This document shows, piece by piece, positions 1-51,423 of a stretch of DNA of 51,423 bases. Source of the stretch: a virus; IMG/VR virus record IMGVR_UViG_3300043539_001010, positions 1 to 51,423 of that record. The stretch is one strand, 5' to 3'. Below the pieces are notes generated by a model. That model was given only the letters and a program-made list of their open reading frames with translations. It had not been told where the DNA came from and ran no database searches. Position numbers and translations under genes: made by a program. Position 1 is the stretch's first letter; every line of letters starts with the position of its first letter.

Positions 1-820
1 AATAAGAGATTTCAGTTTGATATATAAACTGAACCATATCCCAATCAAGTGTGGTATCTGGTACAGTTGGTACTGAATGCGATGGTATCGTATGTTTCGC
101 TTTCAATAACTGGTTTTCATACACTGCCAGTTGGCCACTTACATAAGAGTACTGGTAACTATACATCAATGAACCAGTATCATACTTATTTCGAATGATA
201 AACCCTTCTTTTGGTGCATTTACATTAAATTTGTAAGTTTGACCACGGTATAGGTTAATCGTTGGGTTGTTTACCGGATTTCCAGAGGTAGCGTTGAATA
301 CAAATGAGTTACTATCTAAAGTAACATCATATTCGCTAACTATATTAGCATTTGCGCCATTAACTGGAACTGACAATGGTCCATTTGGTTCCCAATAATA
401 CTCTCTATAGTTAATGAACTTATCCCAAACAATTGGTGGATTCCAAGAATAATGTTCTTGTGATGTAATCAAATCATCACGTTCAACTGTATTACCAAAG
501 AACTTCAATTGATTTTTGAAATCAATGTAATCATAGAAGTTATCGATAGTTCCACTGTTATTGAAAATAACACCAGGCTCTAATTGATACCTACTACGCA
601 ACGAGTTGTCAGAATCCAAGTAAATGTCAGAGCCGACAAAGGTTTTCCCATATCGACGACCAACATAACCAACGGTCTTTTCCAATAGACCAGGCTGTAC
701 CAATGGGTCAACCACGGCTGACATGAATTTCTTATTTGCATCTGTTTGGAAAACCCCTGGCAATAACTCTTCAGTTTTTCTAATTGGCAGTTGGCTTTTT
801 GGGTATAATTGATCTGTCAT
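1..820 (-). CDS. Virion structural protein, partial (C-terminus beyond left edge)
   Basis: An open frame runs from an ATG at 818-820 leftwards to base 1 without a stop, giving about 273 residues of an incomplete protein. It begins MTDQLYPKSQLPIRK and continues LLPGVFQTDANKKF, with a stretch around YVGRRYGKTF. This N-terminal pattern resembles the large virion proteins that follow gp6 in T4-like phages of aquatic bacteria; that assignment is from memory of the family and is tentative. The ATG lies just downstream of the gp6 stop (825-827), so the two are probably co-transcribed and translationally coupled. A role in the baseplate periphery or fibre attachment is an inference from position. The rest of the protein lies outside the window, so domain content and length cannot be judged. 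Confidence 0.75.
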   Translation of the reverse strand, partial: MTDQLYPKSQLPIRKTEELLPGVFQTDANKKFMSAVVDPLVQPGLLEKTVGYVGRRYGKTFVGSDIYLDSDNSLRSRYQLEPGVIFNNSGTIDNFYDYIDFKNQLKFFGNTVERDDLITSQEHYSWNPPIVWDKFINYREYYWEPNGPLSVPVNGANANIVSEYDVTLDSNSFVFNATSGNPVNNPTINLYRGQTYKFNVNAPKEGFIIRNKYDTGSLMYSYQYSYVSGQLAVYENQLLKAKHTIPSHSVPTVPDTTLDWDMVQFIYQTEISY

Positions 821-824
821 AGTT

Positions 825-3800
825 CTAGTTCGTTGTTGTGGTAATTGCAGTCGATGCTGCTCTAACTTCGGTTGCTGAGATTGCTGTTACGATGTCAATA
901 TTATCAACGGTCGCACCACTGATTAAGATTTCATCATGTTTACTCTGAATCTCGAATAAACTACCGAATACTTGGTCTGTTTGTCTTGGTACAAGGACAA
1001 TATTACTAATATCTGGTGATACAGTGTTCAATACATAAGTAGTTAGCTCAGTTAAGAAGAAGCGATCGCCAAAATCCCAATACGCAATATTAAAGAAAGT
1101 ATTAATCGCGGTGATAATACGAACTTTAAGGTCATTATCGTTGATTGTTTTGCTTGGGTTCTTAACTACTTTGAACTGACCTTGTAATTTAGGATCAGCA
1201 GTTGCACCAAATAAGATTTTATACTTAACTGGGTGGTAGATAATCTCATCACTGATTGATTTGATTGCATTTAACTTAGAACCAAAATTGATTCTAAGCA
1301 TATCACTACTGGGTGGCGTTGGTTCAAGTGTAGTTCCACCAGCTAAGTAAGTTCTAAATGCTTCATCGTATGCACGAGTCATAATAGAAATGTCCATGAT
1401 GTTACTTACGCTTGGATCAATTCTTCTGCTTGAACTTGCATTGTGCAAGTATTGGAATTTCAATCCTGATCTACCAATATTAGCTTTATAGGTGCTTTCC
1501 ATTACTAAAGTTTTAGTAGTTTGATTAACTCGTTTTACATAATCTTCGGCTTCTGTGTAGAAGTAAATGAGTTGACCATCAGTATACAATGACAAATCAA
1601 TACCATTTTCAGTTTCTAATACAACAATCGGTTCGGCTTTAATATCAACCAACTCGAATACAATACTACCCGCACCATCCTGCACTTCTTTAAAGAATAG
1701 ATAATTACGAGTGGTATCTGGTCCGACAATAATATCAAATGCATCTGGGTTATCAATAACGCCATCACTGTCACTGTCACTAAATGCAAGTTTTACTTCA
1801 ACATTACTTTCGTAACCATCATCATATTGAACTACGTCACTAATTTCAAATGGAATATCAGACTTCAACTGACTTGTTAAGTTACTGGCTGTGTTAATAC
1901 CAAGAATCTTAATTGTATCTTTGATTACCTTACCAACTTGATCGTTGTATCGTTTTTCGTGTGAATCAAAATAGAATCGGTTTTGTGCAGTACTACCAAA
2001 TACATAATCCAATGCTCGTATTCTCACTGAATAACTATCCGCGTCTTTAACAAACGCAATTATCCATGAGGCATCGACATTTGTATTTGAACTATTACCA
2101 GAATTAGATTGACTAAAGTTATTTGTTAAATCAATATTTGATGCTGATACAATATGCCACGAGGCATCATCAACTGAATATCGCAATCCAAAATTTAAGT
2201 TTTCAAATGCTAGATTAACCATTTCCGTTTCTAATGCAACCGGTAGATCATTCACTAGTTTAGGAACAACTTGCGTTAATATAGAACCTTCTGGTATTAC
2301 ATCATTAAACGAGATAGTTCCCATTCCGTTGGCTAATACACCAACTCCACCATTGGATCCATCACCAACTACTCGGATGACTTTTGCCCAAATTCTATCA
2401 GTTTGTAATGGGTCATTGAGATCAAGGTCTACCATCAACCCATTTTTGAATGCCTTACCAGCGATTGCAGTGAACTTAACCATTGCACCATATGAAATAT
2501 AAGCAAAGTTTCCAGTTCCATACGACAAGCCAACACGTTTAATATCAGAACCTAATTGAAAATAACCAGTTGACAAATTGACATCTGCTGTTTTCAAAAC
2601 CCAATTTGTTGGTGTAGCTGTGTCAAATGTCTTTTTTGCGAACTTAGTAAGATAAAAGTTATAAACATCAGTACCAGCTAGTGCGGGTTCTACTGACTTT
2701 CTAATAAAGTTAATAATGTCGAGTTTATTGTTAAACTTGAATGATAATGCTCTTTCGGTTGCTTCTTTGTAAATAAAACCATCATCAGCAAATACGTTAA
2801 TTGAACTGTACTTACCACTAACATCGATGATTTCAAAGTTTCTTGAGATACCACTAGATGTTCTGTTAACTGCTTTGATTTTTAAAATGTCTTGTGAACT
2901 AGCAAGTGGAGCTAAGTTGTAATCTTCACCTGTTATCATACGGTTTTGTGTATAATAAGTAGCAGGTGCATTGGTACGAATACTATCCACGCTTTCAGTT
3001 GCAGATGCATTTGAAACCGTAGATTGCAATGCTAATCCGACAGTTACAGTATGTGCAGCACCAGCCGCATTAACATAAGGAACTGCTATGTTAATACCAG
3101 ACATTTCAGTTGGTGATACTGAATAAGTAAGTCCATTACTTACTCGATAGAACAATCTGAACTTTCCTTGTGGTAAGTTACCATAAACGCCATCAGCAAA
3201 TATCAAATCAACTGCATCGTTTTCTTTTGTTGTTACACTGAAAATGTTACGAACACTTCTTGATATGCTATTATACGCAATGTTATTACCAACTAGGTTG
3301 GCAACCTGAGCCCATTGATTAGTTTGTGCACCTGTTGAACTCAACCCGAATAACCAGATATCGTCATTGTTGATGTTAGCAGTATCAACTGCTACTTTTT
3401 CATTAGTTGTTGGCACGTCAATTGCAAAGTCAGCTAGTTCCAAACTACCTTGTTTGAACAGCAAGAAGAAACCAGAATCTGTACTGCTTGGTCCACTACC
3501 ATCATTACGGTAAACAAAACCAAGTTGATTACCAGCCAATGGCTGTTCTTCGTAAATGGATTCGCTGTTTTTGAATGAAGTACTGACAATTTCAAATGCC
3601 ATTGTACGACCGGCAACCGATTTGGTATAAGAATAAATGGGTACATCAGTTGTGATTGTATTAAACCGATATTGGTCTGTTGTTACGCCACCTATGGTTG
3701 CTGTACCTTGACTACGACCAAATTCAGTATTAGGAGTCATTGCTGAATTTAGCACTAGGATGAATTGCTCATACCAATTTGAATTGGTTGGGTCGTTCCA

Positions 3801-4229
3801 TGTGATAAGTTGCTGTGCTAAGTTTTTGCCATTACTATCTAATATTTCTTCAGATGTGGTAATAGAAGTGAATTTTAACAACCCACTAGCTGCATTATTT
3901 CTTTTTGGTTTATAACTCAGCATCTGTGCGATTCTGAGTACACTTGCTTTTCTTTCTGCTAGTTCTAAGAAGTTTTCACGACTAGCTAAATCGATTCTAA
4001 AAGATAATGACTGCCCGAGAAACGCCATGGCATCAATCAATGCCATATATTCAGATGATTCAATGTAATCATTGAAATCTTCCGGGTAGTTTTCTCGTAT
4101 ATAGGTAATGATTACCCTGCGTAGATTTTCAAAATCATAAGATTTGAAATCAGCATTCTTAAAGGTTTGGTATATTCTAGTCCAATCCTCGTTTAATATT
4201 AGATCGTTTTGGCGTGTGGTCGTAGTCAT
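825..4229 (-). CDS. gp6: Baseplate wedge protein gp6
   Basis: 1134-residue homologue of T4 gp6, the wedge protein that forms the continuous ring holding the baseplate together and rearranges on tail contraction. The N-terminal 130 residues carry the family pattern: a YDFENLR segment, YIRENYPEDFNDYI, a SSEYMALIDAMAFLGQ stretch, and RENFLELAERKASVL. T4 gp6 is about 660 residues, so this protein is much longer, with a large middle region (about residues 400-900) not present in T4 but common in distant relatives. The start at 4229 is supported by an AAGGAG ribosome binding site and, just upstream, an ATAAATATA late promoter at 4247-4256. It opens a late unit that continues into the partial structural gene at 1-820. 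Confidence 0.93.
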   Translation of the reverse strand: MTTTTRQNDLILNEDWTRIYQTFKNADFKSYDFENLRRVIITYIRENYPEDFNDYIESSEYMALIDAMAFLGQSLSFRIDLASRENFLELAERKASVLRIAQMLSYKPKRNNAASGLLKFTSITTSEEILDSNGKNLAQQLITWNDPTNSNWYEQFILVLNSAMTPNTEFGRSQGTATIGGVTTDQYRFNTITTDVPIYSYTKSVAGRTMAFEIVSTSFKNSESIYEEQPLAGNQLGFVYRNDGSGPSSTDSGFFLLFKQGSLELADFAIDVPTTNEKVAVDTANINNDDIWLFGLSSTGAQTNQWAQVANLVGNNIAYNSISRSVRNIFSVTTKENDAVDLIFADGVYGNLPQGKFRLFYRVSNGLTYSVSPTEMSGINIAVPYVNAAGAAHTVTVGLALQSTVSNASATESVDSIRTNAPATYYTQNRMITGEDYNLAPLASSQDILKIKAVNRTSSGISRNFEIIDVSGKYSSINVFADDGFIYKEATERALSFKFNNKLDIINFIRKSVEPALAGTDVYNFYLTKFAKKTFDTATPTNWVLKTADVNLSTGYFQLGSDIKRVGLSYGTGNFAYISYGAMVKFTAIAGKAFKNGLMVDLDLNDPLQTDRIWAKVIRVVGDGSNGGVGVLANGMGTISFNDVIPEGSILTQVVPKLVNDLPVALETEMVNLAFENLNFGLRYSVDDASWHIVSASNIDLTNNFSQSNSGNSSNTNVDASWIIAFVKDADSYSVRIRALDYVFGSTAQNRFYFDSHEKRYNDQVGKVIKDTIKILGINTASNLTSQLKSDIPFEISDVVQYDDGYESNVEVKLAFSDSDSDGVIDNPDAFDIIVGPDTTRNYLFFKEVQDGAGSIVFELVDIKAEPIVVLETENGIDLSLYTDGQLIYFYTEAEDYVKRVNQTTKTLVMESTYKANIGRSGLKFQYLHNASSSRRIDPSVSNIMDISIMTRAYDEAFRTYLAGGTTLEPTPPSSDMLRINFGSKLNAIKSISDEIIYHPVKYKILFGATADPKLQGQFKVVKNPSKTINDNDLKVRIITAINTFFNIAYWDFGDRFFLTELTTYVLNTVSPDISNIVLVPRQTDQVFGSLFEIQSKHDEILISGATVDNIDIVTAISATEVRAASTAITTTTN

Positions 4230-4246
4230 CAGTACTCCTTAATGAC

Positions 4247-4256
4247 TATATTTATC
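4247..4256 (-). promoter_or_regulatory. Late promoter for gp6
   Basis: The minus strand reads GGATAAATATAG about 20 bases before the gp6 ATG, with no -35-like hexamer. This matches the T4 gp55-type late promoter (TATAAATA). Confidence 0.7.
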
Positions 4257-4274
4257 CAACGGTTTGCCCAGTTT

Positions 4275-4715
4275 TTAAACGATCACTGCATTGTTTTTAT
4301 CAAAATTTAAAGTCATCTGCTCATTGACATTGAATGGCAAATAAGTTAAATTGACTGCGATCTGGATGCCCAGGTCAGTGGTTGTAACAGATACGCTGTT
4401 AACTTGCATTCTTGGATCATAATTAACAATAGCTTGTACGTCATCAGCGATCAGTTTCTTAGTTTGAGTCGTCAATGGTTCAAATAACATATCCCAAATA
4501 ATAGTTCCAAATGCTGGATTTTCTAACTTCTCACCTTTACGAATATAAAAGTGATTGATCAAATCTCGTTTAACCAAGTTGATATCATACGCTTGTGTAT
4601 TATTTGAGTCGTTTAAGGTTGAAAATCCTTTATACACGAACGCACCATTGTTTATATCACCCATAGATGCGGTATTAGTAGCAACCGTTGTTTGATTATA
4701 GAGTTTACTCGCCAC
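4275..4715 (-). CDS. gp25: Baseplate wedge protein gp25
   Basis: 146-residue homologue of T4 gp25, the small lysozyme-fold (GPW/gp25 family) wedge protein that nucleates sheath attachment. Recognisable features are DLINHFYIRKGEKLENPAFG and LFEPLTTQTKKLIADDV, where gp25 proteins carry their conserved turn and helix. The longer open frame starts at 4757, but the start chosen is GTG at 4713-4715: it is preceded by AGGAAGGG at good spacing and gives the normal family length. It overlaps the end of the gp5-like gene by 11 bases, which suggests translational coupling. About 18 bases separate its stop from the late promoter of gp6. Confidence 0.93.
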   Translation of the reverse strand: MASKLYNQTTVATNTASMGDINNGAFVYKGFSTLNDSNNTQAYDINLVKRDLINHFYIRKGEKLENPAFGTIIWDMLFEPLTTQTKKLIADDVQAIVNYDPRMQVNSVSVTTTDLGIQIAVNLTYLPFNVNEQMTLNFDKNNAVIV

Positions 4716-6210
4716 GTTTTTTCCCTTCCTTTGATATATCTGTTTTATCTGGTACAACCTTTGTTGGATCTAAATTCTCGTGCATAGACCAAGGCTCGTG
4801 CATTGGGATTCTTCTTAGTATGCTTTGTAATGGTTTCTTAGCCTGATATCTATCAGTTTTCCAAGCATTACCTGAACTAGTCAATGGATTGTCATGAACT
4901 TTCATTGCTGCAACCGGTGTTGCTTCAATTCCATTATGATGTATCTGGTTGGCAGTGACTATATGATTACCACCATTTGCTATTTCGAAATTGGCCGATG
5001 TGGTTATTTGTCCATTTGCACCAATCAAAAGTGTTGTATTACCAGCACTTTCCATATGGATTCCACCTAAACCAGAATCTGCACCAGCACTTAAGTTGAA
5101 ATTTCTTCCAGCTTCCATGTTAATATCGCGGTCTGCCCGAATATTCAAATCATTTTCAGTATGAATCGAGATAGAATCCCGTGAATAAATGTCAATTTTA
5201 CCGTTACTGGTAAGTTCAATCCAAGCAGTTCCTCTGGCATTACCGATGTAAATCAAGTCTTCCGAGTTGTGCATCAAGATTTGATGACCTGTTCTTGTTC
5301 GTACTCTAAAATGCTCATTATATGGGATATTAGAATCACCTTTACCACCGCTAGCAACAACGTCTACATACTTCATTGGTCCAGTTGATGCTGGTCCTTC
5401 TCTTCGTTTACCATCATGCCCATCATCCATGATAAACTGTGTACCACCTAATCTACTTACTGGAACTGCAGATGGTGATTGGCTTTGATTAGACCCAATC
5501 TTTGCTTTTTTAGCACCTTTGCGTCTATCGAGTGGTCCTGGGGTTGAGATTCCAAACACCATACTAGGAGCTTCTCTGCGGCTAGAACTGTCAGTCACGC
5601 CTCTGATATCATCTTCAACTAATCCTTGTTCCAAGTAACAGGCAGCCATTGGGTGTAATGCCTTTTTTATGTTTTCTGGGTCAGCGATTCGTTCTTTAGT
5701 ATTGGCTCGTCTATTGACTTCGCCAACGGGTAATGGACTTTTAGTATCAAACGAACCGGAGTCTGATTTGTCCATGTCAACCATCGATGACCCAGCAATA
5801 CCAGGAACCATATGATTAGCAAATCTCGCTGGTACTGAGGCGAACCAATAACCTTTTGACGCATCGCCATCAACAAAAATAACTAGAACCGTAACACCAA
5901 TATCAGGTGGAACAAACCACATCCCATAACTTTTCTGAGTATCGTTGAATGAATCTATTGTAGACGATTTATCAGCAGTGTTTTGACCCATATGTTCATG
6001 TGTTGTGTACCCAAAGAACGGAGATGCGTACTTTACGTTATATGATTGTTTTTCATTACCCATCTCATTTCCCTGAGATTTAAGCAATGTAACTTCTAAG
6101 CAACCCATATAAGTTGGATCTATGTTATTGATAATCCTTGCTTCATAAACACCAGAACCTAACTTGGCTCCTCCTTGCGTATGATCTGCTGGTCTTGAAA
6201 TATTTGCCAT
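4705..6210 (-). CDS. gp5: Baseplate central spike protein gp5 (no lysozyme domain)
   Basis: 501-residue spike protein. Residues about 15-125 form the OB-fold found in gp5/VgrG proteins, including GSGVYEARIINNIDP, YGMWFVPPDIGVTVLVIF and DGDASKGYWFASV. Residues about 290-430 carry the beta-helix region with short repeating strands (IYSRDSISIHTENDLNIRA, DINMEAGRNFNL). The central lysozyme domain of T4 gp5, with its EGxxLxxY-type active site, is not visible; the linker (about 150-290) is charged and low in complexity. Loss of this domain is normal in distant T4-like phages, and here the tape measure carries a peptidoglycan hydrolase instead. An AAGGA site precedes the ATG at 6208-6210, nine bases after the upstream gene's stop. 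Confidence 0.88.
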   Translation of the reverse strand: MANISRPADHTQGGAKLGSGVYEARIINNIDPTYMGCLEVTLLKSQGNEMGNEKQSYNVKYASPFFGYTTHEHMGQNTADKSSTIDSFNDTQKSYGMWFVPPDIGVTVLVIFVDGDASKGYWFASVPARFANHMVPGIAGSSMVDMDKSDSGSFDTKSPLPVGEVNRRANTKERIADPENIKKALHPMAACYLEQGLVEDDIRGVTDSSSRREAPSMVFGISTPGPLDRRKGAKKAKIGSNQSQSPSAVPVSRLGGTQFIMDDGHDGKRREGPASTGPMKYVDVVASGGKGDSNIPYNEHFRVRTRTGHQILMHNSEDLIYIGNARGTAWIELTSNGKIDIYSRDSISIHTENDLNIRADRDINMEAGRNFNLSAGADSGLGGIHMESAGNTTLLIGANGQITTSANFEIANGGNHIVTANQIHHNGIEATPVAAMKVHDNPLTSSGNAWKTDRYQAKKPLQSILRRIPMHEPWSMHENLDPTKVVPDKTDISKEGKKRGE

Positions 6211-6218
6211 CGTAGTCC

Positions 6219-8741
6219 TTAAGTTTTAGTACCGTTATCAACATTATATGACGTTGTGGTATGCTGTGGTAAAACACTTCCCATACTCAACGGATCGTTA
6301 CTTCCTGGTTGTGAATTTAACATTTTAGTAACTCTCGCCTTGTCTTCTGGTTTATATCGATCAATAATATTGTACGATTGCCCAGTTGAGGTTGTTTGTT
6401 CCGTTGGTGTTGGAGTGGTTTCTGGTGGAATAGCCAAATTCATTTGTTCGTTCAATGAAGACGGTAATGGTTGATCCCCACCCAAATTAACCATTGCGTT
6501 ATTCGTCGTATCATTACCAGTTTTAGGTGCATCAACTGATAGTTTTGGTTGTCTCAAGCATGTCAACTTTTGTTTAAAAACGTTGCTAGAAAATATACTT
6601 TCACATCTTGTTACTCGGTAGATTCCACTAAAATCGTTTTCTTTCATCGCAACATCATCACTAGCAAATAGATACAAACCACGTGAGTCACCGCCATTGT
6701 ATGTTGTATTAACATCAATTGGCGATCTAAATCGTAGATAAACATATACCTGTGCATCCTGATAGTTCATGGTGCCATCTTTAGTTTTTAATGTCGAATC
6801 AGTTGATTCTTCAACATAATAGTTTCCAATCCCGTGATCACTTAACCAATATGGATCTCCTAATATCTCCAAATTCAACTTAACCATGTCAGCCGTACCA
6901 GAGTCAATAAATGCTTGATGGTAGGCTTTTGCAATTTGCATCTCAGTTGTTTCTATACCGGAACCACCTGCTTGTATACCAGAATCAACTGCATCTGGGT
7001 TTTTCAATAGCGGTGCATGAAGGTCTGTTAAATTTTCAGGTTTAGAACCAACTTGAAGATTGGTTTGTTTCATCGGCGTGTTGACGATACCACCTTGATC
7101 TGGATTTGCTTTTGTTCCTTTACCAGTGTTTTGCTCGGTTGATGGATTCATCGGTTTGAAAAACAGATTATTAACCTCAATATCGAATTTGAGAATATCA
7201 GTATTCTTACCGGTATACATGTATTCGTAGCCTTTACAAATATTCAGTTTAATGTGTTGCTCTGCTGTTAGATTGGCAGCTGGGTTTGAAAACATAGCTT
7301 GGTCTACTGAATACGGTACAACCCTAAATGTTATTTTTTTAGCAAAGTCATTTGTTACAATATCATACTCAAGCAATTCTACCTGAACATCTATCATAAA
7401 GTATTTGACCATACCATTGGTCTTTTTACCTTCTTCTATCGCATTTCGTATGTAAGACGAACTAAGAACAGTTTGTGATATTACATCAGTTACTGACATA
7501 CCCCCTGGAAATTGAAAAGCTCGTGTGGTTTTATCCCAGGTTACTTTCTTCTTGTCTATGATTGCAGTCTTTTCATCAAATGCTACCCCTGCTCTCGCCA
7601 TTGGCACGATACCGCCACTACCTTCATTGAAATCGAATGTCGATAACCCAATATCATTCATCAACGTAGTACCACTAGCCGCATCTGTATTACCACCAAC
7701 TGTCGTAGATTGAGATGATTGGTATGGATTAAACGTGGCTTTACTCGCAGTATCGCCTTTTTTCAGTTGCGATTCTGGGTCTTTCATCGAGGTGTGATCA
7801 GCCGATTTTGGTGGGAACTGTATATCAAATATGTTCTTTATCTTACGTTGCCCATTTTTAACAGCACTTGCCTCTAGCTCATTTAGATAATTTACTAAAC
7901 TACCTTCACCTGTTTTCAATAATTCCGCCACCGATGATTCTTTTGCAGCAACTAACTTTACATCCGTATACAACGTATTATAAAGTCCACTAAATCCAAT
8001 ATGATTATAAGGAACTGCAGTAACTTTATATGTACTACCAGCTTCGTTTGCCTTGAACTTAACTGTAGTCAATCGAATTGGAAAATACTTACTTTTTATA
8101 AGACTCAATTCGGTACCATCGTCACCATATCCCTGAAAATCAATCCTCATCAAAAACGGTGCTTCTCCGTAGCTAGAATACCCTGCTTTCACTGCAGCAT
8201 TCTGCATACTTTCTAATAAAATACCCAACGAATACGGTTCATAAACATCAAACGTAAAATTAGCAGCCGGTGAAACACCGTTCTGCGGTCCAGAAGATAT
8301 TACATTATTGATGATAAAGTTATCCACAAAATACTCTGGAGTTCCGTGATAAGTATGCACTCTTCCAGCGTCATATCTACCAGCCGATGCAAACACAATC
8401 AATCCTTTACCAGCTGGCATCTTTTCCAAATCACCGGGGTTATTCCGATAGGATGCTGGGTCATTGTGCTGTTCTTTAGTTAAACACGCAAATGTGAACA
8501 AATGATTAATTGTTGCAAAGTTTTCAAGTATATTTGGAAATACATTAGGTAATTCAGTTGCTTTTGATGTAGCCTTATGGTCTTGAGTTTTCGTTGATTC
8601 AAATTCTGGAGTAATTCTATTGGCAATACCCTGCGTGATATTAGCAGGTACTGGGATTGTACCAGTACCAACCCTAGTCATTTGGGTCATTGTTATAGTA
8701 GAACCAGGTTCTTGTAACGGAATTGTGATAGCTTCTGCCAT
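6219..8741 (-). CDS. Baseplate hub / tail-associated protein, gp27-like
   Basis: 840-residue virion protein between gp53 and gp5. Recognisable segments are YEPYSLGILLESMQNAA, FLMRIDFQGYGDDG, KYFPIRLTTVKFK and YKVTAVPYNHIGF (about residues 160-260), then FRVVPYSVDQAMF near 470 and GIYRVTRCESIFSSNVFKQ near 715. This pattern occurs in large hub-region proteins of distant T4-like phages, which are thought to take the place of T4 gp27 under the gp5 spike; the functional assignment is inferred from position and resemblance. The N-terminal 60 and C-terminal 110 residues are Thr/Pro/Asn-rich and probably disordered. The ATG at 8739-8741 lies one base from the gp53 stop, so translation is likely coupled. 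The ribosome binding site (AGG) is weak. Confidence 0.7.
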   Translation of the reverse strand: MAEAITIPLQEPGSTITMTQMTRVGTGTIPVPANITQGIANRITPEFESTKTQDHKATSKATELPNVFPNILENFATINHLFTFACLTKEQHNDPASYRNNPGDLEKMPAGKGLIVFASAGRYDAGRVHTYHGTPEYFVDNFIINNVISSGPQNGVSPAANFTFDVYEPYSLGILLESMQNAAVKAGYSSYGEAPFLMRIDFQGYGDDGTELSLIKSKYFPIRLTTVKFKANEAGSTYKVTAVPYNHIGFSGLYNTLYTDVKLVAAKESSVAELLKTGEGSLVNYLNELEASAVKNGQRKIKNIFDIQFPPKSADHTSMKDPESQLKKGDTASKATFNPYQSSQSTTVGGNTDAASGTTLMNDIGLSTFDFNEGSGGIVPMARAGVAFDEKTAIIDKKKVTWDKTTRAFQFPGGMSVTDVISQTVLSSSYIRNAIEEGKKTNGMVKYFMIDVQVELLEYDIVTNDFAKKITFRVVPYSVDQAMFSNPAANLTAEQHIKLNICKGYEYMYTGKNTDILKFDIEVNNLFFKPMNPSTEQNTGKGTKANPDQGGIVNTPMKQTNLQVGSKPENLTDLHAPLLKNPDAVDSGIQAGGSGIETTEMQIAKAYHQAFIDSGTADMVKLNLEILGDPYWLSDHGIGNYYVEESTDSTLKTKDGTMNYQDAQVYVYLRFRSPIDVNTTYNGGDSRGLYLFASDDVAMKENDFSGIYRVTRCESIFSSNVFKQKLTCLRQPKLSVDAPKTGNDTTNNAMVNLGGDQPLPSSLNEQMNLAIPPETTPTPTEQTTSTGQSYNIIDRYKPEDKARVTKMLNSQPGSNDPLSMGSVLPQHTTTSYNVDNGTKT

Positions 8742-8742
8742 G

Positions 8743-9042
8743 TTATAAACCTAAGTATTTCATTAAATTGCTTTTCTTTGGTAGATATATCGAAACACCT
8801 GTTTCGAAATCATAAATTGGATCTTTGATTGTACTCAGGTTTCTCTGAACAAACACCCACCATAGTTTTGGTGTGCCATACAAATCGTATGCTAATAAGT
8901 CCGGTCGATGCCGATATTGCTGCTCAATAGAATAAACATGGTCGTCTGCTTCTGCAGGAACCGGTCTCATAACCATTAAATCTAGGTATAAGTTATTTTG
9001 TGGAGTTGCATACCAAGGCGATAAGTTTGAATATGTTGCCAT
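8743..9042 (-). CDS. gp53: Baseplate wedge protein gp53
   Basis: 99-residue homologue of T4 gp53, the small wedge component that binds gp6/gp25 and clamps neighbouring wedges together. The diagnostic stretch is YRHRPDLLAYDLYGTPKLWWVF (residues about 43-64, the LysM-like part) followed by an IYDFETGVSIYLP turn. It is shorter than T4 gp53 (about 196 residues), as in most distant relatives. Its ATG overlaps the last base of the upstream gp48/54 stop, and its own stop lies one base from the next start, so the three genes are tightly coupled. Confidence 0.88.
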   Translation of the reverse strand: MATYSNLSPWYATPQNNLYLDLMVMRPVPAEADDHVYSIEQQYRHRPDLLAYDLYGTPKLWWVFVQRNLSTIKDPIYDFETGVSIYLPKKSNLMKYLGL

Positions 9043-10091
9043 TATAAGAATCCTACTCCATTTGTTGTTAAATTACCTTTTGCGTAATCAGTTAGACTGA
9101 ATTGACGAATCGTTGTTCTGTTATATATTGGACTAACCGTAACAGTCACGGTGCTAATAATTGGAACCCAAGTAGGTGCTCCACCGCTCTCAGAATTACA
9201 ACGAATGTAATTTACCGAATCTTTTAGTTCTACACTAAATGATTTGATGACAACAGGGACTCGATTGAATACCCCTGGTCCATACCCAGATAACCAACAT
9301 ACCACAGGTGGGTTACCGGCATGTGCACCTTGTCCAAAAAACATCTTGGTAGCTGTTTTAAAGAAAGTCGTGGCGGCTAACCAATATTGTGCATCTGTTT
9401 CTGTTTCACAGGTGAACTCACCTGAAATTTGAATATCTTCCACTTGGCTATTTTTATATGCTTGTATTGCATAATTGCTATGTGTTATATCAGGATTTGA
9501 ATAATTTGCTTTTGAGGCTACTGTTATATTCGGTAGATATGGCCAAACAACCCCTCCAGTATTTTCCAGATGTTTACTGAATAAAGGAGAATTAAACTGT
9601 TCCCACGGTGCATCGATTCGTACACGCCAATCGTTCTCTGTTCCGGGTGATACAAGAACAGTCGCTCGTTGCTCCGCAAACAATTCTGCACCAGATGGTA
9701 AATTGGAACTTCGCTTCATACTTAGTAGATCATTCAAGTTACCAGCCGCTTTCGATAACTGACTAGCAAATCCAGAAATATCACCAGTTGCTAAACTGGT
9801 TACAGCAGATAACGCAGTGGAAACTCCACCACCGATCGCACCAACCGTGTTTGTAAGAATATTACCGACGCCACCCAATGCCTCATTAGCTAGGTTACCA
9901 ACACCAGGAATGATCCCACCAGTACCACCAGATGCCATTGAATCCAAATTAGCCATTTCACTAGCATTAGTGACAGTGTTGGTAGTATTAGAAAACGTTG
10001 GCGTAATAGCACTGTTCATCGCTGCCTGTGATGCAGACGGCGGTGCTTGTGATGCAGCTAAATCTGCGAATGAAATTGATGGTAATGCCAT
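9042..10091 (-). CDS. Baseplate tail tube initiator (gp48/gp54 family)
   Basis: 349-residue protein. The N-terminal 120 residues are Ala/Gly/Ser/Thr-rich. The C-terminal two thirds contain DWRVRIDAPWEQF, a YANSN-like segment and IYNRTTIRQFSLTDYAKG, typical of the gp48/gp54 tube-cap and tube-initiator family on which the tail tube polymerises. Which of the two T4 proteins it matches cannot be decided by eye; only one such gene is visible here. It is the first gene of the minus-strand baseplate unit. AGGAGAA precedes the ATG and an ATAAATA late promoter lies at 10114-10123. Confidence 0.78.
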   Translation of the reverse strand: MALPSISFADLAASQAPPSASQAAMNSAITPTFSNTTNTVTNASEMANLDSMASGGTGGIIPGVGNLANEALGGVGNILTNTVGAIGGGVSTALSAVTSLATGDISGFASQLSKAAGNLNDLLSMKRSSNLPSGAELFAEQRATVLVSPGTENDWRVRIDAPWEQFNSPLFSKHLENTGGVVWPYLPNITVASKANYSNPDITHSNYAIQAYKNSQVEDIQISGEFTCETETDAQYWLAATTFFKTATKMFFGQGAHAGNPPVVCWLSGYGPGVFNRVPVVIKSFSVELKDSVNYIRCNSESGGAPTWVPIISTVTVTVSPIYNRTTIRQFSLTDYAKGNLTTNGVGFL

Positions 10092-10113
10092 GATAAATAT
10101 TCTCCTAGTAGTA

Positions 10114-10123
10114 CTATTTATTC
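10114..10123 (-). promoter_or_regulatory. Late promoter of the baseplate unit
   Basis: The minus strand reads GGAATAAATAG about 23 bases upstream of the first baseplate gene. It has a TAAATA core and no -35 element. Confidence 0.7.
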
Positions 10124-10134
10124 CATAAAAAGTA

Positions 10135-10143
10135 TGTTATAAT
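10135..10143 (+). promoter_or_regulatory. Extended -10 promoter for gp55
   Basis: TGTTATAAT (TGn plus a perfect TATAAT) lies 32 bases before the gp55 ATG. No good -35 hexamer is seen, as is usual for extended -10 promoters. It is divergent from the late promoter at 10114-10123. Confidence 0.6.
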
Positions 10144-10174
10144 AGGTCTTATCGTATTCAATTGGAGAGAGTTA

Positions 10175-11023
10175 ATGGCTGACCACGTAGTACCAAAAGC
10201 AAAGTATTTGACAAACAAAGAGTTACTGAAAGCAATCCACGCAAGTAAAAACACTTTTTGTTCATATACCCAACCTGAATTCGGGTTCTATGACTGTATC
10301 GTTACGGATATCGGTGAAATTAATGAAGATACAATCAATGATGCTAAACAAAGTCGTGCTACTCGCTTATCAAGAGCAGCACATGAGAAAGCCCAACTAG
10401 AAGCTGGTAAGAAAATCCCAGCCATTGAATTTGAAGTAGATTACACCACCATTTGCGAAAATGATTTGGTATTCAGAATCATGACGTTTGACCACATTCC
10501 CCTGCAGCCAGACCGTAAGAAAACGGTTAAAACTGTTGCTGATGGTCGTGCTAAAGTAAACTTCCCACCTTTCCAACATTGGAAATTCAATGAGAATAAA
10601 GAGTTAGTTTGTGTTGGTAAAAGCCATTGGGATGGTGATGTCGATACTGGTCATTTCAGTATCACAAAAGGTCAGATGTCTAACTTATTAGGTAAGATGT
10701 TAATGAAATTGGCTGAAAGATATTCTTCACGTAGTAACGTTCGCGGTTACACGTATGTTGATGAGATGCGAGGCCAGGCAGTACTTCAGTTGACGCAGGT
10801 TGCTCTTCAATTTGACGAATCAAAATCATCAAATCCATTCAGTTTCTATACGCAATGTTGCACGAACGCCTTCTTACGTGTGATAAACATAGAGAAAAGA
10901 AATCGTGAAATTCGGGATGACATTCTTGAAAGTGCTGGTTTAAACCCTAGTCATACTAGAATGAATTCTGATACCTACGGAGAAAGAATGAATGATGGTT
11001 ATACTTGGATTGACGTTGACTAA
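10175..11023 (+). CDS. gp55: Late-transcription sigma factor gp55
   Basis: 282-residue sigma factor of the T4 gp55 type, which directs host RNA polymerase to TATAAATA late promoters. Sigma region 2 is visible in the C-terminal half (about residues 175-250): LGKMLMKLAERYSS, a VDEMRGQAVLQLTQVALQFD helix, then NPFSFYTQCCTNAFLRVINIEKRNREIRDD. The first 140 residues are family-specific and poorly conserved. The ATG follows TTGGAGAGAG. The many TAAATA elements before virion genes in this window are its expected targets. T4 gp55 is 185 residues, so this is a long version. The stop codon overlaps a copy of the CTAAAAGATAAT motif, and a terminator follows. Confidence 0.93.
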   Translation: MADHVVPKAKYLTNKELLKAIHASKNTFCSYTQPEFGFYDCIVTDIGEINEDTINDAKQSRATRLSRAAHEKAQLEAGKKIPAIEFEVDYTTICENDLVFRIMTFDHIPLQPDRKKTVKTVADGRAKVNFPPFQHWKFNENKELVCVGKSHWDGDVDTGHFSITKGQMSNLLGKMLMKLAERYSSRSNVRGYTYVDEMRGQAVLQLTQVALQFDESKSSNPFSFYTQCCTNAFLRVINIEKRNREIRDDILESAGLNPSHTRMNSDTYGERMNDGYTWIDVD

Positions 11024-11051
11024 AAGATAATTGTTCTACCATTCACTACTT

Positions 11052-11076
11052 AAGCCCAGTTAATTCTGGGCTTTTT
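11052..11076 (+). terminator. Intrinsic terminator after gp55
   Basis: 8-bp stem AAGCCCAG / CTGGGCTT with loop TTAATT, followed by TTTT. The same hairpin sequence recurs after gp46 at 15500-15524. Confidence 0.85.
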
Positions 11077-11077
11077 C

Positions 11078-11527
11078 TCATCTAACCTGTACTATATATT
11101 CACCTGAACTTGGATCATTTTTAACCACAGCAAATCCATATCGTCTACTCAACTGCTGAGTTAATGATTGATACACACCACGTCTATCATTAGTGCCATC
11201 ATCTTTTGCCGCTGAGTACCCAATATACACAATCTTTGGGTTTTGTTTAATCCAAACCAATGCACATGCTATTACGGTTGATAAAATCTTACGAGAAAAA
11301 CCTTCTGTATTGAATCCATCAAATGAATCATTAATCTCGTATATTAAAGTAGCATAGTTAGATCTATTTTTGTGAAACAAGATCATACCGGTGTGGTTTT
11401 CACCACTTGGTGTTTCAAACGCAAACTCAAAAATATTTGAATCAGTTTGTTTGTATTCTAGTGGAGTATCTAATGCCTCCACTAGATCAATGTTGTCAAT
11501 TATGTCAAGCAGTTCTCGCATTTGCAT
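11078..11527 (-). CDS. Hypothetical early protein
   Basis: 149-residue protein not assigned to a family with certainty. It starts MQMRELLDIIDNIDLVEAL, followed by an antiparallel-strand region (FEFAFETPSGENHTGMILFH), a hydrophobic helix (LSTVIACALVWIKQ) and YIGYSAAKDDGTNDRRGVYQSLTQQLSRRYG. The last segment resembles acetyltransferase-like proteins often seen in phages as hypotheticals, but no acetyl-CoA loop can be made out. The ATG at 11527 has an AAAGGA site; an in-frame ATG at 11521 is the alternative. It overlaps the preceding gene by 23 bases, so the two form an operon driven from 11906-11934. Confidence 0.75.
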   Translation of the reverse strand: MQMRELLDIIDNIDLVEALDTPLEYKQTDSNIFEFAFETPSGENHTGMILFHKNRSNYATLIYEINDSFDGFNTEGFSRKILSTVIACALVWIKQNPKIVYIGYSAAKDDGTNDRRGVYQSLTQQLSRRYGFAVVKNDPSSGEYIVQVR

Positions 11528-11876
11528 TTCTCTTTTCCTTTACTTGTATGTAGATTGCCTCTGGTTCCACGTCGAAGTATTTGTACAATGCACCGCACAA
11601 CCAACCATCTATACCCAATGCCTCACACACATACCAGTTACCGGTTTCTTCATTTCCACGTGTTTTCAATTCTAACTTATATTTATAGGATGGAAATGGG
11701 TTTTTAGAAAAGATACAGAGGAATCCATCGTGTGCATTTGGAATATGACTAACCATAGCGTCAATAATCAAATCAGCACCCGATACAAATGCTTCTTTGT
11801 TCAATCCCGTTGTTTCGTCATCAAATACCCATACGCCGTGGTAATTGTAAATCTCAATAATATTGATTGCGTTCAT
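11505..11876 (-). CDS. DUF6717-like protein
   Basis: 123-residue protein. IEIYNYHGVWVFDDETTGLN, KEAFVSGADLIID, then GFLCIFSKNPFPSYKYKLEL, GNWYVCEALGIDGWLCGALYKYF and EAIYIQVK make up the pattern of the small DUF6717 family found in bacteria and phages. Its function is unknown to me. The ATG at 11876 has a GAGG ribosome binding site and sits about 30 bases downstream of a sigma70-type promoter, suggesting early expression. It overlaps the next gene in the same unit. Confidence 0.78.
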   Translation of the reverse strand: MNAINIIEIYNYHGVWVFDDETTGLNKEAFVSGADLIIDAMVSHIPNAHDGFLCIFSKNPFPSYKYKLELKTRGNEETGNWYVCEALGIDGWLCGALYKYFDVEPEAIYIQVKEKRNANARTA

Positions 11877-11905
11877 ATTACACCTCGTTAGTTGAATGAG
11901 CCGTT

Positions 11906-11934
11906 ACTATATAGTATAATAAACCTATAGTCAA
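11906..11934 (-). promoter_or_regulatory. Sigma70-type early promoter
   Basis: On the minus strand: TTGACT, 17-bp spacer, TATAGT, about 30 bases before the DUF6717-like gene. A CTAAAAGATAAT motif lies 4 bp upstream of its -35 box at 11938-11949. Confidence 0.75.
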
Positions 11935-11937
11935 TAC

Positions 11938-11980
11938 CTAAAAGATAATCAAATCACAATTGACTTCCATTATCTTTTAG
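11938..11980. promoter_or_regulatory. Inverted pair of the 12-bp motif between divergent promoters
   Basis: CTAAAAGATAAT at 11938-11949 and its reverse complement at 11969-11980 face each other across 19 bp. The first sits just upstream of the minus-strand -35; the second occupies most of the -35/-10 spacer of the plus-strand promoter. The arrangement suggests an operator for both divergent units (inference). Confidence 0.55.
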
Positions 11981-11987
11981 TTATAAT
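11960..11987 (+). promoter_or_regulatory. Sigma70-type early promoter
   Basis: TTGACT, 16-bp spacer, TATAAT, ahead of the 70-residue gene at 12019. The spacer contains ATTATCTTTTAG. Confidence 0.8.
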
Positions 11988-12018
11988 ACCAGCAACTTAA
12001 CCCAACAAGGACAATGAT

Positions 12019-12231
12019 ATGAAAATAGAACCATTTGATGCATTAATAGAGGAAAAATACGGTGTTTCAGTATACGATTGCGATTCAAATACAACTCGTG
12101 ATCCCATTAAAGAAATGCGAACTTGGTGCATTAATACTTTCGGTGAGGGCAACGTCAGACCATCGCTTACAAATTTCTACTTTCTCAATGAATCAGATAG
12201 ACTTATGTTTATTATGCGGTATACCGAATAG
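12019..12231 (+). CDS. Hypothetical small early protein
   Basis: 70-residue protein of unknown function, MKIEPFDALIEEKYGVSVYD..., ending DRLMFIMRYTE. The pattern 'KYGV...F...NFYFLNESDRLMFIMRY' suggests a small alpha/beta fold, but I recognise no family. It is accepted as a gene because a near-consensus sigma70 promoter lies 31 bases upstream, an AAGGA site precedes the ATG, and it ends just before the promoter of gp47. Overlapping frames in the same span lack a ribosome binding site. Confidence 0.65.
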   Translation: MKIEPFDALIEEKYGVSVYDCDSNTTRDPIKEMRTWCINTFGEGNVRPSLTNFYFLNESDRLMFIMRYTE

Positions 12232-12235
12232 TCAC

Positions 12236-12264
12236 TTGACAAACCACTACATACCATATACAAT
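12236..12264 (+). promoter_or_regulatory. Sigma70-type promoter for gp47-gp46
   Basis: TTGACA, 17-bp spacer, TACAAT, 30 bases before the gp47 ATG. Confidence 0.8.
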
Positions 12265-12294
12265 TCACCAATCTTAACTAACCTGAAGAACAAT

Positions 12295-13311
12295 ATGACA
12301 GATAATTTATTCAAGAAAGTAGCAGTATTCACTGATTTGCACATTGGTGCTAAGTCTAATTCAACCACTCACAATGAAGATTGTGAACAATTCATTGATT
12401 GGTTTATTGAAACCGCAAAATCCAATGGCTGTGAAGTTGGTATGTTCTTAGGGGACTTCCACCACAATAGAAGTTCACTTAATATTCTATCTATGGATTA
12501 CAGTGTACGATGCCTTGAGAAAATGGGTGCTGCATTTGAAAAGTTCTATTTCTTACCAGGCAACCACGATTTGTACTTAAAAGATCGTAGAGACGTATGT
12601 AGTGTTATCTATGGTAAGTTCATTCCAGGGATTACAATCATTGAAAAACCAATGACTATTGGTAATGTAACTCTTTGCCCTTGGTTGATTGGTGAAGAAT
12701 GGAAAACTGTTGGTAAAACAGGTGGTCGATATATCTTTGGTCATTTTGAACTGCCTGGTTTCTTCTTAAACTCGATGGTAAGAATGCCAGATACCGGTGA
12801 AATTCGTAATGAACAGTTCAAACCATACGAACTTGGATTTAGTGGACATTTCCATCAAAGACAATCTAATGGTAATATCAACTATATTGGTAATGCGTTT
12901 CCACATAATTATGCGGATGCTGGTGATGATGCCCGTGGTATGATGATTTTAGAATGGGGTGGTGAACCTCAATATCTTTCATGGCCTAAACAACCTACTT
13001 ATAGATCATACAAGCTAAGTGAAGTTATCAGTGAACCCGATAAGTTGCTTAAAGAAGGTATGCATTGCCGTGTAACTATTGATATTCCTATTACATTTGA
13101 AGAAGCAAACTTCATTAAGGAAACTTTCATACCGCAATACAACCTTCGTGAGATGCACTTGGTTCCTTCTAAAGCAGATATCAATCCTGACTTAGCTCCA
13201 GTTGATATTAGTTTTGAAACAGTTGATACTATTGTTATGAGTCAAATTGAATCAATTGATACTGAATCATTTGATAAGAATTTGTTGATGGCAATCTATC
13301 AAGAACTGTAG
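12295..13311 (+). CDS. gp47: Recombination nuclease subunit gp47 (SbcD/Mre11-like)
   Basis: 338-residue metallophosphoesterase, the nuclease subunit of the gp46/gp47 complex that processes double-strand ends for recombination-dependent replication. All calcineurin-type motifs are visible: DLHIG at 14-18, GDFHH at 53-57, GNHD at 89-92, GH at 149-150 and GHFH at 184-187. The length matches T4 gp47 (339). AAGAACAATATG gives a modest ribosome binding site. It is the first gene of a three-gene unit with an inserted nuclease and gp46. Confidence 0.95.
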   Translation: MTDNLFKKVAVFTDLHIGAKSNSTTHNEDCEQFIDWFIETAKSNGCEVGMFLGDFHHNRSSLNILSMDYSVRCLEKMGAAFEKFYFLPGNHDLYLKDRRDVCSVIYGKFIPGITIIEKPMTIGNVTLCPWLIGEEWKTVGKTGGRYIFGHFELPGFFLNSMVRMPDTGEIRNEQFKPYELGFSGHFHQRQSNGNINYIGNAFPHNYADAGDDARGMMILEWGGEPQYLSWPKQPTYRSYKLSEVISEPDKLLKEGMHCRVTIDIPITFEEANFIKETFIPQYNLREMHLVPSKADINPDLAPVDISFETVDTIVMSQIESIDTESFDKNLLMAIYQEL

Positions 13312-13320
13312 GTGGTGATA

Positions 13321-13725
13321 ATGAATATGCAAGAAACCTATTTGTTTGAACAGTTTCGTTCTGTATTCCCAGAGATTGAAAAGCAATTCTATATACCGTA
13401 TGTTCGTAGTGGTTCAAAAAGACATTATCGCTACGACTTCCGGTATCAAAACAAGATAATTGAGTTTCATGGTGACTTCTGGCATGCGCATCCATTACTG
13501 TATGCCGAAGACTTTGTTAATCCAACTACGAAGAAAACTGCGTTTGAAACTTGGACTTCTGATTATCACAAGAATCAATACGCCATTGACAATGGTTATT
13601 CTTTACTGGTTGTTTGGGAATCTGATTTTAACGCCAACCGACAAGAAGTTGTTGACCGTTGTACTAATTTCCTGTTAACATCAACTATCAATCCTACAAT
13701 TACTGACTATCATGATAACAATTAA
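13321..13725 (+). CDS. Vsr-like (EDxHD/PD-ExK) nuclease inserted between gp47 and gp46
   Basis: 134-residue nuclease-like protein. Residues 36-56 carry YRYDFRY...IIEFHGDFWHAHP, the Vsr/EDxHD arrangement of an acidic strand, then IIEFHG and DxWH. It continues with DYHKNQYAIDNGYSLLVVWESD, the helix and strand typical of very-short-patch-repair-type nucleases. Comparable free-standing genes are homing endonucleases or accessory repair nucleases; which applies here is unknown. The frame opens at GTG 13312, right after the gp47 stop, but ATG at 13321 is chosen because AGGTGG sits at good spacing before it. The 3' end overlaps the gp46 start by 14 bases, so the gene is built into the 47-46 operon rather than crudely inserted. 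Confidence 0.8.
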   Translation: MNMQETYLFEQFRSVFPEIEKQFYIPYVRSGSKRHYRYDFRYQNKIIEFHGDFWHAHPLLYAEDFVNPTTKKTAFETWTSDYHKNQYAIDNGYSLLVVWESDFNANRQEVVDRCTNFLLTSTINPTITDYHDNN

Positions 13726-15481
13726 GAATCTTACGATTAAAAACTTCCTATCGATTGGGAATCAAACTCAAAGCATTGCCTTTGACCAAGGATTACTTAC
13801 CTTAGTTTTAGGTGAAAACTTAGACTTGGGTGGTACAGATAAACGAAATTCAGTTGGTAAAACCAGTATCGTCAACGGCTTAAGCTATGCGTTATTTGGT
13901 TCTGCTCTGACTAATATCAAACGTGAAAACCTTATCAATAAGATTAACGGTAAAGCTATGTTAGCTACTGTTACGTTTGATAAAGATGGTGTTGAGTACC
14001 GAATTGAACGTGGTAGAAAACCTAATATCTTGAAGTTTTCTATTAATGGTAAAGATCAAGTTCTACAGGATTTAGATGAAAGCCAAGGTGATTCAAGAGA
14101 AACTCAAAAGGCTATTGAAGAAATCTTAGGTATGAAACATGAGATGTTCAAGCATATTATTGCTCTGAATACCTTTACGGTTCCATTCTTAGGAATGAAA
14201 CCAGGTGAACAACGAGAAATCATTGAACAGTTACTTGGTATTACCCAATTGAGTGAAAAAGCAGAAGTCCTAAAGGTTCTTGTTAAGGAATCCAAAGATG
14301 CAATCACTTATGAAAACACCCGTATTACTACAGTACAAGCATCGAATGACCGTATTCAACAAAGTATTGAAGCCTTAATTCGTAAAGAAAAGATGTGGAA
14401 TGAAACTCGTGATAGAGCAGTTGTTTCTATCAACAAAGATATTGAACGATTAAGTCCAATTGACATTGATGCCGAGATTCAAGCACAACGAGAGTATACA
14501 GTTTGGCATACCAGTAAGAAAGAACGCGATAGTATTAACTCGTTAATTGCAAAACAATCTACTGCCGTTGAACGAGAAGAACGTGTTCTTAAGTCACTAG
14601 AGCAAGAGTTAGTTCACTTAGCAGAACATAAATGCCATGCCTGTGGTCAAGAGTTACATGACGACAAACATGAACAGCTATTAGCTACTAAAAGTGAACA
14701 ATATCAAGCTAGTGTAAAGTCAATTGCTTCACATAAAGAAGAATTAGACTTATTAGATGAAGCTATCATTACTTTAGGTGAGATTGGTCCTTGCCCAACT
14801 GTTAAGTATGATACCCTAGAACAAGCCTTGAATCACAAGAATACAATTGCTTCACTAGAGAAAGAGTTGGCTGGTAAGTTAGCTGAAACCAATCCGTACT
14901 TAGAACAAATCGAAGACTTGAAAACGACTGCAATTCAAGATGTTTCATGGGATAAAATGAATGAATTAGTTCGAGTTAAAGAGCATCAAGACTTTCTCTA
15001 TAACTTGTTAACTAACAAGAATAGTTTTATCCGTAAACGTATCATCGATCAAAACTTGGCATTCTTGAATCAAAGACTTTCGGTTTACTTAAGTCAATTG
15101 GGTCTACCACATCAAGTAGAATTTCAAAATGATTTATCTGTATCGATTACCCAATTAGGTCAAGATTTGGATTTCTACAACTTATCTCGTGGTGAGATGA
15201 ATCGTTTAATCTTGTCGTTAAGCTGGTCTTTTAGAGATGTTTGGGAGAACCTATACCAACCAATTAACTTGTTATTCATTGATGAGTTGCTAGATTCTGG
15301 TTTAGATTCATCTGGTGTTGAATGCAGTATCTCTGTTCTAAAACAAATGACTCGTGAACGTAACAAAAATGTGTTCTTGATTTCACACAGAGATGACTTA
15401 ACTAGTAGAGTTAATCACGTGCTGAAAGTTATCAAGGAAGGTGGGTTTACTCATTATGCCACTGACGTGGATATAGTCTAA
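13712..15481 (+). CDS. gp46: Recombination ATPase subunit gp46 (SbcC/Rad50-like)
   Basis: 589-residue SMC-type ATPase, partner of gp47. A Walker A-like loop lies at about 34-52 (ending NSVGKTS), a long coiled coil at about 180-450 is interrupted by the zinc hook CHAC at 308-311, the ABC signature LSRGEMN lies at 491-497, and Walker B LLFIDE at 520-525 is followed by the D-loop region. The length fits T4 gp46 (560). The start ATG overlaps the inserted nuclease by 14 bases. The TAA stop overlaps the CTAAAAGATAAT motif, followed by a terminator identical to the one after gp55. Confidence 0.95.
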   Translation: MITIKNLTIKNFLSIGNQTQSIAFDQGLLTLVLGENLDLGGTDKRNSVGKTSIVNGLSYALFGSALTNIKRENLINKINGKAMLATVTFDKDGVEYRIERGRKPNILKFSINGKDQVLQDLDESQGDSRETQKAIEEILGMKHEMFKHIIALNTFTVPFLGMKPGEQREIIEQLLGITQLSEKAEVLKVLVKESKDAITYENTRITTVQASNDRIQQSIEALIRKEKMWNETRDRAVVSINKDIERLSPIDIDAEIQAQREYTVWHTSKKERDSINSLIAKQSTAVEREERVLKSLEQELVHLAEHKCHACGQELHDDKHEQLLATKSEQYQASVKSIASHKEELDLLDEAIITLGEIGPCPTVKYDTLEQALNHKNTIASLEKELAGKLAETNPYLEQIEDLKTTAIQDVSWDKMNELVRVKEHQDFLYNLLTNKNSFIRKRIIDQNLAFLNQRLSVYLSQLGLPHQVEFQNDLSVSITQLGQDLDFYNLSRGEMNRLILSLSWSFRDVWENLYQPINLLFIDELLDSGLDSSGVECSISVLKQMTRERNKNVFLISHRDDLTSRVNHVLKVIKEGGFTHYATDVDIV

Positions 15482-15499
15482 AAGATAATTGAATCTACT

Positions 15500-15524
15500 A
15501 AGCCCAGTTAATTCTGGGCTTTTT
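15500..15524 (+). terminator. Intrinsic terminator after gp46
   Basis: Stem AAGCCCAG / CTGGGCTT, loop TTAATT, then TTTT. It has the same stem and loop as the terminator after gp55. Confidence 0.85.
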
Positions 15525-15551
15525 GTTGTCTAAAAGATAATAGAAAAACAC

Positions 15552-15579
15552 TTGACATTCGAAAATAATCCACTATAAT
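15552..15579 (+). promoter_or_regulatory. Consensus sigma70 promoter for the first DUF1566 pair
   Basis: TTGACA, 16-bp spacer, TATAAT. A CTAAAAGATAAT copy (15530-15541) lies 10 bp upstream of the -35 box. Confidence 0.85.
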
Positions 15580-15613
15580 ACGCACAACTTAAACAAAACT
15601 GCGGTAAATTGGC

Positions 15614-15907
15614 ATGAACGTTGAAATAGCACCAAAAGAAACTGAAGTAAGATTAACTTGGGACGAAGCTAGAATGTATTCATTTTCTCTTAATATTGAT
15701 GGTAAAACAGGATGGCGGTTGCCTGACAAAGATGAACTGAATGAAATATACCAAGCTAAAAATGATTTTGAAAAATGGTATTACTGGTCCTCTACTGCGC
15801 GTATTGTCAATCGCGCATGGAGTCATTGCTTCGCTGGTGGCTCCAGGGGCTACCACAGTAAGAACTTCAGAAACGTCTACGTTAGAGCAGTAAGAGATTT
15901 TTCATGA
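15614..15907 (+). CDS. DUF1566/C-type-lectin-like mini-protein A
   Basis: 97-residue protein formed of a single DUF1566-type (Lcl C-terminal-like) domain: MNVEIAPKETEVRLTW, then SLNIDGKTGWRLPDKDELNEIY (about 27-48), YYWSST (about 55-60) and a variable segment ending YVRAVRDFS. The domain is related to C-type-lectin folds that serve as binding scaffolds and as variable proteins of diversity-generating retroelements; its ligand is unknown. There is no signal peptide. A near-consensus sigma70 promoter at 15552-15579 implies early expression, unlike a tail protein. The variable block aligns with those of the proteins at 31950 and 32965 (see findings). It overlaps the next paralogue by 4 bases. 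Confidence 0.82.
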   Translation: MNVEIAPKETEVRLTWDEARMYSFSLNIDGKTGWRLPDKDELNEIYQAKNDFEKWYYWSSTARIVNRAWSHCFAGGSRGYHSKNFRNVYVRAVRDFS

Positions 15908-16194
15908 ACTTCGAAATAGCACCAAAAGAAACCGAGATCCGAGCAAATTGGTATGATGCCAAGTTGTATTGTTTTGCTCTTAATATAGTTGGTAAGACCG
16001 GTTGGAGATTGCCTACCATAGATGAATTAAATGCGATATATCAATCAGATAATGATTTAGAACCCGATGGGTATTGGTCTTCGACCGAGAACGATGACGG
16101 TGGTGCATTCGTTAAGTACTTTTTCGATGGTTACCAGTACTCAGGACTTAAGAATAGTGGTCATGGGTCGGTAAGAGCCATCCGAACAATCTAA
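15904..16194 (+). CDS. DUF1566-like mini-protein B
   Basis: 96-residue paralogue of the preceding gene: MNFEIAPKETEIRANWYDAKLYCFALN, GKTGWRLPTIDELNAIY, GYWSSTEND and a C-terminus SVRAIRTI. The variable segment (about 60-85) differs completely from that of protein A and lacks its C-ending codons. The ATG overlaps the previous stop (ATGA), so translation is coupled and no separate ribosome binding site is needed. Its function is unknown; a small binding domain is likely from the family. Confidence 0.82.
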   Translation: MNFEIAPKETEIRANWYDAKLYCFALNIVGKTGWRLPTIDELNAIYQSDNDLEPDGYWSSTENDDGGAFVKYFFDGYQYSGLKNSGHGSVRAIRTI

Positions 16195-16228
16195 CAGTTG
16201 CGATCCATAAACCAGTAAAATCCCACCT

Positions 16229-16238
16229 GATAAATAGG
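16229..16238 (+). promoter_or_regulatory. Late-type promoter before the Hjc-like nuclease
   Basis: GATAAATAGG, 32 bases before the ATG at 16270, with no -35 box. It matches the late consensus core. Confidence 0.55.
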
Positions 16239-16269
16239 TTCACTACTAACCAAAACAAGTGAACCTACT

Positions 16270-16791
16270 ATGACCAGCAAATCAAAAAACAAAGGCAATA
16301 CATGGGAACGTGAGATTGCAAATCACTTATCCTCCATTTACAATCTAAAATTTTTGAGATGCCAAGGTAGTGGTGCCTTTGTCGGAGGTAAAAACACACA
16401 GCGAAAAGCCGTATTAGATGCTGGTCAAATCCAAAGTTTCAAAGGTGATATTATCCCACCAACCGAATGGACTTCCTTTAATAGTGAAGCCAAGAACTAT
16501 GCAGATTTTCCTTTTCATCAATTATACTCAGGTGAAGTCAAACAACTTGAAACTTGGCTAGGTCAATTGGTTCAAGTGGCAGATCCAAATGATATGAATA
16601 TTCTCATGTTTAAGATCACACGTAAAGGAAAGTACGTTGCGGTTGAATCCAACAAAGGATGGGACTTATCACACCCTCATACCAATTACACCTCAGTTAA
16701 GTTTGGCAACTGGCAAATCTTTGATTATGATTCTTTTTGGCAATATAATCATCAATTAGTCAAGCAATTAAGCACTATTTCGCCAGACTAA
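16270..16791 (+). CDS. Hjc-like PD-(D/E)xK nuclease
   Basis: 173-residue protein resembling Holliday-junction-resolvase-type nucleases. [14 protein letters not shown] (about 9-22) provides the helix with the first acidic residue, [10 protein letters not shown] follows, then KGDII (about 58-62) and FNSEAKNY (about 69-76) give the D...ExK core. Archaeal Hjc proteins have the same order of motifs. In T4 junction resolution is done by the unrelated gp49, so this could be a substitute or a processing nuclease; that is an inference. It lies directly upstream of RNase HI, with a TAAATA element ahead. Confidence 0.72.
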
Positions 16792-16822
16792 ATATCATTT
16801 TATTCTTATCAAATGTAATATT

Positions 16823-17242
16823 ATGAAAGACAAGGTAATCGTATATACTGATGGTGGATGTATTCCTAATCCCGGAAAGGGTGGTTGGGGTGCTGTACTC
16901 ATGTGCAACAACAAAGAAAAAGAACTCTTTGGTGGTGTAGATGGTACTACTAATAACCGCATGGAACTAATGGCAGCAATCCAAGCATTAAATGCCTTAA
17001 CCAGACCATGCGATGTCACAATCTATAGTGATTCAAAATATGTTGTAGATGGAATCACTAAATGGTATCCTAATTGGATTAAGAATGGTCGTACTAATTT
17101 CGTTAATCCAGACTTATGGCATGCACTGGCTGCAGCAGCTAAACCTCACAATGTAACTTGGCAATGGATCAAAGGCCATTCAGGAATTCCTGGCAATGAA
17201 CGTGCGGATGAACTGGCTATGCGAGCAATTGAGTATTGTTAA
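16823..17242 (+). CDS. rnhA: Ribonuclease HI
   Basis: 139-residue RNase HI, which cuts the RNA strand of RNA-DNA hybrids. The catalytic set is complete: D10 in YTDGGC, E48 in NNRMELM, D70 in YSDSKYV, H119 in KGHSG and D129 in NERADELA. T4's own 'RNase H' is a FEN-type nuclease, so this is a different enzyme filling or adding to that role. A CTAAATATC element at about 16789-16797 may be its late promoter. The gene borders the 1.6-kb non-coding repeat region, and RNase H removal of RNA primers or R-loops would fit an adjacent origin (inference). Confidence 0.95.
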
Positions 17243-17246
17243 CTGT

Positions 17247-17278
17247 TTGTTGACTATTATTTTCTTAATAGTCAACAA
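17247..17278 (+). terminator. Perfect 13-bp hairpin after rnhA
   Basis: TTGTTGACTATTA pairs perfectly with TAATAGTCAACAA around a 6-base loop, five bases after the rnhA stop. No T-run follows immediately (the nearest is about 8 bases further), so it may be a 3'-end stabiliser or a terminator. Confidence 0.55.
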
Positions 17279-17366
17279 TAAGTGCTGTTTTTCTCTGCTA
17301 AATAGAGTATAATCAATCTATATCAGAACATTACAGAGGCCATCTCAAAATAAATTCACAAAAGTG

Positions 17367-17395
17367 TTGACAAGGTTCATTAACTAAGTTACAAT
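17367..17395 (+). promoter_or_regulatory. Sigma70 promoter reading into the non-coding region
   Basis: TTGACA, 17-bp spacer, TACAAT. No open frame follows for 1.4 kb; the predicted transcript enters the 55-bp repeats and then the structured segment. Confidence 0.7.
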
Positions 17396-17426
17396 TAATC
17401 ATACTAAAGAATTACCCAAAAGCAGT

Positions 17427-17644
17427 TTACAGAGACCATCTCAAATCAATACCGACACCAAGTCTACTTACACAAAAGCAATTACAGAGACCATCTCAAA
17501 TCAATACCGACACAAAGTCTACTCACACAAAAGCAGTTACAGAGACCAACTCAAGTATTACCGACACCAAGTCTACTTACACAAAAGCAGTTACAGAGAC
17601 CAACTCAAGTATTACCGACACAAAGTCTACTCGCACAAAAGCAA
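17427..17644 (+). repeat. Four tandem 54-55-bp repeats
   Basis: Units begin TTACAGAGACC at 17427, 17482, 17537 and 17591 (periods 55, 55, 54, 54). Each ends with ACAAAAGCA plus a pyrimidine-rich joint. Units 1-2 share ATCTCAAATCAATACC and units 3-4 share AACTCAAGTATTACC, so the array grew in steps. A degenerate partial unit (TTACAGAGGCCATCTCAAA) lies at 17331, upstream of the promoter. There is no spacer variation of the CRISPR kind. Confidence 0.9.
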
Positions 17645-18124
17645 TTACTCAATTATCTTTTAGGCACCCGCCAAACTTGCTCACCGAATTACTAGATAGA
17701 ACATAGAAAGGTGAGAGAATTGCTAAGAAAGCCGCGCACAGGCGACCATTACGTGCCCTTAAACCCTGGTCTACTTGAATCACAGGGGATGGAAGTTCCG
17801 ACATTAGCAACGGAGATATAGTTCACTACCCCACCAGATGAGTTATGGGATATGCCTTCATACAACCCATTTGAACTATAGCAAAAACGAATAACCAAGG
17901 CTAAAGATGGGTTGAGAAAACCCACGTCACGTAGATGAGGTAGCTGTTGTTTACGTGGCCACCGTCAGATTAATAAGACTGAGCTCGAGGTACCGGCTGA
18001 CCGCCTCTGTAATGCTCTACATGCTACTGTGATGCGATGCTTGTACGCAGAACCCTTGGACATTTTAGTTCCACAATTAGAAATGTCCATTGTCCTTTGA
18101 ATTAACCCGAGTTTTTCGGGTTAA
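17645..18124 (+). ncRNA. Candidate large structured non-coding RNA
   Basis: This segment has no usable reading frame, is richer in GC (about 45-52% in lines counted by hand, against roughly 40% nearby) and contains many stems. TATAGTTCA 17817-17825 pairs with TGAACTATA 17872-17880 and encloses ATGGG/CCCAT (17845/17866). Other stems are CTCACC 17680 with GGTGAG 17710, CCCTG 17764 with CAGGG 17783, TGGGTT 17908 with AACCCA 17919, CACGTA 17928 with TACGTG 17952, GAGG-CGG 17987 with CCG-CCTC 18001, an 8-bp GGACATTT/AAATGTCC stem at 18058-18088, and a final 9-bp stem at 18102-18124. A sigma70 promoter lies upstream on the same strand. Phages carry large RNAs of the GOLLD/ROOL kind; membership in any known class is not shown. 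Confidence 0.6.
18102..18124 (+). terminator. Strong stem closing the structured segment
   Basis: TTAACCCGA and TCGGGTTAA form a 9-bp stem with a 5-base loop (GTTTT). The loop is T-rich but no T-run follows, so it is either a terminator-like end or the last RNA helix. Confidence 0.55.
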
Positions 18125-18152
18125 GATGTTCAGCTCCACAACCCGCAGTGAG

Positions 18153-18171
18153 GGCTCCGCTGGCGCGTCGC
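18153..18171 (-). repeat. Shortened variant of the GCGA...GAGCC hairpin
   Basis: The minus strand reads GCGA, CGC, GCCA, GCG, GAGCC: the same flanks as the eight 23-bp elements further right, but with a 3-bp stem and a GCCA loop. It could be a degenerate member. Confidence 0.45.
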
Positions 18172-18273
18172 TATAATAGATTTAATTATTGATTTTAATA
18201 ATTGTAGGAGCATATAAGATTAAATGAATTCTAAAAGATAATGTACCTAATAGATACCTGCTTAAGCCACGCG

Positions 18274-18399
18274 CACATACATTTTTAGATGCATTCGAAC
18301 CCATACATTTTAGCTGTTTCCATTCGCGCACATACATTTTAGCTTTTTACCAGATGCACACATACATTATAAACTCCATATGAACACATACATTATAAC
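18274..18399 (+). repeat. Five iteron-like CATACATT repeats
   Basis: The core CATACATT, mostly preceded by CA and followed by WTA, begins at 18276, 18302, 18331, 18361 and 18387. Spacings are 26, 29, 30 and 26 bp, about two and a half to three helical turns. All are in one orientation. Regular same-strand repeats next to an AT-rich stretch are the usual look of a replication initiator binding array; no initiator gene is adjacent. Confidence 0.7.
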
Positions 18400-18545
18400 T
18401 CTAAAAGATAATTCAATTAATAACTCACATCAATAAGATCATCTATAAGACCATTAATATAAACATCAATAAGATCATTAATAACATCAGTAATAAACAT
18501 CATCTATAAGACAATCATCTTTTAGTAATCGACATCATCTATAAG
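18400..18545. repeat. AT-rich segment with short direct repeats
   Basis: ACATCAATAAGATCAT occurs at 18427 and 18463, and CATCATCTATAAGAC at 18498 and 18533, with further degenerate copies. By eye the stretch is close to three quarters A+T. It has no open frame and could be the easily melted part of an origin. Confidence 0.6.
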
Positions 18546-18760
18546 ACATTCATTGTTACATTATCTTTTAGTATTATCTTTTAGTATTATTCTTTTAAAT
18601 GGATAGCTACGTCTGGAGTTTATTCAATTATCTTTTAGTAACTAATGGATAGCTACGTCTAGTGGTTTCTATTATCTTTTAGTAATGATCATCAGGTGGA
18701 TGGGTTCATTATCTTTTAGTGCATTTCTGTGCGTTCATCCGGTAGTTCATCATCTTTTAG
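18514..18760. repeat. Cluster of seven ATTATCTTTTAG motifs and two 17-bp repeats
   Basis: Copies lie at 18514 (ATC variant), 18560, 18573, 18627, 18671, 18708 and 18749 (ATC variant), all in one orientation. AATGGATAGCTACGTCT is repeated at 18598-18614 and 18644-18660. There is no open frame. This is the densest occurrence of the window-wide 12-bp word. Confidence 0.8.
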
Positions 18761-18802
18761 TGGGTTCTCAAATAAATAGGTTCCGGTTCATCTCGGGTTT
18801 GC

Positions 18803-18810
18803 TATAAATA
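18803..18810 (+). promoter_or_regulatory. Consensus late promoter
   Basis: TATAAATA, identical to the T4 late consensus, 36 bases before the ATG at 18846. A second weaker AATAAATAGG lies at 18771-18780. Confidence 0.8.
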
Positions 18811-18845
18811 CTTGCAATACCCCATTCGAATAAGGAACCCAATCA

Positions 18846-21254
18846 ATGAAAATGTCAGATGTAGACGTCTTAATAGAAAGTACAATCACCGAAGCTCCAG
18901 TTGGTATGTTAAAGCGCGGAGCTCTAAAAGTTGCCAGTAAACTTGGTAGTCAAAAAGCAGCAGGCGCAGAAGTCACTGCAAACATCGCCAATCAGTTAAA
19001 GAAAGATTATTCTCGTTACCTAGGTGTTACTGGTTACGAGCAAGATAAAGAATCACTTGAAGCATTCTTAAATTCAAAAGGTTTATCTGCGGATTCATTG
19101 GATTCTGCCATTTCTTCTGTTTCGGCTGGAAGCCCAACTGGACAAGATTGGCGAATTGATACCGGTCCAAGAACAGGTGCAGCTAATGCAATAGTAGAAC
19201 CAGTTGTTGATATCGGTTCAGCTACAGGTGAAGTACCATCTCTTGATGGTGACAGCCCAATTGAACAAGCCAGAGCTAAACAAATTGCGGCACAACAACG
19301 AGCAGTTCAGCAATTAAGAGGTCAACCAGAACAGCCAACTGAACCAGTTACTAAAACAAATAGATTAGCTGGTATGGGTCAAGGCTACGTGCCACCTATC
19401 GAACCATCAGCTGAACAACCAGAAATTGCACAACCAGAGCCATCTGCTACTGGTGCTCAAGCAGCATCTGCATTGGGTAGATTAAAAACACCACAAAACC
19501 CAATGAAAGGTAGAACTTCTTTAGTTAGTAAGTTAAAAGGTCAGCAAGCAGAACCCGAAGTACCTGCAGCAGAGCCAACTGCTACAAGAGAAAGACCCGG
19601 AATCAGTTCACGTGCTGGTAAAGCAGGAGTTGGCCAACCAAAAGCACCTCAATTCAAATCAGTGAGTGCTATGTCTAAAGCCACTGCTGATACAAAAGCA
19701 GAATTAGATACTAAGTTGAATGCTATTGATGCAGCTAAAGAAGCATTAGCTAAAAGTCCAAGAAGTCAAAAACTAAAAGATGCTTTAAAACAAGCAGAAG
19801 CAGATTATGATTCATTTGTAGCAAGTGAGATCAAGCCAGCTGACCTAAAAGATAAGTTAGCCACCAAAGTTAACCAAATCAAAACAGGTGAAGAACCAAC
19901 CAGTACAAATTCTCCAGTGACAAAACCACAATCAAAATATGGTAAAGGGCTAGCTGCTGTTGGTAGAGCATCTGAAGATCAACGACGAAAACGAAACGCG
20001 GCAATGCCTGCATACAATGCCGCTGCGAACGACTACCTAAATGCCGTGAAAACTGCAAAAACGCAAGATGAAAAAGATGCGGCTACTGCAACTTTTGATG
20101 AGTTTAGAAATAAGTTTATTAAGGATTTTGGGTGGGGAAGTGATCCTACTATAAATGATGTTATAATCCCATACCCAACGATACAGTCAACTACTAAACC
20201 AAGTACTACACAATCTGGGCAGATGGAATTGCCAACTGAAGAACCTACAGCGGCACCTGATGTCGAAAAAGTTCAATCTGCAGTTGACAAAGCACAAGCT
20301 GAGTATGATAAAGTCAATAAAACTGGTATCTCTAAGTCTACTAAAGATAAAAAGTTAAAGGCTTTGAATGCTGCTAAAGCAGAACTTGCTAAAGCCACTG
20401 GTACTGAACCCGAAGTAGTACCTGCTCCAAAACCAGTTACTATGAAATCTCCAGTTTCGGCAGTTAAGAAAGAACAACCTGCTGCAGTTAAAGCAGAACC
20501 TAAAGAAGAGCCAACTGATAAAATCGGTAAACTAACAGCTAAAGCACAGGAACTTGCTACTGCATTCAAACAAGACCCATCTAACAAGGAATTGGGTAAA
20601 CAAGCAATGGATGCTATCTCTGCACTTAAAGCGGCTAAAGAAGCCGATGTAGAACCAGAAGATGAAATGGATTACAAACCATCTTCAATGGGTAGTGAGT
20701 TTAGTAGATTTGCTAAAGCAATGGCACCCGCTAAAACTAAAACTGCATCAAGTGAAGAAGTTCCACCAACTGAAGATGATGAAGATGCTTGGATGGATCA
20801 AGAACCAATACCTAAAGCTAAGAAAGAAAAGGCTGCAAAGAATAAAAAGATGGCATTAGCAGCAAGTGTTGAACATGAGTTCGATTATCTTTTAGCAGAA
20901 GCGGCATTTAGCAATAAACAGATTGATAAAATCATCTTGGCTATTACTCAAGACAATATCCGTAAAGGAATTATCAGTATTCCAGGCGTACCGGCTAGAA
21001 CTCAACCGCAAGCTAGACCTGCTCAAGCACAAGCCCAACGACCAGCTGCTAGTCCATATACTGCTCCATCTACCGGAGGTGCACAATATACGCAACAACG
21101 TGAACAGCCAACTGGTAAAAGTCTTGATTTAACTGATTTTAATGTTGAAAGATTGATTGGTGCAATCAATCATTTGATGAAAAAAGAAGAACTTCAACGA
21201 TACGAAGAAAGACAACTAAAGAAGTTACTAGATGAGTTGAAAACTTTACGTTAA
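18846..21254 (+). CDS. Long Ala/Pro/Lys-rich late protein, function unknown
   Basis: 802-residue low-complexity protein. The first 75 residues look folded (ITEAPVGMLKRGALKVASKLG, IANQLKKDYSRYLGVTGYEQD). They are followed by about 550 residues of Ala/Pro/Glu/Lys/Gln-rich sequence with repeated 'KAELAKA'-type helices, then a more ordered C-terminus (about 660-802) with EHEFDYLLAEAAFSNKQIDKIILAITQ and a charged terminal coil. It is driven by a perfect TATAAATA late promoter, so it is probably a virion or assembly protein. The first ATG (18846) is used, with AAGGAA upstream; ATG at 18852 is possible. A full 12-bp ATTATCTTTTAG word is embedded in the coding sequence at 20884-20895. Confidence 0.8.
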   Translation: MKMSDVDVLIESTITEAPVGMLKRGALKVASKLGSQKAAGAEVTANIANQLKKDYSRYLGVTGYEQDKESLEAFLNSKGLSADSLDSAISSVSAGSPTGQDWRIDTGPRTGAANAIVEPVVDIGSATGEVPSLDGDSPIEQARAKQIAAQQRAVQQLRGQPEQPTEPVTKTNRLAGMGQGYVPPIEPSAEQPEIAQPEPSATGAQAASALGRLKTPQNPMKGRTSLVSKLKGQQAEPEVPAAEPTATRERPGISSRAGKAGVGQPKAPQFKSVSAMSKATADTKAELDTKLNAIDAAKEALAKSPRSQKLKDALKQAEADYDSFVASEIKPADLKDKLATKVNQIKTGEEPTSTNSPVTKPQSKYGKGLAAVGRASEDQRRKRNAAMPAYNAAANDYLNAVKTAKTQDEKDAATATFDEFRNKFIKDFGWGSDPTINDVIIPYPTIQSTTKPSTTQSGQMELPTEEPTAAPDVEKVQSAVDKAQAEYDKVNKTGISKSTKDKKLKALNAAKAELAKATGTEPEVVPAPKPVTMKSPVSAVKKEQPAAVKAEPKEEPTDKIGKLTAKAQELATAFKQDPSNKELGKQAMDAISALKAAKEADVEPEDEMDYKPSSMGSEFSRFAKAMAPAKTKTASSEEVPPTEDDEDAWMDQEPIPKAKKEKAAKNKKMALAASVEHEFDYLLAEAAFSNKQIDKIILAITQDNIRKGIISIPGVPARTQPQARPAQAQAQRPAASPYTAPSTGGAQYTQQREQPTGKSLDLTDFNVERLIGAINHLMKKEELQRYEERQLKKLLDELKTLR

Positions 21255-21260
21255 AACTAA

Positions 21261-21290
21261 AATGCCCTCTATATGAGGGCATTATCTTTT
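21261..21290. terminator. Bidirectional terminator between convergent genes
   Basis: Stem AATGCCCTC / GAGGGCATT with loop TATAT. On the plus strand its T-run comes from an overlapping ATTATCTTTTAG motif (21281-21292); on the minus strand TTTTAG follows. Confidence 0.85.
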
Positions 21291-21294
21291 AGGC

Positions 21295-21573
21295 TTAGAA
21301 GAATGGGAGTCCAGTTTTACTAGTCATTTCAAGATTCTCATTGACAATCTCATTAACAATTTCACGCTCTTCCCAGCTTAGATGCATTGCTTCACTATAA
21401 GAAAGTCCCCTCATATACCAACATGTTTTTAAGGCTTCCTTCTTGATAGCCCGTGCCTCATCGTCTAATTTCTTTACTGCCTGTAAGATCTCCGGCACGG
21501 TTAGGTTTAAGATCTTACTGCGAAAAAATTTGATTGGTCCATCGTCACTGGAAGTAAGTACGGTTCTGAACAT
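21295..21573 (-). CDS. Small tail-assembly protein downstream of gp26
   Basis: 92-residue protein with LDDEARAIKKEALKTCWYMRGLSYSEAMHLSWEEREIVNEIVNENLEMTSKTGLPFF. The CWYMRG...EAM.LS..ER..I...I.EN.E.T...GLPFF pattern recurs after gp26 in distant T4-like phages, where it is sometimes listed as a gp51-like hub assembly factor; by position it might assist the tape measure or hub (inference). The ATG at 21573 gives 67 bases of overlap with gp26 and has no clear ribosome binding site; a later start (GTG near 21498) is possible, so the first 25 residues are uncertain. Confidence 0.72.
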   Translation of the reverse strand: MFRTVLTSSDDGPIKFFRSKILNLTVPEILQAVKKLDDEARAIKKEALKTCWYMRGLSYSEAMHLSWEEREIVNEIVNENLEMTSKTGLPFF

Positions 21574-22367
21574 TCACCACAAGCAACTTCCTGTGCTTTA
21601 ATGTCAATCTTTTCTTTTTGTGCAGATAAATGCTTTGAAATCGTATCAAACACATCAGATGGACAGTTGTTTATGAATTCTTTGATAAAAGAAACATCAG
21701 AGGTCTCACCACTAGGCGTTACAATCTTACTAATACAAGTGGCAACGATATCAACAGTCAAATCAGTTAGTTTCGTAAAACTTTCACTGAATTTAGCCAT
21801 TTTCTCTTCATCTGACATGGTATCATCATTGACAATTGAGAAGATTCGTTGCTGCTCTAACGTCTTAATAGATGTATTAGACATCTCACGATAAGAGAAT
21901 GGTCTTAAATAAACTTCTAAATCACCAACTGTAACTACATCTTGATAATCATAACCATGGTATTGGTCTAACCAACCAGTTAAGTTCATATCAAAACTGT
22001 TTTCTTCTTGGCAATGCGGACATACCGAACCAACTTCCATCGAATCACCAAAGGTAGCAATACGAATGGCAATCAAACAAAAGTCAACATCAATTGTTGG
22101 CATTTGCCATGGATCAATAATAGCAGGAATACAACTCTTGATAACTTCTACTGTACTCTGACCAGATAACAACGCATCTGGCGTTTTAAACATAATCTCG
22201 TCTTTAGCAGTCATTGAGAATACTGGATATTCACCAGATACACTCACATCCAATGACCCAGGTGCATAAAAACGACCACCTGATGGTAATTTAACATAAA
22301 TCTTAGGCTGACGATAATACGCAGCTAAAGGGTTCTTTTTTTCAACTACGGTTTGCGGTTGTTCCAC
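21507..22367 (-). CDS. gp26: Baseplate hub assembly protein gp26
   Basis: 286-residue homologue of T4 gp26 (T4_baseplate family). The sequence has LPSGGRFYAPGSLDVS (about 24-39), TAKDEIMFKTPDALLSG, IPAIIDPWQMPTIDVDFCLIAIRI and a possible zinc site with CPHC (about 120) and CGEC near 264. The open frame extends to 22400, but GTG at 22365-22367 is preferred because GGAGA precedes it by 8 bases and the N-terminus fits the family. A late promoter (CTAAATAC) lies at 22401-22409 on the same strand, divergent from that of the tape measure gene. Confidence 0.85.
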   Translation of the reverse strand: MEQPQTVVEKKNPLAAYYRQPKIYVKLPSGGRFYAPGSLDVSVSGEYPVFSMTAKDEIMFKTPDALLSGQSTVEVIKSCIPAIIDPWQMPTIDVDFCLIAIRIATFGDSMEVGSVCPHCQEENSFDMNLTGWLDQYHGYDYQDVVTVGDLEVYLRPFSYREMSNTSIKTLEQQRIFSIVNDDTMSDEEKMAKFSESFTKLTDLTVDIVATCISKIVTPSGETSDVSFIKEFINNCPSDVFDTISKHLSAQKEKIDIKAQEVACGECSEPYLLPVTMDQSNFFAVRS

Positions 22368-22400
22368 AGGAAAATCTCCGATAAATACTAATAACTGCAC

Positions 22401-22409
22401 GTATTTAGG
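22401..22409 (-). promoter_or_regulatory. Late promoter for gp26
   Basis: The minus strand reads CCTAAATAC, about 34 bases before the GTG start. Confidence 0.65.
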
Positions 22410-22423
22410 TATTGATTTCTTGC

Positions 22424-22433
22424 ACTAAATACC
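22424..22433 (+). promoter_or_regulatory. Late promoter for the tape measure gene
   Basis: ACTAAATACC, 20 bases before the ATG at 22453. It is divergent from the gp26 promoter. Confidence 0.65.
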
Positions 22434-22452
22434 ACTATTTTTGGACTAACTC

Positions 22453-25400
22453 ATGGCAAACGAAGTAATTATTAACATTCCTGGCATCGGCGATGTTGTA
22501 GCGGAAAACGCTGCGACTGAGGCAACCTTACGCGATATTCTTGCTGCTATCAATTCCAATGGCGGAATAAGAGGAGGTGGTGCAGGTAATACAGGTGGTG
22601 GTTCTAATGCTCCAGCAGCACAAACACAAAGTACAATGCTTAAAATGGCTAGTACGATGGCAGGTCTTACGAATAGTTTAGTGAAAATGTCCATCTCAGC
22701 AGGTGGATTGATTAACAAATTTGCACAACTAGATGGTAGTGTTAACTCAGCAGCATATGAAGTTAGATCGTTAGCAAAAGATATACCAATCGTTGGTGGA
22801 TTACTCAATGAATTCGGTAATTCATTAACAGCAGTAGCAAGAGCACAGACTGATTTGATTGGTTCTTACCAAAAAGCAACCGCATCCGGTGCAACATTTG
22901 CTGGTAGTGTGAATGCATTTGCTGCTAACGCGAGCGCAGCGAGTATGACACTTAGTGATTATGCACAGTTTGTCGCGAGCAACGGCGAAGCCTTGCGAGC
23001 CTTGGGTGGTAATACCGAAGAAGGTGCTAGAAGATTCGGAATTCTATCAAAAGCATTGCAGAATTCTAGTAGTGACTTGTATTCATTAGGTTTTTCAACG
23101 AAAGATCTTAATGACGGGTTAGCAAAGTATTCACTTAATCAACAATACCTTGGAAACTTAGGTAAAAAATCAAATACCGATTTAATCGCAGGAACAAAAG
23201 CCTATCTAAAAGAACTAGATATCCTTGCTAAAATCACTGGACAAACCAGAGATCAAAAAGCGGATGAATTAAACAAACTGAACGTAGATGTTCAATTCCG
23301 TGCATTCGTTGATAGTTTAGGTGAACGAGGTGAAATTGCAGGCGGTGCATTATCATCAGCTTTAAGCTCAGTTGGTCCAACCATGAATGGTTTTATCAAA
23401 GACATGGTAACTGCTGGTGTACCAACTACTGAACAAAATGCAACGATGTTCCATGCGTTTTCTCAAACCGCAACGCAAGCAGCCGAGTTCGGTAGAGCAC
23501 TAAAAGATTCTAATGTTTCACAAGATCAACTTGAAAAAATGAAACAACGGATGCTTGAAACCGCAGCAGCCGAAGCTAGAGCATACAAACAAGGTGAAGG
23601 TGCTATCCAAGTATTTGGGGCTGGGTTAGATTCACTAACAACTGCATCCGGTGAAATGGCAAAATACGAAGCGAATGCCAGAAAAGCAGCAGCCGATGCA
23701 CAAGATCCAGTAGTTCAAAAAACAAATCTATTAATAGACGCATATTCCAAATTCCAAACACAAGTAACCGAAGTTGGTAATAAATTTACAACTGTATTAG
23801 CCAATTCAGGTATATTCGACTTACTTATCATGGCTTTCACTAACATCACGAAATTTATTGATAAAGTTAGTGTACCTGCGTTTGATGCCTTGGGTAAAAT
23901 GGTACAAAAAGCAACTAATTGGATTAACGCATCACTTGTTCCTATATTCGATAAACTACTTGGACTTGTTGATTACATACCAAGTATTATGCAAGCAGCA
24001 TTTGGTCCATTAACTACCTTCGTTGAAAATACAGTAAAAGGCTGGGGTGATAAACTCACTGGTTCATTCGATGGTATGAATATTAGTACCGAAGAATTGG
24101 CAAAAACGATAGCAGAATCCCTATCAATAGCAGTCGATAACCTGTATATTGGTATGAAAGAACTTTGGGTCGGTGTACAAATGGGTGCTAACCGAGTACT
24201 TTATTTTGTTGGTACGCTAGACCAAGCGACCGACCAAGTAATCCTCTGGGGTAAACAATTAATCAATTCATTCCAAGAATTAGCAGGTGTTGATAGCGAA
24301 CACCTATTTGGTGAATTGAAAATCGGATTTAAAACACTTAGCCTCTGGTTTACAACTCAACTGGATAGTCTTGGTACCACATTCGCAAGTTTCCAATTAG
24401 GAATGCTCAACGTGGTAAAAATGGTTGACCATGCACTTTATTTGATTGGTAATATCGATGTTAAAGAATATACCAGACGTTCAACTCGAACAGATGCGCA
24501 TATCGCAGAAATAGAAAAAGGTTCATTTAGTGAACAACAAATAGCAGATGCCGCTAAACACAAAGCCGATTACGAAAAACAAAAAGGTTTATGGGATGCT
24601 ATCCGTGTTTTGGATGGTGATATCATCAAAACCAAAATGGCTACTAAAAATGAAGAACTAAAACAAGCACAAAAAGCACTTGATGACGCAAAGAAAAACA
24701 ATGCACCAGCAGAAGCAAAACTCAATGAAAGTTATGCCAAATTAAAAGGTGAACTGGGCGAACTACAAAACGAAATGCAACGGTTGGACGCCACTAGAGC
24801 AGAAGCTATCTCAAATCTGAAACCAAGTAGCGCGGTAAGTGAGTATGAGAAAACTGCCGGTTCTATTAGTTCACAGGCTTCTGCTGCAAATTCAATGGCA
24901 GGCAAAGGTGCAGTATCCGGCTCACAAAGTGCCTATTATAATAAAATGTACAACGCAATCCACGCAGATGCAGTTAAACGAGGATTACCAAACCCAGAAG
25001 TAATTGCAAAATTAGGTGCTGCACAAACTTCACTAGAATCTGGATATGGTACTCGTTTAGTTGGAAATAATGCGTTTGGTATTAAAGGTGTTGGACCAGC
25101 TGGATCTACTAACGCAATGACTACCGAATATGTTAACGGTAAACCAGTTAGAATGATGCAGCAGTTTAAAAAATTCAATGACGTAGCCGAATCAGCAACT
25201 GGGTACCTTGATTTTCTTCTCCAGAACAAACGATATAAAGGTGTACTTGCGTCAACGAACATTGAAGAAGCTATTGCTAGACAAGGACAAACCGGTTATG
25301 CAACAAGTCCAACATACGCTGCCGAATTAAGTAAAATAAATGCAGTTATGTCTCGGTCAGGAAACCCAACCACGCCAGTTTCAAAATCAGTTAATACCAG

Positions 25401-25698
25401 TGCATTGAATGATATAGCTGCAGCAAACAAAGCAAAGCAAGATAATGCCGAGGAAGAAGCACGTACACGTCAGTTTAGAGCAGAAACCGCACTTGCTGAA
25501 GAAAAAGCAGACGCAGATAAGAAAGCATTTACTGATAAACTATCTTCTACCTCACCACTGTCTGATCCAGCAACTGCATTCGACCAGTTACTACAAGAAA
25601 CCAGAACAAGTAATCAACTATTAACGGAATTACTATCAACAAATGAACGTCATGTATCTATAGCTCAAGGGCAAAGTGGTAATCTATATGCACAGTAA
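22453..25698 (+). CDS. gp29: Tail tape measure protein (gp29-like) with C-terminal glucosaminidase domain
   Basis: 1081-residue tape measure. The N-terminus has a Gly/Ala-rich linker (about 37-58), then long helices and hydrophobic stretches (SGGLINKFAQL, IFDLLIMAFTNITKF, LVDYIPSIMQAAFGPL). A coiled coil lies at about 695-780. Residues about 828-960 form a FlgJ-type glucosaminidase domain: KLGAAQTSLESGYGTRLVGNNAFGIKG with the likely catalytic Glu in SLESGYG (about 862), then YKGVLAS and the ARQGQTGYATSPTYAAEL motif. Such domains locally open peptidoglycan during DNA entry, and here would replace the lysozyme missing from gp5. The ribosome binding site is weak (GGACTAACTC). The stretch 22931-23001 has GC-rich palindromes unlike the rest of the gene. 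Confidence 0.88.
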   Translation: MANEVIINIPGIGDVVAENAATEATLRDILAAINSNGGIRGGGAGNTGGGSNAPAAQTQSTMLKMASTMAGLTNSLVKMSISAGGLINKFAQLDGSVNSAAYEVRSLAKDIPIVGGLLNEFGNSLTAVARAQTDLIGSYQKATASGATFAGSVNAFAANASAASMTLSDYAQFVASNGEALRALGGNTEEGARRFGILSKALQNSSSDLYSLGFSTKDLNDGLAKYSLNQQYLGNLGKKSNTDLIAGTKAYLKELDILAKITGQTRDQKADELNKLNVDVQFRAFVDSLGERGEIAGGALSSALSSVGPTMNGFIKDMVTAGVPTTEQNATMFHAFSQTATQAAEFGRALKDSNVSQDQLEKMKQRMLETAAAEARAYKQGEGAIQVFGAGLDSLTTASGEMAKYEANARKAAADAQDPVVQKTNLLIDAYSKFQTQVTEVGNKFTTVLANSGIFDLLIMAFTNITKFIDKVSVPAFDALGKMVQKATNWINASLVPIFDKLLGLVDYIPSIMQAAFGPLTTFVENTVKGWGDKLTGSFDGMNISTEELAKTIAESLSIAVDNLYIGMKELWVGVQMGANRVLYFVGTLDQATDQVILWGKQLINSFQELAGVDSEHLFGELKIGFKTLSLWFTTQLDSLGTTFASFQLGMLNVVKMVDHALYLIGNIDVKEYTRRSTRTDAHIAEIEKGSFSEQQIADAAKHKADYEKQKGLWDAIRVLDGDIIKTKMATKNEELKQAQKALDDAKKNNAPAEAKLNESYAKLKGELGELQNEMQRLDATRAEAISNLKPSSAVSEYEKTAGSISSQASAANSMAGKGAVSGSQSAYYNKMYNAIHADAVKRGLPNPEVIAKLGAAQTSLESGYGTRLVGNNAFGIKGVGPAGSTNAMTTEYVNGKPVRMMQQFKKFNDVAESATGYLDFLLQNKRYKGVLASTNIEEAIARQGQTGYATSPTYAAELSKINAVMSRSGNPTTPVSKSVNTSALNDIAAANKAKQDNAEEEARTRQFRAETALAEEKADADKKAFTDKLSSTSPLSDPATAFDQLLQETRTSNQLLTELLSTNERHVSIAQGQSGNLYAQ

Positions 25699-25755
25699 AA
25701 GATAATAGAATTTAGTTCCGAGTAATGATAAAACGAAATAGATAATATTGGTATA

Positions 25756-25778
25756 GCGAGCACCGCTAGGTGCGAGCC
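25756..25778 (+). repeat. GCGA-N5-GNTA-N5'-GAGCC hairpin 1
   Basis: Flanks GCGA and GAGCC, stem GCACC/GGTGC, loop GCTA. It lies in the 152-bp gap between the tape measure gene and gp20, upstream of the gp20 late promoter. Confidence 0.85.
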
Positions 25779-25810
25779 TAACACAAGTAAAATAACCAAA
25801 ATCCCAAGAC

Positions 25811-25818
25811 ATAAATAG
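25811..25818 (+). promoter_or_regulatory. Late promoter for gp20
   Basis: ATAAATAG preceded by C, 33 bases before the gp20 ATG. Confidence 0.7.
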
Positions 25819-25850
25819 ATGAAACATTCAACAGAATAGGATTAATCTAA

Positions 25851-28800
25851 ATGTCTTGGAAAAAACACTTCAAACCAGTTACTATCGACGGCCACGGTTC
25901 TCATAGCCCAATCAGCGGCGGTGGAAGACCAGGCCCAGCTAAAACTAACTACTCTAGCTTCCTACCAGATGTCTACGCTGGTACACCAAACCGCATCGAT
26001 AGATACATGCAATATGATACCATGGACATGGACTCTGAAGTCAATGCCGCTCTCGATATCATCGCAGAATTCTGTACGCAAAAAGATAAAGAAAATGAAA
26101 CACCTTTTCATACCTCATTCCGTGGACAACCTACCTCCACCGAAGTTAAACTCATTAAAGACTGCTTGCAGAAATGGTGCAAACAACAACAATTCGAAAC
26201 TCGTATCTTTAGAATCGTCAGAAATACCTTTAAGTACGGTGACTGCTTCTTCTTAAGAGACCCCGAAACTAAGAAATGGTTGTACGTTGACCCAGTCAAA
26301 GTTAGTAAAATTATCGCAAACGAATCAGAGGGCAAAATCCCCGAACAATACGTTATCAAAGATATTAACTTTAACTTTAAAAACTTAATCGCTGTCACTC
26401 CTCACGGTATCACCAATACCTCACCCAGCGGTACTGCCAGCTATACTTCAGGTGGCAGCCTAGCTAGAGGTATGGTAGGCGATACCGCTAGAGCAACCGG
26501 TACCAGATTCCAAAATGCAATCAATGAAATCGCAGTCGATGCCAAAGACGTTGTTCATATCAGCCTAAGTGAAGGTCTTGATAATAACTTCCCATTTGGT
26601 AATAGCTTACTCGAATCTGTTTTCAAAGTCTATAAACAAAAAGAATTACTAGAGGATGCGGTTATTATCTACCGTGTGCAACGTGCTCCTGAAAGACGTA
26701 TTTTCTATGTGGATGTTGGTAATATGCCTGCACATATGGCGATGGGTTTCGTTGAACGTGTTAAAAACGAGATTCAACAAAGACGGATTCCTAGTAGTAC
26801 TGGTGGGTCGTCTGGTAGTACTGTTGACTCGAGTTACAATCCAATTGCTCAGAATGAAGATTTTTTCCTTCCGAAAACTTGCTTGTCACTTGACACAGCG
26901 ATAAAATTGATGGATAATCGAGTTTTAACCTTACAGGAGATTATCCATGAATATGAAAACGGTATTGAAAATTACGCATACACTGTCAATCAAGAAACAT
27001 TTGACATCGAACAAGGTAAAATTGTTTGGGCAGGAGTTACTCGTATGAACACGCAAGTAGTTGATGTATTGTTTGACAATAATCAAACAGTCCGTTGTAC
27101 CCCTGATCACAGATTCATCATGAGTGATGGTAGCGAAGTTGAAGCAAAAGACCTAAAAGATAATGACGTAGTCATGTCATTATTGAGTGAATTTGTGAAA
27201 ACCCACCACAAAGTTGAATCAGTTAAATGGTTACAAGAGATGATAGACACCGGTGATATCACAATCGAATCGCCAAGTGACAGTCATAACTTCGCAACTG
27301 CAGCTGGTGTGTTTGTTCATAATAGTGAAGGTCGTGGATCTAGTATTGAAACCTTGCCTGGTGGTTGTTTCGCAATGGATACTAAAGTATCGTTATTAGA
27401 TGGTCGTGAACTATCTATCCGTGATATCGAAACAGAACTAAAAGATGGTAAAACTTTATGGTCTTACTCATGCGAACCATTAACTGGTAAAATCGTACCA
27501 GGGTTGATTACTTGGGCTGGTGTTACTCACAAGTCTGCTAAAGTTATGAAAATAACATTAGATAATGGTGAAGAGATTATTGCAACTCCAGATCACAAGT
27601 TTCCGGTATATGAACAAGAGTTCAAACGTGCCCATGAGTTGGTAGTTGGTGATAGTTTAATTCCGTTGTATAGAAAATATGACTACATCAATCCTAGTAA
27701 TGAAGGCAATACTTACGAGAAATTCCATGATAATGTTGATAGAAAATGGAAGTTTACACACCGTGAAGTTGCTGACTATTTCAAAGATGATTTAGTTAAA
27801 TTTGAAGTACATGATCCTTCGATTGGAGTAGATGAACATATTGTTCGTCATCACAAAAACTTCGATCGTTACGATAATTCACCAGAAAACTTGTGCTTCA
27901 TGGGATGGAAAGATCATTCTAAGTATCACAGGGATACGAATGCTGAACGCATGCAACTCCTTAAAGAGAATTATCCTGAAGAATATCAACGTATTTGCAG
28001 TGCTATCAGCGAAGCTCATCTTGCTAGATTTGCCGCGATGGGTGACGAAGACCGTGCTAAAATTGGTGAAAGATCTGCAGAGGCGTGGGCAAGATGCACA
28101 CCAGAAGAATACGATAGTTGGTGTGAAAATATCAGTATTGCGTTGCAAGAGTATTGCTCAAACTTATCTGAAGAAGAACGTGAAGCTAGAGCAGTACAAT
28201 CAAGAGCAGCACGCGTTATTGGTAATCAGAAGTTCAACGAGAAGATGCAAAATGACCCAGTATTTTATGCCCAGGTTGTTGGTAAACGTATGGATCATTG
28301 GACTCCCGAAAATCGTGCTGAACGTGCAGAAGTAACTAGAGTTAATCAAGCGAAATATCAACAGACTGCCAAGTACCACGAAAATATCGAAAAGCAGGTG
28401 GAATCACAAAGCATTAAGTATTCACATGCTATGTTGAAATTCATTATTGGTCTTGTTAAGGGTAAAACAACACATCAAGTTGGATTAACGGATGTAGTCA
28501 ATGCGTTGAACAGTGACCAAGGAATGCTTGATGAATTGTACGAGTTGAACAAAGATAATACTACACCAAACTGGAATGTAGCAAACGGTTATACCGAGTC
28601 TAATGTCAAAACTCTAGTTAAACAATTTGGTTATGAAAAATGGTCTGATTTCCGTAAAAAAGAAAGTGTCCATAATCATACGATTGTAGCCATCGAATAC
28701 TTGGATGATGAAATCGAAGTTGGTACATTGACTATTGATCAGCACGAAAAATACCATAATTATCATACATTTGCGTTAAGTTCTGGTGTATTCGTGTTCA

Positions 28801-29471
28801 ACAGCAATTTGGGTGAAATCACAGATTTACGTTTCTTCACAAACAAACTTTTCCGGGCATTGAGAATCCCAGCAAGTTACTTACCTACTGGTATTGAAGA
28901 AGCCTCGAATACCGTAGCGGATGGAAAAGTGGGAACTGCGTATATCCAAGAGTTTAGATTTAATGAGTATTGTAAACGACTACAGAACTTATTGGTACAG
29001 ACGTTTGATTTGGAGTTTAAACTTTGGTTATATTCTCAAGGTATCAACATTGATAGTAGTTTATTTGAACTGAAGTTTAATGAGCCGCAAAACTTTGCAG
29101 CGTATAGACAAAGTGAGTTGGATACGACACGAGTGAATATCTTTGCGCAGTTACAAGAGATTCCATATTTGAGTAAACGATTTGCAATGAAGCGATTCTT
29201 GGGTATGACACAAGAGGAGATCACAGAGAATGAAGCTATGTGGCGTGAAGAGAACGGACATAAGTTAGAATCATTGGTAGATGGTGCTGGAGAGTTACGT
29301 TCTGCTGGGATTTCGCCAAGTGGAATTGCATCGGATATGAGTTCACAAGACGAGCAGGCACCTGAAGGCATAGGTCAAGGACCAGAAGGTGCGGCTGGTG
29401 GAGTTAATACTACTCCTGGCTCAACCGGTAATGCGGCACCTGGACCCACTGGTGGCCCAATGGGTATGTAA
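25851..29471 (+). CDS. gp20: Portal vertex protein gp20 with two inteins
   Basis: 1206-residue precursor of the portal protein, the dodecameric ring through which DNA is packaged. Portal exteins are residues 1-343, 492-505 and 985-1206 (579 residues after splicing; T4 gp20 is 524). Recognisable extein segments are PDVYAGTPNRIDRYMQYDTMDMDSEVNAALDI, VVHISLSEG, FPFGNSLLESVFKVYKQKELLEDA, YRVQRAPERR and, after splicing, FFLPKT/SEGRGSSIETLPGG/SNLGEITDLRFF...LFRALRIP. Intein 1 is residues 344-491 and intein 2 is 506-984; both begin with Cys and are followed by Ser. The C-terminal 50 residues are Gly/Pro-rich. AGGATTAATCTAA precedes the ATG. Without splicing the portal core would be interrupted, so splicing is presumably required. 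Confidence 0.95.
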   Translation: MSWKKHFKPVTIDGHGSHSPISGGGRPGPAKTNYSSFLPDVYAGTPNRIDRYMQYDTMDMDSEVNAALDIIAEFCTQKDKENETPFHTSFRGQPTSTEVKLIKDCLQKWCKQQQFETRIFRIVRNTFKYGDCFFLRDPETKKWLYVDPVKVSKIIANESEGKIPEQYVIKDINFNFKNLIAVTPHGITNTSPSGTASYTSGGSLARGMVGDTARATGTRFQNAINEIAVDAKDVVHISLSEGLDNNFPFGNSLLESVFKVYKQKELLEDAVIIYRVQRAPERRIFYVDVGNMPAHMAMGFVERVKNEIQQRRIPSSTGGSSGSTVDSSYNPIAQNEDFFLPKTCLSLDTAIKLMDNRVLTLQEIIHEYENGIENYAYTVNQETFDIEQGKIVWAGVTRMNTQVVDVLFDNNQTVRCTPDHRFIMSDGSEVEAKDLKDNDVVMSLLSEFVKTHHKVESVKWLQEMIDTGDITIESPSDSHNFATAAGVFVHNSEGRGSSIETLPGGCFAMDTKVSLLDGRELSIRDIETELKDGKTLWSYSCEPLTGKIVPGLITWAGVTHKSAKVMKITLDNGEEIIATPDHKFPVYEQEFKRAHELVVGDSLIPLYRKYDYINPSNEGNTYEKFHDNVDRKWKFTHREVADYFKDDLVKFEVHDPSIGVDEHIVRHHKNFDRYDNSPENLCFMGWKDHSKYHRDTNAERMQLLKENYPEEYQRICSAISEAHLARFAAMGDEDRAKIGERSAEAWARCTPEEYDSWCENISIALQEYCSNLSEEEREARAVQSRAARVIGNQKFNEKMQNDPVFYAQVVGKRMDHWTPENRAERAEVTRVNQAKYQQTAKYHENIEKQVESQSIKYSHAMLKFIIGLVKGKTTHQVGLTDVVNALNSDQGMLDELYELNKDNTTPNWNVANGYTESNVKTLVKQFGYEKWSDFRKKESVHNHTIVAIEYLDDEIEVGTLTIDQHEKYHNYHTFALSSGVFVFNSNLGEITDLRFFTNKLFRALRIPASYLPTGIEEASNTVADGKVGTAYIQEFRFNEYCKRLQNLLVQTFDLEFKLWLYSQGINIDSSLFELKFNEPQNFAAYRQSELDTTRVNIFAQLQEIPYLSKRFAMKRFLGMTQEEITENEAMWREENGHKLESLVDGAGELRSAGISPSGIASDMSSQDEQAPEGIGQGPEGAAGGVNTTPGSTGNAAPGPTGGPMGM
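26880..27323 (+). mobile_element. Mini-intein 1 in gp20
   Basis: 148 residues (344-491). It starts CLSLDTAIKLMDNR (block A), has VRCTPDHRFIMSDG (block B with the TxxH motif) and AKDLKDNDVVM, and ends NFATAAGVFVHN (blocks F and G) before Ser492. There is no endonuclease domain, so it cannot home by itself. It interrupts the FFLPKT/SEGRG portal segment. Excision is in frame. Confidence 0.92.
27366..28802 (+). mobile_element. Large intein 2 with HNH endonuclease in gp20
   Basis: 479 residues (506-984). Block A is CFAMDTKVSLLDGREL and block B is IIATPDHKFPVY. An HNH nuclease lies at about 659-695 (VDEHIVRHHKNF...NSPENLCFMGWKDHSKYH), and residues 705-860 contain Ala/Glu/Arg-rich helices like NUMOD3 DNA-binding repeats. 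The C-terminus is YHTFALSSGVFVFN before Ser985. The usual penultimate His is Phe here; several inteins splice without it. It lies only 14 residues after intein 1. Confidence 0.92.
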
Positions 29472-29477
29472 GCGTAG

Positions 29478-29485
29478 TATAAATA
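29478..29485 (+). promoter_or_regulatory. Consensus late promoter right before a terminator
   Basis: TATAAATA in the gap after gp20. The next strong element downstream is a terminator at 29500-29546, so transcripts would be about 50 nt long unless read through. Confidence 0.55.
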
Positions 29486-29499
29486 AGTTTGAATGTTTT

Positions 29500-29546
29500 G
29501 CCCCTGTTTTCCTAGTAATGTTTATTAGGATTCGGGGGTTTTTTAT
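29500..29546 (+). terminator. Intrinsic terminator after gp20
   Basis: Two-part stem: CCCC/GGGG outside and CCTAGTAA/TTATTAGG inside, followed by a run of T. It closes the tape measure-portal unit. Confidence 0.8.
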
Positions 29547-29565
29547 TGGAAGTTGTTTTGTCATT

Positions 29566-29588
29566 GGCTCGCACCTAGCGGTGCTCGC
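29566..29588 (-). repeat. GCGA-N5-GNTA-N5'-GAGCC hairpin 2
   Basis: Minus orientation. Stem GCACC/GGTGC, loop GCTA; both flanks are intact. It is the only inverted full-length member and lies just after the gp20 terminator. Confidence 0.85.
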
Positions 29589-29639
29589 GACTATAACAGA
29601 GTAATGATAAGGTGTGCTCTTGAAATTAATAGGTAATTT

Positions 29640-29662
29640 GCGAGGCGTGATAACGCCGAGCC
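29640..29662 (+). repeat. GCGA-N5-GNTA-N5'-GAGCC hairpin 3
   Basis: Stem GGCGT/ACGCC, loop GATA. All five pairs are kept although the arms differ from the GCACC type. Confidence 0.88.
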
Positions 29663-29675
29663 AACTGATGATTAA

Positions 29676-29704
29676 TTGACATATAAATGCATCCATGTTA
29701 TAAT
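29676..29704 (+). promoter_or_regulatory. Consensus sigma70 promoter
   Basis: TTGACA, 17-bp spacer, TATAAT: a perfect consensus promoter 33 bases before the ATG at 29738. Confidence 0.88.
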
Positions 29705-29737
29705 TGAATTTTAAAAACCATAAAAACGAGGTGTAAA

Positions 29738-30145
29738 ATGACAACAACCAACCAAATCGTGTATGCAGTTAATGTAGTTTGCAGTGATGGCCTAATAGAA
29801 CTTGAGTTATTCACTGATAAGGAACAAGCATTAGCATATAGTGATGAAATGGAGAAATTATATGATTCGTCTTGTACTCTTCCTAATTTGCATATTGGTT
29901 TTTGGGAAAGAACCATTGACCAAGTAAATCCTACTGGTAGATTGATTCAAGTAAATCCAAATACCGGGTTTAAACCAATCATCGGTGGAGTTAAGGATGG
30001 TGATGATTATAAAGATAATGTCACTATTGATTGCACCGAGGTTGACGGTAGACGACAATGGTCTGTCAATGTTCTTGGTGATCACACCGCTGAAGAACTT
30101 AAGAACATAATTGAAACTTTAAGCACCCGTACTGGTATTTGCTAG
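29738..30145 (+). CDS. Hypothetical early protein
   Basis: 135-residue protein, not recognised. It begins MTTTNQIVYAVNVVCSDGLIELELFTDKEQALAYSDEMEKLY, a strand-turn-helix start common in small phage proteins, and its C-terminus is WSVNVLGDHTAEELKNIIETLS. A perfect sigma70 promoter at 29676-29704 and an AGGTG ribosome binding site support an expressed early gene. It is monocistronic, closed by a terminator at 30161-30183. Confidence 0.75.
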   Translation: MTTTNQIVYAVNVVCSDGLIELELFTDKEQALAYSDEMEKLYDSSCTLPNLHIGFWERTIDQVNPTGRLIQVNPNTGFKPIIGGVKDGDDYKDNVTIDCTEVDGRRQWSVNVLGDHTAEELKNIIETLSTRTGIC

Positions 30146-30160
30146 TGGCATAAGTAACAG

Positions 30161-30183
30161 AGGGCTACTCAGGTAGCCCTTTT
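30161..30183 (+). terminator. Intrinsic terminator
   Basis: AGGGCTAC / GTAGCCCT stem with loop TCAG, followed by TTTC. Confidence 0.85.
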
Positions 30184-30217
30184 CGTTTGAACTAAAAGAT
30201 AATCGATAATTACTTTA

Positions 30218-30240
30218 GCGAGCACCGTTAGGTGCGAGCC
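30218..30240 (+). repeat. GCGA-N5-GNTA-N5'-GAGCC hairpin 4
   Basis: Stem GCACC/GGTGC, loop GTTA. It lies between a CTAAAAGATAAT copy (30192-30203) and the late promoter at 30254. Confidence 0.88.
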
Positions 30241-30253
30241 AACAAAAGCCAAC

Positions 30254-30262
30254 CAATAAATA
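30254..30262 (+). promoter_or_regulatory. Late promoter
   Basis: AATAAATAC, 29 bases before the ATG at 30291. Confidence 0.6.
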
Positions 30263-30290
30263 CAGCAACTAGACAAAGGCAGGTATAGCT

Positions 30291-31439
30291 ATGAGAATAA
30301 GTGAATTGATAGAAGCAAGGAAAAATCCAGATAAGAATCCAAAAATATCAGTATGGGACTATGTGAATGCTGAATTACCAAAAGCGGATGAAATCGCAGA
30401 TGTTAGTAATATGTTTGTTAGTTTCACCACTATCGATAAGTTGGGTATCAACCCAAACTCAACATATAATACACCACTAGGTATATACGCATATCCAGGC
30501 GAATATGTGCAATACAAAGCACGTTACAATACAAATGATTTACCGTTTGCTGGCGGTAGCGAATATGCTAATGTATTCAAAGTAACTGGTAATATCGTCA
30601 ACCTAAGTGAACTAACATCGGCTGACGAATTGAAGTATCACCAACAACTCAGCGAAGTATATGCAACTGCAGTGAAACCCCTTGGTGTGTCATGGAAAAC
30701 TGCAGTGGATACTGTATACGATTTGATAATTGAATCGGACAACAAAGCAAGGGTAAAATCACCGGGTGGAAAACTGTGGTATATAACGATGAAACTTACA
30801 ACATTACCGACAAGATCGGTGACATATGCTTGGAATACCAAACCGCATATTGCTTGGAATTCACTTTTTCGTCGAATTGGTATCGATGGTTGTATTGATA
30901 ACGGGGATTCGATTATTCACCCAGTAGAACCAACCCAAGCCGTATTTTTTTCAAAAACCGTAATCAAAAACAACGTTAGATTACTCAATAAGTGGACAAC
31001 TGCATCGATTAATATGGGAACTGCTAGAGGTATGTCGGCCCAGCATGCAATTGGTAAACTAGCAAAGATGACCGATCAAGAACTCGAAGACTACGTGAAA
31101 TCTGTTACACATGGTATCAAGTATGTTAAACAACCAACTGAAGAACTACAATTGGCTGCGGTTGGTAGTAATGCTAATTCTATCCAACACATCAAAAATC
31201 CAACTGAACGAGTTCAACTATTGGCGATTACTAAAGTACCTTCGACTATAAAATACATCACAAACCCAAGTGAAGCCATCCAATTTGCCGCTGTTGCCAA
31301 AGCAGCAATATCAATACAGCATATTGACAATCCAACTGAAAAGGTTCAAAGATTAGCGATTAAGCAAGAGGGTAATGCTATGATTTACTACATCAAAAAC
31401 CCACACCCGAATGTGTTAAAACTAGTTGGGAAAGTGTGA
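30291..31439 (+). CDS. Conserved phage protein with C-terminal DUF4116-like repeats
   Basis: 382-residue protein. The N-terminal region has MRISELIEARKNP, SVWDYVNAELPKAD, MFVSFTTIDKLGINPNSTYNTPLGIYAYPGEYV (about 45-77) and a Trp/Arg-rich middle; this pattern recurs in hypothetical proteins of large myoviruses. Residues about 275-380 hold four to five repeats of about 24 residues, each like 'IQHIKNPTERVQLLAI', resembling DUF4116 repeats (also in the proteins at 41517 and 42382). The function is unknown. The late promoter at 30254-30262 and AGG-type site suggest late expression. Confidence 0.8.
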   Translation: MRISELIEARKNPDKNPKISVWDYVNAELPKADEIADVSNMFVSFTTIDKLGINPNSTYNTPLGIYAYPGEYVQYKARYNTNDLPFAGGSEYANVFKVTGNIVNLSELTSADELKYHQQLSEVYATAVKPLGVSWKTAVDTVYDLIIESDNKARVKSPGGKLWYITMKLTTLPTRSVTYAWNTKPHIAWNSLFRRIGIDGCIDNGDSIIHPVEPTQAVFFSKTVIKNNVRLLNKWTTASINMGTARGMSAQHAIGKLAKMTDQELEDYVKSVTHGIKYVKQPTEELQLAAVGSNANSIQHIKNPTERVQLLAITKVPSTIKYITNPSEAIQFAAVAKAAISIQHIDNPTEKVQRLAIKQEGNAMIYYIKNPHPNVLKLVGKV

Positions 31440-31448
31440 GTTTTTGGT

Positions 31449-31473
31449 AAGGGCTACTCAGGTAGTCCTTTTC
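31449..31473 (+). terminator. Intrinsic terminator
   Basis: AAGGGCTAC / GTAGTCCTT stem (one mismatch) followed by TTCTTT. It is a sister of the terminator at 30161. Confidence 0.75.
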
Positions 31474-31502
31474 TTTACCTAAAAGATAACTGAAATTAGG
31501 TT

Positions 31503-31525
31503 GCGAGCCGCGTTAGCGGCGAGCC
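31503..31525 (+). repeat. GCGA-N5-GNTA-N5'-GAGCC hairpin 5
   Basis: Stem GCCGC/GCGGC, loop GTTA. It lies 15 bp upstream of a sigma70 -35 box. Confidence 0.88.
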
Positions 31526-31540
31526 ATTAATACAAAACAC

Positions 31541-31568
31541 TTGACATCCTCTAATATCCCGCTATAAT
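31541..31568 (+). promoter_or_regulatory. Consensus sigma70 promoter of the DUF1566 array
   Basis: TTGACA, 16-bp spacer, TATAAT, closely similar to the promoter at 15552. It precedes the gene at 31600. Confidence 0.88.
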
Positions 31569-31599
31569 ACCCCTAACTTAATCAACCGGAGTAAAACAA

Positions 31600-31902
31600 A
31601 TGGCAGAATTCACAATCAAGTTTAGACCCGAGGATTACTTCCCACCTAGAGGGATGAAGAATCGACCACGCTCGCAATCGCTATGGTCTAAGGATTATGG
31701 CGTGTACTGGTACATACAACCCTATGAAGAGTTTAATCATAAACTATATAGAAAGTTGTTCTATCTAGGCAATTTTGCACCGTTACCTGTACAACGCAAG
31801 TGGGAGCCAGTGTATAACAAATTCATGAATAGACATGCCCCGTATTTTGTGCGATCGGTTTGCAAACGCTGGAGTAGAAAATATACTGGAAAGTTCTTCT
31901 AA
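31600..31902 (+). CDS. Hypothetical basic early protein
   Basis: 100-residue protein rich in Arg, Lys, Tyr, Trp and Phe (MAEFTIKFRPEDYFPPRGMKNRPRSQSLW..., ending CKRWSRKYTGKFF). It has no recognised domain, and its strong positive charge would fit nucleic-acid contact, which is speculation. CCGGAG precedes the ATG and a consensus promoter lies 32 bases upstream. It is the first gene of the early unit that continues through the DUF1566 array to the terminator at 33976. The stop overlaps a CTAAAAGATAAT motif. Confidence 0.72.
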   Translation: MAEFTIKFRPEDYFPPRGMKNRPRSQSLWSKDYGVYWYIQPYEEFNHKLYRKLFYLGNFAPLPVQRKWEPVYNKFMNRHAPYFVRSVCKRWSRKYTGKFF

Positions 31903-31949
31903 AAGATAATTGAATCGCAGTTCAACCATGATCTTCAATAGGTAACCCA

Positions 31950-32240
31950 ATGAACTTTCAAATAGCACCTAAATCAACCGAGATTCAAACCAACTGGTTT
32001 GATGCCAGATTTTATTGTTTCTCCCTTAATGTAAATGGAAAATCTGGTTGGAGATTACCTAACATAGATGAATTAAATGAGATATACCTTTCAGAAAATG
32101 ATTTTGAAAAACGTTGGTATTGGTCCTCTACTGAGGATAGTGGCAACGACGCCTGGAGTCAGTATATGTCAAATGGCAGCCAGTACGGCGGCAATAAGAG
32201 CTTCGGCGGCACCTACGTTAGAGCCATCAGATCAATATAA
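31950..32240 (+). CDS. DUF1566-like mini-protein C, DGR-type variable end
   Basis: 96-residue paralogue: MNFQIAPKSTEIQTNWFDARFYCFSLN, GKSGWRLPNIDELNEIY, FEKRWYWSSTE, then a variable part and the constant end TYVRAIRSI. The coding strand of the variable part is dominated by C-ending codons (GGC, AAC, GAC, AGC, TAC, ACC), whereas the rest of the gene prefers A/T endings. It is nearly identical to protein F outside the variable positions. Six bases after the stop region lies a 23-bp hairpin (32246-32268). An AGGTAA site precedes the ATG. Confidence 0.85.
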   Translation: MNFQIAPKSTEIQTNWFDARFYCFSLNVNGKSGWRLPNIDELNEIYLSENDFEKRWYWSSTEDSGNDAWSQYMSNGSQYGGNKSFGGTYVRAIRSI

Positions 32241-32245
32241 TAGAA

Positions 32246-32268
32246 GCGAGCACCGCTAGGTGCGAGCC
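32246..32268 (+). repeat. GCGA-N5-GNTA-N5'-GAGCC hairpin 6
   Basis: Stem GCACC/GGTGC, loop GCTA, beginning 6 bp after the stop of mini-protein C. Confidence 0.9.
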
Positions 32269-32282
32269 AATAGGAAAAACAA

Positions 32283-32606
32283 ATGATTGAAATAGCACCT
32301 AAAGAATACGAAGCGCCTCTACAATTCCAAGAAGCAAAACTATATTGCTTTTCACTTAATATTGATGGTAAAATAGGTTGGAGATTACCTACTATTGAAG
32401 AGTTGGAAAACATCTATACCTGTGTGAATGATTTTATGAAAAACGGGTGGTATTGGTCATCGACTGAAGTTGAAAACGGGGTTTGGTTTAAATCATTTAG
32501 TCGATACCCGAAAAACGGACCAACTGGATGGAAAGATATCATCTATTTTACCGAATTTCATACAAATGTAAACTCCTGTTTAGTCAGACCAGTGAGAGAC
32601 CTATGA
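32283..32606 (+). CDS. DUF1566-like mini-protein D
   Basis: 107-residue paralogue: MIEIAPKEYEAPLQFQEAKLYCFSLNIDGKIGWRLPTIEELENIY, WYWSSTEVENGVWFKSF and a longer variable segment, ending CLVRPVRDL. The variable part has normal AT-rich codons, unlike proteins A, C and F. An AGGAAAAAC site precedes the ATG. The stop overlaps the start of the next gene (ATGA). Confidence 0.82.
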   Translation: MIEIAPKEYEAPLQFQEAKLYCFSLNIDGKIGWRLPTIEELENIYTCVNDFMKNGWYWSSTEVENGVWFKSFSRYPKNGPTGWKDIIYFTEFHTNVNSCLVRPVRDL

Positions 32607-32944
32607 CTTATTTTTCAACAAAACTTTACCCGCCAACTCCACGATTACCATGTCAACTGTCGGATTCTATGTATTGGAAGAAAATGAGTTGGGAAGAAGC
32701 CAAGATGTATTGCTTTTCTCTTAATGACAGGGGTATAATTGGATGGAGATTACCTACGTTATTTGAGTTGAACAGTATTATATTACTAGTATCATCCCCA
32801 TTAGACTATGAATTTGAGATTTGGTCAGAAGAAAATGGACAGGACATTGCTTGGTTTATGTCTAGTCGGAATAGTCAGAGATTGGCAAGCAAGTATATGG
32901 ATGATATTTACTGTATCCCAGTTCGAGATCTAAAAGATGATTAA
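32603..32944 (+). CDS. DUF1566-like mini-protein E (diverged)
   Basis: 113-residue paralogue with a longer N-terminus (MTYFSTKLYPPTPRLPCQLSDSMYWKKMSWEEAKMYCFSLN), GIIGWRLPTLFELNSI, a degenerate WSEENGQDIAWF in place of WSST, and the end CIPVRDLKDD. The start ATG overlaps the previous stop; the frame is open further upstream but that part lies inside the preceding gene. The last codons contain the CTAAAAGATGAT form of the 12-bp word. Confidence 0.8.
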   Translation: MTYFSTKLYPPTPRLPCQLSDSMYWKKMSWEEAKMYCFSLNDRGIIGWRLPTLFELNSIILLVSSPLDYEFEIWSEENGQDIAWFMSSRNSQRLASKYMDDIYCIPVRDLKDD

Positions 32945-32964
32945 TACCACTGAGAAAAACCAAA

Positions 32965-33261
32965 ATGAACTTTGAAATAGCACCAAAATCAACCGAAATA
33001 CTCGCCACATGGAATGATGCCCGTTTGTATTGTTTCTCTCTTATTATTGATGATAAAACTGGATGGAGATTACCCACTAAAGATGAATTAAACGAAATAC
33101 ACGAATCAGAAAATGATTTTGAAAAACGTTGGTATTGGTCTTCTACTGAGTATAATGGCAACAGCGGCATCTATAGTCAGAATATGAATGGTGGCATCCA
33201 GGGCTACGGTGGCGATAAGAACTACGCCGTCGCCTACGTTAGAGCCATCAGGTCAATATAA
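32965..33261 (+). CDS. DUF1566-like mini-protein F, DGR-type variable end
   Basis: 98-residue close relative of protein C: MNFEIAPKSTEILATWNDARLYCFSL, KTGWRLPTKDELNEI, FEKRWYWSSTEYNGN, a variable part, and AYVRAIRSI. The 3' 28 bases up to the stop region match protein C almost base for base, while the block 33220-33234 differs from C only at codon positions 1 and 2. A full-length hairpin starts 5 bp after the stop. The ribosome binding site is weak (AGAAAAACCAAA). Confidence 0.85.
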   Translation: MNFEIAPKSTEILATWNDARLYCFSLIIDDKTGWRLPTKDELNEIHESENDFEKRWYWSSTEYNGNSGIYSQNMNGGIQGYGGDKNYAVAYVRAIRSI

Positions 33262-33265
33262 TATC

Positions 33266-33288
33266 GCGAGCACCGCTAGGTGCGAGCC
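33266..33288 (+). repeat. GCGA-N5-GNTA-N5'-GAGCC hairpin 7
   Basis: Stem GCACC/GGTGC, loop GCTA, beginning 5 bp after the stop of mini-protein F, the same placement as hairpin 6. Confidence 0.9.
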
Positions 33289-33303
33289 AATAAGGAAAAT
33301 CAA

Positions 33304-33699
33304 ATGACAGACGACCAATTCCTGCAATCCTTAAAACTAAAGCCTAAGCCAGTTGAACCAATCGAGGTTTACGAGTCTTTGAATATAGAAATTGCACCCA
33401 GTCATTACTGTAGGCAACTGACTTGGGCAGATGCAAAACTTTACGCATTTTCTTTAAACATAGACGGTAAGATCGGATGGAGATTACCTTGTGATGAAGA
33501 AATGGGTTGCTTACTTGAGAATCATCCAAGATTTAATGGTTTCTGGTATATGCAATACTGGTGTGATGTAAACAAATCCGGCCGTATAAAATCTAAAGAG
33601 TATACTGCGTGGCTGGAACCCACTGGCCTACATTTCCAAACTCGTAATGGCGAATATGTACATAATACCGTCTTTGTCCGAGATCTAAAAGATGATTGA
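33304..33699 (+). CDS. DUF1566-like mini-protein G (extended)
   Basis: 131-residue paralogue. It has a 30-residue N-terminal extension (MTDDQFLQSLKLKPKPVEPIEVYESL) before NIEIAPSHYCRQLTWADAKLYAFSLNIDGKIGWRLPCDEEM; the WSST motif is replaced by WYMQYWCD, and the end is VFVRDLKDD. The frame is open from 33280 inside a hairpin element, but ATG 33304 has AAGGAAAA upstream and is chosen. The end overlaps the next gene by 8 bases at a CTAAAAGATGAT word. Confidence 0.8.
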   Translation: MTDDQFLQSLKLKPKPVEPIEVYESLNIEIAPSHYCRQLTWADAKLYAFSLNIDGKIGWRLPCDEEMGCLLENHPRFNGFWYMQYWCDVNKSGRIKSKEYTAWLEPTGLHFQTRNGEYVHNTVFVRDLKDD

Positions 33700-33967
33700 G
33701 ATATCACCTAAATCATTCGAAAAGCACCTAACCCACGACGATGCTAAATTTTACGTATTTTCACTAGGCGATGGTTGGAGATTCCCAACCGTTGAGGAAT
33801 TGCGAATAATACACGGGAGTGCCAATGATTTGGAAAACGAGTTGCATTTTACTAATTCCGATACGTTAGTTTCTTTTAGTTATCGGCGTTTCATCAAGTG
33901 TTTTGATCGAGATGAATGCGAAGATGATTGTTTTATCAGACCAGTCAGAGATCTAAAAGATGATTAA
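33692..33967 (+). CDS. DUF1566-like mini-protein H (short, degenerate)
   Basis: 91-residue paralogue: MIEISPKSFEKHLTHDDAKFYVFSLGDGWRFPTVEELRIIH, no WSST motif (LHFTNSDTLVSFSY instead), and the end CFIRPVRDLKDD. The domain is trimmed, so it may be a decaying copy or a diverged functional one. The start overlaps the previous stop. The last codons again contain CTAAAAGATGAT, followed by a terminator that ends the array. Confidence 0.78.
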   Translation: MIEISPKSFEKHLTHDDAKFYVFSLGDGWRFPTVEELRIIHGSANDLENELHFTNSDTLVSFSYRRFIKCFDRDECEDDCFIRPVRDLKDD

Positions 33968-33975
33968 ATCACCAT

Positions 33976-33997
33976 AGGCTACTCCGGTAGCCTTTTT
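33976..33997 (+). terminator. Terminator of the DUF1566 array
   Basis: AGGCTAC / GTAGCCT stem with loop TCCG, then TTTT. Confidence 0.85.
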
Positions 33998-34035
33998 AAT
34001 ACCCAAAATTCACCATAACATTTCACTGTATGCTT

Positions 34036-34058
34036 GCGAGAGCCGATAGGCTCGAGCC
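34036..34058 (+). repeat. GCGA-N5-GNTA-N5'-GAGCC hairpin 8
   Basis: Stem GAGCC/GGCTC, loop GATA. This is a fourth arm sequence with full pairing and unchanged flanks. Confidence 0.88.
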
Positions 34059-34083
34059 ATATCAAAATCACGAGTTTCAAAAG

Positions 34084-34093
34084 CCTAAATACC
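34084..34093 (+). promoter_or_regulatory. Late promoter of the head cluster
   Basis: CCTAAATACC, about 38 bases before the ATG at 34131. A second TAAATAC at about 34119 overlaps the ribosome binding site region. Confidence 0.6.
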
Positions 34094-34130
34094 GTTAATA
34101 CTGCCAAATTACGGAAGGCTAAATACAACC

Positions 34131-34370
34131 ATGAAACTACTTGAATTCTTTTACTTTAACGACAATTCCGATGGAATGTCTAATGATCGTCGATATGATG
34201 CGACACGGGATAGCTCTGTTCTTACGAAATCAGATACCCGTAAGATTAAATTGACTTTAAGACAAATTAACCAATTGAGATTATCAACCGAAGCCCATGA
34301 AGCTGAAAAGCAAGCAGAAGCAGGGTTTATTTCTCAAATGTATTCCAAACCAGTAGATGCCCAACAATAG
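34131..34370 (+). CDS. Small conserved head-region protein
   Basis: 79-residue protein MKLLEFFYFNDNSDGMSNDRRYDATRDSSVLTKSDTRKIKLTLRQINQLRLSTEAHEAEK..., basic in the middle and helical at the end. The pattern 'DRYD..RD.SVL.KSDTRK..LTLRQIN..R...EAH' recurs in distant T4-like phages near the portal-scaffold genes; its role is unknown and a prohead component is only inferred from position. GGAAGG precedes the ATG. It overlaps the next gene by 14 bases. Confidence 0.78.
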   Translation: MKLLEFFYFNDNSDGMSNDRRYDATRDSSVLTKSDTRKIKLTLRQINQLRLSTEAHEAEKQAEAGFISQMYSKPVDAQQ

Positions 34371-34956
34371 TCCCGCTTTCGTCTTAGGGAATGGTCGTAG
34401 TCGCTTGGCTATTGATTGCTCTCAATTATCAACAAATGGAACTGTTTACGGTTGTAATGCAGTTTATAGGGAATTTGACCCAGACTACTTAATTGCAGTC
34501 GATACCAAAATGGTCAATGAAATTGTCTCAACTGGATACCAAGAAACCCACCAAGTTTGGACTAATCCCAATAGAGGGATTCATACTAAAAAGAATCTTA
34601 ACTTCTTTAGTCCACACAAAGGATGGAGCTCAGGTCCAACTGCTCTTTGGTTTGCCGCATCTAATGGCCATTTGAAAATCTACATCCTTGGTTTTGACTT
34701 TCAAGGCATCGATGGAAAATTCAACAATGTCTACGCGGATACATACAATTATAAGAAGAGTAACGAAGCTGCTACTTATTACGGTAATTGGGTTAACCAA
34801 ACACAACGGATAATCGAAGAGTTTAAGCATATTAAGTTTACCAGAGTTGTTGAAGATAACGCGTTTAATCCTGAAATCTTCGGCAATTTAAAAAACTTAA
34901 ATACAGTTAGTTATAGCGAATTTCACAGCATATTTCCTAATATAACGCGAAATTAA
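34357..34956 (+). CDS. MptE/DUF115-like protein
   Basis: 199-residue protein. LGNGRSRLAIDCSQLSTNGTVYGCNAVYREFDPDYLIAVDTKMV (about 8-53) is the nucleotide-binding Rossmann-like start seen in the MptE-like/DUF115 family, and WSSGPTALWFAASNGHLKIYILGFDF follows at about 88-115. Family members transfer phosphate or sugars, but the phage versions have no established substrate. It is tucked between portal and scaffold genes and overlaps the previous one by 14 bases. It is late by context. Confidence 0.72.
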   Translation: MPNNSPAFVLGNGRSRLAIDCSQLSTNGTVYGCNAVYREFDPDYLIAVDTKMVNEIVSTGYQETHQVWTNPNRGIHTKKNLNFFSPHKGWSSGPTALWFAASNGHLKIYILGFDFQGIDGKFNNVYADTYNYKKSNEAATYYGNWVNQTQRIIEEFKHIKFTRVVEDNAFNPEIFGNLKNLNTVSYSEFHSIFPNITRN

Positions 34957-34995
34957 GCAAAAAACAAGCATTTTGAATACATTCTTTTCAAGTGC

Positions 34996-35005
34996 GTTAA
35001 ATATC
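34996..35005 (+). promoter_or_regulatory. Late promoter for the scaffold gene
   Basis: GTTAAATATC, about 36 bases before the ATG at 35041. Confidence 0.5.
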
Positions 35006-35040
35006 AACACAGACTTATCAAACCCCAAAGGAGAACACTG

Positions 35041-35820
35041 ATGGCAAACTCATCCATTCTTGAAGAGATGTTAGAACATCTCGTTAATGAAAACAGAACA
35101 CAAGCGGAAGAATTATTCCACGACTACGTTGTGGCTAAATCACGCGAAATTTACGAATCTTTGTTAGAAGAATCTTATTCTGATGACGAAGCTGGTGATG
35201 ACGAATACGAAGAAGCATTCGATTTCGGTAAATCAGCTAACGATGACGACTTCGGCGATGACGAAGAAGAAGGCGAAGACGATGACCAATTCGGCGAAAA
35301 AGAATTCGGTGACGAAGAAGAAGGCGAAGAAGGTTCTAAAGAAGAAATCTTCCAAAGTTTAGATGAAATCGTTGACGAATTACAAGCTAAATTTGACGAA
35401 CTTCGTGGCTTAACTGGTTCAGATGCAGCTAACGATGACGAATTCGGTGGTGATGCAACTGACGAATTGAATACAGAATTCGATGACTCTGAAGACGAAA
35501 ACGAATCTTTCGAATTAGAAACAGTTCGTGAATATGTTGAAAAAATCGGTACTGTTAAAGGCGGCGACAACGGCGCAAACGCAAAGTCTATCGTAGCTGG
35601 TAAAAATGACATGGGCGGTACTACTGCCAATTTAAAAGGTGGCACATCTGAAACTGGTGGCACTCAAGGTGGCTTAGTTAACCCTAAAGCACAAGATTTG
35701 AAATCTGGCAACATCAATGTTCCAGGTGGCAAAGCAGGCGATGCTTTCAAAAAAGCTGCTGCTCCTAAAAAAGCAGACGATGGCGCGAACTCAACTAGCT
35801 TATTTCGCAACAAACGATAG
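35041..35820 (+). CDS. Acidic prohead core protein (gp67/gp68-like)
   Basis: 259-residue protein with a helical N-terminus (SSILEEMLEHLVNENRTQAEELFHDYVVAKSREIYESLLEE) followed by an extremely acidic stretch (about 45-165, Asp/Glu-rich with FG(D/E) repeats) and a Gly/Asn/Lys tail. The N-terminal helix and position just before gp21 match the T4 gp67/gp68 prohead core proteins, which fill the scaffold and are degraded by gp21. It is longer than either. AAGGAG precedes the ATG. The pair LEEMLEHLVNEN and REIYESLLEE are typical of the family. Confidence 0.75.
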   Translation: MANSSILEEMLEHLVNENRTQAEELFHDYVVAKSREIYESLLEESYSDDEAGDDEYEEAFDFGKSANDDDFGDDEEEGEDDDQFGEKEFGDEEEGEEGSKEEIFQSLDEIVDELQAKFDELRGLTGSDAANDDEFGGDATDELNTEFDDSEDENESFELETVREYVEKIGTVKGGDNGANAKSIVAGKNDMGGTTANLKGGTSETGGTQGGLVNPKAQDLKSGNINVPGGKAGDAFKKAAAPKKADDGANSTSLFRNKR

Positions 35821-35829
35821 GAAGCTAAC

Positions 35830-36456
35830 GTGAGAACTCCCTTAACTGAACATCTGAGTTTTGACCAAGCACATATCGTTCTTGAACACTCAAATGAAGG
35901 TGACCAAAAATCTTTGCATCTTAACGGTATCTGCATCCAAGGCGATATCAAAAATGCAAACCAACGGGTCTACTCTTCTCAAGAAATCGGTAAAGCTGTT
36001 AAAACTCTTAACGAACAGATCTCAGGTGGCTACTCAGTTTTAGGCGAAGTTGACCACCCAGCAGACTTACGAATTAACCTCGATAGAGTCAGCCACATGA
36101 TTACCAAAATGTGGATGGACGGTCCCAACGGCTACGGTAAACTTAAAATCTTACCAACTCCAATGGGTAAACTTATCGAATCCATGCTAGAAGCCGGTGT
36201 AAAACTGGGAGTTTCAAGTAGAGGGTCTGGTGATGTAGATAACAACGGCTATGTCCAAGGTTTTGAAATCATTACCGTAGATGTCGTCGCTCAACCTAGC
36301 GCACCAGGTGCCTACCCAACTCCCGTTTATGAACATATCATGAACACAGCCGGTGGTAATACCGCTTTACGTATCGCTCAAGAAGTTCAAGGCGACCCAA
36401 AAGCACAGAAATACATCTCAGAGAGCTTGATGCGCATCATCAAGGGCCTGAACTAA
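35830..36456 (+). CDS. gp21: Prohead protease gp21
   Basis: 208-residue homologue of T4 gp21 (peptidase S77), the serine protease that processes the prohead. The likely catalytic His is H76 in GEVDHP, the Ser lies in GVSSRGSG (129 or 130) and the acidic residue is probably D151 in ITVDVVAQPSAPGA. The start is GTG at 35830 with AGGAAG upstream, nine bases after the scaffold stop. Its length is close to T4 gp21 (212). Its expected targets here are the core proteins and the L-S-E/S site of the major capsid protein. Confidence 0.93.
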   Translation: MRTPLTEHLSFDQAHIVLEHSNEGDQKSLHLNGICIQGDIKNANQRVYSSQEIGKAVKTLNEQISGGYSVLGEVDHPADLRINLDRVSHMITKMWMDGPNGYGKLKILPTPMGKLIESMLEAGVKLGVSSRGSGDVDNNGYVQGFEIITVDVVAQPSAPGAYPTPVYEHIMNTAGGNTALRIAQEVQGDPKAQKYISESLMRIIKGLN

Positions 36457-36460
36457 ATAC
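36452..36460 (+). promoter_or_regulatory. Late promoter for gp22
   Basis: ACTAAATAC overlapping the gp21 stop, 21 bases before the gp22 ATG. Confidence 0.65.
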
Positions 36461-36480
36461 ACACAAGAGAGGAGAATCAC

Positions 36481-37569
36481 ATGCAGGATTTTGTAAAACA
36501 ATTGTTTGAAAACAATGTGATTTCCGAGGATATGAAATCGGAAATTGAAAACGCTTGGGAAAGTCGAATTCAAGAAAACCGTGATCAAGTCACTGCCACT
36601 CTACGTGAAGAATTTGCTCACAAATATGAGCACGATAAAGCCTCCTTACTAGAAGCTGTCGAAAACATGATTTCAGATAAATTAGCGTCTGAACTTCAAG
36701 ATTTCGCTGAAGACCGTCAAGGACTTATCGAAGCAAAAGCAAAATATGCTATGAAAATTGCTAAAGATACCAAAGCCATGGAATCTTTCGTTATGCAAAA
36801 CCTTAGCAAAGAACTTGCCGAACTTAATGAAGACCGTAGAGCAGTAGCCGACAACGTATCTAAATTGGAATCTTTTATCGTGGATGCACTAGCGAAAGAA
36901 ATCGCAGATTTCCACACAGACAAAAAAGACTTAGCCGAAACTAAAGTTCGTTTAGTTAGAGAAAGTAAAGCTAAGTTCGAAGAAGTCAAAAAAGATTTCA
37001 TTGCTCATTCAGCAGCTATCATCGAAAGCACCGTGACCAAAGGTCTTCGTGCAGAAATGACGCAACTGAAAGAAGATATCGAATCAGCTCGCAGAAATGA
37101 CTTCGGTCGCAGAATTTTTGAAAGTTTTGCCAGCGAATACGCAGCTAGTCACCTTAACGAGAAATCGGAAACTGTTAAATTGATGCAAGTCATTCAACAA
37201 AAAGAGATCGAGTTGGAAGAAGCAGCAAAAATCGTAGTACAAGCTAAACAACTCGCTGAAAGCAAAGAAGCTCAAGTACGCGTTCTTAAAGAATCAACTC
37301 AACGCAAAGACGTTCTTAACGAACTTCTCGGCCCATTAGTTGGCGACAAAAGAATCGTTATGAGTGAACTGCTCGAATCGGTACAAACAGATAAACTGTA
37401 CGCAGCTTACGACAAATACCTACCTGCCGTCTTAGATAGCGGTGCTAGAACTTCTCGTAAAACTCTTACAGAATCTACAGAGATTACAGGTAACAAACAG
37501 GTACCGTCTTTCAGTGAAAAGACTGCCGAACTCACAGACATCCGCAGACTTGCGGGATTATCAGCTTAA
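36481..37569 (+). CDS. gp22: Prohead core scaffolding protein gp22
   Basis: 362-residue, almost entirely helical and coiled-coil protein, the major scaffold of the prohead. The N-terminus FVKQLFENNVISEDMKSEIENAWESRI, the middle with repeated 'DLAETKVRLVRESKAKFEEVKKDFI' helices, and the C-terminal VLNELLGPLVGDKRIVMSELLESVQTDKLYAAYDKYLPAVLD are typical of T4-like gp22. It is longer than T4 gp22 (269). GAGAGGAG precedes the ATG. The order 21-22-23 is conserved. Confidence 0.92.
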   Translation: MQDFVKQLFENNVISEDMKSEIENAWESRIQENRDQVTATLREEFAHKYEHDKASLLEAVENMISDKLASELQDFAEDRQGLIEAKAKYAMKIAKDTKAMESFVMQNLSKELAELNEDRRAVADNVSKLESFIVDALAKEIADFHTDKKDLAETKVRLVRESKAKFEEVKKDFIAHSAAIIESTVTKGLRAEMTQLKEDIESARRNDFGRRIFESFASEYAASHLNEKSETVKLMQVIQQKEIELEEAAKIVVQAKQLAESKEAQVRVLKESTQRKDVLNELLGPLVGDKRIVMSELLESVQTDKLYAAYDKYLPAVLDSGARTSRKTLTESTEITGNKQVPSFSEKTAELTDIRRLAGLSA

Positions 37570-37580
37570 GGAGAACATAT

Positions 37581-38750
37581 ATGTCACAATTATTAGAATC
37601 ACGTTGGTCAGAAACCAAAGAAGCTCTTTTGGAAGGCTTACAAGGTACCAAAAGAACAGTTATGGCAACTGTCCTTGAAAACACCCGCAAACAATTATCA
37701 GAATCTGCTACTGCAGGTGCTACTTCTGCTGGTAACGTTGCAACATTAAACCGCGTTATCTTACCAGTTATTCGTCGTGTGATGCCAACTGTTATCGCTA
37801 ACGAATTGATTGGTGTACAACCAATGACTGGTCCAGTTGGCCAAATCCACACACTTCGTGTGCGTTATGCTAACTCTTTCACTGGTTCGGCTGGTGGTTC
37901 AACAACTGCTGGTGACGAAGCATTATCACCATTCAAAATTGCTGAAGGTTACTCTGGTAACACTAATGGTAAAGCCGATGCAACTGCAGCGAAAGAAGCG
38001 GTAGCTGGTAACCAATTAAGCATCCAAATCTTGAAACAAACTGTTGAAGCGAAATCACGTAAATTGTCAGCACGTTGGACTTTCGAAGCTGCACAAGATG
38101 CACAAGCTCAACAAGGTATTGACATCGAAGCAGAAATCATGGCTGCATTAGCGCAAGAAATCACTGCTGAGATCGATCAAGAAATCTTAACAAGTTTGGC
38201 AACTTTGGCTGGTACTAACAACCTTATTGCTTGGAACCAAACACAAGTTTCTGGTGTTGCTACTTTCGTTGGTGATGAACACGCTTCCTTGGCTGTTGCT
38301 ATCAACCGTGTTGCAAACACTATCGCACAACGTACACGTCGTGGTGCTGGTAACTGGGCTGTTGTTTCACCAACTGCTTTAACTATCTTACAATCAGCTA
38401 CTACTTCAGCATTCGCTCGTACTACTGAAGGTACTTTCGAAGCGCCAACCAATACTAAATTTGTTGGTACATTGAACAGTGCAATGAAAGTTTATGTTAA
38501 CACATATGCTGCAAATGATGACGTGTTAATTGGTTACAAAGGCCAAAACGAGAGTGACGCAGCGGCTTTCTTTGCGCCCTACATTCCATTGATGTCAAGC
38601 GGCGTTGTACTCGATCCAAATACGTTCGAGCCAACCTGTTCATTTTTAACGCGTTATGGCTACGTAGAATTAACAAACTCGAGTTCGAGTTTGGGCAACG
38701 CGGCCGACTATTTGGGTAAAGTAACTGTTGCACAGGCTTCTTTCTTCTAA
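37581..38750 (+). CDS. gp23: Major capsid protein gp23
   Basis: 389-residue homologue of T4 gp23, which forms the hexamers of the head. The N-terminal pro-region has the gp21 cleavage motif LSE/S at residues 39-42, followed by NVATLNRVILPVIRRVMPTVIANELIGVQPMTGPVGQIHTLRVRY, a strong family signature. It is shorter than T4 gp23 (521) and most cyanophage versions. AAGGAG precedes the ATG. Codon choice changes near 38560: the last 190 bases use many C/G-ending codons (GCG, TTC, TCG), unlike the T/A-ending rest. Confidence 0.95.
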   Translation: MSQLLESRWSETKEALLEGLQGTKRTVMATVLENTRKQLSESATAGATSAGNVATLNRVILPVIRRVMPTVIANELIGVQPMTGPVGQIHTLRVRYANSFTGSAGGSTTAGDEALSPFKIAEGYSGNTNGKADATAAKEAVAGNQLSIQILKQTVEAKSRKLSARWTFEAAQDAQAQQGIDIEAEIMAALAQEITAEIDQEILTSLATLAGTNNLIAWNQTQVSGVATFVGDEHASLAVAINRVANTIAQRTRRGAGNWAVVSPTALTILQSATTSAFARTTEGTFEAPTNTKFVGTLNSAMKVYVNTYAANDDVLIGYKGQNESDAAAFFAPYIPLMSSGVVLDPNTFEPTCSFLTRYGYVELTNSSSSLGNAADYLGKVTVAQASFF

Positions 38751-38775
38751 GTCGAACGTTCTTATACGGCTTACC

Positions 38776-38801
38776 AAAAAAGCACCTTCGGGTGCTTTTT
38801 T
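38776..38801 (+). terminator. Intrinsic terminator after gp23
   Basis: AAAAAAGCACC / GGTGCTTTTTT stem with a TTCG loop. It is a very strong terminator closing the head unit. Confidence 0.92.
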
Positions 38802-38835
38802 GTTGCCTATCGAAAAGATAATTGAAAAATAATAC

Positions 38836-38863
38836 TTGACATCGTTAAAACTACGTGTAAAAT
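38836..38863 (+). promoter_or_regulatory. Sigma70 promoter
   Basis: TTGACA, 16-bp spacer, TAAAAT. A GAAAAGATAATTG form of the 12-bp motif lies about 12 bp upstream. Confidence 0.78.
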
Positions 38864-38903
38864 GTAAACGTAACCTGTAATTTTAACAACAAGAGGAAAC
38901 CCG

Positions 38904-39350
38904 ATGAAAGAGTTAATTGAAACTTTAATTAATCAACACCCTAAAACGTATTCGGCTATGATAAAAAGTAGACCTGAAATGCACAAGTGGGTAATGGAAA
39001 ATAGCACTGCTACAACTGAACATTTACCTACTCACATATTCAGTGCGATTAACGGTGTATCGAACGTATGCCCACACGGTAATCATAAGAAATTGAGTCG
39101 TTGGGGTGACGGTAGATTGACTAATTGTGGTCACGTTAATAACTGTGTATGTACTAAAGCGGAACATTCAGAAAAATCAAAAGCTGGATGGGGAACTTTA
39201 ACTGACGACAAAAAGGCCGAGATGAAATCAAATAGAGAGAAAACCATGACAGCAGTGTATGGTTCGGCGTACAATTTACAACGCGATGAAGTTAAAGAAG
39301 CACGTTTCGGTAAATCGTTTACTTCCGTTGATACGGCAGATAACGATTAG
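38904..39350 (+). CDS. Homing-endonuclease-type zinc/DNA-binding module, stand-alone
   Basis: 148-residue protein without a nuclease core. CPHGNHKKL...LTNCGHVNNCVCTKAEH (about 57-92) is a Cys/His cluster, followed by NREKTMTAVYGSAYNLQ, the repeat-like 'K.TM...YG' motif of phage homing endonucleases. The same order of modules forms the N-terminus of the 508-residue nuclease at 39933. It may be a remnant of a nuclease or a free regulator; the C-terminus (RFGKSFTSVDTADND) looks truncated. It has its own sigma70 promoter and an AAGAGG ribosome binding site. Confidence 0.7.
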   Translation: MKELIETLINQHPKTYSAMIKSRPEMHKWVMENSTATTEHLPTHIFSAINGVSNVCPHGNHKKLSRWGDGRLTNCGHVNNCVCTKAEHSEKSKAGWGTLTDDKKAEMKSNREKTMTAVYGSAYNLQRDEVKEARFGKSFTSVDTADND

Positions 39351-39356
39351 GACTAC

Positions 39357-39386
39357 AAAAGACCATGATAAAAGCATGGTCTTTTT
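39357..39386 (+). terminator. Intrinsic terminator
   Basis: AAAAGACCATG / CATGGTCTTTT stem, loop ATAAAAG, then T-run. A 12-bp motif copy (39387-39398) follows at once. Confidence 0.88.
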
Positions 39387-39410
39387 CTAAAAGATAATTG
39401 AAAATAATAG

Positions 39411-39439
39411 TTGACACGTCGCTGCAGTTGATATATACT
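39411..39439 (+). promoter_or_regulatory. Sigma70 promoter
   Basis: TTGACA, 17-bp spacer, TATACT, 31 bases before the ATG at 39470. The 12-bp motif ends 13 bp upstream of the -35 box. Confidence 0.78.
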
Positions 39440-39469
39440 ACGTATACACTAACAAAAACGGAGATTACA

Positions 39470-39946
39470 ATGAATAACATTATAACCACATTGAAAGAAA
39501 TAGCAACATATCCATCTAAAACAATTGGCTCTCGTTTACGGAATAAACCGGAGTTGATGGCATATATTACAGAGTTCAGCACACTACACGGTACACGTAA
39601 AATCAACGAAGCAATGTACTGTATCGCAAATGATACCATACCATCAAGATGTGCGTGTGGTAAAATTGCAAGGTTTGAAACATTTGATACTGGATACGCG
39701 ACTTTCTGTTCGTTTAAATGTCCAGAAAAAGGAAAAGCCCATTCCTCTGTTATGAGCAAGGTTTGGGAAGATGAGGAAAAAGTATCTGGTATGCTTGAAA
39801 CCAGAGATGCCACAATGTTGGATCGTTATGGGGTGAAAAGTGCGATGAAGCACAAACCATTCCGTGACAAATTCAAGTCAACAATTGCAGCTAAGAAAGC
39901 TGCAGTACTTTCTGAAAAACATGGAGAAATTTATGACAATACGTGA
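39470..39946 (+). CDS. Homing-endonuclease-type module protein 2
   Basis: 158-residue protein with a zinc-type cluster CACGKIARFETFDTGYATFCSFKC (about 62-86) and DATMLDRYGVKSAMKHKPFRDKFKSTIAAKK, the 'ATM..RYGV..AM....F..K' repeat common to phage homing endonucleases. It has no visible nuclease core. The frame is open from 39398, but that part overlaps the promoter; ATG 39470 has CGGAG upstream. Its 3' end overlaps the nuclease gene by 14 bases, so the two are co-translated and may act together. Confidence 0.72.
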   Translation: MNNIITTLKEIATYPSKTIGSRLRNKPELMAYITEFSTLHGTRKINEAMYCIANDTIPSRCACGKIARFETFDTGYATFCSFKCPEKGKAHSSVMSKVWEDEEKVSGMLETRDATMLDRYGVKSAMKHKPFRDKFKSTIAAKKAAVLSEKHGEIYDNT

Positions 39947-41459
39947 AGAACTTGAAGTTCTAATTAAAACAACTGGCGAGCGTCAGTTAGCGGCTAAACT
40001 TGGTAAGATGCCACATATTATGAGTGTGTTGCAACCTTGTCACGGTGCGAAAGTTCCAGAGAAGTTGTACAACTACCTTAACCCTAACGCAGTTAGAGTT
40101 TGTCAATTTGGTAATAACCGCAATTTTGTATCATTCCCTGATGGTTACAAAAACTGTGGTAAAGCTGGTACGTGTAGATGTACTAGAAACTCGGTTAGCA
40201 ATAGTGTAATCGCAGCTAAGAAGTTAGTCACACCAGCACAGCAGCAGCTGACTAATGCAATACGTGCAGCTACCAATATCGCTACGTATGGTGTTGCTAA
40301 TATCGGGCAAACGCCACATGCTAGACGAATGCATGCTGCATTTTATGCGGATAAAGGTAAAGTAGCACTTGCAACTGCAAAAGGAAAGGCAACACGTTTA
40401 GCACGATATGGTGATGAAAATTACTCAAATCGCAAGAAAGCCGCGAAAACATTCAAGAAACGTTATGGTTCTGACTGGTGGGCTAAACGCTTAAACAATC
40501 CACATATCGTCACTTTGCATAATAGGGACGAACTTGAAAAATTGTTTGATCAATTCACAATTCAAGAGATTGCAACCATGTTGGATGTAAAACCAAGCAC
40601 GGTGTGTAGAAATTTGAATTCAATGGGCTTGCGAGATCCATTTAAGAGTTCTGAGGAAATGGAAGTTGTAAGGTTTCTAACAAATATTGGTGTTACCAAA
40701 ATCGTTAGAAACTCAAGAAGTTTACTTGGTAATCGTAAGGAAATCGATATCTTCTTACCAGATTATGGTATTGCAATTGAATACAATGGCGTTCATTGGC
40801 ATCATACTGAAATCGATCACATGTATGATATGTACCACCGAGATAAGTTTCTCGATGCTGAAAACAAAGAAATTAAATTGATTTCACTGTTTTCAAGTGT
40901 GTGGCATGCGAAAAAGCCAACCGTTAAAATGGAATTACTTAACGCGTTGGGTTTGAATGATGACAAGGCTGACTTGGTTGATTGTGAACTGGTTATCGTT
41001 ACTGACCAAGATGCCAGTGATTTTCATGAGACCTACAATGTACTTGGTTATGCAGGTGGTACATTGCATTATGGATTAATCAGCAACGATGAAATTATCT
41101 CAGTGATGTCATTCACCGTTACTGGTTCTGTGCTAGAACTTACAAGATATTCATACAATACAGTAGTTGATGGTGGAGCATCAGCTATGCTTGATCAATG
41201 TATATTTGATGCAAATCCAAGTACTATATTTTCATATACCGATAATGAATGGTTACGCGGTGATATGATGTCTGAACTTGGATTTACTATGAACGAAGAT
41301 GTTGATCCTGTATGTTGGTATTTAAGTGATCGTAGTTCAATTTTGTACAAAACGGAGAGTGAATTCGAAATTGAATTCGAAGCTGCCTCCGCGACCAGTA
41401 AACCAAAAATGAAATCCGTGTGGAGTTGCGGATCTCGTAAATGGGAACTAGTGATTTAA
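39933..41459 (+). CDS. Vsr-like (EDxHD) homing endonuclease
   Basis: 508-residue protein. Residues 57-83 hold a Cys cluster (C57, C75, C81, C83) and 110-180 the 'YG' repeat motifs. A helix-turn-helix follows at about 207-232 (TIQEIATMLDVKPSTVCRNLNSMGL), and the nuclease core is at 269-320 (RKEIDIFLPDYGIAIEYNGVHWHH with E270, D272, E283, H288, H290, then KEIKLISLFSSVW). The C-terminal 350-500 resembles the extra domain of other phage endonucleases of this type (TRYSYN..., FSYTDNEWLRG). ATG 39933 with GGAG upstream is chosen over the open frame from 39864. It inserts between gp23 and the tail genes, a typical intergenic homing site. Confidence 0.82.
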   Translation: MTIREELEVLIKTTGERQLAAKLGKMPHIMSVLQPCHGAKVPEKLYNYLNPNAVRVCQFGNNRNFVSFPDGYKNCGKAGTCRCTRNSVSNSVIAAKKLVTPAQQQLTNAIRAATNIATYGVANIGQTPHARRMHAAFYADKGKVALATAKGKATRLARYGDENYSNRKKAAKTFKKRYGSDWWAKRLNNPHIVTLHNRDELEKLFDQFTIQEIATMLDVKPSTVCRNLNSMGLRDPFKSSEEMEVVRFLTNIGVTKIVRNSRSLLGNRKEIDIFLPDYGIAIEYNGVHWHHTEIDHMYDMYHRDKFLDAENKEIKLISLFSSVWHAKKPTVKMELLNALGLNDDKADLVDCELVIVTDQDASDFHETYNVLGYAGGTLHYGLISNDEIISVMSFTVTGSVLELTRYSYNTVVDGGASAMLDQCIFDANPSTIFSYTDNEWLRGDMMSELGFTMNEDVDPVCWYLSDRSSILYKTESEFEIEFEAASATSKPKMKSVWSCGSRKWELVI

Positions 41460-41466
41460 TCTTTTT

Positions 41467-41495
41467 GGTAGGGTGTTAGCGCACCCTACCTTTTT
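41467..41495 (+). terminator. Terminator after the homing nuclease
   Basis: GGTAGGGTG / CACCCTACC stem (9 bp) followed by TTTTT. Confidence 0.92.
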
Positions 41496-41516
41496 CTAAC
41501 CTTGGAATTATATTAT

Positions 41517-42248
41517 ATGACAATTCAAACAGAAGTGCCAACCTTTTTTTGGGATGCAGCAACAAAATTAATTGATGACTATCGAGAAAGTGATCAACCA
41601 CTACCAGAATTTGACTGGGTTGATGAGGATGAATGCTTCGAACTTGCAATCGCACACAATGGATACAATATACAATTTGTGAAAGAACAAACTGATGATT
41701 TGATTTACAATGCACTTATGTCACGACCATATTCGTTGAAGTATATAACAAATCAAACAGAAGAATATTGCAAATTGGCGGTTGAGTGCAATGGATTGGC
41801 ATTGAAACATGTTAGAACCCAAACTCGGGAAATCTGCATGATGGCTATTAAGAATAATCCTATGGCGTTAATGTTTGTTCATGACCAAGATCCAAAAATG
41901 GTGGAATATGCGCTTGAACTAGATCCATGCGCGATTGGATATGTGAAACACAAAACTCCTAAGATGTGCATGGATGCGATCGATCGTAACACAGAAGCAT
42001 TCCTCAGAATATACAATCCATCACCAGAAATGTGCTTATATGCCATACGGAAAGATTATCGGTTGTTCGGTAACGTTAAATTCGATAAAATACCAGAAGG
42101 TATTATCAAAGAACATCTGAAAGTGATACTAACACAGGCTTTACTTTCTATCCCCAAAGAATGGACTAGCCATTACAAAGGTAATTGGTGCTTTTATGGT
42201 CTTTCATATGATGCAGGATATGATGTATATCAAGATCATGATATTTAA
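41517..42248 (+). CDS. DUF4116-like repeat protein 1
   Basis: 243-residue protein built of about six repeats of 23-24 residues between residues 40 and 190, each like 'C.LAVECNGLALKHVRTQT.E' or 'CMMAIKNNPMALMFVHDQDPK'. They match the general DUF4116 pattern (AV..NG.AL.Y......). Such repeats form helical solenoids that bind proteins; the partner is unknown. ATG at 41517 is preferred to the upstream TTG at 41502. No promoter is obvious, so it could be read from upstream despite the terminator at 41467. Confidence 0.8.
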   Translation: MTIQTEVPTFFWDAATKLIDDYRESDQPLPEFDWVDEDECFELAIAHNGYNIQFVKEQTDDLIYNALMSRPYSLKYITNQTEEYCKLAVECNGLALKHVRTQTREICMMAIKNNPMALMFVHDQDPKMVEYALELDPCAIGYVKHKTPKMCMDAIDRNTEAFLRIYNPSPEMCLYAIRKDYRLFGNVKFDKIPEGIIKEHLKVILTQALLSIPKEWTSHYKGNWCFYGLSYDAGYDVYQDHDI

Positions 42249-42261
42249 CACTTCATCCAAA

Positions 42262-42287
42262 AGAAAGCACCCTTCGGGTGCTTTCTG
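42262..42287 (+). terminator. Terminator after DUF4116 protein 1
   Basis: AGAAAGCACC / GGTGCTTTCT stem with CTTCG loop. The loop and GCACC arm resemble those of the gp23 terminator. Confidence 0.85.
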
Positions 42288-42343
42288 CATTCTAATCCCA
42301 TGACAATCCCATGATAAATCCATAAACCCACAATTCCAACCAT

Positions 42344-42353
42344 AATAAATACC
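42344..42353 (+). promoter_or_regulatory. Late promoter
   Basis: AATAAATACC, 29 bases before the ATG at 42382. Confidence 0.6.
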
Positions 42354-42381
42354 AACAACACTAAAACAGAGGGTATATATT

Positions 42382-43074
42382 ATGGATATTGAAGAGATCT
42401 TATATTATTATTTTGACGAGAATGAAGACGATGATTTGACAATTGACTTTCATGACTGGAGTGATCCAGAGTTTTGTTATTATGCGATGTTATGGAATGG
42501 GATGAATTTAAAGTATGCTGAGTATCAGGATGCAGGTATTCGGTATGCGGCGGTAGAGCAGAATGGAATGGCTATACAGTATGCGAAGAAAAAACCGCAG
42601 TATCTTTGCCATATGGCTGTGCAAGATGATGGTATGGCTTTGCAGTTTATAAAGAAGCAGGAACGGTATATTTGCAAGTCTGCGATTCAGAATGATCCAA
42701 GGGCATTTAGGTTCGTAATTAAACAAGATGAAGAGTTATGTAAGTTAGCTATTGAGTTAGATCCAAGAAATATTAGATTTGTCAAAGAAAAGACACCTTT
42801 GTTATGTAAGTTAGCGATTGATACAAATCCATTTGCTATTTTTGAGATTGAGATGCCTTCGGTTGAGCTGTGTGCATATGCGGTTATGCAGGATTTGAGA
42901 ACTATAGGTGCTGTGAATAATTATAAATTAGCGAGCCCGTGGAAGGAGTTTTTCGAGCATAATCGATTAATGGCTATGATGAAGTTTGGTGATAAGATGC
43001 TTAAAGATGGTAAAGATACATGGAGTTACAATGGAATGATGTATGCACCTGGCCTTGGCATCCCTGAATATTAA
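42382..43074 (+). CDS. DUF4116-like repeat protein 2
   Basis: 230-residue paralogue of the preceding protein, with an acidic start (MDIEEILYYYFDENEDDDL) and about six repeats such as 'YAAVEQNGMAIQYAKKKPQ', 'CHMAVQDDGMALQFIKKQE' and 'CKLAIELDPRNIRFVKEKT'. Its codons are clearly different (many AG-ending and GCG codons), hinting at a separate origin. It is late by its TAAATA element, and GAGGG precedes the ATG. It sits directly before the fibre genes, so a virion role is possible. Confidence 0.8.
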   Translation: MDIEEILYYYFDENEDDDLTIDFHDWSDPEFCYYAMLWNGMNLKYAEYQDAGIRYAAVEQNGMAIQYAKKKPQYLCHMAVQDDGMALQFIKKQERYICKSAIQNDPRAFRFVIKQDEELCKLAIELDPRNIRFVKEKTPLLCKLAIDTNPFAIFEIEMPSVELCAYAVMQDLRTIGAVNNYKLASPWKEFFEHNRLMAMMKFGDKMLKDGKDTWSYNGMMYAPGLGIPEY

Positions 43075-43085
43075 GGCTAAATACC
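43075..43085 (+). promoter_or_regulatory. Late promoter of the fibre unit
   Basis: GGCTAAATACC, about 67 bases before the ATG at 43152. Confidence 0.6.
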
Positions 43086-43151
43086 GTATCTAAGTAATTA
43101 TGCAGAATCCCTCTGCGTAGACCTAGAACGTCAACTATAAGGAGAAAACAA

Positions 43152-43535
43152 ATGGGACGTCCGTTAAAAAGAGATGTGAATGGTATTTTAGTATTTGGTA
43201 CATATACCGGTGATGCAGGTATTCGTTGCGAAGCGTATATTGGTGGAAGTAATCAAAATGACGTGTATATTGTACGTCAACGTGGTGTAAGAACTTATTT
43301 GGTACACGACACCAGTGCGGGTACTGAAGTTATCGCACGATTGGTTGCTGGTACACCTGCTGCGGCTGGTGAAATGAGATTAACTGGCTATATTGATGGT
43401 GCTGATACACCAGTTTACTTGAGAAAGTTAACTAAAAAATCTGCGATTGATTTTAACAACAACAAGTATCGTTGGGAATTGACCAACTATGCGGATTCAA
43501 CAGCTGATCAAATCAAATTGACTCCATACGTATAA
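43152..43535 (+). CDS. Small virion-associated protein upstream of fibres
   Basis: 127-residue protein MGRPLKRDVNGILVFGTYTGDAGIRCEAYIGGSNQNDVYIVRQRGVRTYLVHD..., with a beta-rich pattern and the end NKYRWELTNYADSTADQIKLTPYV. Proteins starting MGRP(I/L)(N/K)+ occur next to fibre genes in distant T4-like phages and are reported as structural; I infer the same here. AAGGAG precedes the ATG, and the fibre start follows after 10 bases. Confidence 0.75.
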   Translation: MGRPLKRDVNGILVFGTYTGDAGIRCEAYIGGSNQNDVYIVRQRGVRTYLVHDTSAGTEVIARLVAGTPAAAGEMRLTGYIDGADTPVYLRKLTKKSAIDFNNNKYRWELTNYADSTADQIKLTPYV

Positions 43536-43545
43536 GGAGTAAGCC

Positions 43546-46500
43546 ATGGGACAAGTAATACAAATTAATGGTGATTATACCATAAAAGCCAGACGAGCCG
43601 GTGGAGCTAATGTCATGTTTGACACAGGCGAGCAAATTGGTTCAGTAACTGTTACTGGCGATTTGCATGTATTGGGAACAACTCATACATTTAACTCTCA
43701 GGTGATTAGTGATGTAGTGCTTGTCCTAAATCGTGGTGAAACTGGTACTGGTGTTACTTTACGAAGATCTGGACTTGAGATTGATCGTGGATCGTTGGAT
43801 AGAGCGGATTTCTTATTTGATGAGGATGTTAACGCGTGGACGGTAACTCATAAATTAACAGATGGGACTTATAGTTATGCAGATAGTAATCTTCAAGTAC
43901 GCAAAATATTAACAGATGCTAGTACTGACAATGGCGATTTGACTTTAATTAATACTGGTACTGGTGTGGTTAAAGTTGCTGGTACTAATGCGTATGAAAC
44001 ACGAGTATTAGATTATACTCGATTAGCTTCGGTAGCAATAACGCACATTGAGCGTAGTTCTACGTTGCACATGATTACGGTAACTACTGCTACACCGCAT
44101 GGATTGGCAATTAATGATTATGTTGATATCCACTGTGCTACGTTTCCTGCGTTTAACGCGTCTGATAAGATCATTCTTGATAGAACTGATACAACGTTTA
44201 AGTATGCGGATAACGGTGCTACATTTGCTATTACTCCGGTATCTGGTTATGTAATTAAAAATTCGTTGATGTGGATTGATGGGTCATCTTACGTTCCAAC
44301 AGATGATTACATTCCAAGTATGCGAACAGTATCTGATTACTCTCGTTCATTGGTTAATGCTGCTATTAGTAACTTTTCAACTAGCCATATCGAAGATCAG
44401 AACAGTAATGTTTTAGTATATGATTCAGAAACTGCAGGTGGAACATCGTATGTTAAAGTTACAGTAGATGGTATTGAAAAGATTAGAGTTGTTGGTACTG
44501 GTATTACAACACCTGCTTCTACATTTGATTTATTGAATGAAAATGCATTGACTGTAAACTTTGCAGGTGCTGGTACATTGATTAATGTTGGTTCTGGTAC
44601 TACTGGTACTACAACTAATTTGAAAAATGCTACCGTTGTTATTGGTAATGGCACGGTTTCAGCCATTACAACACCTGCTGCTACTTTTAATTTAGTTAAT
44701 GATACAGCAACTACAGTAAACTTTGCTGGTGCTGGTACATTACTCAATATTGGTTCTGATGCAGTTAGTACAACTACTAATTTGAAGAATGCGACTCTTA
44801 ATGTTGGCAATGGTATTGTTTCTGCCATTACAACACCAGCCGCTACGTTTAGTTTGGTTAATACCAATGCTGCTACAGTGAACTTTGCTGGTGCTGGTAC
44901 ATTGATTAATATTGGTTCTGATGCGGTTAGTACAACTACTAATTTGAAGAATGCGGAAGTTAAGATTGGTAATGCGAATGGCAATGCATCATTAACAACT
45001 CCAGCTACTACCTTTAACTTAATTGATGATACCGCAACCACAGTGAACTTTGCTGGTGCTGGTACTGCAATTCGTATCGGTGCTATTACTGGTAAAACTA
45101 CAGTTCGTAATCCAGAGTTATCTGTTGGGAATGCGACTGGTGTTGGTAGTTCATCTGCAATAACTACACCATCAGAAACATTCAATTTGATTAATGGTAC
45201 TGCATCCACGATTAACTTTGCGGGTGTTGGTTCAACCATCAATATTGGTTTAGCCACTACTGGTACTATTACAAATTTAAAAAATGCGGAAGTTAAGATT
45301 GGTAATGCGAATGGTGATGCATCATTATCAACCCCAGCTACTACTTTTAATTTGATTGATTCGATTGCAACAACCGTTAATCTTGCTGGTGCTGGTACAA
45401 CTATCAATGTTGGTTCAGGTACTATTGGTACAACCACTAATTTAAAGAATTCAGTTATTGCGGTTGGTAATGGAACTACTTCGTCAATTACAACACCTGC
45501 AACTACATTTAACTTAGTCAATGACACTGCAACTGCAGTTAATCTTGCTGGTGCTGGTACAACCATTAATGTTGGATCTGCTACGGCTGGTACAACCACT
45601 AATTTAAAGAATGCGGTTGTTGCGGTTGGTAATGGAACTACGTCGTCAATTACAACACCTGCAACTACATTTAACTTGGTTAATGGCACTGCGACTACTG
45701 TGAACTTTGCTGGTGCTGCAAACATAATTAATATTGGTGCTGCATTACCTGGTACAACAACAATCAATCACGATTTGGTTGTTGCTGGTACGTTAACGTT
45801 TAATGGCTCAAATACCATTAATGCATCTACTATTTCGGTAGTAGACCCATTAATTTTCTTAGCTGATGGGAACGCGTATGATTCAGTAGATATCGGACTT
45901 TACGCAGCCTATAATGTCGGCAGTCCACCAAACCCAACACACCCATACACTGGATTAGTCCGTGATGCGAGTGATGGTATTTGGAAATTATTTAGTGGGG
46001 TTACCGATGCGCCAGGAATAACAGTTGATTTCACTAATGCAGTTTATGATAAATTAAAAATAGGTGACTTAGCAGCAGTAAAAGGTGTATTCACCGGTGA
46101 TGTATCTGGTGTTAAAGGAACTTTTACTGGTGATTTAGCAGTTGGTAGTACGTTCAAGGCGACTGCAACCACTGGTGATCTTACAGTAAATGATTTAACC
46201 GCAAGAAAAGGTACATTTTCTGGTAATGTTTTGACAACTGGTAATATTACAGGTGTAACAATCACTGGTGCTACAATCTCTGGTACTACATTTACTGGTA
46301 TTTTACCTGCGATGATTGGTGGTAATGGTGTTTATGACAGATCGACAACTGATCAAAAAATTGCAGATGTTGCGGCTGGTTTAGCTGCTGGTGATGTAAC
46401 GGTGACGATAACGGGAAATACTGGTAGTAGTGTAGATCTCGCGGCGGCAACTGGCATTTTACCAGTACTACATGGCGGAACTGGCGCATCCGCAGCGACA

Positions 46501-47058
46501 GGTACCGGAAATGTTGTATTGGCTTCTAGTCCAGTATTGACTACCCCAACGATTGGAGTTGCCACAGCAACTTCAATTAACAAGGTAACAATAACACAAC
46601 CCTCAGCTAATGCCACACTGACATTATTCAATGGTTCAACGTTAGCTACCAATGGTGCTCATTCGTTAACCCTGAAAACAACATTGGATACAATTGCAAC
46701 ATTTCCAGCCGGTGATATTACAGTTGGTTACATTGACATGCCACAAGTTATCCAAAATTCGCAAGGTGGTCCAGGCTTAACGGATGTTGGTAAACACTGG
46801 TTCCATACCGATTCTGGTGCAGTAACTTATTACATCGATGGAAATGAACCGTTCCCAATTGGTAGTGTATTGACTTTTATTAATGATAGCGGTGCTGGTG
46901 ATGTAACAATTACTGCTACAGGCACATCATTGGTATTAGCTGGGACTGGGTTTGTTGCTAGCTTATCTGTAAAATTAGCAGCTGATGGTATTGCAACTGC
47001 TATCAAAACTACTACAAGTAAATGGTTAATCAACGGTGTTGGATTGACAGTAGTATAA
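43546..47058 (+). CDS. Tail fibre protein with eight repeats
   Basis: 1170-residue fibre. The N-terminal 310 residues include VTVTGDLHVLGTTHTFNS and PHGLAINDYVDI. Residues about 320-740 hold eight repeats of 53-56 residues, each 'ITTPATTFNLVNDTATTVNFAGAGTTINVGS..GTTTNLKNA'. Then comes DPLIFLADGNAYDSVDIGLYAAYN...YTGLVRDASDGIWKLFSGV, the common fibre module of distant T4-like phages. The C-terminus (about 1070-1170) is a beta-rich tip of the type DVGKHWFHTDSGAVTYYI. Repeat number probably sets fibre length and may change by recombination. AAGGAG precedes the ATG. No chaperone domain is visible. Confidence 0.85.
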   Translation: MGQVIQINGDYTIKARRAGGANVMFDTGEQIGSVTVTGDLHVLGTTHTFNSQVISDVVLVLNRGETGTGVTLRRSGLEIDRGSLDRADFLFDEDVNAWTVTHKLTDGTYSYADSNLQVRKILTDASTDNGDLTLINTGTGVVKVAGTNAYETRVLDYTRLASVAITHIERSSTLHMITVTTATPHGLAINDYVDIHCATFPAFNASDKIILDRTDTTFKYADNGATFAITPVSGYVIKNSLMWIDGSSYVPTDDYIPSMRTVSDYSRSLVNAAISNFSTSHIEDQNSNVLVYDSETAGGTSYVKVTVDGIEKIRVVGTGITTPASTFDLLNENALTVNFAGAGTLINVGSGTTGTTTNLKNATVVIGNGTVSAITTPAATFNLVNDTATTVNFAGAGTLLNIGSDAVSTTTNLKNATLNVGNGIVSAITTPAATFSLVNTNAATVNFAGAGTLINIGSDAVSTTTNLKNAEVKIGNANGNASLTTPATTFNLIDDTATTVNFAGAGTAIRIGAITGKTTVRNPELSVGNATGVGSSSAITTPSETFNLINGTASTINFAGVGSTINIGLATTGTITNLKNAEVKIGNANGDASLSTPATTFNLIDSIATTVNLAGAGTTINVGSGTIGTTTNLKNSVIAVGNGTTSSITTPATTFNLVNDTATAVNLAGAGTTINVGSATAGTTTNLKNAVVAVGNGTTSSITTPATTFNLVNGTATTVNFAGAANIINIGAALPGTTTINHDLVVAGTLTFNGSNTINASTISVVDPLIFLADGNAYDSVDIGLYAAYNVGSPPNPTHPYTGLVRDASDGIWKLFSGVTDAPGITVDFTNAVYDKLKIGDLAAVKGVFTGDVSGVKGTFTGDLAVGSTFKATATTGDLTVNDLTARKGTFSGNVLTTGNITGVTITGATISGTTFTGILPAMIGGNGVYDRSTTDQKIADVAAGLAAGDVTVTITGNTGSSVDLAAATGILPVLHGGTGASAATGTGNVVLASSPVLTTPTIGVATATSINKVTITQPSANATLTLFNGSTLATNGAHSLTLKTTLDTIATFPAGDITVGYIDMPQVIQNSQGGPGLTDVGKHWFHTDSGAVTYYIDGNEPFPIGSVLTFINDSGAGDVTITATGTSLVLAGTGFVASLSVKLAADGIATAIKTTTSKWLINGVGLTVV
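44502..45767 (+). repeat. Eight tandem repeats in the fibre gene
   Basis: Units of about 159-168 bp encode the TTPATTFNL...NFAGAGT...TNLKNA module. Adjacent units differ at 10-30% of positions by eye, and some units are nearly identical locally, for example around 45440-45560 and 45560-45700. Confidence 0.85.
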
Positions 47059-47120
47059 CGCGGTAGCATTATCTTTTAGACCTAAATACAATACCGGAAT
47101 CACAAACATGTTGAACTCCA

Positions 47121-47146
47121 AAGCAGCCTTCGGGCTGCTTCTTTTT
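47121..47146 (+). terminator. Terminator after fibre gene 1
   Basis: AAGCAGCC / GGCTGCTT stem with TTCG loop, followed by CTTTTT. It recurs after fibre gene 2. Confidence 0.9.
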
Positions 47147-47170
47147 GTCCACAAAATATCAAAATACCTC

Positions 47171-47179
47171 CTAAATATT
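47171..47179 (+). promoter_or_regulatory. Late promoter of fibre gene 2
   Basis: CTAAATATT, about 68 bases before the ATG. It lies in a block duplicated at 50611. Confidence 0.6.
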
Positions 47180-47203
47180 ATCAATGACATACGTCACACT
47201 GAG

Positions 47204-47220
47204 CTAACGGAGTGCGTTAG
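47204..47220 (+). promoter_or_regulatory. Leader hairpin before fibre gene 2
   Basis: CTAACG / CGTTAG stem with GAGTG loop in the 5' untranslated region, 27 bases before the ATG. An identical copy lies at 50645-50661. Confidence 0.6.
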
Positions 47221-47246
47221 TTCTACTACCTATAAAGGAAAGCAAA

Positions 47247-50200
47247 ATGAGTAAAAATTTCGTTGTAAAACATGGACTTGAAATAGCCAGTGGCGGTATT
47301 ACTATTAACCAAGGCGGTCTTAATATTGTTGGTGGTGATATAACATTACCAAGCGTACTGAGAATTGGAACTGCATCTGGTGCTGATAGATTCCCAAATA
47401 CCGTAGTTTCTATCTCTAATACTACAATTTCTACAAAACCATCTGAATTACACAACATTGGGTTATTAGCAGAAGGCACCGCTAATAGTTCAGACACTAC
47501 AGTGTACGGTGTGGGTGTTTACGGTATTGGATATACAGCAGGCGCCACTCGTTCCGGTGGTGTTGTTGGTGAAGGGCATGTATCCGATACAACAGATACA
47601 GGATCGGCTATTGGTGTCCGTGGGTATTCATCAGACAATCATGCCAGTGGAATGAATATTGGTTTGTATGGAAGTGCTGCTAATGGTTTAACGAATTATG
47701 CATTATACATGCCAGCTGGTAATATCTATACCGGGTCATCGCAATCATGGACATTGGGTGGAGATCTAACTTTCTCTGGCGCATATGCTGTTACAATACC
47801 AACATTAAGTTTAACGAATGCTTTACCTGTATTGTCTGGTGGCACGGGTGTAACAACTTCCACTGGTTCAGGTAGCGTGGTATTAAGTAACAGTGCAGCA
47901 TTGGCTACTATAACAGTTGGGACATCACTAGGGACTCCGAGTACTTCGTTTAATTTAATTAACGCGAATGCCACCACAGTAAACTTTGCCGGTGCTGCAT
48001 CTGAATTGAATATATCTTCTGGTACTGGTACTACCACGATCAATAATGATTTAGTTGTTGCCGGTAATATTACGTTTGGTTCTGGTGCTACACAACTAAG
48101 TGCCACCGTGCTTAATATCGAAGATCCATTGATTTACTTAGCAGATAATAATGTCGCTGATACGTTGGATGTTGGTATAATCGGTGCTTATAAAATTAAC
48201 GACGTTCACCTACATACCGGTATAATCAGAGATGCTTCTGATAAAGTATGGAAATTATTCAGTGGGATTACTTCCGAGCCAGTTGGTAATGTACTAGATC
48301 TGACGGATGCGGTGTACGATGATTTTCAAATAGGTAAATTGTCAACTACTGGTGTTAATAAAGTCACTATCACCGAACCTGATACTTCTGCAGTATTAAC
48401 ATTAGCAAACGGATCAACCTTGGCGACTTCCGGTGCTCACAGTATTACGTTAACAGCAACCGCTGATTCTGTTATAACTTTACCAACTACTGGTACTTTG
48501 GTAAGTACCACAACAACTGCATTATCTGATTTGTCAACAGTTGGTACTGTTACTACTGGTACTTGGTCCGCTTCATTTGGTGCTGTTTCTGGTGCTAACT
48601 TAACTGACTTAACAGCAGGTAACTTATCTGGTACTATTCCCAGTACTGTTTTAGCTAATAGTTCAGTGTATATTGGTAATACTACAATCGCACTGAATCG
48701 AGAGTCTGGGGATTTGGCACTCACTGGTGTTAGTATCGATGGTGCTTCAGGTGCTTTAGCAACCACAACTTCTCCAGTAGTTGTTAGTGGTACAGCATCC
48801 CCAGCCGTTGGTCAAGTGCTAACTGCTATATCTGCTACGTCTGCTCAATGGAGTGATATCCCTGAGAGTTTGGGGAGTACTGGAACGGTAACGAGTGTAA
48901 GTGGACAAGGTACGGTTAACGGTATTACCCTATCTGGCGTGGTAACACTCGATGGTCACTTAACATTAGGTGGTACGTTATCGGGAGTCGATTTAACTAC
49001 ACAAATAACTGGTATATTACCAGTTGTAAATGGTGGTTCTGGGACAACTAGTTCTACTGGAACCGGAAATCTTGTACTAGCAACTAGTCCAGATATTGGC
49101 ACTTCGTTAACTACTTCGAGTACTTCGTTTAATTTAATTAACGCGAATGCCACCACAGTAAACTTTGCCGGTGCTGCAACTGCCTTGTCCGTTGGTAGTG
49201 CGACTGGTAATACAACAGTTAATAATAATCTAGTGGTAAGTGGTGATTTAACTGTTAATGGGACAAATAACATCATTAACACTACTAGTATCAATGTCCA
49301 AGATCCGATGATTTCAATGGCTAGTGGTAATACAGTTAATTCAGTAGATATTGGTTTTTATGGGTTATACAACTCCAACACTACCAGTAAATATACCGGG
49401 TTTGTTCGGGATGCTAGTGATAGTAATACTTGGAAATTATTCGATAACGTACCAATATTACCTGATACTACTGTCGATTTCACAAGTGCTACTTATTCTC
49501 CAATTAGAGTCGGTACCATTACAGGTACATCATTAAATAATGTCACGATAACTGCACCAGCAAACGGCGCGACGCTGACACTAGCAAACAATTCCACATT
49601 ATCAACCGCTGGTAATTTTACAACGACTGGTGCTTATGCCATAACACTAACCGCTACCGCTGATACCTCTGTAACATTACCAACTACTGGAACATTATTG
49701 TCATCAGCATCGACGGTGTTTAATAAAGTAACTATCACAACACCGACTAATACCGCAACTCTGACACTAGCAAACAATTCTACACTATCAACTGCTGGTA
49801 ATTTCACAACGTCTGGTGCATATCCCATAACACTAACCGCTACCGCTGCTACAACAGTAACATTACCAACTACAGGTGCATTAGTTGCAGATGGTTATAC
49901 CACGACAGCTACCGCTGCTGGTACTACCACGTTAACAAATGCAAGTACATCAATGCAAGTATTCACTGGTACTACTACACAAACTGTTAAGTTACCAGAC
50001 ACAGCGACTCTATCAATTGGAAAAAGGTTTACCATTACAAATAATAGTACAGGTACTCTTACTATACAGACGTCTGCTGCTGGTGCAGTTGCTACACAAA
50101 CAGCTGGTACGACAGCAACGTACACCGTTGCATCAATTGGTGCGCAAACGTGGGTAAGTGCAATTGTTCCGTTGATAAGTTCGGTAAATGGGGTGGATGG

Positions 50201-50540
50201 TATTGTTTCGGATGTTTCTGGTAATTTACGTTCTATTCCACAAGTTTCAAAATCTGCAGCTTACACGTTAGTTGCTGGGGATAATGGTAAAAATATTAAC
50301 ATTACGACAGGTGGTATTACTATTCCTACAAGCAGCGTGTTTATTGCAGGTGACGTAATTTCAATCTACAACCGATCGGGATCTGCTCAAAACATTTCTT
50401 GGTCGGGTGGTACGGTTTACAGTTCTGGAACTTCCGCAGCGAAATCTTCACCGTTGTCATTGGCTGCTCGTGGTATTGCAACGATAATGTTCGTAACCGG
50501 GGGTACTTCGCCTGAAATTGTAGTATCTGGTAACGTGTAA
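47247..50540 (+). CDS. Tail fibre protein 2
   Basis: 1097-residue fibre: the N-terminus MSKNFVVKHGLEIASGGITINQGGLNIVGGDITLPSVLRIG..., then a region with YGVGVYGIGYTAG and IGLYGSAANG, then two copies of the FNLINANATTVNFAGAA module. These are followed by DPLIYLADNNVADTLDVGIIGAYK and DPMISMASGNTVNSVDIGFYGLYN (same type as fibre 1), and a C-terminal tip rich in Thr/Gly (TTLTNASTSMQVFTGTT). Two exact 62-bp repeats (47938-47999, 49117-49178) encode the same module. AAGGAAAG precedes the ATG. The first 145 residues are nearly the same as in the truncated gene at 50688. Confidence 0.85.
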   Translation: MSKNFVVKHGLEIASGGITINQGGLNIVGGDITLPSVLRIGTASGADRFPNTVVSISNTTISTKPSELHNIGLLAEGTANSSDTTVYGVGVYGIGYTAGATRSGGVVGEGHVSDTTDTGSAIGVRGYSSDNHASGMNIGLYGSAANGLTNYALYMPAGNIYTGSSQSWTLGGDLTFSGAYAVTIPTLSLTNALPVLSGGTGVTTSTGSGSVVLSNSAALATITVGTSLGTPSTSFNLINANATTVNFAGAASELNISSGTGTTTINNDLVVAGNITFGSGATQLSATVLNIEDPLIYLADNNVADTLDVGIIGAYKINDVHLHTGIIRDASDKVWKLFSGITSEPVGNVLDLTDAVYDDFQIGKLSTTGVNKVTITEPDTSAVLTLANGSTLATSGAHSITLTATADSVITLPTTGTLVSTTTTALSDLSTVGTVTTGTWSASFGAVSGANLTDLTAGNLSGTIPSTVLANSSVYIGNTTIALNRESGDLALTGVSIDGASGALATTTSPVVVSGTASPAVGQVLTAISATSAQWSDIPESLGSTGTVTSVSGQGTVNGITLSGVVTLDGHLTLGGTLSGVDLTTQITGILPVVNGGSGTTSSTGTGNLVLATSPDIGTSLTTSSTSFNLINANATTVNFAGAATALSVGSATGNTTVNNNLVVSGDLTVNGTNNIINTTSINVQDPMISMASGNTVNSVDIGFYGLYNSNTTSKYTGFVRDASDSNTWKLFDNVPILPDTTVDFTSATYSPIRVGTITGTSLNNVTITAPANGATLTLANNSTLSTAGNFTTTGAYAITLTATADTSVTLPTTGTLLSSASTVFNKVTITTPTNTATLTLANNSTLSTAGNFTTSGAYPITLTATAATTVTLPTTGALVADGYTTTATAAGTTTLTNASTSMQVFTGTTTQTVKLPDTATLSIGKRFTITNNSTGTLTIQTSAAGAVATQTAGTTATYTVASIGAQTWVSAIVPLISSVNGVDGIVSDVSGNLRSIPQVSKSAAYTLVAGDNGKNINITTGGITIPTSSVFIAGDVISIYNRSGSAQNISWSGGTVYSSGTSAAKSSPLSLAARGIATIMFVTGGTSPEIVVSGNV

Positions 50541-50561
50541 TTAGTAGTTTATATTGATAGT

Positions 50562-50586
50562 AGCAGCCTTCGGGCTGCTTCTTTTT
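50562..50586 (+). terminator. Terminator after fibre gene 2
   Basis: AGCAGCC / GGCTGCT stem with TTCG-type loop, then CTTTTT. It is duplicated from the one at 47121. Confidence 0.9.
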
Positions 50587-50610
50587 GTCCACGAAATATC
50601 AAAATACCTC

Positions 50611-50619
50611 CTAAATATT
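50611..50619 (+). promoter_or_regulatory. Late promoter of fibre gene 3
   Basis: CTAAATATT in the duplicated intergenic block. The leader hairpin copy follows at 50645-50661. Confidence 0.6.
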
Positions 50620-50687
50620 ATGTAATGACATCAGTCAATATGGACTAACGGAGTGCGTTAGTTCTACTACCTATAAAGGAAAGCAAA

Positions 50688-51423
50688 ATGCGTAAAAATT
50701 TCGTTGTAAAACATGGCCTTGAAATAGCCAGTGGCGGTATTACTATTAACCAAGGCGGTCTTAATATTGTTGGTGGTGATATAACATTACCAAGCGTACT
50801 GAGAATTGGAACTGCATCTGGTGCTGATAGATTCCCAAACACAATAGTTTCTATCTCTAATACTACGTTATTTACAAAACCATCTGAATTACACAACATT
50901 GGGTTATTAGCAGAGGGCACTGCAAATGGTTCTGATACAACGGTATACGGTATCGGTGTATATGGTGTTGGTTATACGGCCGGTGGTACCAGATCAGGTG
51001 GTGTTGTTGGTGAAGGACACGTATCAGATACAACAGACACCGGTTCATCGATCGGTGTACGTGGCTATGCGTTAGATGCACATGCTGGTGGAATGAATAT
51101 TGGTTTGTATGGAAGTGCTGCTAATGGTTCGGGAAATTACGCACTGTACATGGCTTCTGGTGATATCAATTCAGCAACTACACAATCGTGGTTTTTGAAT
51201 GGTGATTTAACATTTTCTGGTGCATACACCGTAACTATTCCAACATTAAGTTCTACGACGGTTAATGCGACGTCAGTTAACAATGTGACTATCACCAAAC
51301 CAGCAGCCAATTCGACACTTACTATACTTGATGGAAAAACGTTAACCGCAAATAATACATTAACCTTCACTGGTACTGATTCTTCTTCTGTGAATTTTGC
51401 TGCAGGTGGTGATGTAGTTTACA
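50688..51423 (+). CDS. Tail fibre protein 3, partial (runs off right edge)
   Basis: ATG at 50688 with AAGGAAAG upstream opens a frame that has no stop before the window ends (245 residues visible). MRKNFVVKHGLEIASGGITINQGG differs from fibre 2 by S2R and stays nearly identical for about 70 codons, then remains clearly related (YGIGVYGVGYTAGGTRSGGVVGEGHVSDTTDTGS) before diverging after about residue 145. It is a tandem duplicate, together with its leader, promoter and preceding terminator. The C-terminal part that would show its specificity is outside the window. Confidence 0.85.
   Translation, partial: MRKNFVVKHGLEIASGGITINQGGLNIVGGDITLPSVLRIGTASGADRFPNTIVSISNTTLFTKPSELHNIGLLAEGTANGSDTTVYGIGVYGVGYTAGGTRSGGVVGEGHVSDTTDTGSSIGVRGYALDAHAGGMNIGLYGSAANGSGNYALYMASGDINSATTQSWFLNGDLTFSGAYTVTIPTLSSTTVNATSVNNVTITKPAANSTLTILDGKTLTANNTLTFTGTDSSSVNFAAGGDVVY

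Follow-up and report, generated by a model that had tools for sequence, protein, structure and literature searches.

A dispersed hairpin family with fixed GCGA/GAGC feet and paired arm changes in a clade of uncultured T4-like jumbo phages

One clade of uncultured T4-like jumbo phages carries, at high copy number, a family of hairpins that occur in either orientation and nearly always outside genes. What defines the family is its structure together with fixed feet, not the sequence of the arms. The window analyzed here is a stretch of virus DNA of 51,423 nucleotides (IMGVR_UViG_3300043539_001010, positions 1 to 51,423; one strand). A pattern search for GCGA-N5-GNTA-N5-GAGCC returned exactly eight sites in the window, seven on the plus strand and one on the minus strand (Table 1); these are the elements already listed by a sequence-only reading of this DNA, and the arms form five of five Watson-Crick pairs at every one. 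The same four arm sequences were recovered: GCACC at five sites and GGCGT, GCCGC, and GAGCC at one site each. In 100 second-order Markov randomizations of the window, feet-only matches averaged 0.31 and paired matches 0.01. The family extends beyond the 8.3 kb noted earlier, as 48 copies are spread over a 327-kb relative (G001). None occurred in 20 Markov simulations of G001; thus, the pattern is more frequent than in shuffled sequence, one of the two comparisons named beforehand as able to refute structural selection. The ends of the G001 record overlap by 176 bp, so the record is near complete.

Table 1. Hairpins and associated features in the window
Feature	Position	Strand	Context
18-nt relative, 3-bp stem, GCGA-CGC-GCCA-GCG-GAGC	18154..18171	-	near a Polynucleobacter-1 RNA
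22-nt hairpin, arms GCACC/GGTGC, loop GCTA	25756..25777	+	G001 orthologue at 319056; same hairpin with similar 3' flank at G004 8009
22-nt hairpin, arms GCACC/GGTGC, loop GCTA	29567..29588	-	divergent partner of 29640
22-nt hairpin, arms GGCGT/ACGCC, loop GATA	29640..29661	+	12/12 sigma70-type promoter 14 nt further on
Sigma70-type promoter-like site TTGACA-17-TATAAT	29676..29704	+	promoter scan
22-nt hairpin, arms GCACC/GGTGC, loop GTTA	30218..30239	+	within ~0.7 kb (29550-30253) absent from G001 and G004
22-nt hairpin, arms GCCGC/GCGGC, loop GTTA	31503..31524	+	TTGCGA alone remains at the orthologous place in G001 and G004
Sigma70-type promoter-like site TTGACA-16-TATAAT	31541..31568	+	16 nt past hairpin 31503
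Hairpin-free junction TT/CAATAG	31935..31936	+	exactly one 22-nt hairpin there in G001 (324198) and G004 (2931)
22-nt hairpin, arms GCACC/GGTGC, loop GCTA	32246..32267	+	between two Lcl_C-type genes, directly 5' of ribosome-binding-like AGGA
22-nt hairpin, arms GCACC/GGTGC, loop GCTA	33266..33287	+	directly past an Lcl_C gene
22-nt hairpin, arms GAGCC/GGCTC, loop GATA	34036..34057	+	GTGCC/GGCAC with loop GCTA at the same site in G004, G003, and G001

Hairpin structure and arm covariation

The GCGA and GAGC feet pair together, with two G-C pairs enclosing two G·A mismatches that face each other. The flanks are therefore structural themselves, and the unit is a 22-nt hairpin that runs from GC through G·A/A·G and a stem of five Watson-Crick pairs to a GNTA loop and back through the mirror half. 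Outside these 22 nt, pairing between the flanks did not exceed chance. Among 70 hairpins in G001 with a perfect 5-bp stem and a GNTA loop, 44 have the GCGA/GAGC foot, and none of the other foot pairs listed occurs twice. Flanks and length are constant in the eight window sites, as had been claimed, but rarer copies vary in feet, stem length, and loop. Truncated copies comprise a few 5' halves and no clear 3' halves, in numbers too small to use. The four window arm types fold at -12.1 to -14.1 kcal/mol (z -3.4 to -3.9) as RNA and at -5.5 to -7.3 (z -1.7 to -2.6) as DNA, and a variant with a double G·A is folded into the hairpin by the RNA energy model but not by the DNA energy model.

The proposed covariation of the arms is borne out. 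When sites were picked by their feet alone in 19 clade records, 111 of 113 paired at four or five of the five arm positions (84 of 86 after removal of repeats), so the unpaired arms in relatives that would speak against covariation are not what these records hold. Among 23 distinct sequences there were 39 two-sided changes compared with 11.5 when shuffled (score 0.651 versus 0.144); these sequences had been preselected for at least four of five pairs, and the free test of pairing is therefore the feet-only set. A paired arm change in place was found at one orthologous site (window 34036 versus G004 1156). Half-changed arms are almost absent from the 23 sequences (one of G-U type and one mismatch), with G-U pairs in 1 of 161 cells. 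Selection on pairing is likely, although not proven, because template switching can also produce matching arms and one over-corrected copy is present.

Distribution among viruses

The non-redundant set used below consists of 60 of the 107 clade copies, from which copies with similar flanks had been removed and G018 and G019 left out. G017 was left out of the clade counts and the last 253 bases of G007 were left out of the data. Whole records of isolated relatives (Vibrio phage 2.275.O, Phosso, GAP32, XbC2, and slurp01) gave 29 feet-only matches with at most three of five arm pairs. Eighty capsid relatives and 5 isolate stretches (85 loci, 949 kb) contained no standard element and one 4-bp hairpin. 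The remaining 78 contigs of the first scan, 718 kb in all, held 3 GCGA/GAGC-footed hairpins compared with 9 and 1 for two control feet; hence, there is no excess in those contigs. Rfam 15 gave no match at the gathering score over the hairpins of the window and of all of G001.

Occupied and empty sites

One window-to-relative comparison revealed exact presence/absence of 22 nt, at TT/CAATAG, where the target is not duplicated. This is the only clean presence/absence site among the relatives, and it involves a single hairpin, not a doublet. The right flank of this site is a shuffled Lcl_C gene. Row pairs of relatives, many of them redundant or paralogous, were scored as "same" hairpin in 157 cases, "different" in 32, and "none" in 22. 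Flanking bases are biased in the non-redundant set of 60: position -2 is T in 51 copies, position -1 is never G, position +1 is C or T in 58, and position +2 is A or T in 59. Where full copies lie close together, they form tandem (7) or divergent (6, some of them at a single locus) pairs and no convergent ones; counting a foot-mutant copy adds one convergent pair (G001 106849/106875). Five of 19 hairpins lie within 30 bp of a synteny break compared with 12% expected, a weak effect, and the gene between window hairpins 29640 and 30218 is absent from G001 and G004.

Gene context and promoters

Gene calls for placement came from a home-made caller, the second used, as the first missed small genes. 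All eight window hairpins are intergenic by these calls, in agreement with the sequence-only reading, and 1 of the 48 G001 copies is mostly genic. A mechanical open reading frame (ORF) list overlaps three of the eight: a minus-strand ORF at 29421-29747, rejected by the gene caller, covers two hairpins, and a GTG start at 33280 falls inside hairpin 33266, where the caller chose ATG 33304 instead. The expected gp20 and DUF1566 neighborhood was found in the form of a T4-type portal gene with an intein and Lcl_C (formerly DUF1566) genes. Of 59 copies placed in gaps, 47 lie between co-directional genes (30 sense and 17 antisense), 11 between divergent genes, and 1 between convergent genes.

Lcl_C is expanded, with 48 domain matches in G001 and 7 in the window. 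An Lcl_C domain is found no more than 150 bp from 17 of the 50 G001 copies, compared with 7% expected, and the other 33 are farther away. Nine of the 50 lie 3' of the domain within this distance, 8 of them sense. The copies listed in the Lcl_C arrays of G001 (237-240 and 324-326 kb) are sense, several directly 5' of AGGA.

Strong promoters were defined as sigma70-type sites with at most one mismatch. Copies lie upstream of such a promoter in 18 of 60 cases (5.4 expected) and overlap one in 0 of 60 (6.2 expected). The downstream promoter is on the same strand in 7 copies and on the opposite strand in 11, against 2.7 by chance for each. All 7 same-strand promoters begin 10-20 nt past the hairpin, a band in which ~0.4 per 60 is expected, and with up to two mismatches 8 of 11 do so. 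The only two 12/12 promoters between 25.6 and 34.4 kb of the window are those 14 nt past hairpin 29640 and 16 nt past hairpin 31503. U-tracts are rare: of the 60 copies, 1 has TTTT within 9 nt and 5 have at least six T in 10 nt. A simple scan found one terminator-like site overlapping a hairpin (32246, on the minus strand) and separate T-run terminator-like sites upstream of window hairpins 31503 and 34036.

Enzyme searches and bacterial repeats

The sequence-only reading advised looking for a RAYT-like transposase or a reverse transcriptase in the rest of the genome: no Y1 (RAYT-type) transposase was detected at E 0.001 in 20 records, most of them fragments, and no reverse transcriptase (RVT_1) in 4 records. 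In the 4 records searched for TnpB, G001 has four copies and G003 and G014 one each; as an IS200/IS605 feature it stands without TnpA (Y1), which was not found in the 20 records. An 18-nt relative of the hairpin occurs in the left part of three of these six TnpB loci, and two of the three are identical. Because it is missing from one close TnpB copy, the hairpins were not taken for IS ends.

The same 22-nt core (GCGA, 5-nt arms, GNNA loop, and GAGC) is abundant in five Nocardioides genomes. The Nocardioides repeat and the phage hairpin also share GGAGC/GCGAC, a rare pair of arms that adds a further tandem G·A. The Nocardioides core is usually embedded in a longer repeat (GTTGAGGT...CTCGAAAC) in GC-rich bacterial genomes, whereas the phage unit is not. 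The commonest phage arm was absent from the bacterial and archaeal genome collection searched; arms ending in CC gave 48 stretches there, 18 of which are from Nocardioides or Pimelobacter. About ten stretches of other taxa are also paired, in one or two copies. Among 119 genomes from the phylum of one of these Nocardioides, which we take to be Actinomycetota, only that genome is rich in the core (96 versus 2 reversed), and the next have 11. A literature search on Nocardioides repeats found nothing pertinent.

Discussion

The reading that we favor, tentatively, is that the hairpins are a dispersed, REP-like repeat defined by structure, with a new GCGA/GAGC foot and probably acting as single-stranded DNA. 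We infer both the mobility and the function of the hairpins from sequence. A phage or host enzyme would recognize the hairpin, folded as single-stranded DNA while the phage replicates, and insert it at T-H/Y-W-W sites. Copies may be kept where they are least harmful or somewhat useful, for instance as a spacer upstream of a promoter. Arms would change in one step, through replacement by another family member or self-templated repair, which would explain the near absence of half-changed arms.

REPs are short extragenic palindromes, tagged GTAG or CGTC, with a 4-nt tag at one end and short loops; their stem residues change in complementary pairs, several stem types occur per genome, pairs are tandem or inverted and mostly 20-100 bp apart, and CGTC REPs have no dedicated transposase (Di Nocera 2013, PMC3733652). 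The phage hairpins are likewise extragenic, high-copy, and tagged, with a short loop, paired stem variants, several stem types, and clustered or divergent pairs, and the REP likeness noticed from the sequence stands to that extent. The tag is GCGA rather than GTAG or CGTC and can pair with GAGC at the far end, the hairpins are rare between convergent genes (1 of 59) where REPs are common, and they reside in phages with no RAYT found in 20 records. In TnpA-REP/RAYT systems (PMC8266576) and REPINs (PMC3116915), tag, stem, and loop together allow recognition of the hairpin as a folded single strand, and cleavage adjoins the hairpin at CT or CA; the C-A/C-T usually found 3' of the phage hairpins is comparable. 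A REPIN is an inverted REP pair that forms the mobile unit; divergent pairs exist in the phages, but the clean presence/absence site holds a single hairpin. The neutral orientation of hairpins to promoters is consistent with the REP-like reading, as are the copy number, the exact 22-nt presence/absence site, the flank preference, the tandem or divergent close pairs, and the multicopy core in Nocardioides. The tight same-strand promoter spacing and the Lcl_C enrichment are more suggestive of function or co-duplication than of free insertion. Relatives mostly carry the same hairpin at compared sites (157 "same"), which weighs against this reading, as do the single clean presence/absence site, the lack of a Y1 transposase in 20 records, and the absence of the commonest arm from the bacterial and archaeal genomes searched.

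PeSLs join a stem-loop to a strong sigma70-type promoter and lie where genes are shuffled in T4-like myoviruses; the stem-loop is a transcription terminator, and PeSLs mediate modular gene shuffling. These promoter early stem-loops of T4-like phages were reportedly described by Arbiol in 2010 and Comeau in 2014. These papers are cited in PMC4503421. The main rival, rather unlikely in our view, is that the phage hairpins form a PeSL-like regulatory cassette, in which hairpin and strong early sigma70-type promoter would mark a functional boundary of transcription units, and recombination among the copies, not transposition of their own, would spread the module. The uniform same-strand spacing, the position of the only two 12/12 promoters, and the gene between window hairpins 29640 and 30218 that G001 and G004 do not have agree with this, and in a subset (7 of 60 copies) such a promoter lies on the same strand at 10-20 nt. 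However, no strong promoter is downstream of 42 of the 60 copies, and for 53 of them there is none on the same strand, both orientations occur, hairpins are not clearly at synteny breaks, and, judged by sequence, the lack of a U-tract makes the hairpin unlike a PeSL terminator.

A transcript hairpin, in a leader or between cistrons, controlling stability, processing, or translation is distinctly unlikely. It would suit the very stable RNA fold compared with the weaker DNA fold, the excess of sense copies in co-directional gaps, and the sense copies 5' of AGGA in Lcl_C arrays, but the orientation shows little bias (of 59 copies, 17 are antisense and 11 lie in divergent gaps), the G·A pairs are impossible in the antisense strand, 18 of 60 copies lie upstream of promoters where the spacer need not be transcribed, and G-U pairs are nearly absent. 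It is very improbable that the matching arms are a mutational artifact in which template switching at quasi-palindromes matches arms without selection on pairing. The near absence of half-changed arms and an over-corrected copy, G008 3715, now a perfect palindrome including the feet and two flanking bases, fit such a process; it would also convert GCGA/GAGC to GCGA/TCGC, yet beside the 111 intact-foot sites there are just 8 distinct sequences that combine perfect arms with a mutant foot, one corrected so, and it leaves unexplained the 48 dispersed copies, the flank preference, and the exact 22-nt presence/absence. Hairpins of a diversity-generating retroelement targeting Lcl_C genes, a likeness raised earlier, would match the Lcl_C expansion and the largely sense 3' copies, but with RVT_1 in 0 of 4 records, only 9 of 50 G001 copies close on the 3' side, and 33 of 50 distant, this is scarcely credible as a general explanation. 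Least probable are intrinsic terminators, for which GC-rich intergenic hairpins and the site at 32246 speak, while nearly all copies lack a U-tract and hairpins 31503 and 34036 have their own terminator-like sites upstream.

An extension of the REP-like reading, rather unlikely, is a third superfamily of tagged palindromic repeats with the GCGA/GAGC foot in jumbo phages, another virus (G017), and Nocardioides, in which folded single-stranded DNA would be moved by a non-RAYT enzyme and arms rewritten in one copying step. The feature recognized would then be the foot (two G-C pairs and tandem G·A), not an unpaired tag, completed by any 3-5 bp stem.

REP sequences have been known for decades, and the present hairpins touch two questions about them: how single palindromes spread and why stems vary in pairs. 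The phage family is compact and countable, with a fixed foot, many stem types, and one exact presence/absence site, and it has a parallel bacterial repeat, both without a detected Y1 transposase. Together they offer a small system for finding the missing enzyme and for separating selection on pairing from copying artifacts.

The hairpin unit and covariation of its arms

The eight hairpins that the sequence-only reading had placed in the window are real in position and strand, and the arms of each pair at all five positions. The four arm types of the window were predicted to fold identically as DNA and as RNA, ((..(((((....)))))..)), in which a GNTA loop caps five pairs, followed outwards by a two-by-two G·A/A·G step and, at the base, two G-C pairs; in this model the stem includes the fixed flanks. 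The G·A step reads 5'-CGAG-3' on each stem side, a context that supports stable tandem sheared G·A pairs. Because folding pairs both feet (GCGA and GAGC), the unit is 22 nt and not the 23 bp proposed earlier, and the next base already belongs to the flank, being C in 48 and T in 10 of the 60 non-redundant copies. The flank preference of the copies is T-H before and Y-W-W after the unit.

The clade as found comprises 19 records (the window, G001–G016, G018 and G019), two of them added by three single-arm scans run to completion. Among the matches listed in the viral-contig scan, contigs of approximately 38% GC had paired arms, and the others had 0–3 of 4 pairs, with the exception of another virus, G017. 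G001 (327,256 bases) is near complete because its ends overlap by 176 bases at 98.9%. The pattern is far commoner than in simulated sequence, with 48 elements in G001 against none in 20 Markov-2 simulations and eight in the window against an average of 0.01 paired elements in simulated windows.

Sites selected on the feet alone had five pairs in 107/113 cases and four in 4/113 (80/86 and 4/86 with repeats removed). Among 23 distinct sequences, preselected for at least four pairs, two-sided changes occupied 39 cells compared with 11.5 in shuffles, the covariation score was 0.651 compared with 0.144, and the signal was lost when the partner was shifted by 1–3 columns; G-U accounted for 1 of 161 cells. 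The proposed covariation of the arms is therefore borne out. Perfect 5-bp stems with GNTA loops in G001 carried GCGA/GAGC feet in 44 of 70 cases, each other foot pair occurring at most once among the twelve listed. Half-changed arms hardly occur, suggesting that arms may change in one step.

Constancy of flanks and length holds for the eight window elements and fails in rarer copies of the clade, where the same feet enclose 4-bp stems with AAC or GTTA and 3-bp stems with GTA, GCTA or GCCA. Eight distinct foot-mutant sequences retain perfect arms, and one is a full palindrome. The palindromic copy in G008, a clade record, includes the feet and two flanking bases and is likely to be a template-switch event.

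Locations of hairpins and associated features
Record	Position	Feature
Window	17243-18845	1.6 kb without an ORF of at least 80 aa; contains Polynucleobacter-1 RNA and many CTAAAAGATAA copies
Window	17731-17881	Polynucleobacter-1 RNA (RF01718)
Window	18561-18709, 30192, 31479	CTAAAAGATAAT examples
Window	25851-29471	T4-type portal gene with intein splicing domain
Window	29640	Hairpin; perfect promoter 14 nt after
Window	31503	Hairpin; perfect promoter 16 nt after
Window	31935/31936 junction	Hairpin-free site, ...ATCTTCAATAGG
Window	34036	GAGCC-GATA-GGCTC; G004 has GTGCC-GCTA-GGCAC there, flanks 96–98% identical
Window	43082-43154	freshwater-2 RNA (RF02980); score barely over gathering threshold
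G001	79809	5-bp GTTA form
G002	14345	4-bp AAC form, orthologous to G001 79809
G001	157108	Arms GGAGC/GCGAC, giving two consecutive G·A steps
G001	324198	Hairpin between ...ATCTT and CAATAGG
G004	2931	Hairpin between ...ATCTT and CAATAGG
G003	43180-44689	TnpB element
G008	3715	Perfect palindrome
G017	1889-5094	19 GCGA...GAGC hairpins

Genomic context and promoters

The window, a virus record of 51,423 bases, encodes a capsid protein whose closest annotated phages are jumbo myoviruses, e.g., Sinorhizobium phage Phosso and Vibrio phage 2.275.O; megablast of a 10.8-kb window region against annotated phages gave no match. Polynucleobacter-1 RNA occurs in these jumbo phages, once in the window and four times in G001.

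Only 1 of 48 G001 copies lies mostly within a called gene, and gaps make up 12% of that genome. Positions were compared with strong sigma70-type promoters (at most one mismatch), with expectations from random gap positions. Seven copies lay upstream of a same-strand and 11 of an opposite-strand promoter (2.7 expected each), none overlapped a promoter (6.2 expected) and five would be transcribed from one (4.9 expected); these counts are not fully independent because some copies share one promoter. At up to two mismatches, the corresponding numbers were 11 (4.6 expected), 12 (4.8), 0 (10.6) and 12 (8.8). The same-strand promoter started 10–20 nt past the hairpin in 7/7 cases (8/11 at up to two mismatches), and this window region has just two perfect promoters, both of which follow hairpins. 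This tight spacing in a subset of copies speaks for elements resembling the promoter early stem-loops (PeSLs) of T4-like phages, a reading we consider unlikely for the family, if clearly worth retaining.

Of 50 copies in G001, two foot-mutants counted, 17 were within 150 bp of an Lcl_C (formerly DUF1566) domain, compared with 7% of random gap positions, likely in part through gene-plus-hairpin duplication. Lcl_C matches number 48 in G001, where no reverse transcriptase was found, and seven in the window, frequently in tandem arrays. CTAAAAGATAAT occurs 139 times in the 327 kb of G001 (0.19 expected), in both orientations and with no gene-direction bias; CTAAAAGAT[AG]A lies up to 150 nt 5' of the hairpin on the same strand in 24/60 copies (9.7 expected), compared with one copy for the opposite strand (6.2 expected).

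Presence, absence and orientation

One site gave a clean presence/absence comparison: G001 and G004 carry a hairpin where the window has none, and the difference is exactly 22 nt, without duplication and with no alternative placement that fits the sequence. The left flank is 91% identical to G001 over 400 bases, and the right flank, the start of an Lcl_C gene, 79% over 140. The hairpin-free site, TT/CAA, matches the flank preference. Across the row pairs compared, with redundancy and paralogues included, 157 had the same hairpin, 32 a different one and 22 none.

Among the 59 placed non-redundant copies, co-directional gaps held 30 in sense and 17 in antisense orientation; 11 copies lay in divergent gaps and one in a convergent gap. 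The neutral orientation and the difference of exactly 22 nt favour DNA, more than RNA, as the form of the unit, and a role as RNA is improbable.

Similar hairpins outside the clade and candidate enzymes

G017 shares similarity with the clade in 3/54 called proteins. Its hairpins (lenient rule, stems from 2 bp) are all on one strand; seven have 5-bp stems and 15 lie within 0.5 kb. In five Nocardioides genomes, GCGA-N5-GNNA-N5-GAGC, with pairing not required, gave 80–166 matches compared with 8–24 for the reversed pattern. Many listed places were paired, some with an additional G·A step, and others were unpaired; 18 stretches from the search held 37 sites whose arms form wholly standard or G·A pairs. 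The GGAGC/GCGAC arm pair of G001 was found again there. These genomes contain longer high-copy repeats around the same 22-nt core, in some genomes with extra tandem G·A steps; nothing pertinent to them appeared among the literature matches listed for Nocardioides.

Neither enzyme suggested by the earlier comparison with RAYT-mobilised repeats and DGR-type hairpins was detected: Y1_Tnp was found in 0/20 records, and in none of the five Nocardioides genomes, and RVT_1 in 0/4 records. TnpB occurs four times in G001, once each in G003 and G014 and not in G002; an 18-nt relative of the hairpin in 3/6 TnpB loci was the only link to the 22-nt units. In G003 and relatives, a TnpB element is inserted at a phage gene's apparent ATG start; G001 and G002 have the site empty.

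A possible REP-like DNA unit

By title and start of abstract, none of the listed matches in non-subscription literature described a GCGA/GAGC hairpin family in phages. Di Nocera and colleagues (PMC3733652) describe REPs as having a tag, a short loop, paired stem variants and inverted and tandem pairs, and CGTC REPs as lacking a dedicated transposase. The anatomy and spread of the hairpins match that description, so this part of the earlier REP/RAYT comparison stands, without the transposase. TnpA-REP cuts beside its hairpin at CT or CA (PMC8266576), and this may resemble the C-A/C-T usually found 3' of the phage units, as a lead only. We tentatively read the hairpin family as REP-like DNA, a possibility a little short of even.
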